DNA of 64,000 nucleotides. Origin: Isoetes taiwanensis. Lineage: Eukaryota; Streptophyta; Lycopodiopsida; Isoetales; Isoetaceae. A model generated the notes under the pieces. That model did no database searches and was not told the DNA's origin. It saw only the letters and a list, made by a program, of their open reading frames with translations. Of this stretch, positions 1-64,000 are shown one piece after another; the first letter of the stretch is position 1, and every line of letters starts with the position of its first letter. Where the stretch lies: assembly GCA_021234155.1 (NCBI GenBank), contig JAJEKV010000038.1, positions 4,896,847-4,960,846 of the forward strand. Reading direction: 5' to 3'. The position numbers and the translations under genes are program-made.

Positions 1-699
1 ATACATGGAGATCACAGAGTGAAATACATACAACATCACAGAACTGAAATAGAGAATATCATCTAATCTATCTACCTAAACAACAGAGTTAGGTTCCTTA
101 GTTAGGGCTTATGATCTCGGGATCTATAAGGCCTCTAGAGTTGATCTAACATACTAAACCAGCCTATTGCCTTGCCCAAAGACGGCTTTGCACAACAGAA
201 CAACTAGATACCTGCTCCTTGACCCGCTCCCCGACCCTCGGGGCGTCCATGCTCCCCGATCTTGTCAAGATGGCTGCTAATCGATAATCACAGTAAATCC
301 GCTTTCCCGAGCTCAAGAATGCGGATTGAAGTCCATACTTGGCCGAAATGGCTCAAGAGAACCCCTGAACTCGAGAGAGGAAAGGAGCTCTAGGAAAACC
401 CTAAAATGCAAAGAGAAGAAAGGTTTAGGGTTTAAGGGGAAAGCCCTTTTATAGAAACCCTTAGGGTTAGGTTAGATATTGGCCAAATGGGATTTAGCCA
501 TTTGGCAATGGGGTCCATGGGGTTATTAATTGTGTATGTTTATTTAACATGCACAACATTCAATGTTGCCCCCTAGGTGCAACCCTTGCCCCTAGGTGCA
601 ACCCTATATCGCCTCAAGCAAGTACATGTCATCCGTGACATGTACGGGCGACGGGTAGTATAATATACGATTCGGGCGATATTATGTTGGAACGCCACA
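1..699 (-). mobile_element. Partial 3' LTR of a minus-strand Ty3-type retrotransposon
   Basis: This stretch matches 10226-10932 almost base for base with scattered substitutions and small indels, so the two are paired long terminal repeats. Read on the minus strand it starts at 699 with TGTGGCGTTCC, the usual TG start. It contains a TATA-like CTATAAAAGGGC on the minus strand at 443-454, also present in the other copy. The outer end lies beyond the window, so the target-site duplication cannot be checked. Confidence 0.85.
443..454 (-). promoter_or_regulatory. TATA-like box in the 3' LTR
   Basis: CTATAAAAGGGC on the minus strand, conserved at the matching place in the other LTR. It fits an LTR promoter directing transcription leftward. 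Motif seen; promoter activity inferred. Confidence 0.5.
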
Positions 700-712
700 T
701 TCTCCCCACCTT
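700..712 (-). other. Polypurine tract next to the 3' LTR
   Basis: On the minus strand a purine-rich AAGGTGGGGAGAA directly precedes the TGTGGCG start of the LTR. A GGTGGGGAGAAT tract at this position is typical of plant Ty3 elements, where it primes plus-strand DNA synthesis. Its place fixes the element's orientation as minus. Confidence 0.75.
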
Positions 713-3700
713 GACTTGATGTCGCCCTCAAAGATCACGCCAGCTCTCCCCACCTTGGAAACCCCGCAATCACATTTTAATACACATAGGATGTATAGCA
801 AAATTACCCCAAGGTAATATTTAAGTTTTAATTTCTATAACACATCCTTGTTTAATATCATACTATGGTAAGGGAGTCTTTCACCCTCTTACTTTATCAT
901 CTATTATTATTCACAAAATTTTTATAGCTTACACCATTATTATTATTAACATAGTTCCAAAATTTCCTACTTAAGGTTCCACATCGCTTCCTTACAACAC
1001 ATCGTGACAAAATTATGTGTTGCAAGTCTTTGCAAGCAGGACCTTCCTCCCCAGAGACTCCCTATTGGCTTGCAGGTCCACACTACGCTAGCATACATTT
1101 AATTATTATAGATATTGGTTGTTAGGGAACCACCCATTAAATACAATTATATGGATGCAAGGCATATCTCCCAAGATAGGAAGATTATGTTTCTTCCATC
1201 ATGGCCGTGGAGACAAATGCCCTATCATGCCTATATGCCACTCATGCCTACACTCAGAAGTTGGCCAACGGGGAGATAGGGTCCTTCCCGTATATGGGGC
1301 GGAAGGGCCCTCCCGTAGGGCATTGACTAGAGGTGCTTTTCCTATCATGCATTCCCCTAATGACCTCTTATCTCTCGAGGTCGTGTACTTCCGTGGGGAC
1401 AAGTAGACCTTCTAATCTACCTCCCAACTCGCGGCAAGCAAAACCGCCGGTCATGCCTACAATGACATTACACCACGCCCTAGAGATCACCGTAGTGGTC
1501 TCATCATCATCGGGAACAACGCATGCAACCCATACCTAGCATAGGCTGCATGCGTGATTAATCTTAGCTACACATGAAATTTAATCTAAACCCAAATCGA
1601 CATGCCCGAGCCGATTTCTTGGGTGTCGATGTCGACATTTCTATGGACGAAATGACCATTGCATTGCTCCATGAGTTATGGTAATCGCTTCTCAAGATCT
1701 ATTTGTAGTGCCCACGTGGCGCCTTTCCACTTGTAAGTGTCTCTTTCACTGGGTATTGGAGGATTGAGATCTTCTTGTCTTCTTATAGGATCTGACAAGA
1801 AGAACCTCTGGAACAATCTCAAGGTGATCGCCCATTGTTTCCAGTAACTTTGGTCTCTCCAAAGATTTCCTCCGGATTAGAATGTGTTTCTTTAGGAGAC
1901 TTAAAACTCTTTTGGTTATCCTAATTGTCCAGCCCACCTTGGAGCAAGCTTCTTGTCCATTATCGATGCAGAAGCTTCAATTGTCGATGCTGTAATCGCC
2001 GATGCAGAGCTTCAGCCTAACCGCCGATGCAGAGCTTCATCTATGCAATTGTCGATGCAGAGCTTGTCGCTATGCTCTTCTGCCGGCCTCTTGCTGCTAG
2101 AGGATATCTTTGTACTTCCTCCACCAACCGCTGCATGTCGGCTAGCATCCGTTAACGCCTTAAATAAACATTACATTCTTGGACCCCTGCATGATCCCTG
2201 CTGACTTCCCTAATGCATGCAATTATATTAATTACCTTACGGTAATATTCTTATATTAGCATTATAGTAGTATTGGATATATTGCTTCCAATAGTATTAT
2301 ATTTAACTAACTATTATATGATAACTTTTATTTTACCTTTAAGATATGTCATCATACGATTATCGATGCCATACTTAGTTTGAAACGATTTTAATTGTTT
2401 ATCATATGGCTAGGATTTATATCATCGGATCCAAGTGTTGAGCGTGATGACTCTCGCCGCTACTTGGTTGGTGATGTATCAACCTTTACATGTATATACT
2501 TTATATTTGCTATACTTATGGAAAGATAGACAAATTCTTATTATATTTGTCGATCCTATGAAAGTTACTTAAATGCCTTTGGAAGGAATTACATCCTTGC
2601 TAAGGTTTAACTAAGATTTTATGTAATTATTATCTTACTTTATCTCGACATCGGTGATATCTACACAAGACAAAACTATCTATGCAGCTATTATGAACAT
2701 ATAATTTATCAACAAGGCATTAAAGCTTATGATACATGCCATCATGGAGTGCTATCGATGCCTCGCATGATAACATATTTAAGATTATATAATTTATGTA
2801 GTTATATGGGGTTGACAACCCCGAATAATTTAATTAAGAGCTAGGCTACTAGCTCATTCCTAGATGCTAATGCAAACAATAGATCATGGCGTAAGAAATT
2901 TATGCAAAGCCTCTCCCCACCTTAGTTGTCGCGACCCGCTAAAGGCTAGAATACATCTCCCCATTGAGCCTCGGTGTCGACTAATTTGGAGACGACTTGG
3001 CCGCTGCATTGTTTCCATTGATTCGCTCCCCCGCTTTGGTGCAGCTTGGTTACCGCATTAATCTTGCATGTCAAGGACACATAGACATTAAGCATCTATC
3101 CATCTTACGCCTATGTGCTTTGGCTACTTGCTAAAGGAACTCTATTCTAAGGGTCGACTAATTGATGGCGATTCAACCCCTAAGATGTGGTAGGTTCAGG
3201 TTCCTTCCCCCATTTCCTAAGATTGAAAGTGGTCCTACACCTCAATGTATCCTATCCCCTTAATTGATGTTGTCATAACATCTTAGCTATTCTATTTACC
3301 TTAAAAAGGTTATATGCTTCTTACCTAACACATTAATTTACTAGCCTTAGCTAACATATTTAATCATCTATGATGGATGCAGCCATCATGTTTAACATAT
3401 CTATCCCTAAGCGATGAGTTATTGAATTATTTAGAACAATTCTAAATTGCAAGGTTTTATTATCATGACAATTCTTTTTGCCTCAAGAGACTATGTGATT
3501 AATATGTTTCTTATTTCTCGATGTGCCTTTCATGTGCTATTTAATTTTATATTCTAAATATCCCCTTTTCTTAGTTATTTACTCTCTTGGAATATTCCTA
3601 TCAATTGAATTGATGTCATCATAACAAGTTGGCCGGACTTGTTAGATTACTTTTTTCATTCGATTGATTATTCCTTGAGGTACTAGCTTTATACATGGTC

Positions 3701-6700
3701 AACAATTATCCTAGTAATGATTCCTTCTTAGCGAGGTGATCAGGCCTCACCAAGTGGTTTCAATATGTTGGATGTCCATAACAATCATGTATAATTTTAG
3801 TTACTCCTATGCATTTCCTTCCCAATCGCTGACGCTTAGCTCAACTTGGGGCAATCCCTTCATGAGAAAATCTAGAAATGCCTTCCACTCCCATTATGGA
3901 TGTCGCCATCCATAAGCCTCAATCTTGCTCGCAGCTCATCCACTCACCGCCTTCTTGAGGGTAACGCTTCTTCGAAGCTGCTCGAGACTCCTGGCCCTCC
4001 TCGATGTAGAGGTCAACTTTCCTCGATGTAGAGGCTTCCCATTGTTGGTGGTTTTGATGGCGAAGTTGACCACTTGAAATCTTCTAAATACTTCCCAAAA
4101 GAAGGTGGTGGTTTCATTGAGAAACATCTTGGCGGCTAAAAGATGCCTCTAGATCCGATCTTATTGTGCCAACTCCATCCTTCGAGTCCCTGTGAGCGTG
4201 TTGGACGCACAAGTGTTGAGGATGTTGCTCGCTTCACGCCTTCCAATTGTCCCAAGATCTCTTTCTTTGATCCGTTATAATCGAGAGAGAGAGGAAATAA
4301 CAAAGGGAAATATGCATGCAAGTCATATAGCTTACACTATTATGATTACAAATACTATTAAAGCTATTAGGCTCCCTTTGGTGTCTCCCCTCGAGGTGCA
4401 CACGCATCTATGGCGTTGTTGTCGATGTTCCTCCTAGTGCCCCGGGTGTTGAAGATCTATATCCTCCTATTTATATGTCACCGCTCTCGATTGGTAGACT
4501 CTTTGATATTTTTGAGCTCTCCAATGTCCGGCCGGCCAAGCGCACAACTTGCTTTCCCGCTTCACATGCTAACTAAGGATGTGATGGTCGCTGATGCTTC
4601 TGCTCCTCCGGCCTACTTCTTTAATGTTGTTCTTGGGCACAATTGCTTCCCTTCACAATGTCTCAAGATCTTTGAGGCTCTTGAAGTTGTGCACAATCCC
4701 TTTGGCTAGACTCGTAATTAAGGAGTTGTTCTCTTCATCGCTTGCCTTTCAATTGTCGATCCTTGGGTTCACGGGTTGCATGCGAAAGGTCGAGCTTTGT
4801 GAGGTTCTAGCTGATTCGCCGATTCTTTGGCTCGGTTCTCCTATTCGCTTCCATCGAGCTTCTCATCGCACTGCTTTGATCTCCTCAATGTGATGGCTTA
4901 GACGCTATCACGATCTTCGCTATGTCGCCTTCTAGTTGCACTTGATCACGCCCACGCTTTGGACCTCATGTTGCATCTAAGGAGCTCGTGGAAGTACTAG
5001 CACTCCTTCGCCTTCTGGTTTATGGCCATTGTCCCTCAATACATGTGCATCTTCCCCGGGCGAGTAAAGCCTCATGACTCTTCTCCATGATTGGTTTGTC
5101 AGTCTGGGATGATGTACTTTTATATCTGTGAGATTGACCCTTTGAGTTGAAGTACTTTCTCGCCCTAGACCTGCTCGTGTCCTTGAATAGCCCTAGCTAA
5201 TGTCTTGAACTCTCTTTTGTCGAAGGTGCTTTGGTTGTCGTCCTTGTCGTTAAGGTGTCGAATGCTTCTATCTTGGGCTGAGGTCCCTCGTGGTCGGAGA
5301 TAAGTTGGGCTTTTGTCTTCTAATTGTTGGTAGGAGTACTTGACGGCCATCACCTAGTTGTTGAATGAGCATAGACATAACCCATTGTTGTGGCTTTTCT
5401 TAAGTGTATCTCCATCCGTGTGCATGTTACAAACATCACCATACAAGGTAGAATTATGGTCGCCGGTTGCCTCCCTTAGTTGGTTCGCTGATGTCGAAGT
5501 TGTCCCAAGGAATTCCTCGACGCCTATTGGCTTGAGGTCGCTGTCGAAGTTTCAAGATGTGTGTTCGCTCCTCCTTCGTTGTTGAGGACACTCGTGTCGT
5601 TAGTGTTGCCGCCGCTACAAGAGGTAGAGTTGCATCCCAAGATGTCGCCGCAAAAACCTAGATGGTGCGGCGCTAGAGATCTTGACATGACTATAGCGCT
5701 ATCTCTCATCTTGACATTGTGCCGGACGAAGCGATCTTCTACTTGAGGCCGCCAAGTGTCCGAGTTGAAGCTTGGCTTGAGCTTTGGTCGCCTCTCTCCT
5801 ATATTTGCTCTTCCATTTGAGCACTTGCTCTTGGCTATACATGTGGTTCTTTACTTCATCCTTTGGCAAATGGGCGATGGAGTTTCTTGATGCAAACACT
5901 AAACCCTAAAACATGATCCTAATTTTGTACTATGTGTTAGCTCCCTATATTTATGATAGACATATATATATAATTATACCGATTTTTAATTCATCCACTT
6001 TTCTAATTTATAGAAGAGCATATGCTTAATTGTGTATACTTTTTAGGATTTTCCTCCTCCAATCACGCTTGATTCTTCGGGTTTTGCCGCATCTTCCTTG
6101 TTCTACTTGACTCGGGTTCCTTGAGGTGTTGCGACCAGAAGTTGACCTTCGTGTGTGATTTGAGGTCGTATCCCAAGTCATGAGAACGCTGTTCGATGTG
6201 AACCCTTGAGTTGAAAATGCTCCTCCTTAATGTGTTTACCCGCCATGTGGAGTGTCGCTTTGAGATGCGTAGCATTGATCGCTTGAGTACGATCACTTGG
6301 TTGTTGCAACGGGCATTGTTGCATGTCTTTGAATCTTCGCTGTGAGATGCTTCCCCTATGCCCGGAATTGTTGTCATCTCCATTGCACATGCCATCACTC
6401 TTTGAGTTGCGCTTGAGTGGTCCGTGGTTGTTGGCTAGGTCGGCCTTTCGCCATTTGTCGCGGCTCGCCTCCCCCCCGCCTCTCTCGGGTTCTCGATTGT
6501 AGCCCCATGTCTTCCGGGTTATTCGGCCCACCGGTAATGCTATCATCTCCTCAGAGTCGCCGAACATGAACTTAGGAGATGTTACGCTGATACCGCTTCT
6601 ATCCCCGCTCGACCGGTGCCGCCGCCGAGGTGCCGGGTAGGAGCGCACTCGTTGTTTTCCCTTTGATTTCCATCCAAAGGTCGCGGATCGCTATGAACTC

Positions 6701-9310
6701 CTCCGGGGTAACTCCTGTTGTCCCATCATCCGCCTCGATGCCGGTGTAGGCTTCTATGTCCGCCGATGTCCGGGCCGCACGCCCGAGCCTCCCTTTATGC
6801 CGATGTGAAATTCCTCGCTTTCCGGTCGATGAAGTCACCGAGGTCCAGCTTGTTGACGAGGGAGATGTAGGAGCTCGCTTATCCTCGTGAGCCCCCCGCC
6901 CCCTCGCACTGGGGAGGAGGGGGTTCTTGATGTCGCGGCGTGCTCGTGCACGGGTTCCTTGGATGATTACCGGGTTAAGCTTGTGATGCCTAGCCCAAGT
7001 GGTGGAGTTGTCTCAAGGTTCTCAGCCCTCTTCAAAGCTTTGAAGTTCCCGCCCGCTTGCTGTCGCCTTTCTTGTGCCGGGTCGACGCCATCGATGTCCT
7101 CTCGCCCCACGCCCTTCATCTTCCTCCCCGCTTTGCCTCCTCGCACTGAGAAGCATCCGCTTCTTCTTCACCCGCCGCCATGGCCATAGGCTCGAGCTCT
7201 AGGGGTTGGGCGATGGCTCTCCTATCCGGTTTGGGCTCTATGGAATAGAAAAATTGCTACAGCCTACGGACATATAATTGGGCAAGCTACTGGTCCGTAT
7301 TTTCTAGGTATTTGTCTATCTTAAGGCTGTCCTAAAGTATCCTATGCAAGGGGAAGTTCTACTAGAGAAGGACCTATCTTTGCATGGAACTCAGCCATGA
7401 TGTCCCTAGTAAAATAGGGAATAGCATTGATGGTTGCCATGATGCTAGAGTCTGGGGATATCAAACAGATGAAGGAGCCTCGAGCTGAAAAAATCGGCTT
7501 GGAGCGAGGAGCAAAGGTGTAGGATGCAAATGAGGGTTGTGGTCTACTTATAGGCAAAAACCCTAATTTTAGAAAAAAAAAAAAAAAAAAAATTGGATAA
7601 AGGAAAATCTAGGATTCTAAGGTATTGCTAAGCACAAGACAAGCTAATCAAGCTAAAGAGTACATTCTAAGGATCCTATTGCAACAAATTCTATCTAATT
7701 TGGGGAAAGTGTGGACAAATTGGGGCAATTTTGTGACTACCCACACAAAGGCGCGAGAGGCAAGTTAGGAATATGATCCTAAGTGGCCCGGGCGCACTCT
7801 GTGGAGGGGTGGGGCCCCGCTTTGGATCGAGGATGATGCCAAACATGCAAACTAAGGGTGAAATCCTGCATATCTCGGCCGAGATAGGTCGGATTGAGCC
7901 CTTACTTGCTTCATTTGGATAAGTTTTGGCCCGCATTTGGGTCGACCACTCACACAAGGCGCCAGGGTCGAATCGGGGTTTGCAAACCGAATTGGTCTCG
8001 GGCACACTCATGAGGGTGGGGCCCATGTGAGTTAGGGTTGGGCAATTTCTACAAACTAGGGTTCAAATCCTACTAATTATGGTGAGTCGAGTCTAATGGT
8101 GTGCTTACTTTCTCTCGATTTGGACAAGTTTTGGCATAGATCGCTGCTGACCACTCACACAAAGGCGCGAGAGGCGCTTAGGAATATAATCCTAAGTGGC
8201 CTCAAGCACTCGTGAGGGGTGGGGCCAAAAACACCGAAGTTTTGCTCCAACTTTGTTAATTCCAACCGCGTAACTTAGTAACACATTCTACTTACACCTG
8301 ATTTAACACATTAACATGATCAAAACATAAATTTATATTTACAATAAACTAGCAATCTTCTTTCTGCTGAGAGCTCGTGGATGTTGCACCCGAGTTCTTG
8401 ATAGTCGAGAAGGTTCTTCATGCATGATTAACGATGTCTTCCATTCGATGAAGATTGTTGATAGGCTCGGTTGTGCCCCTCGATCGCCGCTTCGCTTGTA
8501 GAGGTATTTGCCATAGTGCTTCCTCTCTTGGGTCACCTGGGTCTTCAATGTCTTCAAAAAGTCGTGCTCCTTGCCCTTCTGTGGCTCTAGCCTTGTACCT
8601 TAAAAGCTATTGCTTCTATTTCTAAATAAACTGTAGTTTGGGAGACAAAATTTAGGGTTTGACCTATTTTGGTCATTTTGAGGAGGATTATAATATTTTT
8701 AGCCTAATTTGAGGTCATAAATGGATTCTAGACTCTTTAATGGTCCTAACGCAACAAATTTCAGGTGATTTGGAGTCAGATAACTCAAGTTACGGTTGGT
8801 TCAAAGTTTTGACCACTCACACAAAGGCGCCGTGGTCGAATTGGTTTGCAAACCAAATTGGTCTGGGCGCACTCTGTGAGGGGTCACCTCTTTTTGGGGT
8901 CCAATTTTCAATTTACAAGGGGTTTCTTAGTGTTATAATATGCAAAACTAGCTAGAATCAAGGAGATAAGCTGAACTGCACCATTAGTTTAGCTAAATTA
9001 TACATCTAACTAGGTCAACATGGGTCCACCACTCACACAGTGCGCCAGGGTCGAATCGGTTTGCAAACCAAATTGGTCTCAAGCGCTCGTGAGGGGTCAC
9101 CTCTTTTGGCCATTTTAGGTTGGGTTTTTGCTAAAACTTATCACTACTCTTAGCATTAACCTATTGTCGCACTACAATTGGGAAAAAATTTTCCCAATTT
9201 TCGAGGTTCTTGCTTGGGAGGTTGTTCCCAAGACCGAAGTCTACCGTTAGTCCTAAGGAAAATGGTCGCTGCTCGATCCTGGTCTACCAAGATCATGCTC
9301 GATACCACCG
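713..9310 (-). mobile_element. Degenerate internal region of the LTR retrotransposon
   Basis: About 8.6 kb between the LTRs. No intact gag-pol is present, and I could not find reverse transcriptase, RNase H or integrase motifs. Broken minus-strand reading frames with a biased, partly helical composition occur at roughly 7.5-7.3, 6.84-6.06, 5.90-5.17 and 4.32-3.94 kb and may be remnants of a gag-like protein. A poly-A run lies at about 7570-7590 on the plus strand. Short tandem repeats of a GATGCAGAGCTTCA-like unit lie at 1965-2070. The element is either an old autonomous copy decayed past recognition or a non-autonomous LARD-like element. Confidence 0.6.
7733..9107. repeat. About 210-bp tandem repeats with palindromic cores
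   Basis: Five related units start near 7733, 7943, 8149, 8811 and 9027; adjacent ones are about 206-217 bp apart, with a gap between the third and fourth. Each holds CTCACACAAAGGCGC on the left and a version of GCGCACTCTGTGAG on the right, which pair as an outer stem. The core is either a TTGGTTTGCAAACCAA-type palindrome (units 2, 4, 5) or TTAGGA-N6-TCCTAA (units 1, 3). They lie in the 5' leader part of the element. Confidence 0.75.
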
Positions 9311-9311
9311 C
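9294..9311 (-). other. Possible primer binding site
   Basis: The minus strand reads GGTGGTATCGAGCATG here. This is one base short of the common initiator-Met tRNA complement TGGTATCAGAGC. If real, the 5' LTR would run from 10932 down to about 9314. The expected CA end of the LTR is not clear at this spot, so the call is weak. Confidence 0.3.
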
Positions 9312-9313
9312 GG

Positions 9314-10932
9314 ACGCCCCCTACTCCTTATAATGATGCCCACATCGTATTTCGGCGAGGAGCATTCCCCGGCAGCCTACACCGGATTGGGGCCATCCAC
9401 CGACTCCACTCCCATCGGGATGAGCCAGCAAGGGAAGAATGGATGTGTCATTCACCCGCCTTCCATCGGTCGACCTATTCATGGAAGTGAATAAACAAAC
9501 GTGAGCACAACTAACAAGAACAAATACAAGTACCTCGAGAGGTGAATACAATACAACATCACGTAGATAGCAATACCATAGAAATAACATCATCACACAT
9601 AACATAAATAACAAGAGGGGAGATCCTACCCGTGGCTCGGACTCGTGGGGATGACCGACGGCTAGGGTCTCCGTGAGTTCATTGCGCATGTAATTCATGG
9701 CAATGGATTTGGCGGGCATAGAACATGGCTTAGGGTAGTCCACTCCATCCGCCCCTCCCGCACACTTTGCGCAGTAGGCTGAAAAGTGTTGGGACTTGGC
9801 CGTAGCCTCCGCCGGGTGAATAGCCGAGGGGCTACTACTACCGGGTTGCATCTCCCCAGCCCCGGATGAGGCAGGAAGAGAGTTGCCTCCCTCCAAAGGC
9901 ATCCATGCTCATCACAAAGCGCTAGAGGGCCACCGCCTTTATTCGACTTGAACTCACCGGAAGGTCATATTCACCACCCCACGAGTGTCGAGCTCATGCC
10001 TTGCCCACACGCAGCGGACAAGCCATTAAGCCTAGCCCACGAGACCCCCGATAGGCCTTACTACCGAGGGGGTCACCCGATGAGACAAGTTCCTCCTTAT
10101 CAACCGCCTAGCCCCTTCACCCACAACCAAAGGGGTTCCCGCAGGCACGGGCATATAATTGGGAACTAGTGGTGCTACCTAGGATCATCCGCTACACGCC
10201 TTTTAGGTCTCTACCCCCTTCCCAATACATGGAGATCACAGAGTGAAATACATACAACATCACGTAACCTGAAATAGAGAATATCATCTAATCTATCTAC
10301 CTAAACAACAGAGTTAGGTTCCTTAGTTAGGGCTTATGATCTCGGATCTATAAGGCCTCTAGAGTTGATCTAACATACTAAACCAGCCTATTGCCTTGCC
10401 CAAAGACGGCTTTGCACAAATGTAACAACTAGATACCGCCCCCTTGACCCGCCTCCCCGACCCTCGGAAGGCCCATGCTCCCCGATCTTGCTGAAGATGG
10501 CTGCTAATCGATAATCTGTTGTGCAAATCCGGCTTTCCGGAGCTCAGCAATGCGGATTGAAGTCCATACTTGGCCGAAATGGCTCAAGAGAACCCTGAAC
10601 TCGAGAGAGGAAAGGAGCTCTAGGAAAAGCCCTAAAATGCAAAGAGAAGAAAGGTTTAGGGTTTAAGGGGAAAGCCCTTTTATAGAAACCCTTAGGGTTA
10701 GGTTAGATATTGGCCAAATGGGATTTAGCCATTTGGCAATGGGGTCCATGGGGTTATTAATTGTGTATGTTTATTTAACATGCACAACATTCAATGTTGC
10801 CCCCTAGGTGCAACCCTTGCCCCCTAGGTGCAACCCTATACGTCTCGCAAGTACATGTCATCCGTGACATGTACGGGTGACGTGGTAGTATAATATACGT
10901 ATTCGGGGCGTATATTATGTTGGAACGTCACA
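9314..10932 (-). mobile_element. 5' LTR of the minus-strand retrotransposon
   Basis: The segment 10226-10932 is confirmed by its match to 1-699; the part down to about 9314 is inferred from the possible primer site. It begins on the minus strand with TGTGACGTTCC at 10932 and has a TATA-like box at 10674-10685. Both copies carry the same TATA context and an AAACCCTAA-rich stretch downstream of it. A minus-strand open frame at 9321-9902 inside this LTR is not conserved-looking and is probably chance. The right edge abuts sulfate transporter exon sequence, which marks the insertion point. Confidence 0.7.
10674..10685 (-). promoter_or_regulatory. TATA-like box in the 5' LTR
   Basis: CTATAAAAGGGC on the minus strand, identical to the box in the other LTR. 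It would place transcript starts near 10640-10655, running left into the element. Motif seen; activity inferred. Confidence 0.5.
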
Positions 10933-11746
10933 AAACCCTTGAGCTACTGCATGGCAATTGTGATTGCAGCCCCAGCCATGAAACCAAGAATGGCAGCATG
11001 AGACAAGAAGTCAATCAGGAACCCAAGCCTGTTAAGACATGACACATGTTAAGTGAAGTGATTATACAAAAATGTTAAATCTAGGTTGATGCTAACCTCA
11101 ACAAGCCAAGGCCTGCCTAAAAAATGCCCGCAAAAAATGTTGAAGTCAGTGCTAGCCTTAGATACAATTCAGGTTGCTTTTTGTGGTCCACTTCCTTTTG
11201 AAGAAGTGTCCCCAGCAAGATTGAAACTACTGCAACTGGTCCAATGGCAATATGTTTCGAGCTCCCCAAAAGAGCATACAAGAGTGGGGGAACAAAACTT
11301 GTGTCTGCAGAACAAATTTAGTTATAAGAACATCTAGGGAAAAAGGCCTCCATTTGCCACCATACACTGAAGCTTGACCAAAGCAAATAAGTGAAATAAG
11401 TGTTTGCTTTCCTGTACTTAACTATGTGGCTTTGTAAGATAGCCTTACAACTATAGGAGGTGCCATGATGCCTCATAAAGTAGCATGTCACAAACTTTCT
11501 GTTGTTATACTAGCAGCCTTTTGATGACAATAATGCAAAAAATTCCATACTGAAATAATAAACTACAGCAAACAACTATTATCTCAAATCATAGCCAAAT
11601 TTATGTTTTTGTGGTGTAGATTTTATGCAATCAACACAAGTGCCATAAATTGTACATAAGGCATACTTTTAGCATCGTGTCTCTAGCTTCGACTTACATA
11701 AGCCATATTGTGGTTGGAGGTGGGCAAGTTTCGCATAACCAATATC
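10933..11746 (-). pseudogene. Sulfate transporter (SULTR family) exons, interrupted
   Basis: Three minus-strand exons join cleanly: 11746-11698, 11304-11097 and 11028-10933, each with GT-AG borders. The joined peptide contains DIGYAKLAHLQPQYGLY, TSFVPPLLYALLGSSK, IAIGPVAVVSILLGTLL and LGFLIDFLSHAAILGF, the hallmark membrane-helix segments of plant SLC26/SULTR sulfate-proton cotransporters in the plasma or plastid membrane. The last exon stops at 10933, where the retrotransposon LTR begins, so the rest of the gene would lie left of this window. Two in-frame TAG codons replace expected Gln codons, in GIF*AGLGL and IAMQ*LKG. The N-terminal exons were not found. The family call is firm; the gene is broken here. 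Confidence 0.85.
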
Positions 11747-11984
11747 CTGCAGACATTGACGATTTTATGTTAATACTCCATAGTTCACACTTTCTAGCAA
11801 TGATGGGTCTATACCGAATCATTCTTCCCAGCAAACAAATTCAAGCCAGTTACTCCTATCTTTAGATAATTCTCTTCTAGAGCAAATTAAATGAACGTTT
11901 ATGGGCGTTTCTTCTTTTGGGATACATTTGTGGCAGACTACGGCGAAAGAAATGGAGACGAAAAGTTCGTTTTAAGTTGGAATA

Positions 11985-12100
11985 AAATAGCATTTGTGTT
12001 TTTGGGTTGCCCCTAGGGGGGCAAACCCTCGTTTGTATGGGGTTGTGGCATATCCTGAGTATATGCTGGAATATACTCAGAATATGTTGATGACTGCTAA
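11985..12100 (+). repeat. Dispersed repeat, copy 1
   Basis: About 115 bp containing TTTTTGGGTTGCCCC and GCAAACCCTCGTTT, followed by paired TATGCTGG/ATATACTCAG motifs. It matches the reverse complement of 31140-31262. The type of element is unknown; a MITE or SINE fragment is possible. Confidence 0.55.
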
Positions 12101-12666
12101 AACCGATTATAGGCTGTAAATGCCAGGTAGCTTTTGTCGCTAAACAGCCACTCACGAAACCGGCTAACCGGACACCTATTAAATGGCATAAAGCTTCATC
12201 GCCAAAGCTCTGTTCCTGTTTTTGTTGGATTATTGCAGTTCGTTGCAGATCGTGTAGGTTATGCGGAGCTAAATGTGGTTCTAACAAAATCAAGAACTCA
12301 GTTGATAAATTGCGGGTTATCAGAAAATTCTTCCTCGGCAAGTTCATGGCAAAGAGCTGCAAGATTTATGTCAAAACTGCTTTGCAAGATGCAGATCCAG
12401 TTTTATATTCGTTAGGGTATGGAGCTCATGGATATTTGGAAGTCCGGTTGTTTCCATGGGAACGTAGCCTAAATCCTGCAGCAACATGACCCCTGCACCT
12501 AGGCAATAGTGGTGGAGGCACAACCGCTAGTGGCAGCTCCATTTCCGACGCCATTGATAGGGAAGCCATTTCTACACCTCCGGCCCCTGTTCTAATTCAT
12601 CCTCCAATTTCTGAAAGCTCCCCAGCTCCTGTATTAGCACCTCCACAGCCCTGGATTGTGTGTTGA
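12094..12666 (+). pseudogene. Unknown ORF with an in-frame stop
   Basis: One reading frame runs for about 190 codons with a single internal TGA at 12487. The first part has a Cys-rich patch (CRSCRLCGAKCG), then a basic stretch including KLRVIRKFFLGKF, then GYGAHGYLEVRLFPWER. After the TGA the same frame continues as Gly/Ser-rich and then Pro-rich sequence ending in PAPVLAPPQPWIVC. I do not recognise the protein. A roughly 90-bp piece (12286-12377) recurs at 13028-13119. A long minus-strand open frame overlaps it at 11877-12362, so which strand codes is uncertain. Confidence 0.3.
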
Positions 12667-12749
12667 GTCTTCAAAACCTGCAAAAGACCCCACTTTCTCT
12701 CAATAATATGTCCTGCCTTCACCGATTTGATCTTTGAAGAGTCCCCAGC

Positions 12750-13030
12750 ATTGTTTCTGACAGAGCCATTCTTGCCATAGCCGTTCTTGAAGGGCATAGC
12801 AGAGTCGTTCTTCCCATAACTGTTTTTGAAGGGTAGAGCAGAGCCGGTTATGCCATCGCCGTTCCTGCCAAAGCAATGGAAAAACTCGGCTTTCTTTATC
12901 TCTTATGGAGTCGGCTTTCTTTATCTCTTTGAAGAGTCCGCAGCATTGTTTCTGGCAGAGCCGTTCTTGCCATAGCCGTTCTTGTGAAGGGCATAACAGA
13001 GCCGTTCTTCCATAGCTGTTCTTGAAAAAC
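12750..13030. repeat. Imperfect short tandem repeat
   Basis: Repeated variants of AGAGCCGTTCTTGCCATAGC and TTCTTGAAGGGCATAGC, about 35-40 bp apart. A minus-strand open frame through this array (12700-13038) is repetitive because of the DNA repeat and is not taken as a gene. Confidence 0.5.
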
Positions 13031-13139
13031 AAAATCAAGAACTCAGTTGATAAATTATGGGTTATCGTAAAAATTCTTCCTCGGCAAGTTCATGGCAAAG
13101 AGCTGCAAGATTTATGTCAAATTTGAAGAGAGAGGAAAA

Positions 13140-13701
13140 CAAGTATGCTTTGGAATTGTAATGCTCCCCGCGACCGCATCTATTGGGGTTTTTCTCGCTC
13201 GTTCGCCTTGCAAGGCTATTCAACCACCCCACTTCGAAATCGACTTTTTCGAGCTTCTTGGCCCGTAAGTTTTGAATGCTCCGGTTTTAAACTTTGTGAC
13301 TGAAATAAAAGTATCTTATATATGTAGAATGCATGGAAGATGTGCACCTTTTAGCAACTTCTGAACGTTTCACAGATCATAGATGCGGCAATGTTAATGC
13401 CATTCCATGAAAGGCGTTTACTTAAGATGCATTTGATCAATAGCTTTACCACTAAATAACAGACCTACTTTCGTCTACATAAAACGTTTGACAAGATAGA
13501 TAGCAAGGGCTACCTTTTGAGATTTATTGGATCAGTTGTCATGAAGTTATATATGTGCTATAGTGGATTAAACGTGATGATTTTGGACACTATGCTTTCT
13601 GTTTAAATTCCCTTTCATTCAGGAAAAAGGAATTTGATATAGATATCAAAGATTTGGAGAAACGCTATAAGGATCTGCAGAAGAAACTTCCCATTTCCAA
13701 G
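13140..13701 (+). pseudogene. HSCB: HSCB-type Fe-S J-protein co-chaperone, first exons
   Basis: HSCB/Jac1 proteins deliver scaffold-bound Fe-S clusters to mitochondrial Hsp70. The exon ending at 13264 (donor GTAAGT) carries WNCNAPRDRIYW in one frame, then SPCKAIQPPHFEIDFFELLG in another, matching the family's N-terminal Cys motif and the start of its J domain; a frameshift lies near 13190-13200. The next exon, 13623-13701, gives KKEFDIDIKDLEKRYKDLQK. The HPD tripeptide that should follow is missing: the sequence reads KKLPISK, as if about four codons were deleted. HPD is needed to stimulate Hsp70 ATPase. Later exons of the same family lie at 24985-25371. Family call good; function probably lost. 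Confidence 0.75.
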
Positions 13702-14725
13702 GTGCTTCCCATTTTTATTTCCTCTCTGTTAGCATGTAGTATTTTCATGGCAGTGCTTATGATTACGTTTGTGCGTGCCATAATTAAGGTGATAATTTTA
13801 TGTGTAGAGAGAGGGTCCAAGCACAATATAGTGGGTCAAAAAAGTCAGTTTTCGAACTATGAAAGTAGTTGGAAAATTAGTGGGAAATTTAGGTTGTATT
13901 TTGAATTTTCCGAAGTTAACGGGGAAAGGGAGGGCTCGGGACGAAATACCAAGAATGGGAGATGGGAGGGAATTCGTTTGCTGCCGAATCTTCTGGGTCC
14001 ATTCTGATTCAACATCCCACTTCCGTTACACAGCTAAAGCGGCCTCAAGTTTTCTCCTATCCTCAGGTTTTTCCCTCAGTTTTTTCCCTCAGGTTTGTCT
14101 TCCCTCAGGTCTTTCCCTCAGGTTTTTCTTCCGGCCCTGCTAATTCTCTAGTTTATGACTCTCAAGCTTTTTTGCCCTGAAACTTTCTCTCATTCCATCA
14201 AAGGATTAGAATGGGGATTTCTTTTTATTGTCCACGCTTTGTGCTACAAGCAGAACAAGGGAAAAGGCAAATGCGCTTTTCTTTCTTGTTAAACTTGGCG
14301 TTTATTTCTTATTGGGTAATGTAGTGATGAGTCTTAATTTCATACATGTTGTGGTCATCTCTCTAGATAGCTTGTTGGGTAATGCTGGAACTTAAGTTTT
14401 CACATGCATTGTTGATCTCTCTTGGCAGGGAAAATCCAGGACTATAATAGATCTTGTGCACATAAAGCATCTCTAGCCAATTGTTACAAAACCGTTAGTT
14501 TTAATTCAAGCTAGCCATATCTAACTTTAAATTCTTGCTCTGATTTATTATGAGAATTTATAAGTCCATGTTATATCTTTTGCATTACACTATTACTCTA
14601 TGATTGTAGGAAATTTGAAAAAGACAACGCTGCCTCTCTTCTTGTGTACAATTAGTTGTGCATATTTTTGAATGTTTATGCAAATTTAGTTAAGCCTTTG
14701 TCTTCATCGATGTGCATGTAGGTAG
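13702..14725 (+). other. Intergenic or intronic stretch
   Basis: Open frames here are short and unconvincing. A minisatellite of a TTTCCCTCAGGTT-like unit occupies about 14060-14130. Nothing else stands out. Confidence 0.5.
14060..14135 (+). repeat. CT-rich minisatellite
   Basis: About five copies of a 13-15 bp unit resembling TTTCCCTCAGGTT. It creates repetitive reading frames (FPQVFPS-like) in several frames. Confidence 0.7.
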
Positions 14726-14734
14726 TTGTATCTC

Positions 14735-15253
14735 ATGGAGTCGGGTTCAAGCGATGCAATTCCAGATTTGAGCAACAGAGGTTTGACCTTTAAGGAGTTA
14801 TATAAATCAGAGGAAAGGAATGTTGATGACAATGACATGCGGAGGATGTGGGGTCCAAAGGTAAATGGCAAGTCTTGTTACAGGTTCAGGTTGTTGAAAG
14901 AAAACAAGAAGGAGGAGTTCCTATTGCTATATAAGAAAATACATGATAGAAAGAAGGTTTTAGGAGGGCAGGTGCCTCAAGCATTGGCAGTAGCATTTCT
15001 CTTGCATTGCAATGGTCGTGGAAATAAATTGGATGAGTTTCTACAAGCATGCAAAGTCAGCAAAAAAGAGTAGAGCACTTTCAAACAAAGACTATGACGA
15101 TGGGCTGAAAACGGGACAACAAATGTTGTTTCTCAACGTACATTGTCTCCAATTCGCGCCGCTTGTTGAGAAGCCCTCTTCACAAATCTTTATTAGCTCT
15201 AATGTGACATGTAAGACCAAGGTGAATGATGCCAATTATGAAAAAAAGATACC
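14735..15253 (+). CDS. Unknown charged protein, possible exon pair
   Basis: A frame from the ATG at 14735 reads MESGSSDAIPDLSNRGLTF, contains MRRMWGPKVNGKSCYRFRLL and ends with a stop at 15071-15073. A second frame overlaps and carries on to about 15253 (KKSRALSNKDYDDGLKTG...KKIPG) before a GT donor, so a frameshift or alternative splice is likely. A splice acceptor (TGCATGTAG) lies just before 14726. The composition looks coding: charged, few rare residues. I do not recognise a domain. It may be the N-terminus of the coiled-coil/RING series that follows in the same direction. Confidence 0.4.
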
Positions 15254-16098
15254 AGGTACTACTTGATTCTTGTTTCTCTATTTTGTAGCTAATTTCTTAA
15301 CCACTGAGGTCATAGCAGCTTCTTATATTCAATTACTATGTTTATCTTTAGCTACATAAATTAATTTTTAGTCAGAGCTACATGGAGTTGAAGTAGTTGT
15401 TGTATTCATAGTTAGAGGCATGTTGTTGTAAGGTATAATTGCATGTTTTAAGCCAAAGTTGAAGCTCATAGGTAGAATCATGTAGTTATGAGTTGCAGCT
15501 ACAAGCTTAAGCTTAGTCACATGTTGTAGTTGATATTTACAACCATTTTGATTATTCCAAATGCGAGGTGCATTGCAGCTGAAGCTTACGCTGTTTGTTG
15601 CGGATGCACCACACCTTACTAGTTACAGGCCTCGGGTTTAGCCATAGTGCACCATGCCTTAGTAGTTGCAGTTTCAGTCACAGTCGTAGTGAGAGAGTGT
15701 ATCAGGCAGTTACAGCTTGCACCTTGTGTCTTCTAGCTCAAGTCACAGCTTGCAGCTTGTGTCCTATAGTTGCAGCTTGTGTCATATAGTTGCAGCTTGT
15801 GTCCTTTGCCATCGAGATGCTCTGAAGCTATAGGCCAAGCTTTTGCAGATCACCATAATGAGCACTCAAACTCTTGCTGATAGGCTGGTTAATCTTCCAG
15901 CCCATTGACTGATGTAATTCAAGTTTATTCACATCTAAAGCAATAGAGCAAAATGTTAGAGCTTTCTTTCTTTATACTAGATGGCAAGATGCTTGACCTT
16001 TTTTCAATAGAGCAAGATGTTTTGCATGTACTTGCACCTTCATTCCATCAATTGTTTATCTAATTTAAGATTCTAATTTAATTATCTCTTGTATTTCA
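15254..16098 (+). other. Probable intron
   Basis: AT-rich sequence with recurring GTTGCAGCTTGTGTC-like motifs at 15700-15810. No gene seen. It ends in a plausible acceptor (TGTATTTCAG at about 16099). Confidence 0.4.
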
Positions 16099-16099
16099 G

Positions 16100-17277
16100 A
16101 AATGTCAAGGATATTGAAGGAGTGGATTTCTACTGCAGAACATGATGTCAACAGGCTGACTATTGAACTGCAACTGAGCGAGGATAAGTGCAGTGTCATG
16201 AAAGAAAATATTAAAGGTCTAGAGGCTAGGGAGGTTCGTGTAGCCAATGACATTAAAAAGTACCAAGATTTAATCACAAAGCTCTCAAGTGCAGCGAAGG
16301 AGGGCGTTGAGGCAGTAATTGACCTACAAAAAAGGGAGCTTGAAGAGTTGCGTCTAGCTTTGAAGCAAGCTCTCGATGACTTATTAACTGTGGAGATTTC
16401 CAGAGATGTCGAGTTGGAGCAGCTAAACAAATTGAGACCCTGCCTTACAAGGCTTTTGGCATCTCGATCCAAAGATGTGCCAACCTTTTTGAGTTCGATC
16501 CTTGTTTGCCTACCCAAACACCGGCGTTGTTGATAGTTTGAAGGAAGCTTCGAGCATTAATTTGAGCGAAGCATGCCCATTTTGTTACAGGTCACTCAAA
16601 TCGGATGAGATGCTCTTGCCAATCATTATTGTCGAGTGCAGACACACATATCATGTGGCATGTTGCGTAGCGCATTTCAGGTAGCATCTTCCAATTTCAT
16701 ATGTTTCTGAATGAATTAATCTAACAAATATTTTTTTTGCAAAATTGCTCTACATTATGTTGTTATATTTAATTGTGGACATACCATGTCAAAATCATGG
16801 CTGCCGCTTTCTTGGATTAAAGGGGTGCGTGGAGTCAAGATTAGCATAACGCTAGATTCGCATGGTTGGTTTGTTTTCATTTATTTTCAGCTCACGCTAG
16901 GTACTTAATGATTGTTACTTACATATGGAAATAGAGAAATTGACAATGAAAGGTGTTAGCTCCACCCCCAAGATCCGTGATCATATCCCAAGGATCATAA
17001 ACTTATGCCGAGATGTTTGAGCACCGCACAATGCTGGGAAGGGCGTGATGGACAATATTTCTTACAAAGAGCGTAAGGACAATAATGGTAACAAAAGTTG
17101 TTAATATTTTCTAATGTGCAGGATTTTCAAAAAAATATGACCATGTGTATTTTATTATACATATGCAACACAGATAGTCAAGGGCAATCAACAACTGGTA
17201 TGGAAGTTCACGATAACTGCAAAAACCTGATTTCTGTTGAAGACAATGAACCAAACACTGCAGTCTTGTTTCCCCAA
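16100..17277 (+). pseudogene. Coiled-coil plus RING-like zinc finger exons
   Basis: An exon opening at about 16100 encodes about 130 residues of heptad-patterned helix (for example KRELEELRLALKQALDDLL), a likely coiled coil. Near 16500 the frame shifts by one base into a segment with CPFCYRSLKSDEMLL and VECRHTYHVACC, the first half of a RING/C3HC4-like finger, and ends at a GT donor at 16680. A second exon, about 17123-17277 (acceptor TGTGCAG, donor GTAATT), gives CILLYIC, which could supply the last Cys pair. RING fingers usually act as ubiquitin E3 ligases; here that is inference. The frameshift suggests a damaged gene. Confidence 0.5.
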
Positions 17278-18039
17278 GGTAATTATATGTAATTTTGCTA
17301 GGGTATTCTTTACACGGATCCGTGATGTAAAAATGTTTTAAGTTGTTTGACAGGTGGTTTGGTTAAACTTTAGTGGTAGTGTCCAGTTGCATGGTTGGTT
17401 AAACTGTAGTGCTAGGGTCATGTTGCATGGACTGTTACAGGGATGCAAGTGGTTTGACTTACTTACTTTGTTTATTTATGTTGGTTATTGTCACATCAGA
17501 TAATAGCACTAATGATGTAGTGTCTAAAGGCCCCCAACCGTAAGCCTCAAATGGGAAAGATGCCAAATTACACGGCCTCATCCCCTTTTGGAAAGAAACA
17601 TGATGTCGCAAATCCACCTAACAATGGAAAGACTGCTTCTTGTCGATCAAAATTAGCTAACTCCATTGGGCCAGGTAGTGTCTTAACTTTTGGATTGTAT
17701 AGTAATGACACATGATCATAACTGAGATGTAGCGGTTATCTATAGGAGACAATATAGTAGTTGTTGCGTGAAAGAATGACAATCTCGGTGAAGTTCGCAC
17801 TCCATCAGCAGTAGCCCAATCTTGAAGACAAGGAATGGAACATCTTATCCGTCATAATATGAAGAGTCCATTTCACCTGGTAAAATGTTCTCCTATTAGA
17901 TTGATTTTAAATTTATTTGTTTGAATATATGCTGAAATTTACATTCTCATCAGAGGGAAATACAATAAGTTTAGCAACCTGAAAAAAGTAAACTGGGGAG
18001 GCATTTGGTAGTCCTTCCATGTCCCCATGTACTAAAAGG

Positions 18040-18692
18040 ATCAAATCACACAAGAAGCTTCTTATTTTTGAGCTTGATGGTGTTTTGTTGAAGCTATTTG
18101 AGAATACGGAACCATTGCCCAGCTGTGTCATGGATGGTGCAGAACTAAAGCAAGCACCTCAATCATACAAAGTTAGCTGTGGTTAAGGTCCGAGGGCAAG
18201 GGATCTTCTAGATTGGTGTTTGGAGCACTTTGAGATTGTTTGTTTGGACAAGATTGAGCAGCACGGGCGCCAATCTTATTATTAATCAAATGTTTCAACA
18301 AGCCATCAAAACGTAAATTACATTTTACTTGGTCTTCGTGAAAGTGCACAAACACATCGTTCAAGATTGATAGAAAGCCTATTATGTTGAAGGAGTTGAG
18401 CAAGGTATATCAGGAATCAAAGGGAGTGTGGAATGAAAAGAATACATTGTTAATAGATGATATGCTGTACCATGGTTTCAAAAACAGTCCGCATTCAATG
18501 GTATGTCCCAATACTTACCAACCATCTCGAATAGATGGTGACTTCCTCTACGAACATTTGAGACCTTGGCTGGAAGGATTATTAGAAAATGAAAGTGTGG
18601 AAGTCTATGCGAAAGCAAATCCATTGACCAACTTTCTGGATAAGGTTTCTAAAAGAGCAGTGGACATTCTCAAGAAATATCGGTATCATTGA
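18040..18692 (+). pseudogene. FCP1/NIF-type phosphatase domain, degenerate
   Basis: The frame from about 18040 reads KKLLIFELDGVLLKLFENTE, matching the start of the FCP1-like HAD phosphatase domain (normally LDLDGTL). A TAA at 18184 interrupts it; it then resumes in frame as GPRARDLLDWCLEHFEIVCL, hits another stop near 18282, and continues after a frameshift as MLKELSKVYQES, NTLLIDDMLYHGFKNSPHSM and LRPWLEGLLENESVEVYAKA to the stop at 18690-18692. These match the family's order of motifs, including the conserved L-L-I-D-D. The catalytic nucleophile, the first Asp of DxD, is Glu here, and the WSS-like motif II is lost. So this is almost certainly an inactive relic. It lies downstream of the RING-like exons and might once have been the same transcription unit. 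Confidence 0.75.
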
Positions 18693-19948
18693 CATTGAGT
18701 GAGTGGAAGACTATGAAGCTCTGAAGTATTTTGATACGTGTCATTTGTACACGAATTAAATTGTTTTTGTTCAATGACTATTTGGCTTTTGCCTTACATT
18801 TGTATTTGGCTTTTGCCTCACATTTTTATCAAATGATGGTTTTCAGCAGATTTTTATGGAAATGCTTTGTTTATAGTGCAAATGGTAATGTGCATCTCTG
18901 CTTCTTCTTAGAACATAATGTGTATTGACATGGAACTGGCCCTGTAAGTCCCTGCATATTCATTGGACACTGCTGGTATTAGAAACTGTACTCCAAAACC
19001 ATGTGCAGAAGGAAAGATTGTACAGTATTTACATGGCAACACAAAGCATGTGCATATGAATGAAGCAAAGAAATTCGCTCGCATTTTGTAGATTGGAAGC
19101 GTGGAAAACATTAGATCCATATTTGCATCGAAGAGAGAATTGAGGTCTAGGGTGGATACTTAATATCCGAATGCTATCAAATTTAGAAAGATCATTCCCC
19201 GAAGTTGCTAATGGAATTGCTCATATCCAAAGCATACCCATTGTTTTCAAGACTTTTGTAGAGTCCTTGTGAGTAGCAAGCTAAAAAGATTAAGGCAATT
19301 GCTTTCACTAAATTATGCACAAGCATTTTGGTATCTAAACCCTATGCTACAAATAACATGGTTGAGGCTTTTGCATGCAATTAACTTGCTCAAATAAGCG
19401 ATTCAATAGGTAATGTCATGATGTAGAAGTCCTAAGTAGAAGTTGTGTTTACAAGTGAAGCATTTCTGAACTTGTATTAAAGAAAAACTTGTATTAAAGA
19501 AAACTTGTATTAATCGTGGTATTACAGGTGGAATGTTTTTTAGATGTTGCATGCTATGTCAAGCATGTATGTGCAAGAATAGCATATCTTTGAGCAAAGA
19601 TCTTTGAGCAAAGATCTTTGAGAATTGTATGGATCGGATCATTAGAATAATAACATCAAAAGGAAAATAGAAGTCAGAATTCAACAGAACTTAAAGACTG
19701 CTTCCTTTAACAGAACATAAACAATGAACACATATGTAAAACCATATTATATTATATTAGTCAACCTGTTTACAAAAATGCCATAAGGCTTTCACATACC
19801 AAAAAAAAAAACAGTTATATCATGATAAATCCGTCAACATTTTACAGGAACACCCAGTACACATATTCACAACCCTGTTCTGTAGCCGAAAAACTAAAAA
19901 ACATAAGATACTATTCTATACTTTATAGTAGACTGCAGATCACTCTAA
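18693..19948. other. Noncoding stretch
   Basis: AT-rich. It holds short local duplications (for example AAAGAAAACTTGTATTA at 19480-19510 and ATCTTTGAGCAAAG at 19590-19620). No supportable gene. Confidence 0.5.
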
Positions 19949-20204
19949 TCAAGGCATCTTCAGCTGAATTTTGAGGCCACCGTCTCCATCAACTTCAATC
20001 TTCATCTTGAGAAGGCGTTCCTCATGGAAGCAGGAACGATCTATCCAATCTTCGCACTTTTTTAGAAATATCAACTCCTTCTGTTTGCAAAACCATCACC
20101 TGGGAACAACTGAACCGAGCTCTTGCACTAAGTTTTTGAAGTTTTTGGGAAGAACCGACAGATTCCTCCATTGGCCTCTTTTCGGTGATCTTAATCCGCG
20201 CCAT
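19949..20204 (-). pseudogene. Small unknown ORF with a one-base frameshift
   Basis: From the ATG at 20204 the minus strand reads MARIKITEKRPMEESVGSS and on through GVDISKK. After a one-base shift near 20050 it continues as EDWIDRSCFHEERLLKMKI and EVDGDGGLKIQLKMP before a TGA at 19951-19949. With the shift corrected it would be about 85 residues. No domain recognised. Confidence 0.35.
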
Positions 20205-20402
20205 CTCTAGAGCTGTGAAGCAATGCAATCCGACTGTTCGCTATTTATTCAAAATTTTGCATGCAGAAATGAATAGTCATCCTATATAGATCCTATATCT
20301 AGGAACTTATTATCCTGTACGAAAAAGGTAGCCTATAATAAAAGCTCGATAGGACCTATATAAGGATAGATCCTTAGAATATTCTACTTTTATTTGTTTT
20401 AA

Positions 20403-20560
20403 GAAAATGTCAAGTTGTCTCATGCCATGTCAAGTTGTCTCATGCCATGCCAAGTTGTCTCATGCCATGCCAAGTTGTCTCATGCCATGTCATCATGCCA
20501 TGTTGTTTCATGCCATGTCGTCATGCCATGTCATCATGCCATGTGGACAAGTACCGTCAT
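20403..20560 (+). repeat. Minisatellite, about 20-bp unit
   Basis: Repeats of AAGTTGTCTCATGCCATG, then shorter TCATGCCATG units. This creates repetitive open frames in two registers that are not genes. Confidence 0.85.
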
Positions 20561-20639
20561 CATGTGCCAGTCCAAGTGGCAGTGCTTAGAATATTCTACT
20601 TTTATTTGTTTTAAAAAATGTTACATCTCTAAGCCAAGT

Positions 20640-21280
20640 TGTTTCATGCCATGTCATCATGCCACGTGTGCCAAGTGGGTGCCACCTAGGCCTAAGGGTA
20701 TCAACATGCCACGTGTGCCAAGTGGGTGCCACCTAGGCCTAAGGGTATCAACATAATCTCAAAGTGTTATTACACATAATTACTCTGACTTGCCACCTAG
20801 GTGTAAGGAAGTGCCACGTGTGCCACGTGTACCAAGTGGGTGCCACCTAGGCCTAAGGGTATCAACATGCCACGTGTGCCAAGTGGGTGCCACCTAGGCC
20901 TAAGGGTATCAACATAATCTCAAAGTGTTATTACACATAATTACTCTGACTTGCCACCTAGGTGTAAGGAAGTGCCACGCGTGCCACGCGTGCCAAGTGG
21001 GTGCCACCTAGGCCTAAGGGTATCAACATGCCACGTGTGCCAAGTGGGTGCCACCTAGGCCTAAGGGTATCAACATAATCTCAAAGTGTTATTACACATA
21101 ATTACTCCTCGACTTGCCACCTAGGTGTAAGGAAGTGCCACGTGTGCCACGTGTGCCAAGTGGGTGCCACCTAGGCCTAAGGGTATCAACATGCCACGTG
21201 TGCCAAGTGGGTGCCACCTAGGCCTAAGGGTATCAACATAATCTCAAAGTGTTATTACACGTAATTACTCTGACTTGCAT
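20640..21280 (+). repeat. 161-bp higher-order tandem repeat
   Basis: The string TAATCTCAAAGTGTTATT recurs at about 20753, 20913, 21074 and 21239. Between occurrences lie two copies of a roughly 47-bp unit (CCAAGTGGGTGCCACCTAGG core, then CCTAAGGGTATCAAC) and one TTGCCACCTAGGTGTAAGG. Copies are nearly identical, so the array is young. The core TGCCACCTAGGC also forms the array at 56.15-57.72 kb. Confidence 0.9.
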
Positions 21281-21281
21281 G

Positions 21282-24200
21282 TTATTCATCATCTGATAAT
21301 ACATCTGGTAGATTGTCCAAGATCTTCTCACTATCAGCCTCTCTGAGTGTGTATACAGTCTTGCCCTTCACTCGGTGTTTTGCTTGTGGCATGTCCACTT
21401 TAATTGCACAAATTTGGGTTGCATAAACTATCGCCTTTGGCTCATTAGAGCATAAAACATAGCTTGTAAGTGATCTTGGTACCTTTTCAAAATAAGTACC
21501 TTCAAGAAGTTCCTCTCCTCTATAAAATGTTTGTCCATTTAACTCAAAGTCTTCCTCCACAACATACTTAGTCTTTGTGCATAGTACCATCCAAAATAGT
21601 GCACCCTCTTCATTATCCTTTGGAGCTACCACAAAAAACGATCACCTACTATTACGGCATCACTCAACATGGCTGACCCCTCAAGAGAAAATTGTTCTTT
21701 TGGATTTATGTAGCTCAAATTCATCAGCTAGAACCTTGCTAGGTTCAATAACTACAAGCTTCCAATCATCTACATACTCTTTGTTCATACATTTACCCCA
21801 TTGAGCATCAAGGCAATTTGCACAAAAGCATGACAAACACCTTACCGCAATTGGGTAGGGCATTCTCGATTAAATGCATGAACAAATGGATGTTTCGTGT
21901 GTCCTCCACTTGCCTCTGCCCAAAGGTTGTTTCTATTCACCCCCACCACTTCCCAAAACCATCTTCGTGATCGGCTTCTTGTTCACACTAGATGATGGAG
22001 CCACGATGAGAAGCTCTCCCTAGCTATCTTCACTATATCTCGGCCGCACATTCTATTTTCAGATCTTGTTTGTCTCTTCATCAATTCCCTCAACCATCTC
22101 TTCAATTCTCGCAGCAGCTTTTCCATCATGCTCCCTTTCCCATGGTTGGAACAAAAAAGTTCCACATCATCTCAGATATGTGTGGCATGTGCATACCTTC
22201 CGACAAAGTAAAAAGGTCTTGCTGCCTTAAACTGAGATGCTGCTCCATCTGAAAAGACCCAATGTTTATTTGGATCCATTCCTTGTTGTTGCATAAATTC
22301 ATAATGCATCATAAATGCATGCTGAACAAACAAAGTATCATGCTTTGTGTCATCCGATATATAATAATGGGTATCCTTCATCACATCATTTGATACAGGA
22401 TCTACAAAGTATGTAATATGCACTAAGATAGTAACCTGTTTGCTAGTCCAATATGCATTGGACCTGATTTTGTAGCCGGATACTAAAGTTCTCAAAGAAA
22501 ATCTACAACCGACAAAAAGAGTACCGGTGGAAGATTTTCCAGCAACTCCTTAAATTGCTTGGCCTGCCACTTATGCCTGAAACTATGCAAAGGAAATTTA
22601 GCCAACCTGTCAATTAACTTGTGTACTAAAGCTCGCGGCTCAGTTTCTTTCCACAAACGCTTCAGTATTTTCTTTGGCTTTCCCCACTTATCTTTTCCAC
22701 CTTCTTCATAATCCCAGTACTCCCAACTAACAGATCCTTCAGTTACTAACTCTAGTGGACATATGGATAGCTGGGATATACCACAATTAGTGCAAACTCC
22801 ATCTATGCAATCTTTTTTGTGGAATTCCTGGTTCTCCTCCTTTGCACAAAGAATAGACTGCCACAACTCTGTAGTTGTCTTATATTTCTTTCTCTTGGCA
22901 AAACAAGCTTCTCCCACATCTCCCACATGATGACATACATCACATGTACAGTTGCAAGGATTCACATGTTGATTTCTCAATCTATTAAAGCCATCTAAAA
23001 GCATTTGCAACCGCACGTGATGTATGCAACAACAAGAGTTAAATTGCTTCAATTTCAATACGTACCATGGCTTTAATTTCTCAAAAGCCCTTTGGCGGAT
23101 CTTCACCACGGATATTGCTCTTTGAATTTGAGGAACATTTCTGACTGGATAATAACAACAATAGTAATCAGTTTACATGCATGATGTCTTAGGTGCAAAA
23201 CTAAGACTTCACAATGACTAACTACAACTAGAACTGAATCTATTGCACCTAAAACAAATGCGTCAGTTTGTGGCATCTACGACTACTACTATTTGGTAAG
23301 CTGTAACTATCACCTAACCTGGACCTGCACCTGAAACTGCCACCTGCTACTGTCACCTAAAACTGCCAACTAGAACTAACAACTGCAACTTGCAACTGCC
23401 ACCTGCAACTGTCACCTGCAACTTCAGACTATGACCTGCAACTATCTCTAAAACTACGGCCTTTAAGTGCAAGGTAAGTCCATAACATGTCACACTGTAA
23501 CTCAGAACTTGACCGCGAACCCGCAAATGCATACTGTAACATGGAACTAAAACATAAGTTACTACTATGGTTGGGACTCCAACTTGCAAGTATCTCACAA
23601 CTACATAGTGCCTAAATCATTTAGGAAAATTAGCAAACACCATTCATCAAACACATATATTTGAGTTCAATCTAACCAAATAAAATACATCAAACATGCT
23701 ACCAAAACTTTGGAAACAAGTAAGCGCAAAATAAGGCAATAAACTAACCTGTGTATCTTCCAGATAATGAGTTGCATGCTCCTCTTTAACATTCTTCTCC
23801 AACCTTTTATATCTCACGTCTTTTACATTTGGCGAGACCCTTGTATTTATGTCCCAAAAATTCTGGACCAACTCAATAATATCATTTCCAATTGAATCGA
23901 TCCTCTTTGACCTTTTATAAAACACCCATCCAGTTTTATTAGTGACTATCTCCTTGTGTTTATCCCTTGCAATCGCAATATTTCTTGGATGGATTCCCAA
24001 AACTTTTCCCAAACTTCTCTTACTAACAATTTCACTGGTGCAACCTTGTCCAATAGACATCGCAAGTACACTCTGCTTTGCAGCCATAGAATCTGTACGA
24101 GTAGAAGATTTTACCGACTGGATATTTTCTCTAATATTATCAATTAAATGGTTCTTCACCTCCATATTCCTGAATTGGTCATCAAGAAACTCTGCAACTT

Positions 24201-24438
24201 CCTTTTGCTTCATGAACTCCTTTAGAACTTCTCTCTTTGCTTCGCTGTCCATTCGAGAAGTTTTTCTCACAAAGAAGAGTACTAAACTAGCTACAATCTT
24301 ATTCTTTTGAATTTTACTATGGCTGGTACTAGTAGAACCATGTTTTCTACGTTTTCTCTGCATTCTTTTTTTCAAAGTTTCCTGCTCTGTTGTTCTCTTT
24401 CTTTTCCTTTTGGAATTGTCTGTTGTATCTTCCATCAC
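21282..24438 (-). pseudogene. Transposase-like gene, first family, copy 1 (decayed)
   Basis: Exon 1 runs from ATG 24438 (or 24435) to a donor at 23749: a very basic N-terminus (KRKRKRTTEQETLKKRMQRK) and a helical region ending THYLEDTQ. After an intron with short tandem repeats, exon 2 from about 23140 has FEKLKPWYVLKLKQF, a Cys cluster (CCCIHH, CNCTCDVCHH, CIDGVCTNC) and then WVFSDGAASQFKAARPFYF and MMWNFFVPTMGKG. The C-terminus is an APKDNEEGALFWMVLC segment at 21632-21282. An order of Cys cluster, SDGxxxQFK, then WxFF...GKG...DG matches uncharacterised transposase-like proteins common in animals and non-seed plants. At least three frameshifts (near 23105, 22515, 22140) and stops break it. 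Confidence 0.6.
23270..23600. repeat. Short tandem repeats in the transposase-like intron
   Basis: Variants of CTGCAACTGCCACCTGCAAC, unit about 12-13 bp, cover most of the intron between the two exons of the minus-strand transposase-like gene. Confidence 0.6.
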
Positions 24439-24984
24439 TAGATATAATTATCAGAAGAATGGAGAAGTAACAGAGGCTTACCGGTTCATACCGCCTAATG
24501 TCATGTTTGCAAAAAATAAACCAGATGCCAAAAATCACGCAATTACCCAGCATAGAAACAACGAGGATTCTTCTCAGATTATACATCCCGAAATCTCCTG
24601 TTGCTCCAATCTAGTAACAAGGAAGCTTTCATTTCATTAGTTCTCCTCAACGTTTATGGTGTTGCAAATGTAATACAGAAAGAAAAACTAAACGTATGTA
24701 AAAGATAGGTTTACCGTGTTGGCATGGTTGCATCAGTAGGTCTTGATTCATGGGATCATCCTCTATCCTCTGGTCAAGCATTGAGACCTATCTGATAGCA
24801 CCGAGCTTGCTTCTTGGGACGGAACTTTTGGCCCGAGGTTCTTGGAAAATTTTAAAAAATTTCTACGTGGCGTGGTTGTTGCCATAAAAGGCCAAAAGAA
24901 ATTAGTAAGGGAACGAGCTACTTCTTTAACTATTTTGGGGGGGACAAGGGGGACAAGCTAATCGAACCACTATAGTGTGCTTCC

Positions 24985-25371
24985 ACCCGAGAGCAAAATT
25001 ATTCAGCAGATCAGTCTGCGCATGTTATCAGGGCATATCAGACTCTATTAAAGCCTCTGTCCAGAGCTACATGTCTGCGCATGTTATCAGGGCATATCAG
25101 ACACTATTAAAGCCTCTGTCCAGAGCTACATATCTGGTACACCTTTGTTGGTCTATTTTCAGATATTTTAGAGTAAATATAGTAGATGAGTGGACATAGT
25201 TATTGTTTATGGCACTGCGTTATATTGATCTATGTAATACCACGGGCATATTAAATTGTGGTCTCTAGCTTTGCAGTTCTTACACTGTATCATAGTTTGT
25301 TGCAGCTGGAGCTTCATGGATGTGACCTGGAAGGAGAGGGAAGTGTCGATGATCCAGAGTTACTGATGGAG
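24985..25371 (+). pseudogene. HSCB: HSCB-type co-chaperone, later exons with a tandem duplication
   Basis: Near 24990 the plus strand reads YSADQSAHVIRAYQTLLKPL followed by SRAT, the helix after the J domain in HSCB. A 58-bp block (from about 25015) is repeated at once (from about 25073); 58 is not a multiple of three, so the second copy is out of frame. An exon at 25306-25371 with clean GT-AG borders gives LELHGCDLEG then EGSVDDPELLME, the family's C-terminal helical region. Same orientation as the first exons at 13.1-13.7 kb, so these are probably parts of one gene stretched over about 12 kb. The final C-terminal exon was not found. Confidence 0.75.
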
Positions 25372-26601
25372 GTATGCTACCCTTGCCTCTCCAGGTATCA
25401 CAATCAGAGGTGCTCCATTGTCTTCCCAACTTGCCGTTAAGAAGGTTCTATAAACTTTTTCTACTGAAAAAAATGCAGGGATCATGAGTACATGGCTTAT
25501 TTAGGCTACCTTGATTTGATGTAGCCATGTCATTTGGAGAGACTGTCAAATATTTCTGAGGCCATCACAGAAAAGCTCACCATCTCACAAGCATGTGCTA
25601 CGCTTATTTTTACCGCAGATTTAGATGGACTATGGACAAGAGTGGACTATGTGGAGATTGAAGATGGATTCTCGCTAGGACAAAACATTATGTGAAAGTT
25701 CGTGAGGGTTATGCTAACATTCAAAGTCTTAAAACGTTGCAAGTTTGATGGAAAGAATAGTGAAAGATTTCACAACAGTACAAGTTACGTGAACCGGACC
25801 ATAGCAGCTTATAAAAAGATCGAAAAACAAACGCACAAGTTCACTTTTTATCGAGGGATTATCCAAGTATACAAAAACAAGGCACAAAAATATTGGCTTT
25901 TACCCCGATTTAAATGTGGTAATTCAAAGATGGATCAAGTATGTTCTACAATTGAGATTTGGCTCTTTTTGTTTTGTTTTGTTTTGTCTTAAATTCGGTG
26001 ATTTCATTTCTCAATTCAAGAGATGCTACTTTCCCAAGATAGTGTGCTTAAGAAACGGACGTTCAATGCGGTTCAAAATAGTGAAGAAGCGGTGTAAATT
26101 GAAAAGACCAAGATTTTCGCTCTTCACGCCGGTTTCAAAATGGTGAAGAAGCCGTAAATTCAAAAAAGATCAAGATTTTCATCTACGTTTAGGGACGTTT
26201 GTAGGGTTTGAAGACCATTGCAACGGTTGGATTTTTATATATTTCTTTTATTGATGGGATCCAATGGTTGGTGAATTTGTGAACAATTCCCCAAGTTATT
26301 AAGCTAAGCAAAGGATTCTATTTATCATTCTGCATTAGATTCTTTTTCACTTGCATATAAAAGTCGTCTTTCTGTTATGAGTCGCTTGAAGACAAGCAAA
26401 CGAATTTGCTTGGTTGCAATCTTGGCTTTAGGTTATAGCAGACAAGGCCACTTTGTCACATTAGTCTTCACATGTGGGTCCGGATATTGGTGTGTTTGCC
26501 CAAGACCGTGTGATTGTCTAGAATAGAACAAGGGTAGTTGTTTGTGAGCGAAGGCATTGTCGGCCATGTTATGAATTGCATCATCCAACGAAATTGAGGG
26601 C

Positions 26602-26742
26602 CAATGGTTACAATCTAAAGGGGTTATTCAAATTAGTCACTTTAAAATAGCATAAGGTCGAGGATGTGGATAAAATGGTTACAATCTAAAGGGGTTATTC
26701 AAATTAGTCTGCTAAATAGCATAAGGCCGAGGATGTGGATAA
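26602..26742 (+). repeat. Tandem duplication, about 72 bp
   Basis: Two adjacent copies of a block that includes TGGTTACAATCTAAAGGGG and GAGGATGTGGATAAA, differing by a few bases. Confidence 0.85.
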
Positions 26743-26904
26743 AGAAGATCATGAAAATACTATCGGTGTCTATCACAAACGTGAAAGATGAAGAGGGAGA
26801 GCAAACTTCCAACCATTATTTATGTATGCACCGTCCCGGGGGCCAGTTGAACCCATTTGTTACACAAAAAGAAATAAAGACAAGGAACCTCTGCCAGATA
26901 GAAA

Positions 26905-27006
26905 CGGAGATGGAGATGGAGATAGAAATGGAGATGGAGATGGAGATGGAGATGGAGATGGAGATGGAGATGGAGATGGAGATGGAGATGGAGATGGAGA
27001 TGGAGA
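26905..27006 (+). repeat. (GGAGAT)n hexanucleotide microsatellite
   Basis: About 16 repeats of GGAGAT, slightly imperfect at the left end. Because the unit is six bases, it opens dipeptide-repeat frames on both strands (ME, DG, HL); none is taken as a gene. Confidence 0.95.
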
Positions 27007-28649
27007 CTTTGAAAAAAGAAAAGGTTGGAACTTCTCGAGTAAAATATGCTCATGGCTTACAACAAATAGGTTTCCTTATAGTTAACTTACCAATTAGCTA
27101 TGTTGCCTAAAACCACGACTGAAAAGAGAAAAGTGATAGAAGGAAATATCGATAGTCATGCAATATGAACTAGGAGTAACATGTGAACTTTTTGCTACTC
27201 AAGGTTGTCAAGTCACAAATGAATTTCTCCACATGTCAATCCATATACTCAAGATACTTCGTAGAAAATGAATGTCATATAGTTTGGTAGTTCTTTTGCG
27301 TATTTTATATCATTTTTGACATGCATAGAGAGTTAAAAGTTGTTTATTAAAGCTATAAGTTTTCGTGACAACGTTACTCCTCATTATACCAAACAAGCGC
27401 AGCCTTGGTGCAAAGCTTATGGATTGGGGGTGGCTGCAAGCAACTCCATTGGGACACAATCCTTCTATCGAAATCTATTGCTGCTGTGTTCTGAGAAATC
27501 GTAGACCATTCTGTCAGGTTTTGCATTGGCTGAAGGAATCAAAACTAGTGGCCTCTCAAAATGGGTCGGTCAGAATTTTTACTTCTTGAAGTCAGCTTGG
27601 TAACATAGGTTTACTTCAAATATTGCCGCAGCAACTATTTTTCTTCAACTTCTAGCAGATGGTGCTTTGTCAATACATGGCCAATATCAAATCCACCAAA
27701 TGCAATATGTTGCAGGATACTTGAAGGTCATATACACTATTAGTAATTCAGCTGAAATATTTTGGACTTGCTACACTTTCAATCTTGGTGCCTAGAGTTC
27801 CACATGTTCTTTCTTTTGCTTCCTTCAATAATGTTGGGTTGCTTATATTGTTATGATAGTGCCTTTAATTTGCATTTTCTATAGATATATGCATTTTAAA
27901 AAATGCTCTATCATCTCCATACGGTAGACATGCTTATTAAGTCTTGAATTTAAATTGCATGTGTTCTTTGAATTTGGGAATATAGACATTTCTAGAAAGC
28001 AAGCCATCCAGCCCCTAGAATCATTGTGCATTATTGGTGACGAACTTATTAGCTAGCAAATTATTACATAGTTACCATCTTGATGGTGGCTTATCAAGGA
28101 TGTAAAAGTTTAACCAGCTATAAGCAGTTTTGATAAGCAGTGAGCAAATCGCTGTTTGGATAGATGGACTTTATTTAAAGATAGATTTGACCAGCTTGAC
28201 CAAAATAACATCTGTGCATAGTTATGAGCTGGTTAAAGTTGAGGTGTTGACCCCAATTATCGAGGGATGGGATGAAAACTAAATAGAAGTCATCAAAGTT
28301 GTCTCTTCAGTACACCATTGACTTTGTGTGCTGTCTTGGTATCAATAACAATATGCAAAAAACGAAGAAATGAGGTATAGTGAATGTTGAGCCATTCTTG
28401 AAGGCGAATCTTGCAAAGAATAAAGAATTGAAGCGGGCTTGACTAAAATTGTGATCACATAAGAGGACGATGCTCCCTTCTCCAACATTGTATCTAGCCC
28501 CTTGATGATTGTAATGCTTGTGGTTAAATAATGGGTGGTCCTTTGAAGAGTTAAGGCATAGTTGGATAATGTTGCCGAATTGATTATTTGGCAGGAAAAG
28601 TTCTTCCCTTCATTTCAATATGTATTCTGGTAATATTGTTGATGTTGCT

Positions 28650-28722
28650 ATGGGTGTTTGACCCAAGAAGGGGACGTTCTTTAGGAGGTTTTGACCCAAC
28701 AAGGGGTCGTTCTTTAAGGATT
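28650..28722 (+). repeat. Imperfect tandem duplication, about 33 bp
   Basis: Two copies of TTTGACCCAA-AAGGGG-CGTTCTTTA. Translated, they read FDPRRGRSLGG then FDPTRGRSLR. Confidence 0.75.
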
Positions 28723-29139
28723 AGGTACGTCCTATATGGGGGCGGGAGTAAGAGGATTGAAATGAATGAACTTTGAAGGAGCATTGGCTATAGGGAACAC
28801 GTCGGTGAGACTCCCATCTGCCGAAAGGAGAAGATGGGTCTGGCGAAAGGAGAAAATGGAGATTTTTTTTGAGGGGGTGTTATTTCATTGTTTCGGTTGT
28901 TTGTTATATTTCGATTTTGTTTTTACACTTTTTCAATGGTTTATTTGTGCAAAGTAACCTTCTGAGTGGAGGACGATGTTACCGGTGGTAAACCCACATG
29001 GTGGGATTGTCGTATGTGATGTGGGTTTGCCCACAGGTGACCTCCAACAAATAGGAGGCTATAATCCGTGATTCATGAGACCTAAAATTCTATCAACAGA
29101 ACAAGGTTCCTGCAAATAAACCAATAAGGTAATTTCCAT

Positions 29140-29254
29140 GAATTTCAAGATCCCAGTGGGTTACGTCCTGAATATATGTATAGGCCTGAATATTATGAAT
29201 TTCAAGATCCCAGTGGGTTACGTCCTGAATATATGTATAGGCCTGAATATGTGT
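29140..29254 (+). repeat. 57-bp in-frame tandem duplication
   Basis: Two near-identical 57-bp copies. One frame is open through both and reads EFQDPSGLRPEYMYRPEYY twice. The open frame is short (a stop lies about 20 bases upstream; it ends at 29400), so it may be an exon fragment of a low-complexity protein. Confidence 0.75.
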
Positions 29255-31139
29255 ATACCAGAGGTAGCGCGTGGATAATAGGAGACCAACAGCTTTCTTT
29301 ATGTTCTTGGATTCTTTTTAGAGGCAGCTGCGAAGGGAAGGTAAATCACGGCAAAGCTTCCGTCCCCAAGATAGCCGCTGATCAAAAGCAAAGCAGATAG
29401 GAAGCACTGAAGATCCGGTTTTTGATTGGTAGGTTTACTGCGGTATAATCTTTACCAAAAACTCTAAATGCAGGGCTGGTAGCGTTACAAAACATATGCA
29501 CAAATCCGTACAACAAATTGAAAGCGATCGAAGCAGGAGCCATACCTTTAGTGCTAGAATTACTGATCGATGCAAGCAAGAGAAACGTAGAAGCAGGTTT
29601 GGCGGTATTGGAGAATTTTTGCAGCTACTGGCCGACGAAAAGGATGGAGGTGGTCGAGCATGCTCTTACTATGGCGGTTCCTCGGTGAAGACGATTACGC
29701 AAGATCCGATTTGGCCACCGACCATGTTGTGAATATTTTATGGGCTGTTTGTAATGCAAATCGCTAATATGTGTTGCAATGTGCGGTGCAAGCAAGGGCT
29801 TTACTCATCTCCCCGCTTCTTGCACAAGCTACCATTTCTGGCCAAACAAAGAAAAGGGCTCTTGGGCTACTTAAGTTGTTATAAGATACTTGCTCTGAAG
29901 AGCCTTGCAAGCTAGACATTGGCCTTACCGATTCCTTGCCTTTCTAGATCAAACTTGCATTTATCTTCTATCCATTGATCACCATCGACCGATCAATTCT
30001 ATAGATCAATCTTTTGATACTGATCTTGTGGTCAATTGATCAAACAAGTTCACTTCCTCTTGCCTCTAATGAATGTAAAAAGTTCTTCCAACATTGGAAC
30101 AACTTTCAAGTATTGAAGTGTGTCCAATGTTTTCATTGGGATCTAAACCTTATACCATGTCTCCATTCTTTAGGTTAATTTTACACATTCAAATTTCAAG
30201 TCATTTCTTTATTATCATTCTTTCCTGTCAACCTTTCATCTCCTTTATATCTATCTAAATCTGAATCTGAATTTGAATCTCTCTATAGGCCCTTTGTCTT
30301 GTAATAATTTGCACACAACCTTGGTTTTTGTTTTGTTCACCGCGTTGCTTTCATTAAAAAAAATTGCTTGCTCCAAGTTAGTGGAAAATTGTTACCTTTT
30401 CGTCTTAAGTGGATCTCTTATTAACATTGAATGCAACTTATAGTTCTTATTAATAAGTGTCCACGTATTCTTAGTAACTTGGAATGAAGATAAAATAGCA
30501 CGAAACAAAGTGTAATGGGCATTTTATGCGGTGATCAATTAAGGTATATAATTTTATAGTACAAATCCGAAGACAACATCAAAACATAGTAAGGGACCAT
30601 TCAAATGCTGCCCCTATTGTGGATCAAGATTGACGGTCAGATTGAACCCACTTATTTTATCTACTTCATCTGTGGTCTAAGTTCATAGAACAAGTAGAGT
30701 TTGATCCAATTGGCGAAAATTATCTTTTCAATAGAAAATGTATTAGTATTTGTAATAAGATCCACATGGTCTTTCATTAATGGCCCTCCCCTATAGAAGG
30801 AAATCATGACTATAGATAACTAATCTATATTCTTATTTGTTCAATTATCTACTTATGTGGACTGGCTATTATCATATGCTTTACGATTTCATTTATCTAC
30901 TTACGTGGACTGGCTACTGTTGGGATGCAAATACGATGTGCGAGTCTAACTTTATCATTATAAAGTCACTTCACCCTCGGGTCACGGAGGGCAACCCTCC
31001 GTGCGCAGCACCTTGTTGATTGAAGCTCACATGTCTAAATGATCTGCTCTTACGATTTGCTCCTGCGACATGAGGGAAGACCCTGCCATCTTCTTCCTTC
31101 AGAATAAAGAATGTGGCTGACCGCCAGCTTTATTGGCGG

Positions 31140-31262
31140 CGGCCGGTTTGAGCGATCGCCCGGATATCCTAGGCATATGTTGGCATATACCTGGATATAC
31201 CCACAAACCCACATAAACGAGGGTTTGCCCCCCAGGGGAAACCCAAAAAGAAATGGAATATG
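31140..31262 (-). repeat. Dispersed repeat, copy 2
   Basis: On the minus strand this matches 11985-12100: TTTCTTTTTGGGTTTCCCC, GCAAACCCTCGTTT, then TATGCCAACATATGCC. Element class unknown. Confidence 0.55.
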
Positions 31263-31616
31263 AATCATGATCCCCATACTCTCTTAGTAGTCATTTTGTT
31301 AACTACTCGAGTTCTCTTTGAGATGTGCTCCATTTGATAGCTTTAGTAATTCAACATATTCAGTGATTCGATATGCTAGTTTTACTTCATATTTTAATTT
31401 CACTATTTTATTGAATAATAAAAAAGTAACTGAAAGGATTGTAACAGGAGGATAGCTGGCTTTTAGTGGTGCAATTAATATAGTTTAAGTCCAACTCTAA
31501 AATATCAGTATATGGATTGTGCAGATTGAATTTATATCCATTTTTTTCTTCCTTTATGTTTATGATAAGTAGTATGTATAGTGGCATTGTTAAAAGAATC
31601 TTGCAAACATACTGGT

Positions 31617-31735
31617 CCTCTTTCTTCTTCTTTCTTCTTTCTTCTTTCTTCTTTCTTCTTTCTTCTTTCTTCTTTCTTCTTTCTTCTTTCTTCTTTCTTC
31701 TTTCTTCTTTCTTCTTTCTTCTTTCTTCTTTCTTG
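31617..31735 (+). repeat. (TTCTTTC)n microsatellite
   Basis: Around 15 copies of a 7-bp pyrimidine unit, a polypurine/polypyrimidine tract that could form triplex DNA. Confidence 0.95.
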
Positions 31736-32183
31736 TGACTCTAATATAATGTGGCTGAAATGAAGGTTTTTGAAATTTTTCTAAGGTGTATAAAGGGGGT
31801 TATATCAAACCCCTTATGTACACATGACATATGCCTATATATGATACTGCAAGGGCACATTAATATGCAGATAACTTCAAGGTGCCAATTCTACATGAAA
31901 TGAATGCGGCAAGGCATATCTACATGCAAACAACTTTATCAGATTTTGTGGTCCGTGAAATGAATGACTTTTAGGCTGTTTAGTGACTGGATCCTGCAAA
32001 TTTGTGGTTTATTAAATATGTTGTTTCTGCACATTGGAAGGCTTTGGTGGTCGGATTTCGATCAGGCAAAGAGATATTTGTACAAGTAAGGCATGTATAC
32101 ACTCCAACAGATATGGCAAAAGAGAAAATAAGCAAGCGACGAACTTTCCCACGGTTAGAAGCAAATTATGAGTATGTACTTCT

Positions 32184-32987
32184 ATGCAATCCATATTTAA
32201 ATTAGTTCAGTTACTTATCCAATTCCTTCCTATTCTCTCAGGTTTGTGTATATCTGATGTGGAGAACATTGTCTCTTCACACTCGATAAGTAGTGTATTC
32301 CATTGCTTTCACCAAGATATGGGCTGCTTGTTGTTCGAAGGTAGCATACCAGTACAGCTCAGAGAAAGGGGTATATGGTTCTGGAGGTATGAATACTCTC
32401 CACGAAGATCCAAGCTAATTGAGCTTCCATTGCCCAGCATGTCCGATTTATACTATAGGCCTCTGGATGCCACTTCTATCTTATTAGCACGGAGTAAGTT
32501 GTCGCAGGAAATGTTCACGGCATTGAAGGAGAAGGGAGGAGTCTGCGGGCATGTGAAGATAAATTTAGGAATTGATCTGTTCATTGCCATATTCAAGAGC
32601 GCCGACAATGTAAAGAAGACCTTGAAGATGTTTACTGTTCAACAGTCGGTGGATAGTTTTTTAGATAGTGTATTTCTTGAATGTTGGAGTGCTCGACTTC
32701 ACGATGGAGCTGAATGTACTGAATGCAGGATAAGCCGAGACACGGTTCGGTTCAGATATTGCATTCGGAAGCAAACTCTGTATGTCACTTTTAAGTATAG
32801 GAGATGGCGAAATGTCCGTGAAGGAAGAATGCACGTCTAGATTCCTGTCGAACAAGATGACAATGATGGCACTCATTCCGTTGTCATAGACTTGAACATT
32901 CATAAGGATAATCAGCTGTTCAAAAGTCTGAGAGCGGAGAGCGAGTGGTCTCTATTCGATGTTCGGCAGCAATTAGAGTTTGAGTAG
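32184..32987 (+). pseudogene. Unknown ORF in the hairpin-punctuated cluster (ORF 1)
   Basis: From the ATG at 32184 the frame starts with a hydrophobic stretch (FKLVQLLIQFLPILSGLCIS) that could be a signal peptide, although it overlaps a plausible splice acceptor at about 32240. It goes on through FHQDMGCLLFEGSIPVQL and ALKEKGGVCGHVKINLGI to a TAG at 32838-32840. The same frame stays open beyond it (IPVEQDDNDGTHSVVIDLNI ... RQQLEFE) to 32985-32987, so the TAG looks like a recent nonsense change in a protein of about 267 residues. No family recognised. A hairpin array follows 200 bp downstream. Confidence 0.4.
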
Positions 32988-33206
32988 ACGGCCAGAAGGT
33001 GGGAAAGCGCAGAGAAGAATGCTATAAATTGGGGTCATGCATGCCACCCAAAGTCATATCTGTATATGAATCTATCTAATATAAATATAAGTGATTGTTA
33101 ATTGGAGATCTATTGTATATTAATTGCAAACCGGGAGTTTTCATTGGAATATAAGACTTAAAGTAGCCATGTTGCGAAATTATGTACAACATAAATTGTG
33201 GATGTG

Positions 33207-33575
33207 TTTTCACACCGTACTTACGGTGCGAAATTGTGGATCTCATAAAATATGGAAGGGCCATTTTCGCACCGTAGCCACAGTGTGAAAATGTGCATAG
33301 CATAAAAAATGAAAAGGGTATTTTCGCACCGTAGCCACGGTGCGAAATTGTACATACAATAAGATATTGAAGGGTTGTTTTCACACCGTAGCCACGGTGC
33401 GAAAATGTACATAGTATAAAAAATGGAAGGGGTATTTTCGCACCATAGCCACGGTGCGAAATTGTAAATAGAATGAATTATCGAAGTCCTGTTTTCGCAC
33501 CGTAGCCACGGTGCGAATTTGTGCATAGCATAAATTAAGGAAGTGTTATTTTCGCATCGTTACCACGTTGTTAGT
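33207..33575. repeat. Hairpin array A
   Basis: Seven copies, about 57 bp apart, of a palindrome: stem TTTCGCACCGT, loop AGCC, stem ACGGTGCGAAA. The best copies are at about 33321, 33379 and 33491; others have one to four changes. The stem is GC-rich within AT-rich spacers that share ATAGCATAAAAAATGGAAGG-like sequence. Confidence 0.9.
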
Positions 33576-33649
33576 CTCTCTTGCAAATCAAGCCGCTACA
33601 AAGGCGCTCACATTCTAAGTGTCATAAATCGAGGCGCTGCTCCACGAGA

Positions 33650-35161
33650 ATGGCAAATAGCGGGTCAGATAATGCATGGGAGCTGTTTAGCGCATGGTAT
33701 GACAAAATAGTGGAGAAAGAACGGGATTTTCGTCAGAAGCATCCAGAAGAGTTCGAGGAGGAGCTAGAGGAACCAGTGGATGCAACCACTGTATATAATA
33801 ATTTTTGCCTGAGCGTAGACATTATGGCGAGTGTAACGTTTTTATCGATGCATATGGCGGCATCCTTCATAGCTTCATGGCTAGAGCTGGTCCTGACGTG
33901 AAACCATGTCCTGTGACTGGTTTGCCTTCACTAAGCATGCAAGCTTTAATTAAGATGTTTCCGAAACTTGATCAAGACCGAATTAGAAGGTTCTTGAAGA
34001 AACTGCCTGCAGAACTGTGCAGGCAAGAGGGCAAGGAAAGTTTTTTCGGCCTAGATATCATGTTCAGCACATACATGATTTACACTAAACCAAGCAAAGA
34101 TGCCAGTTCTTCTTCAAGTGCACAGGTCGCTCAAACAGAATGCCCCGCCTCGCTAGTAGAGGAGCTGATAGACCCTGAGGAAGAGAAGCTCATACTGGAA
34201 AATGAGGAGAACGAGGTTGTGGAAGAGGAGGTCTCCGAGAAAAAAATTGTCTAATTGGGAGTTATCAGAAGCATATCCCATCCATGTAGGTGGGAAACCA
34301 TACTTGTTGCTACCAGACATATCTGAAGTGACAGGGTTGAGAGAAGACGAGATATTGGTCCAGATATATGCGCATGTTGTAGGCCTGGGAGGACTTATAG
34401 ACTTTGAGACTGATGTCTCCAGACAAATGATGGAGGCTGTGACTTATGATGGATCCTCAATACCTCCAGAGGATGCATTTGAAATTGTCATGCAGCAAGG
34501 CAAAGGTGGTATGAAGCGCTGAAAGATGTCAAATTTGAAGCCGGTAGCTCTTCAAACACCGATCCCTGTTCATAGAATGTCTTGTTTGTCCAGTCCTCTT
34601 TCAAAATAACAAACCCAGCTGTTGTCGACCGGGACAAGAGAGAGGTATTTATCTAGTTTCATTTTTTATTTCTTCTTGAATCTGATGTTTCTTTTATGCA
34701 GGAGTTATTTATTGATGACTTCTGTGCAAGGCATCAGAGAGTCACCCTAGGTTGGGATGCCAGTATTGCACATTATATGGGCTACCTTCACAAGGGAGAA
34801 ATTATTGTGTTTCACACTAAATATAGTCCATATGGAGTACAGGAGGTCCTCAAGCTTAAAGCTCTGTCCTTAGCTGACAACCACGTGCCCCTAGCTGCAA
34901 ACTATGATCGAGTTATAGCAGTAGATAGGGCTATCGCCATGTATGTCTTCGGGGGCTTCAAAATATACCCTGTCCTTGCAAATAAAGCAGCTCTAGGCTT
35001 GAGTAGCGGACAAGAAAACACTGCGCTTGTCCTGTGCACAGAAGGACCCTGACATATTATATCTGTTAGATTCAATTGGGGCTGGAGTAAAGGAAGAGGA
35101 CTTAGAAGAATTTGATTCGGGTACTCCAGGCCCTGATGCCAAGAAAAGGAAATGTACTTAA
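33650..35161 (+). pseudogene. Unknown two-exon gene in the cluster (ORF 2)
   Basis: ATG at 33650 reads MANSGSDNAWELFSAWYDKI. Frameshifts near 33800, 34240 and 34525 must be bridged to follow one protein through GYECNVF-like, MQALIKMFPKLDQDRIRRFL, an acidic Glu-rich linker, and YLLLPDISEVTGLREDEILV. A clean intron (donor GTATTT at 34645, acceptor TTATGCAG ending 34701) leads into ELFIDDFCARHQRVTLGWDA and VIAVDRAIAMYVFGGFKIYP. After one more shift the end is GTPGPDAKKRKCT at 35159-35161; AKKRK could be a nuclear localisation signal. No family recognised. Intron retention argues against a processed copy. Confidence 0.4.
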
Positions 35162-35344
35162 AAAACTTTTGTATTAATATAATGTCTTTTCTATAAAATT
35201 CATGAATTGTTTTTATATGACAAAATTGCTTTTGTATGAATGTTCATCTATGATATTCAATAATTGTTAGAATTCAATGTCAGCAATAAATCCTTGTTAG
35301 ATGTATATGTTAGGTCTTCTTTAATGATGAATTCAGTCATTTCC

Positions 35345-35435
35345 ATGTATGTACATCAGGAGCATACCCACGGTGCGAGAACAGGATGTCGGCAGTTTTT
35401 GGACTGCCCGATTTTCCACCGTGGCTACTATGAAC
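35345..35435. repeat. Degenerate hairpin block B
   Basis: Contains CCCACGGTGCGAGAA and TTTTCCACCGTGGCTAC, which are half- or worn copies of the hairpin seen in arrays A, C, D and E, at the same relative place after a gene. Confidence 0.55.
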
Positions 35436-35515
35436 ATTTTTTAGTCTAGGGGTCTATGGGATCGGGACAGACAATATTGCTTATTTGAATTTCTTCTCCT
35501 TGCTAAAATCCGCTC

Positions 35516-36135
35516 ATGTCCATGGAAGGCGCTAGCTCTGAAATCCCACAAAATGAGGCGCTTGACCAGCGCCAGAATATTGACGAGGTCATTACTAGCA
35601 GTGCCGAGACTGCTATTACCATCACAGAGCCCGAGACAGTTATTCCCATCACAAGCCAGCAGATGGACGCAAATGAGACTGTCCTTCCAGAAGGGTTCGG
35701 GCAAAGCCTTGGAAATGTCATCCACACTATTAATAATAGTGTGGACGAATATTTCCAAAACCCGAACATGTTTCCTACTCGGGTCTCCTTGTTGAGTGCA
35801 ATGTTTTTGGGGAAGGAGTTTTCCGTGAGGCCACTGTCTGCCACAATATTCCAGTTCCAGACGACTGTATTGTGGTATCAGTGGACACAGCTCTGGATCC
35901 AACAGCCAGTCTGCCCTTCCCCACCCTTGGAGCGAAGATAGTAGAGGAAGCCATCGGGTCATACGTCATGTGGCCCAGGTTAATGACATACATGTCCGGC
36001 ACGGAGACACGGCCATTCCAGTTCTTGTGTAATGAGTTGGATTATATCATGAAACCACAGGGGGGGCCTTCTACACATGGCCGTCTTTGTGGCGAGTTGA
36101 CCAGAGGCCATGCATGGTGCCCGCTGGTCATTTAA
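35516..36135 (+). pseudogene. DUF8039-like ORF in the cluster (ORF 3)
   Basis: ATG at 35516 begins MSMEGASSEIPQNEALDQRQ, a low-complexity acidic N-terminus, and reaches about 35800 before a one-base shift. The downstream frame reads VFGEGVFREATVCHNIPVPD, CIVVSVDTALDPTASLPFP and EEAIGSYVMWPRLM, then ends at 36133-36135. The pattern (G-x-V, H-x-x-P, V-x-V, LP-x-P, EA-x-G-x-x-V-x-WP) resembles DUF8039, a domain attached to plant CACTA-type transposon proteins. That assignment is from memory of the pattern and is moderate. If right, at least this ORF has a transposon link. Confidence 0.4.
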
Positions 36136-36619
36136 TCGTGTACCCCCTCGCCTAATACGCTGGGACCACGATCGCCAGGAAAGTGAGGGGAGGAACGAGA
36201 GCACGAAGAGAATCTGCTAGGGCAGCAGCGGATTATGGAAGTGCAAGATGATCGCGATCACCGACCAAAGATGATCAGCCAGGATCACCTGACCAGCAAG
36301 ATCGAAGACCAAAGACGACAAAGATGAATAGACCAAAGATGATCGCCAGGATCGTGGTGATCACGGGCAGCCCCGGGCCAAAGTGGAGCAGTAATAGGAA
36401 GCCCATTTCCTACAGAAGCGAAATCCACGCCGGCTAAATCTGCCCCAAAGAAAACCTCCTAAGCTTGTTCCTAGTTGGAGACAAGCCGAGAGATGCCCCA
36501 AGGAGACAGATAAGCTTGGGAATAAGCTAAGTCAAGGAAGGGGAGCCTAGCGCGATATGGTGGCCCCGAGAAGATAAAGGGTGCTCCTCCCGCACTGTGC
36601 TTTAAGGGAGATTAGGTAA
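36136..36619 (+). other. Spacer before the histone-like ORF
   Basis: Holds repeated GATCGCCAGGATC / CCAAAGATGATC motifs (36250-36365). One frame has a short Lys/Ala/Pro stretch (TEAKSTPAKSAPKK at about 36412-36455) reminiscent of a histone tail, but stops separate it from the histone-fold ORF. No gene claimed. Confidence 0.4.
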
Positions 36620-36625
36620 TTGGCA

Positions 36626-36958
36626 GGCACGCACCGACCTCGATTCCCCAAGCTTGCCTTCGCTAGAATGGTCAGGTACGAGATGCAAGCCATTATTGAC
36701 AGGAGGAAGGAATCAAGGAGGAAGAGGAGGGAGAGAGCACCAGACTTCGTCCTGATGGTGGAGGAGGAGGTGAATAGAATCCAAGCAGAGGCCTTGGATA
36801 TACTGCAAGAGGCAGCAGAGGCTCATCTAATTAGCCTCTTTGAGGACAGTGTCCGCTGTTGTATGCATAGAGGACGTGTTACTGTGCAGGACAGGGACTA
36901 TGCCTTAGCTAGATACTTCCGTGGATGCCTCCCTTCTTTTTTGGTTGTTAATATATGA
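36626..36958 (+). CDS. Divergent histone H3-like protein (ORF 4)
   Basis: The open frame gives FPKLAFARMVRYEMQAI (H3 alphaN-like), then about 19 extra, very basic residues (DRRKESRRKRRER), then EALDILQEAAEAHLISLFED (alpha 2, nearly H3: ALQEAAEAYLVGLFED), CCMHRGRVTVQDRDYALARY and FRG (H3: [22 protein letters not shown]), ending at 36956-36958. Core H3 positions LQEAAEA, LFED, H, RVT, D and LAR are kept. The start is unclear: no ATG precedes the alphaN helix in frame, the first internal ATG is at 36669, and a CAG acceptor sits at 36625, so an upstream tail exon is possible. H3 wraps DNA in nucleosomes; the longer alphaN-to-alpha1 region is unlike canonical H3 and longer than in typical CENH3. 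It may be a novel variant or a captured gene. Confidence 0.7.
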   Translation, partial: GTHRPRFPKLAFARMVRYEMQAIIDRRKESRRKRRERAPDFVLMVEEEVNRIQAEALDILQEAAEAHLISLFEDSVRCCMHRGRVTVQDRDYALARYFRGCLPSFLVVNI

Positions 36959-37044
36959 GTGTTTTAATATTTATCGTTATGAGTGTTTTATATTTATCTG
37001 TAATTATTTGCTATTCTATTTATTGCGGCTGTGTATTTATCTAC

Positions 37045-37190
37045 TAGTGTTGACCGTGGGCACGATGCGAAAATGACTATTCCACATTCTGTGGGAAGGT
37101 CTATTTCGCACCATCGCCAAGGTACGAAAATAGTAGTTCCAAAGTTTTTGGAAGGCGCAATTTTGCACCGTGACTACGGTGCGAAACAGA
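37045..37190. repeat. Hairpin array C
   Basis: Three worn copies about 55-60 bp apart, for example TTTTGCACCGTGACTACGGT followed by GCGAAAC at 37151. It follows the histone-like ORF by about 90 bp. Confidence 0.75.
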
Positions 37191-37405
37191 CTGTTCCACA
37201 CACTGCGAAGAGAATGCTTATCTAAAATTGGAATCTACATGTAAGGAAAATGGCCAAGAGTTTTCCAAATTGAAAATGTGCGGTAAATAGATGGATCACA
37301 TGTATCACTTGTGGTTACATACTTATAACTAGCGAATGTCTGAAATATTCTAGTAACAGAATTTAGAACTCATATAAGAGGCATAGCATACATGAATGCA
37401 GAAGT

Positions 37406-37690
37406 TCATTCGCAATCGGGATCATCATGAGCAGGTAGTTGAGCGATGCTATTAATCTCATAGACGCGACGCTCTGGAACCCGATGAAGGTGGATAACAA
37501 CACGATAAAACCCGGAGGAAGAATGATTTCGACCCTCTGCTACTCCTTCCAGCCAGGGATCAAGGGGGATACCCCTCTGAGAACATCTATAAAGATCATT
37601 ATATGTCATAGTACAAGTAATGGAGTCTATATCTTCGGGACGAGGAGGCAAGGTAGATCCCCTGTAATAAGAATAACCAGGCCGAGACAT
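37406..37690 (-). CDS. Small unknown ORF
   Basis: A minus-strand frame with ATG at 37690 reads MSRPGYSYYRGSTLPPRPED and continues through YRVVIHLHRVPERRVYEINS to a stop at 37408-37406 (94 residues). The composition is plausible for a protein and the start is a real ATG. It is the only minus-strand candidate inside the cluster. No domain recognised; a plus-strand frame overlaps but looks random. Confidence 0.35.
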   Translation of the reverse strand: MSRPGYSYYRGSTLPPRPEDIDSITCTMTYNDLYRCSQRGIPLDPWLEGVAEGRNHSSSGFYRVVIHLHRVPERRVYEINSIAQLPAHDDPDCE

Positions 37691-37839
37691 AGCAAATGGA
37701 TGCCTTCTGCATTGAATGGAGCTGTACTTATATCGAACAAATTATTGACATGTACTGTAGCAGCATTATTGGTTATATATACGAGCATAATGTACAAAAT
37801 ACACATGTAAATATAATGTATATACCTGGTTTCTCTTTA

Positions 37840-38030
37840 AATAGCCATCTATGCCTTCATTGTCTTTGTCTGCTTCTTGTTTGCATGCTCCGTGCCTCCC
37901 TGTCCGCTTCTTGTTGCTCTTTGCCTCCCTGTCTGCTACTTGCTTGCATGCTCCTTGCCTCCCTGTCTCCTCCTTGTTTGCTCCTTATTCAGTAGCTTTG
38001 TTGTTCCTTGTCTGCTCCACTAGTTTCTTG
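37840..38030 (+). repeat. CT-rich leader repeats before ORF 5
   Basis: Imperfect repeats of TTGCTTGCATGCTCC / TGCCTCCCTGTCTGC. A similar pyrimidine-rich block precedes the paralogous ORF 6 at 39.1-39.5 kb, so leader and ORF were duplicated together. Confidence 0.65.
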
Positions 38031-38033
38031 CAA

Positions 38034-38602
38034 ATGGTAACTTTGCAAGAACATCCTCGCTGGGCTGATCCAGAATACCTGCAAGCATGCGGCAAATAAA
38101 TATGTGCATTTTTGATGAATTTTTTAGCAACTTTTGGGAGCATCGATGGCGGCACGGTCCAACCACAGAGCTTGCAAGGCAGCTGATTAACTTCATTATC
38201 GATCGCTATACTCGTCATCTCCCTCCACTGCAGGAGATCAGTTCGAGTCATGCAAGGATCACTCTAAGTGCTTTGGGACTTCTTGAACCCCCCTCAGATT
38301 TAGAAGATAGGCTAGAAAAGTTGAAGGACATGCTTTTCCATGGTTTCATGGCCTACTCTCTGGATCACTATGTACCTCTGGTCATTCCTACTAGTGAAAA
38401 GAATAGGATTTATATCCTCATTGAACTTTACAACTTCCATTACAAATCTTTTGTGGATATTGGTAAGCTCCTATTCCGTTCCCTTGACTTCAACATCCCG
38501 TGGTTACTGTCTAAATTCCCCACCTGGGATACAATTCCTTGGGATACACGTGACCTATGGCTACATAGCACACAGCACATAATACATACATATCACAGGT
38601 AA
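38034..38602 (+). pseudogene. Unknown ORF, paralogue of ORF 6 (ORF 5)
   Basis: ATG at 38034 (context TTGCAAATGG) reads MVTLQEHPRWADPEYLQACG, then a one-base frameshift near 38090 leads into FDEFFSNFWEHRWRHGPTTE, LARQLINFIIDRYTRHLPPL, LGLLEPPSDLEDRLEKL, FHGFMAYSLDHYVPLV and DTRDLWLHST, ending at 38600-38602. It aligns end to end with the ORF at 39515-40117: Q-A-C near the start, T-x-ELA-x-x-LINFI, LEPP, A-x-SLD-x-Y and DTR-x-LW are shared. Family unknown. The frameshift suggests the copy is broken. Confidence 0.5.
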
Positions 38603-38804
38603 AGATACTCCATTGGAATATGTGTATAAACTGGTATAAAGATTTTTATAGAAATTAAGTATATAAGCAAGTGATTTCCGTGTAATTAAGTAACATCCTT
38701 ATATTATCATGTATTATCTTGGCAATCTTACACTTTTAGTGTAATTGAATGATCTCTTCTACCATTTTCCTTGTATTTTCTCATGTGATTGTTCTATTTG
38801 TGGT

Positions 38805-38995
38805 CATATTCGGCACCGTAGCCACGGTGCGAAATCGCCTCAGTTACAAATTATTGAAGGGCCTATTTCGCACCGTGGCTACGGTGCGAAATACGTGGAT
38901 CCAGTTTAGTTACAGGTCCATCTTTCGCACCGTAGCCACGGTGCGAAATCGACTCAGTTACAAATTATTGAAGATCCTATTTCGCCACCACCGAA
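38805..38995. repeat. Hairpin array D
   Basis: Four copies about 57 bp apart; three are perfect palindromes (about 38811, 38868 and 38925). The loop alternates AGCC, GGCT, AGCC, so successive hairpins are reverse complements of each other. Spacers alternate between TCAGTTACAAATTATTGAAG and TGGATCCAGTTTAGTTACAG, making a dimer of about 115 bp. Confidence 0.9.
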
Positions 38996-39099
38996 TGGTA
39001 TAATACTTCAGCATTATTCGTATTATTCTTCAACATCTTGGTATTATACTTCAACAGTATTAGTATTATACTTCAACATTATTGGATTCGTAGCTATAA

Positions 39100-39512
39100 A
39101 TTCTTTCACCTTGCTTTCACTTCTCACCTTTGTTCCATGTTTTCACCTTGCTTTCACTTCTCGTGTTCTCACCTTGCTTTCACTTCTCACCTTGTGTTCC
39201 GTGTTCTTCCTTGCTATTTGATCTTGATCCTTGTTCTTTGCTACTTCATCTTCGTGCTCCTTCATGCTACTTGATCTTGTTCCTTGCTCTTGATCTTGCT
39301 ACTCGATCTTGTTCCTTGCTTCCTTGCTCCATGATCTTCCTTGTTCCTTGATCTTCTTGCTCCTTGCTTCTTGCTACTTGATCTTGATCCTTGTTCCTTG
39401 CTACTTGATCTTCGTGCTCCTTGCTACTTGGTCTTGTTCCTTGCTTCTTGCTCCTTGTTCCTTGCTCTGCTCCTTGTTCCTTGCTCCGTCGTTGATCCTT
39501 GCTTGCTTTTGC
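39100..39512 (+). repeat. CT-rich leader repeats before ORF 6
   Basis: Repeats of CTTGCTACTTGATCTTG and TTGCTTTCACTTCTCACC. Reading frames run through it, giving Leu/Ser/Cys-rich low complexity. It ends just before the ORF 6 start codon, so it may be 5' UTR. Confidence 0.7.
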
Positions 39513-39514
39513 AA

Positions 39515-40117
39515 ATGATTGGACCCAATCCTCCCTGGGCTACTCTAGAAGGCCTGCAAGCATGCCCCAGGCATTATGTGCGGCCTGAAACTGATGAGCT
39601 ATTTGACCATTTCTTGGAGTGGAGGTTGCACCACAGTCCCACCAAGGAGCTTGCAATGGAGTTGATCAACTTCATTCTGGAGCGATTTGATTGTGGTCAT
39701 GAGCCACTGATGGAAATTAATCCATCTGAATGTTATAGGAGACTTGCAATGAGGGGAATTCTTGAACCCCCTCCTTATCTGGACGAGATGCTACAGCAGT
39801 TGAGGCCTCTTCTTTGTGCTGGTTATTTAGCACACTCTCTGGATCAATACATATTAGAGTTCATTCATGAAATTTGTAAGGGACAGATGTATGGCCTTAT
39901 TAGAACGTACTACAAGGAGTACAACAACTTTGTGGAGTTGGGGCCGCTCTTCTTCCGTAAGTATCATCATGTGGAATTATTTTTTCTAATAACTAGGTAC
40001 CCTATATGGTGGGAAGAATCAGGCTGGGATACGCGTGAGCTCTGGTTTCCTAACCCAAATATGTGGGTTACCCCGCAGGGGAAGGGAAAGGGGAAGGGGA
40101 AGGGGTTAGGAACCTAG
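39515..40117 (+). CDS. Intact unknown ORF, paralogue of ORF 5 (ORF 6)
   Basis: ATG at 39515 (context TTGCAAATGA) gives about 200 residues without interruption: MIGPNPPWATLEGLQACPRH, then FDHFLEWRLHHSPTKELAME, LINFILERF, ILEPPPYLDEMLQQLRPLL, AGYLAHSLDQYILEFIHEI, NNFVELGPLFFRKY, GWDTRELWFPN and a basic Gly-Lys tail (GKGKGKGKGLGT). Mostly helical, no signal peptide or membrane segment. An in-frame extension to 39341 runs through the CT-rich repeats and is discounted. This is the only plainly intact gene in the cluster; function unknown. Hairpin array E follows about 150 bp after the stop. Confidence 0.6.
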   Translation: MIGPNPPWATLEGLQACPRHYVRPETDELFDHFLEWRLHHSPTKELAMELINFILERFDCGHEPLMEINPSECYRRLAMRGILEPPPYLDEMLQQLRPLLCAGYLAHSLDQYILEFIHEICKGQMYGLIRTYYKEYNNFVELGPLFFRKYHHVELFFLITRYPIWWEESGWDTRELWFPNPNMWVTPQGKGKGKGKGLGT

Positions 40118-40264
40118 GGGAAGGTTACTAGGGACATACTGCCGTGGTCTCTAGTAACCTTTGCTATCTATCATACATAATTCATATGATACCGTGTTAA
40201 TATGTTCTCTAAATGTTCTCTAATATGTTAATATGTTCTCTAATATGTTAATATTCTCTAGTTA

Positions 40265-40860
40265 CAGGCCCATATTTTGCCTTTGTAGCCGGTGCGAAAT
40301 CATTCGATTTAAATTATTGAAGGGCCTTTCGCATTAACCACGGTGCGAAATCGGATTACAACTTATTGAAGGGCCTATTTCCACCGCGTGGCTACGGTCA
40401 TTACGATATTCTCTAGTTACGAGGCCCATATTTCGCACGTAGCCCGCGGCGTAAATCGGCCGAGATACAAATTATTGAAGTGCATATTTCGCACCATAGC
40501 CAATGATGCAAAAATCATTCGATTACAAATTATTGAAGGGCCTATTTAGCCCGCACCGTGGCTGCGGTCGCAAATACGTGGATCGGCTTAGTTACAGGCC
40601 CATATTTTCGCATCGTAGCCACGGTCGCGAAATCGATTCGATTACAAATTATTGAAGGGCCTATTTACTTGAGCCACTAGCCCGCGATGCGAAATCATTT
40701 CGTTACAAATTATTGAAGGGCCTATTTCACACCGTGGCTATGGTGCAAAATACGTGGATCCAGTTTAGTTACAGGCCCATATTTCGCACCGTGGCCACGA
40801 TGCGCAATACATGCATCCAGTTTACTTACAATACAGCATTTCGCACAGTGAGCACTATCG
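40265..40860. repeat. Hairpin array E
   Basis: About ten copies at roughly 57-bp spacing, many worn by small indels, with the same alternating spacers as array D. The best copies include CATATTTCGCACC-type starts near 40486, 40605 and 40786. Confidence 0.85.
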
Positions 40861-41104
40861 AACTGATAAATAAACCAACTCTTTTACAGTAGAGACATTA
40901 TCAAGAGCTCTCAATACGGACATAACCTTTGCCTTGCCTACATCTCATTGATCTCCACTCCCTTGATCGCTCAACAGCTGCGGACTTATACCAAGCTTCC
41001 CTCTTTTTTTCCCGCTAGTTTTTTTGTCTAAACAACTTAGCAAGTGTTGATTCACTCTGGTTCCGTGATTTCTTCACCCATTTGGAGACGATCCTTCTGT
41101 AAAA

Positions 41105-43525
41105 TCATTGACACATCTGCTGTAAGGAATTCCCAACTGAACCTCTGTGTTGAGTGAAAAGGAAGAATGCATTCTTTGCTTGCTTATGGGACTTCTCCAT
41201 TCCCTGTGTATTCCAAATTCCCAGGCTTCCATATTCCCTGACAAACCACACGCCATGTGCGAACAGAATATGGACATAGTGAGTCAAATTGGCCTCACCC
41301 CATGCCGTCAGGAAAGACTTAGTGAAATTTGTGACTGCCTCCTGGAATTTGGCAACATCATTTCCTGCACTACCTTTTTCTGCATTTCCTTTACCAGTAC
41401 AGAGAAATCCTACCATGCCTTGATTTTCTTCAGGCGTGATCTACCACATTCATTTCGATCATCCTCAGCTGCAATAAGATCCTCGTAAGCTTCCCAAACA
41501 CCAGATAAGTTCTCTTTCGCGGGAGGCAAAAACCTCTTAGCCTTTGGACCACCCATACTGGGTTTCAGGGGAGCCTTGCCGGATACCTTTGGATCTTGAA
41601 GTATGTAGTGCCCACATGAAGTCCCACATTAGATAGCACCTTTTCAACTTCATGCATGGCAGCTTCCCTAGAGCTTTGGGGTGATTTATTCCAAGCAAAC
41701 AGGATACTCATGTAAACCATCTTGTCTATGATTCTCAAGAAAGCATGAAGGGTGCATATGTGTACTCTTTTTAACGGAATTGGTAGAATTGGCATCAAGG
41801 TTGTGTCCTTCTCTTCTCTATTTGGTGGCTCATCCTGGATACAGTCTAATGTACTCTTGTCCAACCCAGCTGAATCTCTTCTCGCATAGAGACAGTAGGG
41901 ACAAGCATGAGTAGTCTTACCAGCACCATGCTTCATTCTGTACATGCATTTTATTGTCTTCAAATCTGCAGCAAGATGCCATTCAACCTCGTACTCACCA
42001 TATCCAGGAACTGCAAGTTTTTCTCCGATTCCGTGAGAGGTAATCATTGTGGGGATGGGTGTTTGATCAAAAATCCATTTCAGTATACTGTGATTTTCCT
42101 CTGGTACCTGAAATAAACCAACCCACCAAATGTGATCTTCAGACTGGACGGAAAACTTACCATCTAGATTTGACTCTTCATTCCCTGTATTCAAAGCTCT
42201 GTTCATTAGACTCAGTGAAACACTCTCGTACTTCTCGCCTTTCACCAATTCCATTTCATCCAGCTTCAAAACAATTCTTAGTTTGCCAGCGCACTCTTCT
42301 ACCTTCATGTCATAAAATCGAACCAAAAGCTGAAGCATTCTACTTAAGTCTATCCAGCAATTGTTATTTTCATTAAGGCAGAAAGTATCACCAAACTTCG
42401 ACTTCTTCTTACCTTTGGTATAGGATGGCCATGTATCCAAATTGACACTGCTGGTCAGCTGATACATATCACCAAGAAGCTCTTGCACTTGTCTGTTTCT
42501 CGATGACCTACAAGTCCTCACAGTAGTCATCCTTGGTAGTAGAATAGTTTTGGTAATGCCTTGTTGTTTAAGGCCATCCTGCAAGCATCTGAACAAAACA
42601 ATATAAGCTTGCCTACTTATTCCGACATTGTCACACAGTTCTTGCACTGATTCTGAGGTTTGACTGTTCCCCAACTCCTGCAACAGTTGCTGTACTACAG
42701 CTTTCCTAAGTTGAATGCTACCAGGAAGCTTTAACATTCTCAATACATCATCTTTAGTAACTAATTTCTTTAATAAACTGGCAATATTAGCAGGTTTTCT
42801 CTTATTTTCTTCTGCAAGATTTGGATCAACAAGCTTTTTAATAGCCATGACCTTTTTTTTTGAGCCTCCACCCCCAGGGGCTAATATATTTATGGGCTTC
42901 AGGTTTCTTGCCCTCTCCCTGATCCCTAGTGGAGTTCTTTTCATTCGTTTGGCTCGCTTGTGAAGGGAGTCATTTTCTTGTGCAACCCTCTTCATCCTTG
43001 CTGCAGTGATTTCATCTCCGTCACCAATTTTTGATTTTCTACCTCCAATTCATTGAGCTTGCTGCATTGTTGAGACAGCAAGTAGTTCGCCTGTTGGAGC
43101 TGATTAACATTTGATAAAACTTTGCAATTGAATCCATACAAGTGGTTATACATGGCACGCAAATGTGGATCAGTATTACCATTAACTAAATTATTACAGT
43201 AACCTAGTAACCCTTGCTGTCCCTTACAAGCAAATTCAATAAGACCGGATGCCGAGTGCAAGTTTGGATGGGCTCGAGTGAAAGGATCACAAGGATACAG
43301 TTGGCCCTTAGCCCAGAGGTCTATATTCATGGCTCCAGAAGCTCGCAATGCATCTTCATCTATTGATTGCTTCCAAGTGAACTTATTCCTGTAAGGCAGG
43401 CATCCTTTTGGCACTTGCACTCTAAATTGACCCTCGGAATTAGTTTGATCCTGAAACAGAATTATTAGAACCAAGAACACTCAAAGGAATGCAATGACAA
43501 CTCGGAAACCAAATACCTTCGCCAT
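41105..43525 (-). pseudogene. Second transposase-like gene (decayed)
   Basis: A short first exon (MAK, ending at a donor near 43517) joins DQTNSEGQFRVQVPKGCLPY at about 43450. A helical region (LNELEVENQKLVTEMKSLQQ) passes a one-base shift at about 42995 into KRVAQENDSLHKRAKRMK and a 470-residue open frame to 41565, with VRFYDMKVEECAGKLRIVLK, EWHLAADLKTIKCMYRM, HACPYCLYARRDSAG and KRVHICTLHAFLRI. After more shifts, HYVHILFAHGVWFVREYG and NTQGMEKSHKQAKNAF appear at 41416-41105. The order DLK, CxxC, LHxxL, then H-I-L-x-H and G-x-E-x-x-H matches uncharacterised transposase-like proteins of animals and non-seed plants. It differs from the first family. Several frameshifts make it inactive. Confidence 0.5.
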
Positions 43526-43571
43526 TGACGTTGCAAAAGACTGAGAACCGGAGTGGAGCTTAGAATTAGAA

Positions 43572-43627
43572 AGATTCTTGCCAACAAACAGAGCGAAACA
43601 TATCGCTCTATTTGCTGGCAAGAATCT
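43572..43627. other. 56-nt near-perfect hairpin
   Basis: AGATTCTTGCCAACAAACAG on the left pairs with CTATTTGCTGGCAAGAATCT on the right, and AGCGA / TCGCT extend the stem around an AACATA loop. The stem is about 25 bp with two mismatches. It lies about 50 bp upstream of the start codon of the minus-strand transposase-like gene, so it could be a subterminal repeat, a 5' UTR structure or a small-RNA precursor. Confidence 0.7.
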
Positions 43628-43654
43628 GCCATAATTCGAATTCAAACAATGCTT

Positions 43655-43770
43655 TGGGCGCGATGGCAAGATCGTTGGCGCTCGATGGCGCGATGGCAAG
43701 CTCGATGGTGCGAGGGCAAGCTCGATAGCAAGCTCGATGGCGCTGAAGCTCGATGGCTGAAGCTCGATGG
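43655..43770 (+). repeat. Short tandem repeat CTCGATGGCG
   Basis: About eight copies of a 10-14 bp unit with core AAGCTCGATGG. Confidence 0.8.
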
Positions 43771-43829
43771 TGGGAAAATAAAAATCTTAGATGTAATCAT
43801 CAAATATTCAGGTCGTTAGGAAATAATGA

Positions 43830-45441
43830 TTGCAAAGTTAGGTACGAGGTTAGGTTCGGAGGGGGGGAAGTTAGGTTAGGGGAGAGTGAAAGTTAGGTAT
43901 GGAGGGGGGAAAGCTAGGTTCGGGATCCTACGTGGCGGCCCTCCTAATATATTCTTACAAGGCCCTTATTTGACCTCAAAAAAACTCTAATGGACAGTAA
44001 TACGCTTGCTGCTCTCTTTTTGTTTGGGTCCCATAGGCCAATTGGTCTTCATGGACGATAAAAAATCTATTCTATTCTATTCCATATGCCATCATAGGTA
44101 CAACACACTATTAAAAGTTATCTTTGCTTATACCACCATAGGCATGACCATTCTCTTCCTTCCCTTTTTTTGTAACAAAATTTGTTTTACCTATGCAAGT
44201 ATAAGCGTAGATATATTATGTGTTTCCAAAAGCATCTACACTTTGCTAGATTTTATTTTATCATGTCTTCTAGTTGTATCATTAAGTCTTTTATTTTATG
44301 TTGTAGCAAGTATGGAGGGCTTTTATCCCCATGGAGAAGATTCATCTCCTCATACAAATGTTTATTTGCTGGAGCATGGTAGATACTGTATACCGGCTTC
44401 TCTAAGTAGACTCATCATTGTTGTCCTAGCTTTATCTACACCTGAAACACCTCCATTACATAACATACAAACCACATCCCCTCAAAAATGAAGAAAAGTT
44501 GTAACAACAATTTTTATGTCTTGCTGGACTGCACATCTTATTGAGTTTTGTAATTTGAATAAGGTCCTATGCGCACATAGATTTGTGTTATTTTATTGTA
44601 CCAATAACATGCTTGACAACCTTGTTTGTGCTTTTTGTAATCATGTGTATAAATTAATATCATCGTGCCTTGCAAAGAACCTTCATATGAGCTTTTCAAA
44701 CTTTGGTTCTTATATCATTTATGTACTCCATATCTTTTTATCTAGTTTTCCAAAAAAAGACAAATACGTTAAAATTATTCTAGTACATAGACCCTCAAAT
44801 GGATTTTTTCCGTTTTTAATATGTAAATTTTCTTCTTTTAACCCCCCAAAATGGCACCGCACTCCTAGAAAATAGGCCTTCTTTTAAAGTTCGAGGCCAA
44901 AACTAGCATATTTTGGGGAAATCTTAGGGAATATTCTTTTATTAATGCAACTGCAGGTCATTAGTGCATTTGCTAGGTCGCCTTGTTTTCTGTGATGGAA
45001 TTAGGAACCCTAAAATCCTACAGGGTGGTTTCCATGGAACGGAGATTTTGGATTGAGTACTTTGTGTTTTGCAGAGTATTCTTGCCAGAGACCATAGACA
45101 GATCGATGCCACATGTACGACAGTGAATTTCTTATTTCAAGTCCATGGTTGAATCCAATGGCTCAGGTCTTTTACTAAAAAAAATAACAAAGCGATTAGG
45201 ATGTAGTGATGGCTTAAAATTTCCTAACGACAGGGCTCGCGTGCACAAAATTTCCTACTGAAATTTTAAGGTCATTGAAATTACTTCTTCCTTAAAAGCA
45301 AACTCAAATTTACATTGCATGTTGAATGTTTTGGACAGTCATGCAGAACGACTAAACACACATAAGTTACAAAAAAATGTGCTTCATGTCGGAATTTCCT
45401 CCTCTTCAATTCCCGATTCAAACAAGACGTAAGTAGTGTTT
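43830..45441. other. Stretch without a supportable gene
   Basis: Open frames at 44006-44491 and 44516-44875 (plus) are hydrophobic because the DNA is T-rich; they show no domain. A GTTAGGTTCGGAGGGGGG-like repeat occurs at 43850-43925. Confidence 0.5.
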
Positions 45442-48400
45442 CTATCTTCCATGATCGAAGGGGATTTTTGACTTGAAGTCGCTTTCGGGAGTTCCAGATG
45501 AACCTTGGGGAAGAAAAATGAAAAACGTCATTTTAGTGAAAACTAATAAGCAGAAGCATTGTTTTGTAATTGTTTGATAATCCTTACCTGTGAGAGTGGG
45601 AGGATATGGACTAGGCTCATTTATGAGCGCATCAAGCGAGGTGCTTTGTCTATGTCCGTTATTTTCATCTCTGATTGCCATTAATCTGATCAACACAGAA
45701 GTAATACTTGGTCGGATTTTTGGATTATACGCTAGGCACATGGCAGCAATTTTAAGTACTTTACTTGCTGATTCCAATGCCATGGCATCTTTGGCAATAG
45801 TTTCATCCACTAATTTGTTCACATCACTGGACATAATTCTGTTCAAGTATGCTTCCATACCATCACCACTTTCAAGAAATAATGATGATCTATCTGTTGG
45901 TTGCGTCCTTGTTACCAATTCCACAAGAAGCATGCCATAGCTATAAATATCGCTCATTGGTGTAGGACTTCCATGTGCAAGCTCTGTGGAAAGATAAAAG
46001 ATAATTAGGTAAAATATCATGAACGTTTTGATACTACATGTGAAAATGATGCTAGTACCTGGAGCTACATATCCAATAGTTCCTTTAAATGAGGATATTG
46101 TGCCATCATCTATGAGCCTTGCAATGCCAAAGTCAGCTATGTGAGCTTCAAAATCATCATCAAGGAGGATATTTTGTGGCTTGATATCACAATGAGCAAT
46201 GGGATCTCTGCACTCATGGTGCAGATACACTAGACCTTGTGCTACGCCTATCGCAATATTCAGGCGTCTATTCCAATCTAATGAAGCTGGATCTGCATTA
46301 TACAAGTGGTCCTTGAGGCTTCCTTTTGGCATATATTGTAGCACAATAGCCATCATATCCAAAGTGTTGCAATATCCAAGTACTTTGACAAGATTGCGAT
46401 GTTGAAGCTTGCCAAGAGTTTCAAGTTCTCTGAAGAAACCTTTTCTAGTCTGGTGTATATTGGTCATATTCATCTTCTTGACAGCAATAAGTTGATTCTC
46501 ACCAATAATGCCTTTGTAGACAATGCTGAAGCCGCCCGATCCAAGAATGTTAGATTCATTAAAGTTGTCAGTTGCCTTCACAAGATCATCCATATCAAAT
46601 TTCATATGTTGAGGAAGTAATGCATCTCCTTCGTCAGGAAAGCTCTTAGGTCGGTGATGGTAGTAGTACCACAAACAACAGGAGATTACAGCAAGAAATG
46701 CTATGGCTGCAACAACAATGATTATAATGTATCTGTAATTCAAATTTTGAGTGTTTCTCGTGCTTGTGGCCGGACAAGTCTTGTTGACAACAGTTCCACA
46801 TAGCCCAGTATTCCCATCAAGGAAAGCTTCACTTGCATTAAGAAAAATCCCATTATCAGGGACAGAACCGGATAATATATTGTTGGAGAGATTAAGAAAA
46901 TGTAGACTTATCATGCTGCTAAGGAAGCCAGGTATTGCTCCTGATATGTTGTTGGAAGAGAGGTCCAATGACTGAAGATATACACAATTTTCTAAACTTT
47001 CTGGGATAGAACCACTAAGAGCATTGCCAGAAAGGTTAATGGACATGATTTGGAATATTGTGGATCCACATAGTCGAGGTACACCTCCATATAATAGGTT
47101 GTTTGACAAGTTTAAATACAAGAGATTTGAAAGGCTGGCTACTGTTCCAGAAATAGTTCCAGAAAAGTTATTTCTCTGCAAATATAACCATTGCAGCTTA
47201 TCTCCAAGCGTTTCTGGCATATTTCCACTGAGAGTGTTAGAGTAAAGCAACAGTCTTGTGAGTTGAGTAAGGTTCCCAAGGCTGGAAGGAACTTGTCCAC
47301 TCAGCTTATTCTCATGAAGATACAGATGATTGAGTTGGCTGCAGAGTCCGAGTGTCTCTGGAATTGGTCCCTCAAACTTGTTTGCATGTAAATGCAATGC
47401 TTGCACGTTTTTTAACTGGCCTAAGCTGGAAGGCAAATTACCTGAGAAGGAGTTGTTTCCAAGATACAGATATATGAGTTCACTAAGGTTCCCAATTTGA
47501 GGAGGAATTTCACCTATAAAGGAATTATTCTCGAGTAGCAGTGATGTTAACTTATAGAGCGTCCATATGGAGTCAGGTATTTGACCAGTCAAGGAATTGC
47601 CATGAAGCCATAATTTATATTGCAAATTCGTGCAGTTTCCAAGGCTGGATGGGATGGAACCAGTTAGCCTATTATTGCCAAGATGAAGAGAATCAAGATT
47701 GGCTAAATAACCATATTCAGAAGGAATGGTGCCAGTAAGACTGTTGTCCCCTAAATCCACATAAAGGAGCTGAGTGCAATTGGCCAAAGAGACAGGTAAG
47801 GTTCCAGTCAATTGATTTTGCCAAAAGCTAAAATTCTGCAATGATTTAAGGCCAGCCCATGAGTCAGGAATAGAGCCACTCAATTTGTTTCTATTGATTG
47901 ACAATATTCTAAGATTGGTGCAATTTGAAAGAGAAGCAGGTATTGGCCCTGTTAAATTGTTGGCAAAATCTCCAACACCAACAGCTTGCCCAACCAGAGT
48001 ACCCAAGATGAGGGTTTCCAACCTGTGAAGCCTTCCAAGCTCCTCTGGTACTGATCCTGATAAAATATTGGCATCCAGATTCAAAGTGCGCAGCAAAGAA
48101 CAATTGCTGAGTGATACAGGTATGGTGCGTGTTAAAAGGTTGTAACTTAAATCCAAGGTCCTTAACTTGCTTAAAGTTCCGATAGAATTTGGAATGCTAC
48201 CAGTCAAGTTATTATAGGACACATCCAAGTAGCTAAGTCTGGACAAATTTCCAAGACTAGAAGGCAAGGAACCAACCAGATAATTTTCTTGTAGATCTAT
48301 GGTGTCCAGCAAAGAGCAGAAAGACAACTGGGTAGGTATAGGACCAAAAAATTGGTTATGGGAGAGATTGAAGTACCTGAGATAACGCAAGCCTCCAATC

Positions 48401-48669
48401 TGAGGAGATATGGTGCCACTGAGCTGAAAATTACTCAAGTCCAGACGAGAAACATGATGGGTGATGCATGTAATTCCCTTCCAGCTGCATACAAGGCTGT
48501 TTTCAGTCCAATTGGCCAGAATATTTTGTGGATCAGAGGTTATGTTTGCTTTGAAGCTTAGCAGCGCCAGAGCCTGAGAACTGGCAGACTGAGTAATATG
48601 GGGAAGATGGATAAGAATCATAGCCATGCAGATAACTCCATAAAGGATAGTTGGTGCCATGGAACTCAT
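45442..48669 (-). CDS. LRR receptor-like kinase, non-RD, group XII-like
   Basis: Membrane receptor kinase, likely pattern or development sensing. From ATG 48669: a signal peptide (residues 1-28), an LRR N-terminal cap with CSWKGITC, about twenty LxxLxLxxNxLxGxIP repeats with many N-glycosylation sites, GNTGLCG, a membrane helix (about 645-668, YIIIIVVAAIAFLAVIS), then a kinase with ILGSGGFSIVYKG, AVKKM, AHCDIKPQNILLD, DFG and GTIGYVAPE. The Cys before the catalytic Asp makes it non-RD, as in FLS2/EFR/Xa21-type immune receptors. Two GT-AG introns, 46058-45984 (75 bp) and 45587-45504 (84 bp), are multiples of three with no stops, so the unspliced frame is open. Spliced, VAP joins ELAHG as in normal kinases and the protein is about 1022 residues. 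No damage seen. Confidence 0.92.
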   Translation of the reverse strand: MSSMAPTILYGVICMAMILIHLPHITQSASSQALALLSFKANITSDPQNILANWTENSLVCSWKGITCITHHVSRLDLSNFQLSGTISPQIGGLRYLRYFNLSHNQFFGPIPTQLSFCSLLDTIDLQENYLVGSLPSSLGNLSRLSYLDVSYNNLTGSIPNSIGTLSKLRTLDLSYNLLTRTIPVSLSNCSLLRTLNLDANILSGSVPEELGRLHRLETLILGTLVGQAVGVGDFANNLTGPIPASLSNCTNLRILSINRNKLSGSIPDSWAGLKSLQNFSFWQNQLTGTLPVSLANCTQLLYVDLGDNSLTGTIPSEYGYLANLDSLHLGNNRLTGSIPSSLGNCTNLQYKLWLHGNSLTGQIPDSIWTLYKLTSLLLENNSFIGEIPPQIGNLSELIYLYLGNNSFSGNLPSSLGQLKNVQALHLHANKFEGPIPETLGLCSQLNHLYLHENKLSGQVPSSLGNLTQLTRLLLYSNTLSGNMPETLGDKLQWLYLQRNNFSGTISGTVASLSNLLYLNLSNNLLYGGVPRLCGSTIFQIMSINLSGNALSGSIPESLENCVYLQSLDLSSNNISGAIPGFLSSMISLHFLNLSNNILSGSVPDNGIFLNASEAFLDGNTGLCGTVVNKTCPATSTRNTQNLNYRYIIIIVVAAIAFLAVISCCLWYYYHHRPKSFPDEGDALLPQHMKFDMDDLVKATDNFNESNILGSGGFSIVYKGIIGENQLIAVKKMNMTNIHQTRKGFFRELETLGKLQHRNLVKVLGYCNTLDMMAIVLQYMPKGSLKDHLYNADPASLDWNRRLNIAIGVAQGLVYLHHECRDPIAHCDIKPQNILLDDDFEAHIADFGIARLIDDGTISSFKGTIGYVAPGTSIIFTCSIKTFMIFYLIIFYLSTELAHGSPTPMSDIYSYGMLLVELVTRTQPTDRSSLFLESGDGMEAYLNRIMSSDVNKLVDETIAKDAMALESASKVLKIAAMCLAYNPKIRPSITSVLIRLMAIRDENNGHRQSTSLDALINEPSPYPPTLTGKDYQTITKQCFCLLVFTKMTFFIFLPQGSSGTPESDFKSKIPFDHGR

Positions 48670-49160
48670 AAATTTGCTACTGCTCCATCATGTTCATTAA
48701 TATCCAACAACGCTTCACGACAAAGTCTTAGATTTTAGACGACTTTTTTTTTTGTTGCTCTCCTCGACATTTCTTCTTTGATAAAATACCGAGTTAAAAA
48801 TAAGCACGAATACTGTGGCGACGTCATTAATAAAATTTTGCACGCCTAATTTGCTTAGAATAGCTTCCCATGAGCTTCGCGACCTCTTTGCAAGGTCGCT
48901 TTGCACAGGAGTTGCCTCGTTCCCATAAATCGGAGGCATGAACCGGAGGAATTTTAGCACAAAAGACAAATATATCTGTTGAAATATCTGTTGTAGAAAT
49001 CTACGAAACGACAAAACGAATCTTGACTTCACTGTCCAGAATGAGTTTCAGGTCAAAGTCCTGCACGGCTAGTAGTACTCTGCACGGCTCGTACTTACTA
49101 AGTCGGCTTGCTTCTTATCTTTCTTCTTCCTCGACTAGATGTGTAGGGTATAATTAAGGG
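48670..49160 (-). other. Upstream region of the receptor kinase
   Basis: Would include the promoter and 5' UTR. A minus-strand open frame at 49032-48715 shows no domain and is not taken as a gene. No clear TATA box picked out. Confidence 0.3.
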
Positions 49161-49164
49161 AAAA

Positions 49165-49530
49165 TTTTAAAAATGCCCCACTTTTGGTAGAGGTAATGTT
49201 CGCCCGTAGGCCCTTACGCGGGGTAAGGACCTACGAGCCCGGCAGGGCGAGCCTGGTCCGCACCCCGCGTAAGGGCCTGCGGGCGAACATTTCCTCACGT
49301 AAAGTTCAGGGGGAAGATATTTCTTGCCACGTGGCGCCATCGTAGCCACAAAAAGTTGATTACTCCGTTATCAGCCAGCATCGGAGGAGATGAAGCCAAC
49401 ATCGGAGGAGAGGAAGCGATTATCTGTTGTAATCTAGGCCTGAAATATGGCGAAATATCTTCCCCCCTGAACTTTACGTTATATATTTGGTAAAATGCCC
49501 TGATATTTTTCAAAATTATAAAAATGCCCC
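49165..49530. mobile_element. Nested inverted repeats, possible foldback element
   Basis: A long GC-rich stem: ATGTTCGCCCGTAGGCCCTT (from 49196) pairs with AAGGGCCTGCGGGCGAACAT (ending 49290), and CGCGGGGT/ACCCCGCG extend it. Outside it, ACGTAAAGTTCAGGGGGAAG (about 49297) is inverted at 49452-49480. TAAAAATGCCCCA occurs at both outer edges. It looks like a foldback or MITE-type element, or nested remains of one. Confidence 0.55.
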
Positions 49531-50523
49531 AAATTGAGGTAGCAGAATCGAGCATGCAGGAATCCAAGCATTGGCCAGTGCAACAAAGCGACACTTTACT
49601 AAGAATTGATCATTGAAAATAATCAAAATTTAATGCTGTTTCAACCCAAAAACTGCCTTATATGTGCAGAATTTAGCAGGAATCATCATGAGCACGATTA
49701 GATTTTACAAGGATGAGGAACTTCAGTGCAGATGGGTGCAAAATCGGTACTGGGTAGCAGAAATCACCGTCCGGACGCCGCTTACAAGTGCTTAAAATCG
49801 GTGTGTTTTAAACACGACGTGCGTGATTGAAGTATTGACATGTAGGGTGCGCGTCCGTCAAATGACAGGCTGAGAGAATCATGAACATGTTTGGTGCCGG
49901 AAACATGAATGCCTGTAGCCCGCCATATTCCTGGATGGCGGGCTAACCCATCTTGAATTCAAGCAAAATGGAGGGACTAATTGTTTCCAAGAATTGCCTG
50001 AACCGAAATTCAACAATTTGCCCTCACCAATTTTGCAATACACAGAAATCCGGGATAGATGAAGCCCAATTCCTCTCCCGCTCAATTCTGAGCCATTGAT
50101 GCGAAGGAAGAGAGATCGAGGCGAGATTGTATGCAAAGAAGGTAGCAATGAAGAAGAATTCCCCTTCAAGATTCGCCTTCAAAGAAGAATAAGAAATTGA
50201 GACTGAGTGACCGCAGAATAAGAGAAATTTCAGGAGAAATTTATGAAGTATTCAACCAAATTAGTACAAATGTTGATGACAATGACAAAGGCCGATCCTT
50301 GACATCTTCTTTGGAGGGCAAGGGATTTACCAATTGCTTCTATAAAGAAATCTAAGCAAGGTTTACTATGGTCGAAAGCAAATGGTGAAGAATTTGAAGG
50401 AAACAATGCAAGAACATAAGTTTGAGAGGAATCATGACATGCCTCGTGCAAGGAAGTCCACCCCGATAATGGCAAAGGCCCAGGTAGAAATGGTGTCAAG
50501 CCATTGAATCAAGCGTAGCCGGA

Positions 50524-50777
50524 TTGCTCAAGATCCCCGTAAAAACAATTTCAAATGCTTTTCAAAGAAGGGTGCAAGCTAACAAAGGGGAAGGACCTTG
50601 GTCAATGTTCAGGAGGAGGAAGCGGATGGATAGCATGTTAGATTACAATAGAGAAGCTGTTATCAAGTTCTGGACAGAAAATACAAGAGTTTCTCCATAC
50701 AAGAAAGACGTGAGGAAGTATGTATCAGAGACAGGAATAAAGATGGAACATCCAATTCACCTTCTTGAAGTCAGCCA
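50524..50777 (+). pseudogene. Transposase-like gene, first family, copy 2: N-terminal exon
   Basis: The open frame holds KRMDSMLDYNREAVIKFW, TENTRVSPYKKDVRKYVSE and MEHPIHLLEVSQ, ending in a GTAAGT donor near 50778. It aligns with copy 1 (KRIDSIGND..., FWDINTRVSPNVKDVRYKRL, HATHYLEDTQ plus donor) including the splice position. Sequence upstream to about 50160 may hold broken N-terminal parts. The matching next exon is at 61458-61754, about 10.7 kb away in the same orientation. Confidence 0.6.
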
Positions 50778-51039
50778 AGTAAGTATTCATCCTATATTGT
50801 AGGGTTCATTATATGTAGCATTTATTTGGCATTCACACGATTCACACTCACCCCGGTTTTTGGTCCACTGTTGAAAACATCAGTTTTGGTAGGTCTACAT
50901 GTCCTGTTTTCAAAGAATCCTACATGTGGATTTGTGGAGATATGGTTTTATTCGATAATGGTGTTCTTTTTTCAGTGGACTAAAACATCCACTGTTGTTT
51001 TGTAGTTTCTTCTATTGTGACATGTCGTTTTATAATACA

Positions 51040-51550
51040 ATCCACTGTAGGAAAGAATACTTGAATTTCTACATGTCTAATAATTCTATTGTCACATGTC
51101 TTTATAGATGTAGGAAAGAATATTTGATTCTCTACATGTCCTATACTTCCATTCACATGTCTTTATAGTAGTAGGACAGAGTACTTTATTTGCTAAGGCA
51201 TTGTAGGAAAGAATACATGAATTACGACATGTGTAATACTTCTATTGTCACATGTCTTTATAGAAGTAGGAAAGAATACTTGATTCTCTACATGTCGTAT
51301 GCTTCCATGTCACATGTCTTTATAGTAGTAGGACAGAGTACTTTATTTGCTAAGGCATTGTAGGAAAGAATACATGAATTACGACATGTGTAACACTTCT
51401 ATTGTCACATGTCTTTATAGAAGTAGGAAAGAATACTTGATTCTCTACATGTCCTATCCTTCCATATCACGGGTCTTTATAGTGGTAGGACAGAGTACTT
51501 GTACATGTGCACGATTTGCTGCACGTGCACGATCACATGTCCTTATACTA
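51040..51550 (+). repeat. About 153-bp tandem repeat with ACATGTC motifs
   Basis: The string GTAGGAAAGAATACATGAAT recurs at about 51206 and 51359, with an older version near 51048. Inside each unit TCTACATGTC and TCACATGTCTTTATAG recur. Confidence 0.8.
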
Positions 51551-51599
51551 GTATTCCATGTAAGACAAGTTACTTCAACTACTTCAATTACTTAGCACC

Positions 51600-52075
51600 T
51601 ATTTTTGCATAACAAAACCATCAAGAATTTGATTTGTATTCCTTGAGGGAGTGCAGGACCGCTGCAACAAATCCCTAAGCATTAATGTCATAGGACCACG
51701 CAAAATCCTAACAATATCCTAACATTTTGGATATTGTTAGAGAAAGACCATTAAACCACGCCTACATTTTTGCATAACAAACCATTAAGAATTGTGAGAT
51801 GTATTTTTTTATGGAGGATAGGACCATTGCAACAAATCCCCAAGCATTAAAATGGCAAGACCATGCAATATCCTAACATTATTTTCCCATTTTGGATATC
51901 GTTAGTGGAACACCATTAAACCGTTCCTACATCTTGGTATAATTTAGACCATTAAGAATTTGAGATGTAATTGTTTATGGGGAATAGGACCATTTTTGCA
52001 ATATCCTAACATTATCCCCCCATTTTGGATATCATTAGTGGAACACCATTAAACCATGCCTACATCTAGTTGGTA
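51600..52075 (+). repeat. About 155-bp diverged tandem repeat
   Basis: Three copies with shared ATTTTGGATATTGTTAG, CCATTAAACCACGCCTAC and TTTGCATAACAAACCATTA motifs; the third is the most changed. Confidence 0.7.
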
Positions 52076-52224
52076 CTAAGGTTCGCCATAGACAATCCAA
52101 TAGTTATCCACGTCATCCAATGGTTTTAATTGTATCTAATTTATCTTATCCAATGGTTCTTTCTAAGAATGCAATGGTTCTTTGAAAAACAAGATAACTT
52201 ATTGCACTTAGACGATTTGCACTA

Positions 52225-55200
52225 AGAACATATCAAACCGCAAAGTGTCCTGCAGTCGACCGTGTAGAAACCCAAGTGTTTTGTTGTTCGGGCAGTACAA
52301 AGGCTCTTAATGGAGATTTGACTTATGTTGTTGTCCTAAACAAATAAATTACCCTAGGGACCAAGTTACACCTGTCATTTTTTTGCAGCAAAAGAAACAC
52401 AAACCCTCTACATGGCAAGATTCTCGCACCCTCCGCTAAGGCCAATTCACTACTGAACGTGTTGGGCATGAGCTACTTTGGCTTCCCTGAAGCATGGGTG
52501 GTCTTCGCCCACCTAAACTTGGTCTCGGGGTAATGTCGATGTTTGAGTCCGCTATGGCGGTCGGATCACGCAGTTCAGGTGGGAGAGTTGCTCGTTAGGT
52601 GGCCAAGGACCTTCCGAGAGGACCTTTTGGTCGAACGCTCGAAGGTTTTAGGGCTCGATCCTCCGGCGTCAACCCCCTCCCACTACCTCATGACATTATG
52701 CAAGCTCCCGGTCCAATCGGCTAGGGTATGGGCAACAAACGTAAACCCTGTGCCTTGCCAGGTTATTGTAGGGTTTACGTTATGGAGGTCGGGCTTTGGT
52801 CCGTTGCACTTGGGACATGGTCGAGCAGCGTTTGAAAACACGAGGCGAGAAAACCGCGAAATGGGGTTTGGATTTAATCTCCTCCTAGTTTTGCAATTAA
52901 AAGTCTAGAGCGCCTTATGCAAAAGAAAAATTGTTTGGGATCGCCGGGTTGGCCAATAGATCGAAACTCGTTATTTCAGTTCTCATGGCTCCCCATGCAT
53001 GTTTAGAAATGGTCCACCTAGTTATCAAAGAAGTCGACCCGCTTTTGGCCTCCAAAACATAAACCCCAATGCATTGCTAGGTTATTGTAGGGTTTACGTT
53101 ATGGAGGTCGAGTTTTATTCGGGTTGCACTTTCGAGAGATATGGTCGAGAAGCCGCAGCTTGAAAACAAGAAGCAATAGAAACCGACGAAATGGGGTTTG
53201 GATTTACCGAGGCGGCTTTCCTACCGCTGCTCCCTCCGGGAGGGCAAATGCCAATGCCTCCCTTCCCGAGAGCCCGGTTTCCCTATCCCACCGCTGAATT
53301 CTCCATTCACGTAACTTGCTTCGAAAGCAGTTCAAACAAATTCAAGATCTGTCCGGAGAACATATCAAACCGCAAAGTGTCCCGGCAATCGACCGTAGAA
53401 ACCCAAGTGTTTTGTCGTTCGGGCAAAGACAAAGGCTCTTAATGGAGATTTGACTTCGCCATGTCGTCCGAAACAACGAAATTACCCTAGAGACCAAGTT
53501 ACACGGTCATTTTTTGCAGCAAAAGAAGCACGAACCCTCTACATGGCAGTATTCTGCACCCTCCCCTAAGGCCAATTCACTACGAACGTGTTGGACATGA
53601 GCTACTTTGGCGCTTCCTGGAGCATGGGTGGTCTTCTGCCCACGAAACTTGGTCTCCAGGGTAATGTCGATGTTTCGAAGTTCGCTAACGGTCGAGATCA
53701 CAGTTCCGGGGTGGGAGAGTTGTCCGTCCGTGGCCAAGGACCTTCTAGAGAGGACCTTTTGGGTCGAACTGCTTCTGGAAGGTTTTAGGGCTCCGTCTTC
53801 TGGCGTCAACGCCCTCCCACTACCTCATGACATTGTGCAAGATCCTGGTCCAATCTGACTAGGGTATGGCCTCCAAAACGTAAACCTTGTGCGTTGCTAG
53901 GTTATTGTAGGGTTTACGTTATGGAGGTTGAGTTTTATTCAGTTGCACTTGAGACATGGTTGAGAAGCTGCAGTTGAAAACAAGAAGCAATAGAAACTGA
54001 CGAAATGGGATTTGGATTTACCGAGGCAGGCTTTCCTACCAGTGCTCCTCCGGGAGGGCAAATGCCAATGCATGCCTTCCCGGAGCCCGGTTTCCCTATC
54101 CGACCGTTGAATTCTCCATTCAAGTAACTTGCTTCGAGCATATTCAAAAAAATTCAAGATCTGTCCGGGAGAACATATCAAACCGCAAAGTGTCCTGCAG
54201 TGGACCGTGTAGAAACCCAAGTGTTTTGTCGTTCGGGCAGTACAAAGGCTCCGGAATGGGGATTTGACTTTGCCATGTCGTCCAAAACAGTGAAATTACC
54301 CTAGGGACCAAGTTATACGGTCAGTTTTTGCAGCAAAAGAAACACGAACCCTCTACATGGCAGTATTCTGCACCCTCCGCTAAGGCCAATTCACTACTGA
54401 ACGTGTTGGACATGAGCTACTTACGGCGCTTCTGGAGCGGGGGTGGTCTTCGCCCCACGAAACTTGGTCTCGAGGGTAATGTCGATGTTTCAAGTTCGTT
54501 GGCGGAAGTCGGATCACGTTCGGTGGGACAGCTTGCCGTCGGTAACCGGGGACCTTCGTGAGAGGACATTTTGGGTCAAACCGCTTCGAAGGTTTTAGGG
54601 CTCCGCCTTCCGGCGCCAACGCCCCCCACTACCTCATGACATTATGCAAGATCCTGGTCCAATCTGGCTAGGGTATAGCCTCCAAAACGTAAACCCTGTG
54701 CCTTGCCAGGTTATTGTAGGGTTTACGTTATGGAGGTCGGGCTTTGGTCCGTTGCACTTGGGAAAGGCAGCTGCGTTTGAAAACACGAGGCGTGAAACCG
54801 CGAATGGGGTTTGGATTTACCGAGGCAAAGCTTTCCTACCGGTGCTCCTCGGAGGGTTATGCCAATGCATGCCTTCCCGGAGCCGGTTTCCTATCCGACC
54901 GTTGAATTCTCCATTCAAGTAACTTGCTTCCATGCATATTCAAAAATTCAAGATCTGTCCGGAGAACATATCAAACCGCCAAAGTGTCCGCGCATGGGAC
55001 CGTGTAGAAACCCAAGTGTTTTGTCGTTCGGGCAGTACAAAGGCTCCGGAATGGGGATTTGACTTTGCCATGTCGTCCAAAACAGTGAAATTACCCTAGG
55101 GACCAAGTTATGCGGTCAGTTTTTGCAGCAAAAGAAACACGAACCCTCTACATGGCGTGTCTCGCACCCTCCGCTAAGGCCCAATTCACTCTGAACGTGT

Positions 55201-56156
55201 TGGACATGAGCTACTTCCGGCTTCCCGGAGGCGGGGTGGTCTTACGCCCACGAAACTTGGTCTCCGGGGTAATGTCGATGTTTTGAAGTTCGTTGGCGAG
55301 TCGGATCACGGATTCGGGGGTGGGGCGGTTGCCCGTCCCGTAACGGGGACCTTCGAGAGAGGACATTTTGGGTCAAACCGGGAAGGTTTTTAGGGCTCCG
55401 TCTTACGGCGTCAACGCCCTCCCACTACCTCATGACATTATGCAAGATCCTGGTCCAATCGGCTGGGGTATAGCCTCCAAAACGTAAACCACGTGCCTTG
55501 CCGGTTATTGTAGGGTTTCACGTTATGGAGGCTCGGGCACTGGTCCGTTGCACTTGGGACATGGTCGGCAGCTTGTTTGAAAAAACGAGGCGGTAAACCG
55601 CCGTAATGGGGTTTTGGTTAATCTCCTCTAGTTTTGCAATTAAAAGTCTAGGCGCCTTATCACGGTAGCAAAATTGTTTGGGATCGCCGGGTTGGCCAAT
55701 AGATCAAAACTCTGTTATTTCAGTTCTCATGGCTCCCCATGCATGTTTAGAAATGGTCCACCTAGTTATCAAAGAAGTCGACCGCGTTTTGGCCTCCAAA
55801 ACGTAAACCTGTCATGCATTGCTAGGTTATTGTAGGGTTTACGTTATGGAGGTCGAAGTTTTTATTCGATTGCACTCGAGACATGGTCGAAAGCCGCAGA
55901 TTGAAAACAAGAAGCAATAGAAACTGACGAAATGGGGTTTGGATTTACCCTCCTCCCAGTGTCGCAATTAGAAGTCAAGAACACATTTTGTAGTAGCAAA
56001 TATTTTTGGAATGATTCGGGATCGCCAATAGATCCAAACTCTGTTATTTCAGTTGCCATGGCTCCGCATGCATGTTTGAAAAAGGTACACCAGGTCCCAA
56101 GTGCAACTGACCACGTTTTGGACTCCATAACGTAAACCCTACAATAACCTGGCAAG
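52225..56156 (+). repeat. About 800-bp satellite with telobox hairpins
   Basis: Units starting CATATCAAACCGC-AAAGTG lie at about 52225, 53359, 54173 and 54966. The first and last are longer by an extra roughly 320-bp subunit (LINE-free, ending TGGCCTCCAAAAC). Every unit carries AACGTAAACCCT, about 20 nt, AGGGTTTACGTT, a 12-bp inverted repeat holding plant telomere-like AAACCCT/AGGGTTT; see 52737, 53043, 53877, 54687, 55480 and 55797. At the right edge (56078-56156) a partial unit is inverted. Frames across it (for example 52543-52908) repeat between units and are not genes. Confidence 0.85.
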
Positions 56157-57720
56157 GCACATGCCACGTAGGCTCCAACATGCCACCTAGGCTCCAACAT
56201 GCCACGTGGGCTCCAACATGCCACCTGGCTCAGCATGCCACCTAGGCTCCAACATGCCACCAAGGCTTCAACATGCCACGTGGGCTCCAACATGCCACCT
56301 AGGCTCCAACATGCCTCGTGAGCTCTAGCATGCCACCTAGGCTCCAACCTGCCACCTAGGCTCCAATATGCCACCTAGGCTCCAACATGCCAAGGTGGCT
56401 CCAACATGCCACCTAGGCTCAAGCGTGCCAAGGTGGCTCAAACATGCCACATAGGCTCCAACATGCCATGTAGGCTCCAACATGCCAACTAGGCTCCAAC
56501 ATGCCACGTGGACTCCAACATGCCACCTAGCATGCCACATAGGCTCCAACATTGCCACCTAGGCTCCAACATGCCACCTGGGCTCCAACATGCCACGTGA
56601 GCTCCAACATGCCAAGTTGGCTCCAATGTGCCACCTAGGCTCCAACATGCCAAGGTGGCTCACAACATGCCACCTAGGCTTAAATATGCCAAGTTGGCTC
56701 AAACATGCCACCTAGGCTCCAACATGCCACCGCGTGGCTCAACATGCCACCTAGACTCAAACATGCCAAGGTGGCTCAAACATGCCACCTAGGCTCCAAC
56801 AAAGGTGGCTCAAACATGCCACATGGGCTTCAACATGCCACCTAGGCTCCAACATGCCAAGGTGACTCAAACATGCCACATGGGCTCCAACATGCCACCT
56901 AGGCTCCAACATGCCATCTAGGCTCCAACATGCCAAGGTGTCTCAAACATGCCACGTGGGCTCCAACATGCCAAGGTGGCTCTAACATGCCAACTAGGCT
57001 CAAACATGCCAAGGTGGCTCCAACATGCCACCTAGGCTCCAACATGACAAAATGGCTCAAAACATGCCACCCAGGCTCCAACATGCTCAAACATGCCATG
57101 GCCTCCAACATGCAACCTATGCCCAACTTGCCAAGGTGGCTCAAACATGCCACTTGGGCTCCAACATGCCACCTAGGCTCCAATATGCCATCTAGGCTCC
57201 AAAGATGCCAAGGTGGCTCAAACATGCCACCTAGGCTCTCCAACATGCCACGTGGGCTCCAATATGTCAAGGTGGCTCTAACATGCCACCTAGGCTCAAA
57301 GATGCCAAGGTGGCTCCAACATGCCACCTAGGCTCCAACATGACAAAATGGCTCCAACCTAGGCTCCAACGTGCTCAAACATGCCACGTGGGCTCCAACA
57401 TGCCATCTATGCTCCAACTTGCCAAGGTGGCTCAAACATGCCAAGGTGGCTCAAACATGCCAAGGTGGCGCAAACAAGCCAAGATAGCTCAAACATGCCA
57501 CGCGGGCTCCAACATGCCACATAGGCTCCAACATGCCATGTGGGCTCCAACATGCCAAGGTGGCTCAAACATGCCACCTAGGCTCAAACATGCCATCTAG
57601 GCTCCAACATGCCACCTAGGCTCGAACATGCCAGGTGGCTCGAACATGCCAGGTGGCTCAGACATGCCAAGGTGGGCTCAAACATGCCACCTAGGCTCAA
57701 ACATGCCACCTAGGCTTGAG
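56157..57720 (+). repeat. About 20-bp minisatellite, CATGCCACCTAGGCTCCAA
   Basis: Roughly 75 copies, with common variants CATGCCAAGGTGGCTCAAA and CATGCCACGTGGGCTCCAA. Long open frames on both strands come from the repeat. The core TGCCACCTAGGC is shared with the 161-bp array at 20.6-21.3 kb. Confidence 0.95.
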
Positions 57721-60700
57721 CGGAAGTCTGGCTGAGCGGGACGTGCTTGGCGGATTGGAACACTGTGCGATGCTTCCCCAGGTGCGTCTATCCTGGTATT
57801 GGATTCTAGTTTGCCTGCCTATCATAGGTCGATCTATATAGAGCTGAGTTACACACTTCGGGCATGTAGGAAATGTTTACCTGGCTGTTATAGATCGATT
57901 CATTTAAACATGACATAACTACTCAACTCGGGCCTGTCCAGCAATCAAAATATTTTTTATGCTTGAATTTGTTTCCTCTCTGAACGGGTTGACAGTACAA
58001 ATCTGGTAAACTATAATGCTAATAGAAGTAGATTGCTCTATTTAGCTACATAGATTTGTTTAGCCTACTACTAATTTGTTAAGTCTTTTCCAGCAAGCTA
58101 AGTCCAACAATTTTAGACGATGGAAGTGAAGGCAAGTAATCTTGCTGGATTTTGCATTTGCGTTTCTGCCATTCTTCTGTGCTCTACTCCTTACTTCTGT
58201 TAACTTTGTTTGCAGAACTAGCCCTTTTGCTCTTCAATCGATCTGAACTGAAGAAATGGATGGGCAAGAAATTAAAAAATGATGCTCCTAAATTTGAGGA
58301 GCTAAAGCAGCCTACATGTGGCATTTGTTTTTTTGCTCCAATTTGAAATTTCAATCATGTTCTCATCATATTTTCTTTGTCAGGTTACAGAGAAGAAAAA
58401 TGTTGCAGCAGTACTATTGCATTGCCGCACAGATCGTGTAAAATCTTGTGGCAAGGGAAGCATCCCATAATATGAACCGTACATTTTTTGCATCGAGACG
58501 GAGACAAACATGCCCAAAAGCTTGCATAGTCATCATCATGTCCACATCACCCATATCTTGCCATAAAAATTTGCCACATCACCCCATGGGAGACCAAAGT
58601 TGCACATTAATATATTTTTGGCCTAGTCAGAAGTTTATCTTGCTTGCTTGGTATGACATATCACCAATGGCATGCCACATCATCATGTGCATGTCAACTT
58701 TCGCAAATTTCAATTTTCTCCACTCATTTCATGGAGATTGCAAGAAATACTCTTCGCGACAGACCCTGTTTAATCCCAAGCTCTGGCTATGGTGGACGGA
58801 CTTTGTTCAAAACAGAGCTCTGGCGGGCGGGCCGACAACGCCTGTTTGGCCTGCCTTTCTATATGTCGCCAAGCTATGGCAACATCGAAGGGTGTATAGA
58901 CGGCACCGGAGCTATGAAGGTGGAAGCTATGGTGAAGGAAGACCCCCTTTAAAAGGGAAAATGTAATATTCATTGGGGGACATTATCCCTAACTACAATG
59001 TCGAAAATAAATTGTAGTATAGGTTTTTTTGTGCCGAGATGAACGGACGAGATTTGGCGCCGATGAACGGTTTGGATTGTGATCCTTGTAGTATCATCCT
59101 ATTGGTTGTCAGTCTTCCCGCCTTGGGTCGTGCCTGCACCTTTCCTTCCGGCCTTCTCCTTCCTTCCGGCTATGGCGACCTCTTTCCTTCCGGCTATGGC
59201 GACCTTCTTTTTCCTTCTTTTCCTTCCAGCTAGTGATGGTGATGGCGAGGGCAAGGGCAAGGGCAAGGGCAAGGGCGAGGGCTGGCCTTAGTGGCCTTGC
59301 TTGATCTTGGATTTCTCTTGGTCTAAAAAAAAATCTGCTTATTTTTTTCTTCTCCGTTATTCTAGAGACTCATTTTTCTCCTTTCCCTTGTATCCGGTCC
59401 TTGATGTTCTTCATCTAAATCTAGTTCCGGCTTCAGATCCGGCTTAAAGTCTTCGTCTTGAGATGTCGTGTTCAAGCAGTCTTAGTTATCCAGGTGATTC
59501 CACAAGTTATTCCCTTCAGATCCGGCGGAAACAGGCATTTTTCTTTCGATCTTCAAGCATATTTTGCAGAGATTTTTCTTGGGTTTCATGTGTTTAAGGA
59601 GCAAATGGTTGGAGAAGCTCCCTTGGCTATGGCGATACAAAATCCGGCACAGAGCGACTTTTGACGAAAGAGCAGCAACAGAGCTATGGCGGAGGAGCAG
59701 CAACAAAGCAGAAACAGAGGTATGCCATTATCTATTTTTTCTTATGTTTTTGATCTCTAGTTCTAGCATTACTAACTCAAATCTTTGGGCACTTTAGGAA
59801 ATGGTATCTCAAAGCAACAAATGATTCGACTGGGGTTCTTCACACCTGGAAGCTTCATTTTGTGAACCAAAGCTTCAGAAATAGAACAGTAAGATCTGGA
59901 CTAGTTTTTATCTTTAAACTAATTGATCTTGTGTTAGTTTTGAGTTTGTTCCTTAAATGATAGGTGACTCTATTTGCAGACATTGTCTTATTTTGGGAAT
60001 CAAGGCCAATCAAGGCAGGCTTGCAGCTTATCTATTGAAGGATTGAATCGGTGCCTACAGGGGGGCTAGTAAATGTGACACCTGCTTGTCTCTGGGATAA
60101 CGTGAAACCTTCTCCTTCGAATGGATCAGAGATGCTGTGAAATGAAACTAAAGGAACAAGCTATTATATTAGATTAGCCTCAAAAAACCCGTTCTAAAGT
60201 CTGTTGAAGTAAACACAGAGCAGAAACAAGAAAAATAGCTTATTTCTTTATTTTCGCTGCTTCTCTTTTTAACATTCAATCTGTTTTTCTCAAAATACAA
60301 TGAAAATACATCAACAAAATTGTCTTCCTGTTCTTTATTCTATATTGTGAATATTGATTCTATGTGTTTCTTTTCCTTTTTTTTTTTAGGTGAACAATAG
60401 CCAAAAACCAAAGTGGAATTCTTTAATAAATATAAACAGTAGCAAAAAATGAAAGTGGAAAGTGGTCTAAGTGGGAGCAAATGGTTTAAATTATAAATTA
60501 GTTATAAGACATTAGAAACAGCAATTGTTTTTTTCTACATGTAATAATAATATTTTTTTATTTCAAAAGCATGCCACGTGTCAATATCTCATTAATTAAA
60601 CAACCACATTAGAAATTCACGTTTTTTCTACGTGTTATAATATTACTTTTTACACGTCCTTATTTTAGGAAAACAATAGCTAGATTTCAATAACACATGT

Positions 60701-61440
60701 AGTGTTTCGTAAATAAAAAAAAGGCTATGCGTGATTTTTTTAATTTTTAAAAAACAACACTTAAAACGTGTCTATATTTAGAAAAAGAACACTTGAAAAC
60801 ATCATTTTTTCATTTCCTACGCGTTCTTTTCTTTGCAGTCCTTTATTTCTAGTGTTGTAATTTAGTTTTTCAGGTGTAGTAAAGTTAATGCTAAACAACG
60901 CATGGTTCCACAAAAAACATTGGCCTAAAGACACATTGGAACATCATCTTTCTTTTTCTATATGTACTAATAGTGCTTTTTTACATGTCTTTATTTTAGA
61001 AAAACAATAGTTAGTAGCATTAAAAACAATAGCTAGATTTAAGTAACAGGTGGTACTTGGTTAAATTACATGTAATTTTTTTAAAAAACCATCTTACTTT
61101 GACGTTGTAATTTAAGTTTACACGTGTAGTAATATCTAAACCAACGCGTGTTATTTTGATGAACAACAACGTATGGCTCGTGAAAAAAACCACAGTCAAG
61201 AAAAAACCACACGTTGACAAAATTTTGCGAAAAACAATAGTGAAAAAAAGGACACATTGACAAAAAAAAAGGGTGCCAAAAAACCACAGTGGAAATTTTC
61301 TGCCAAAAAACCACTGTCTCTTTGTGCAAATCCGGATAAACGGGCCACGTGGACTTTTGGGGCCATTTTGGTGTTGTTTTTGGCATAAAACAACACTTCC
61401 GTACAAGTAAAAAACAACTGTGGACCAAAAATTGGGGTCA
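57721..61440. other. Region with scattered exon-like pieces
   Basis: A possible exon pair at 58216-58310 (ELALLLFNRSELKKWMGKKL then KNDAPKFEELKQ) and 58382-58436 (VTEKKNVAAVLLHCRTDR) has acceptor-like TTTGCAG and TTTGTCAG in front; I do not recognise the protein. Short repeats lie at 59140-59215 (CCTTCCGGCTATGGCGACC) and 59240-59280 (GGGCAA)n. From 60.4 to 61.4 kb the sequence is AT-rich with repeated AAAACAATAGCTAGATTT and AAAAAACCAC motifs and is probably intron of the transposase-like copy 2. Confidence 0.4.
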
Positions 61441-61457
61441 GTGTGATTTCCCTGCAG

Positions 61458-61770
61458 TTGCAATTCTACCTCAGGTTTAGAGCGGAGAATCCTCATATCA
61501 AAATTGCATTGCAGACTTTTGAGAGGTTGAAACCGAGTTTTGTAAGGAGGATGCGTGAGAGGCATACATGCTGTTGCATTTACCACTTGAAATTTGAATA
61601 CATCATGCAGGGATTGAACAGCATGAGAAAATCGGGTGGAGTTCATGACAATTGCAACTGCCACTGTGAGATTTGTGGCCCTGGCCCAGAATGTGCAGCC
61701 AAGGAGCATACAATCAAGTGCACCAGTGATTTATGGAGACAAGTGATGCCATGAAACCTGCAATTAGGGA
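61458..61770 (+). pseudogene. Transposase-like gene, first family, copy 2: Cys-rich exon
   Basis: After a CCCTGCAG acceptor the frame reads QFYLRFRAENPHIKI, then FERLKPSFVRRMRERHTCCC, IYHLKFEYIMQGLNSMR and CNCHCEICGPGPECAA, ending in TSDLWRQVM before a stop. It aligns with copy 1 (FEKLKPWYV..., CCCIHHVRLQMLLDGFNRLR, CNCTCDVC, TTTELWQSIL). The match stops at about 61750-61770, where the LINE appears to begin, so the SDG/QFK half of this copy is missing here. Confidence 0.6.
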
Positions 61771-62651
61771 TCGAAAGATGAACGTTGGGCGCTACTTTTG
61801 GCGCCTCGAACTCCGTGAGAGTACCGGACCCAATGGATGAGGCCTTCTTGGAGGCTGTTCTCCAGGGTCTTGGCTTCCCGGAGATCCCCAATGGCTCTGA
61901 TGTGACAGTGGCAGCTTTAGATAGTATAATTATTCAATCGTACAATTCTAGAACAAGAATAGGATTTAGCAGATCAGCACATAGGAGTCATTATCTCAGC
62001 ATTCTCTGCTTCGATAGGGTAGGTTCTTTAAGAGTTTCGGCCCATAATTCTGGCTATCTAGCCTTAGGTAGATTTTCAAGAAATCTCTTTCATATCTCGG
62101 TTCTGGAAAGGTTTGGAATCGAACCCATTCTTCACTGGACAGAGTTTTTCGACCTCAGACCGGCCTGGTTCTTCACAGATTTACAGATTCTTGTGTGGAG
62201 ATTTGCGGGAGAAAACTAGTCATGTCTCACAGACAAGGGAAAAATGGCTCGGGGCCCTCCAAAAACTTATCTGAGCAAGAAAAAGCCCTCAGAATCATAG
62301 AGGATGATGAATGGACGAACATTTTCTGGCTGGAAAGTAAGAATGATAAGGTGTGGGAAAAATTGAAGACCCTTTACATAACTTTTGCGCTTATCCAAGA
62401 TCAGCAAAGAGCTGCTGCAGTCTGCATGGATGTTCAAGAAGACGGAGTGCTGTGTGATACCTTGGGTAAAATGAGAGCTCTAGAGAAGGATTACGCCTCA
62501 GGCAGAGCCAACGATCGGGACTGGGCTTGGAATTTTCTGGAATTACTTCAAGAAATGGACAGAAACCTCTGCAAAAGGATAATGGTGAAACAGGGCCACT
62601 CCGAGTCGGACTGCTGTCTGTAGCTTAAAAAATAATATCTTTCAGAAATCA
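61771..62651 (+). mobile_element. LINE 5' region with a leading ORF
   Basis: Upstream of ORF1. Frame 61785-62219 is of doubtful value. From ATG 62222 to TAG 62621-62623 a 134-codon frame reads MSHRQGKNGSGPSKNLSEQE, ALRIIEDDEWTNIFWLES and EDGVLCDTLGKMRALEKDYA; it is charged, helical and ends only 28 bp before the next ATG. It may be an extra LINE ORF or the displaced N-terminus of ORF1. No domain recognised. Confidence 0.4.
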
Positions 62652-64000
62652 ATGGATGAACTCCTCAACTCAGCGAAAGCTCTGCTCATGGATCTAGAAA
62701 ATCTTAAGTGGAATTCAAAGGCTTCGATTAAACTGATCAAGAGATGGGAAGAAGCTGACGACACGGTCATAGAAAGGCAGCGAAGGCAAGCTAAAAGTAG
62801 GCTCCCATCAGGTGCTGACCTGCTGCTAGAGGACGTCTCTCAGGAGTATGGGATTCTTCAGACCACGCTCAAAAAAGACACCAGCGCATGCAAAATAAGG
62901 GACTCAAATGGATACTTCAACCCTCTGGAAACGGACCAATGCGATTGCAAGAACTGCATGAGTACAAATGCATCCGGATTCGGCAAAGCAAGTACTTTTA
63001 TAGGTGATCAGAAGGTCAGTAACAGGATCCCGATTCTGGGCAAAAGCGACAAAGCAAAAGGTCAACCTCTTCCTTCTTATAAAAATGCTTTGCTTAACGT
63101 AGTTTCTTGTGATAATCCCTCTGTCATGCCTAAAGATAATCTGGATTATATTGATCTGTCGGGTATTCAAGATTCTACAGCTGTCAATCTTTACACTGAT
63201 AAAGGTCTGATCATTCACTTCCCTATCAAGTGCCCATCCCTAGGAGAAGTTAAGTTCTGGATCACCAAGACTCAGAGAATTTCCTATTTTGTCCTTGCTT
63301 AAGATCGATGCCAGAACCTTTCAAATCTTATGCAAGGATAATTTTAGTGTCTCCCACATTCTAAAAAAGAAATTGGGCAAAATTAGTAACTGTGATTTTT
63401 ACATTATGAGATGGAGCCCTGCTTTTACTCCGGGAAATAGTGATTATATATCTACTGCTACATGGATTACTTTCCCCAATTTACCCCCTGCTCTGTGGAC
63501 TCTTTCCCATCTTAAGGTTATCGCAGGGAACCTCGGAGACATTATTTCTATCAATATTCCTCAAACTAACTTCCCTTCCGTTTGTATTTCCAAGAAACTA
63601 AACTCGGGATGGCTGAGGAAGGTTAAGATCAAAATTTCTGAGGGCAGAACCATGGACTTAGACATAGTTTATTCTAAGCTCCCGGTTATTGATATTCCTG
63701 TTAAGAAAGCTCCTCCGGATAATCCCCCAAATTTCAAGCCCCCTCTCATCATCAGACAAGAGTGGCGTCCGAAAAAGAAGATCTCTGAGGAGGAGGTGCA
63801 AAATGGCAGCAAAACCATTGATATTATCCCCAATGCCAAGACTGAGTTCCCTTCCAATTATAATCTGAATGATCCGTATTTTGACAGTAACTGGAACTTT
63901 ATCTTCAAAAATACTAATATGGCTGTCAAATTGAACAATGGGTTTGTTACTCTCTCTTTCCCCCTTAAAGAAGTAGATCACCCCGAGGCTGACACTGAAA
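62652..64000 (+). mobile_element. LINE ORF1 (DUF4283-like), partial at window edge
   Basis: ATG 62652 opens a frame to 63302 (MDELLNSAKALLMDLENLKW ... NLYTDKGLIIHFPI). A one-base frameshift at about 63285-63300 moves into a frame open to the window end: FQILCKDNFSVSHILKKKLG, IMRWSPAFTPGNSDYIS, WITFPNLPPALWTLSHLKVI and AGNLGDIISINIP. The order (x-x-RW-x-P-x-F, W-x-x-x-PNLPP-x-xW, L-x-x-I-A, G-x-x-x-x-I) is that of DUF4283, the RNA-binding-like part of plant L1-type LINE ORF1. ORF2 (endonuclease and reverse transcriptase) would lie beyond 64000. The frameshift means this copy's ORF1 is broken. Confidence 0.65.

Follow-up and report, generated by a model that had tools for sequence, protein, structure and literature searches.

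What occupies a plant genomic segment in which genes alternate with arrays of a single palindrome? This question is raised by a 64,000-nucleotide stretch of the Isoetes taiwanensis genome (hereafter, the window), in which six plus-strand open reading frames (ORFs) alternate with five blocks of a 26-nt palindrome spaced mostly at 57 bp. A sequence-only reading had confined the cluster to positions 32184–40860 and proposed an undescribed large transposon, a segment derived from a DNA virus, or a satellite seeded between genes. Its order of features (ORF1, array A, ORF2, block B, ORF3 and ORF4, array C, ORF5, array D, ORF6, array E) was correct, and the five blocks consist of one palindrome. The cluster is real, but the interval was too short: a transposase-like gene on the minus strand also belongs to the element, which extends to position 43992. 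What the reading had picked out is the interior of an approximately 13-kb multi-gene DNA transposon of the plant genome.

The copy in the window (32018–43992, plus strand), delimited by homology borders common to the merged loci, encloses all six ORFs and five palindrome blocks. Homology starts at window position 32018 in seven of 10 merged loci and at 32014 in one, and stops at 43992–43995 in eight. This copy is truncated on the left, lacking approximately 540 bp that include the left terminal repeat; in seven copies, a left extension of 531–543 bp reaches the left terminal motif. Six copies with both ends are 12.3–13.2 kb long and carry 32-bp terminal inverted repeats (CATTAGAG...CTCTAATG), giving the element 5′-CA..TG-3′ termini. 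The left and right repeats are identical to each other in three of these six, and the right repeat in the window (43961–43992, minus strand) is the exact reverse complement of the left repeat of copy L026. The genome contains 425 terminal-repeat matches (none with the reversed control), and the copy number of the element is well over a hundred. The terminal inverted repeats flank many dispersed copies, as in a cut-and-paste DNA transposon, and together with the transposase-like gene they bear out the proposal of a large transposon; no description of such an element was found in the literature searched. The sequence-only reading had advised looking for terminal repeats and target duplications at other copies. 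The repeats are present, but a target-site duplication of at least 3 bp was seen at none of 14 examined insertions (for seven of which the two ends were paired only on the basis of their positions), and a 2-bp flank match at one of the 14 is near chance.

The transposase-like gene (41105–43480, minus strand) is broken in frame in the window and was recognized by its motif residues and by a 797-aa open frame in copy L013. Residues D408, D506, C527xxC530 and H574x4H579 are invariant in all nine aligned sequences that cover them, and E763 is present in four of five; the aligned proteins share these motif residues at 51–89% identity to the first sequence. By motif only, this order (D, D, C(2)C, H(4)H, E) is that of the CACTA/EnSpm-Mirage-Chapaev-Transib (CMCT) group. 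The proteins showed no match to any transposase in Pfam or PDB, including no Pfam MULE match, and an AlphaFold2 model, which bears on the question of an RNase H-like fold, had a low mean pLDDT of 41. Of 15 pairs, four allowed dN/dS to be computed, giving 0.08–0.15, three of these four with saturated dS.

The remaining ORFs, all on the plus strand, are less familiar. The main exon of ORF1 (32172–32986) contains an in-frame stop at 32838–32840 in the window copy and is open for 310 aa in copy L023; a relative that is 50% identical occurs in the diverged element L031. ORF2 (33653–35052), interrupted in the window, is open for 398 aa in copy L021 and has a relative in C1026 (40–54% identity), as does ORF3 (35510–36135; 49% identical), which may form the N-terminal portion of the histone gene described below. 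ORF5 (38069–38602) and ORF6 (39515–40117) are paralogues (35–40% identical), the latter with 151 matches in the genome and a median dN/dS of 0.82. A Pfam search of the element ORFs returned H3 alone above the cut-off. ORFs without homologues anywhere had been named as a possible outcome; the ORFs other than H3 do have relatives in the same genome, and searches elsewhere with the tools used revealed none. Scans of viral contigs for ORF1 and ORF2, which reach close relatives only, returned none, and the proposed viral origin gained no evidence.

ORF4 (36620–36958, plus strand), previously called histone-like, encodes a divergent histone H3 (Pfam Histone, E = 5.3e-13). The histone fold and H3-type alignment are indicated by matches to PF00125 (5.3e-13 and 2.4e-15) and to H3 and CENP-A chains in PDB. 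The best PDB match of the window protein is the CENP-A cnp1 (E = 2.3e-12), and the top match of the C919 protein is an ordinary H3, not CENP-A. Helix 1 and helix 2 are separated by extra residues, which number approximately 15 when the C919 relative is aligned and approximately 23 when P0004 is judged by eye. Across eight aligned copies, divergence by codon position was raised at third positions in H3 only, and weakly so. The median dN/dS of H3 is 0.34, and the element H3 is under purifying selection. The same genome harbors a second high-copy H3 fusion with no detectable likeness beyond its H3, suggesting that H3 has been captured more than once.

A search with the core pattern GCACCGTNNNNACGGTGC, allowing up to three mismatches, identified 19 matches in the window, 18 of them within 33212–40803 (shuffled-window control: mean 0.77, maximum 4). 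Array A (33164–33571) has seven units, block B (~35355–35428) two decayed units, one of which lies within the threshold of up to seven arm mismatches used for counting, and arrays C (37047–37186) and D (38809–38985) three units each; the partly decayed array E (~40280–40850) lies between the convergent 3′-ends of ORF6 and the transposase gene. The description of a perfect hairpin was too strong, since only three of the 20 counted units (33322, 38866 and 38923) have perfect arms, although the same palindrome is indeed repeated. The first units of A, B, C, D and E begin 221, 303, 89, 207 and 208 bp beyond the preceding frame end; for array A the 221 bp is counted from the longer ORF1 frame end at 32986, the distance from the window ORF1 stop at 32840 being 368 bp.

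Genome-wide, the palindrome pattern matched 1,603 times in forward and 1,607 times in reverse orientation (reversed control, 0), with many sites counted twice because the pattern approximates its own reverse complement. All eight sampled loci, on five contigs, are element sequence, and L031, which lacks ORF2–ORF6, has no palindromes; a satellite seeded between genes is therefore unlikely, and the scatter without any link to the ORFs that the sequence-only reading had named as a refutation was not observed in this sample. Among unit intervals of up to 250 bp, 106 of 143 are exactly 57 bp. In a diverged family, whose transposase is 66–69% identical, the ORF3-H3 module is relocated and inverted; the palindrome, the 57-bp spacing and most gene-3′-end positions are kept and the spacers are unrelated, so that the association between arrays and gene 3′-ends holds despite the rearranged gene order. 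No array separates ORF3 from H3, and copy C1026 has none after ORF2 or ORF5. Between families (10 window versus seven family 2 units), the arms are 0.83 and the core 0.90 identical, and the spacers, compared ungapped, 0.27, a conservation that is partly selected because the units were chosen by their arms.

These features can be read in several ways. If the palindromes acted in the transcript, their stem-loops would set or protect RNA 3′-ends, with the convergent gene pair sharing array E. Whichever the gene order, the arrays do sit behind gene 3′-ends, and eight aligned copies have no unit inside an ORF, none near the termini and none ahead of ORF1 or the transposase. In addition, 95 of the 445 stem changes that affect one side only produce a G-U pair, a substitution compatible with an RNA stem. 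However, the stems show no covariation: among 2,167 stem pair cells, both sides changed in 30, against 34.2 expected, and only eight of the 30 are paired. Sequence, not pairing, is kept, and the arm sequence itself persists between diverged families; moreover, a 3′ hairpin needs neither exact 57-bp spacing nor tandem units. The RNA role suggested by the sequence-only reading thus received no support from covariation and is unlikely. Sites for transposition or replication, either internal transposase binding sites or origin-like iterons, would account for recurrent spaced palindromes linked to one element family, but this explanation is rather improbable, as the arrays are internal, missing from the terminal regions of the eight aligned copies, and absent from L031 despite its related transposase and CATTAG ends.

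A functionless satellite carried passively by the element and homogenized by unequal exchange would fit the unit numbers that vary from copy to copy, the imperfection of 146 of 197 units, and the 0.70 identity of spacers inside array A, as expected from exchange. Between arrays of the window, however, palindromes are 0.67–0.87 identical and spacers 0.20–0.61, and both between arrays and between families the spacers diverge freely while arms and spacing are kept; exchange would carry the spacers along, and this explanation is very doubtful. DNA sites for an element-encoded protein are favored over RNA 3′ hairpins, because the stems lack covariation and because palindrome, spacing and 3′-end positions outlast the diverged spacers. 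The 3′-end positions of the arrays would also suit an RNA or an insulator role.

On balance, the analysis leans toward a transposon whose H3 and palindrome arrays, the latter as accessory-protein DNA sites, would serve anti-silencing. The transposase would cut at the CA..TG ends, and each palindrome would be bound by an element-encoded accessory protein, probably a dimer, which on the non-coding spaces may hold host silencing off the element genes in a VANC-like manner; the element H3 may contribute by forming distinct chromatin on the element. The codon-position pattern, the ORF6 dN/dS, the lack of Pfam matches outside H3 and the missing arrays in C1026 speak against this reading. It is improbable that the accessory protein on the arrays recruits the element H3 at gene borders to form private nucleosomes unreadable to silencing, which would be a transposon-scale counterpart of the centromere. 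Transposons with demethylases or anti-silencing factors are already known; one with a constrained nucleosomal histone and gene-border motif arrays would represent a new selfish-element route to host chromatin, and a direct test is feasible, since one sequenced genome contains well over a hundred copies.

Among known systems, the CMCT clade is described as having CA..TG termini, C(2)C and H(3-4)H between the second D and the last E, and a 2–5 bp duplication (PMC12730594). The window element shares the termini and the D, D, C(2)C, H(4)H, E order, but differs in lacking a consistent 2–5 bp target duplication (14 sites) and a Pfam or PDB transposase match, and in its extra genes, including H3. Within this clade, the same source places Lanisha (Repbase Reports 2020), an EnSpm-like lineage, to which the window element may be identical, as compared by description alone; Spy transposons are named there alongside PIF/Harbinger (PMC12730594). 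In Arabidopsis VANDAL elements, VANC proteins are reported to bind motifs in tandem repeats of the non-coding regions and thereby remove silencing (PMC5735166, PMC10398659). The window element resembles them, as these reports portray them, in being multi-gene and in carrying arrays of a family-specific motif in non-coding regions. However, the VANC21 motif is described there as short and in single-orientation arrays, whereas that of the window is long and palindromic with 57-bp spacing; in contrast to VANDAL (MuDR), the window element has no MULE-type transposase match and encodes a histone. Fungal DNA transposons encoding TET/JBP dioxygenases are described as having captured a chromatin gene, presumably one that works against silencing (PMC12730594); the window element likewise carries such a gene, but this gene is a histone H3 rather than a dioxygenase, and its host is a plant.

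The ORF and palindrome cluster of the window is the inside of a DNA transposon, which belongs to a large DNA transposon family carrying a histone. As the sequence-only reading had described, six plus-strand ORFs alternate here with five palindrome blocks, and the palindrome core has 19 matches in the window (shuffled mean 0.77, shuffled maximum 4); the blocks are real and far exceed what chance would give. The first unit of each block lies 89–303 bp beyond the end of the preceding frame, or 368 bp for array A when counted from the ORF1 stop at 32840. The hairpin had been called perfect, which overstates it: only 3 of the 20 window units have perfect arms.

Copies were collected from 20 L-numbered stretches, each 10 kb long and taken where palindrome matches cluster, and joining of neighbours gave 10 loci. 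Homology begins at window 32018 in seven loci and at 32014 in one; it starts at 32295 in L011 and at 35409, the edge of the fetched stretch, in L028. The right border falls at window 43992–43995 in eight of the 10 loci; in L018 homology is cut at 43886, yet the terminal motif is present further on, and L028 runs off its fetched stretch. The L015 locus is rearranged, with element pieces in both orientations. Six copies have both ends (12,317–13,230 bp), and in three of them the left and right terminal repeats are identical over 32 bp. In seven copies the left terminal motif lies 531–543 bp outside the point where the window copy is truncated. The right end of the window copy pairs exactly with the left terminal repeat of copy L026. 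The 32-nt terminal pattern, with at most three mismatches, has 206 and 219 matches in the genome, and its control has none. Of the three options given earlier, the large transposon is supported. The copy on contig C907 (L011–L012 joined) contains about 1.67 kb of extra DNA (13414–15081) within the transposase gene, at window 41839–41841, which is likely a nested insertion. A perfect 7-bp repeat, TTCTTCT (15.7 copies, window 31625–31734), ends 284 bp left of the broken element border.

Target duplication was examined in 14 insertions: six copies of family 1 (the window copy and its close copies), the diverged relative L031, and seven terminal-repeat pairs 4–38 kb apart (three spanning 21–38 kb), assumed from position and orientation alone to be the ends of one insertion. 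The flanks matched over at least 3 bp in 0 of the 14 and over 2 bp in one; of the bounding features that the earlier reading said to look for, terminal repeats were found in six copies, and target duplications of at least 3 bp were not found in the 14 insertions.

Arrays A, B, C and E occur in all eight aligned copies and array D in six, and no units were found in the ORFs, terminal regions or transposase of these copies, in which the reversed control gave two matches in all. No array separates ORF3 from H3 in the eight; the two may form one gene. A search of 1,658,258,908 bases in 1,110 contigs with the 20-nt palindrome core (at most two mismatches) returned 1,603 forward and 1,607 reverse matches, and the reversed pattern returned none. 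Because only two central bases distinguish the core from its reverse complement, many sites are counted on both strands and the true number is lower than the sum. All eight loci sampled at exact matches (five contigs; two of the eight overlap) contain 1.6–3.0 kb of element sequence; hairpin arrays with no link to these ORFs, the refuting outcome named earlier, were not seen in this sample.

L031 has 8,252 bp between CATTAG ends, with imperfect terminal repeats; its transposase and ORF1 are 52% and 50% identical to those of the element, the remaining element ORFs are unmatched at E 1e-3, and no palindromes were found in it. By eye, two of its ORFs (4415–4960 and 5800–6156) resemble the zinc-binding part of a retroelement and a fragment of an ABC1-like kinase. 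The family 2 relatives on contigs C1026 and C919, read in portions that do not reach both ends, have transposases 66–69% identical. C1026 contains ORF1, ORF2, ORF5, ORF6, ORF3 and H3 at 32–79% identity; C919 contains ORF5 (93%), ORF6 (83%), ORF3 (44%) and H3 (38%), and ORF1 and ORF2 were not found within the 11.8 kb read. In both, ORF3–H3 adjoins the transposase in the same orientation and faces ORF6. In C1026, palindromes follow ORF1 and the transposase and also lie where ORF6 and H3 converge; none follow ORF2 or ORF5, and a weak unit (six mismatches) sits within H3. In C919 they follow ORF5 and the transposase and also lie in the interval from H3 to ORF6. Unit steps are 57 bp, once 114, with one 68-bp step in C1026.

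Canonical H3 compared with the genome that holds the window gave 9,022 candidates; among the 150 matches scored, 15 are host-like (96–98% identical) and 135 are 71–86% identical, six of these with a stop. Many of the 135 sit in open frames of 400–567 aa, and in the three read (L074:1–1545, L075:209–1531 and L076:208–1596) H3 is joined to a roughly 300-aa protein that has no Pfam match. This diverged fusion is a second high-copy H3 gene of the genome. An ORF pair adjoining one fusion (L076:1754 to L077:1398; about 480 aa together, one stop between) has an apparent but not significant likeness to ORF2 and may have a weak one to ORF5. Elsewhere, window 14730–18694 is piecewise 74–87% identical to DNA flanking the element copy in L009–L010 and is therefore a member of another repeat family, and window 56159–57716, a stretch of strong GC skew, holds a 19-bp tandem repeat, ACATGCCACGTAGGCTCCA (about 82 copies, 75% matches).

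The palindromes could act as RNA stems or as DNA sites. Among 197 units in 11 sequences, 143 intervals do not exceed 250 bp, and 106 of these measure exactly 57 bp. Palindrome and spacer identities are 0.87 and 0.34 between arrays A and D and 0.79 and 0.20 between A and E, with a smaller contrast between D and E (0.81 and 0.61), within A (0.89 and 0.70) and within C (0.58 and 0.55); between families, arms are 0.83 and spacers 0.27 identical (10 units of the window against 7 of family 2, all picked by their arms). Against RNA stems, no covariation was seen: 30 double changes were observed versus 34.2 expected, and 8 of the 30 were paired. Since both arms and the spacing are kept, spacers are free and stems lack covariation, sites for a dimeric DNA-binding protein fit better than RNA stems, and each palindrome is a putative site of this kind.

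The transposase motifs resemble, by motif only, those of the CMCT (CACTA/EnSpm-Mirage-Chapaev-Transib) clade, whereas the element is without the clade's target duplication. In passages of PMC5735166 and PMC10398659, VANC proteins of VANDAL transposons are described as binding tandem-repeat motifs in non-coding regions and removing silencing. By analogy, a protein on the palindromes might remove silencing as VANC does, and the captured H3 would be its chromatin partner in this anti-silencing role.
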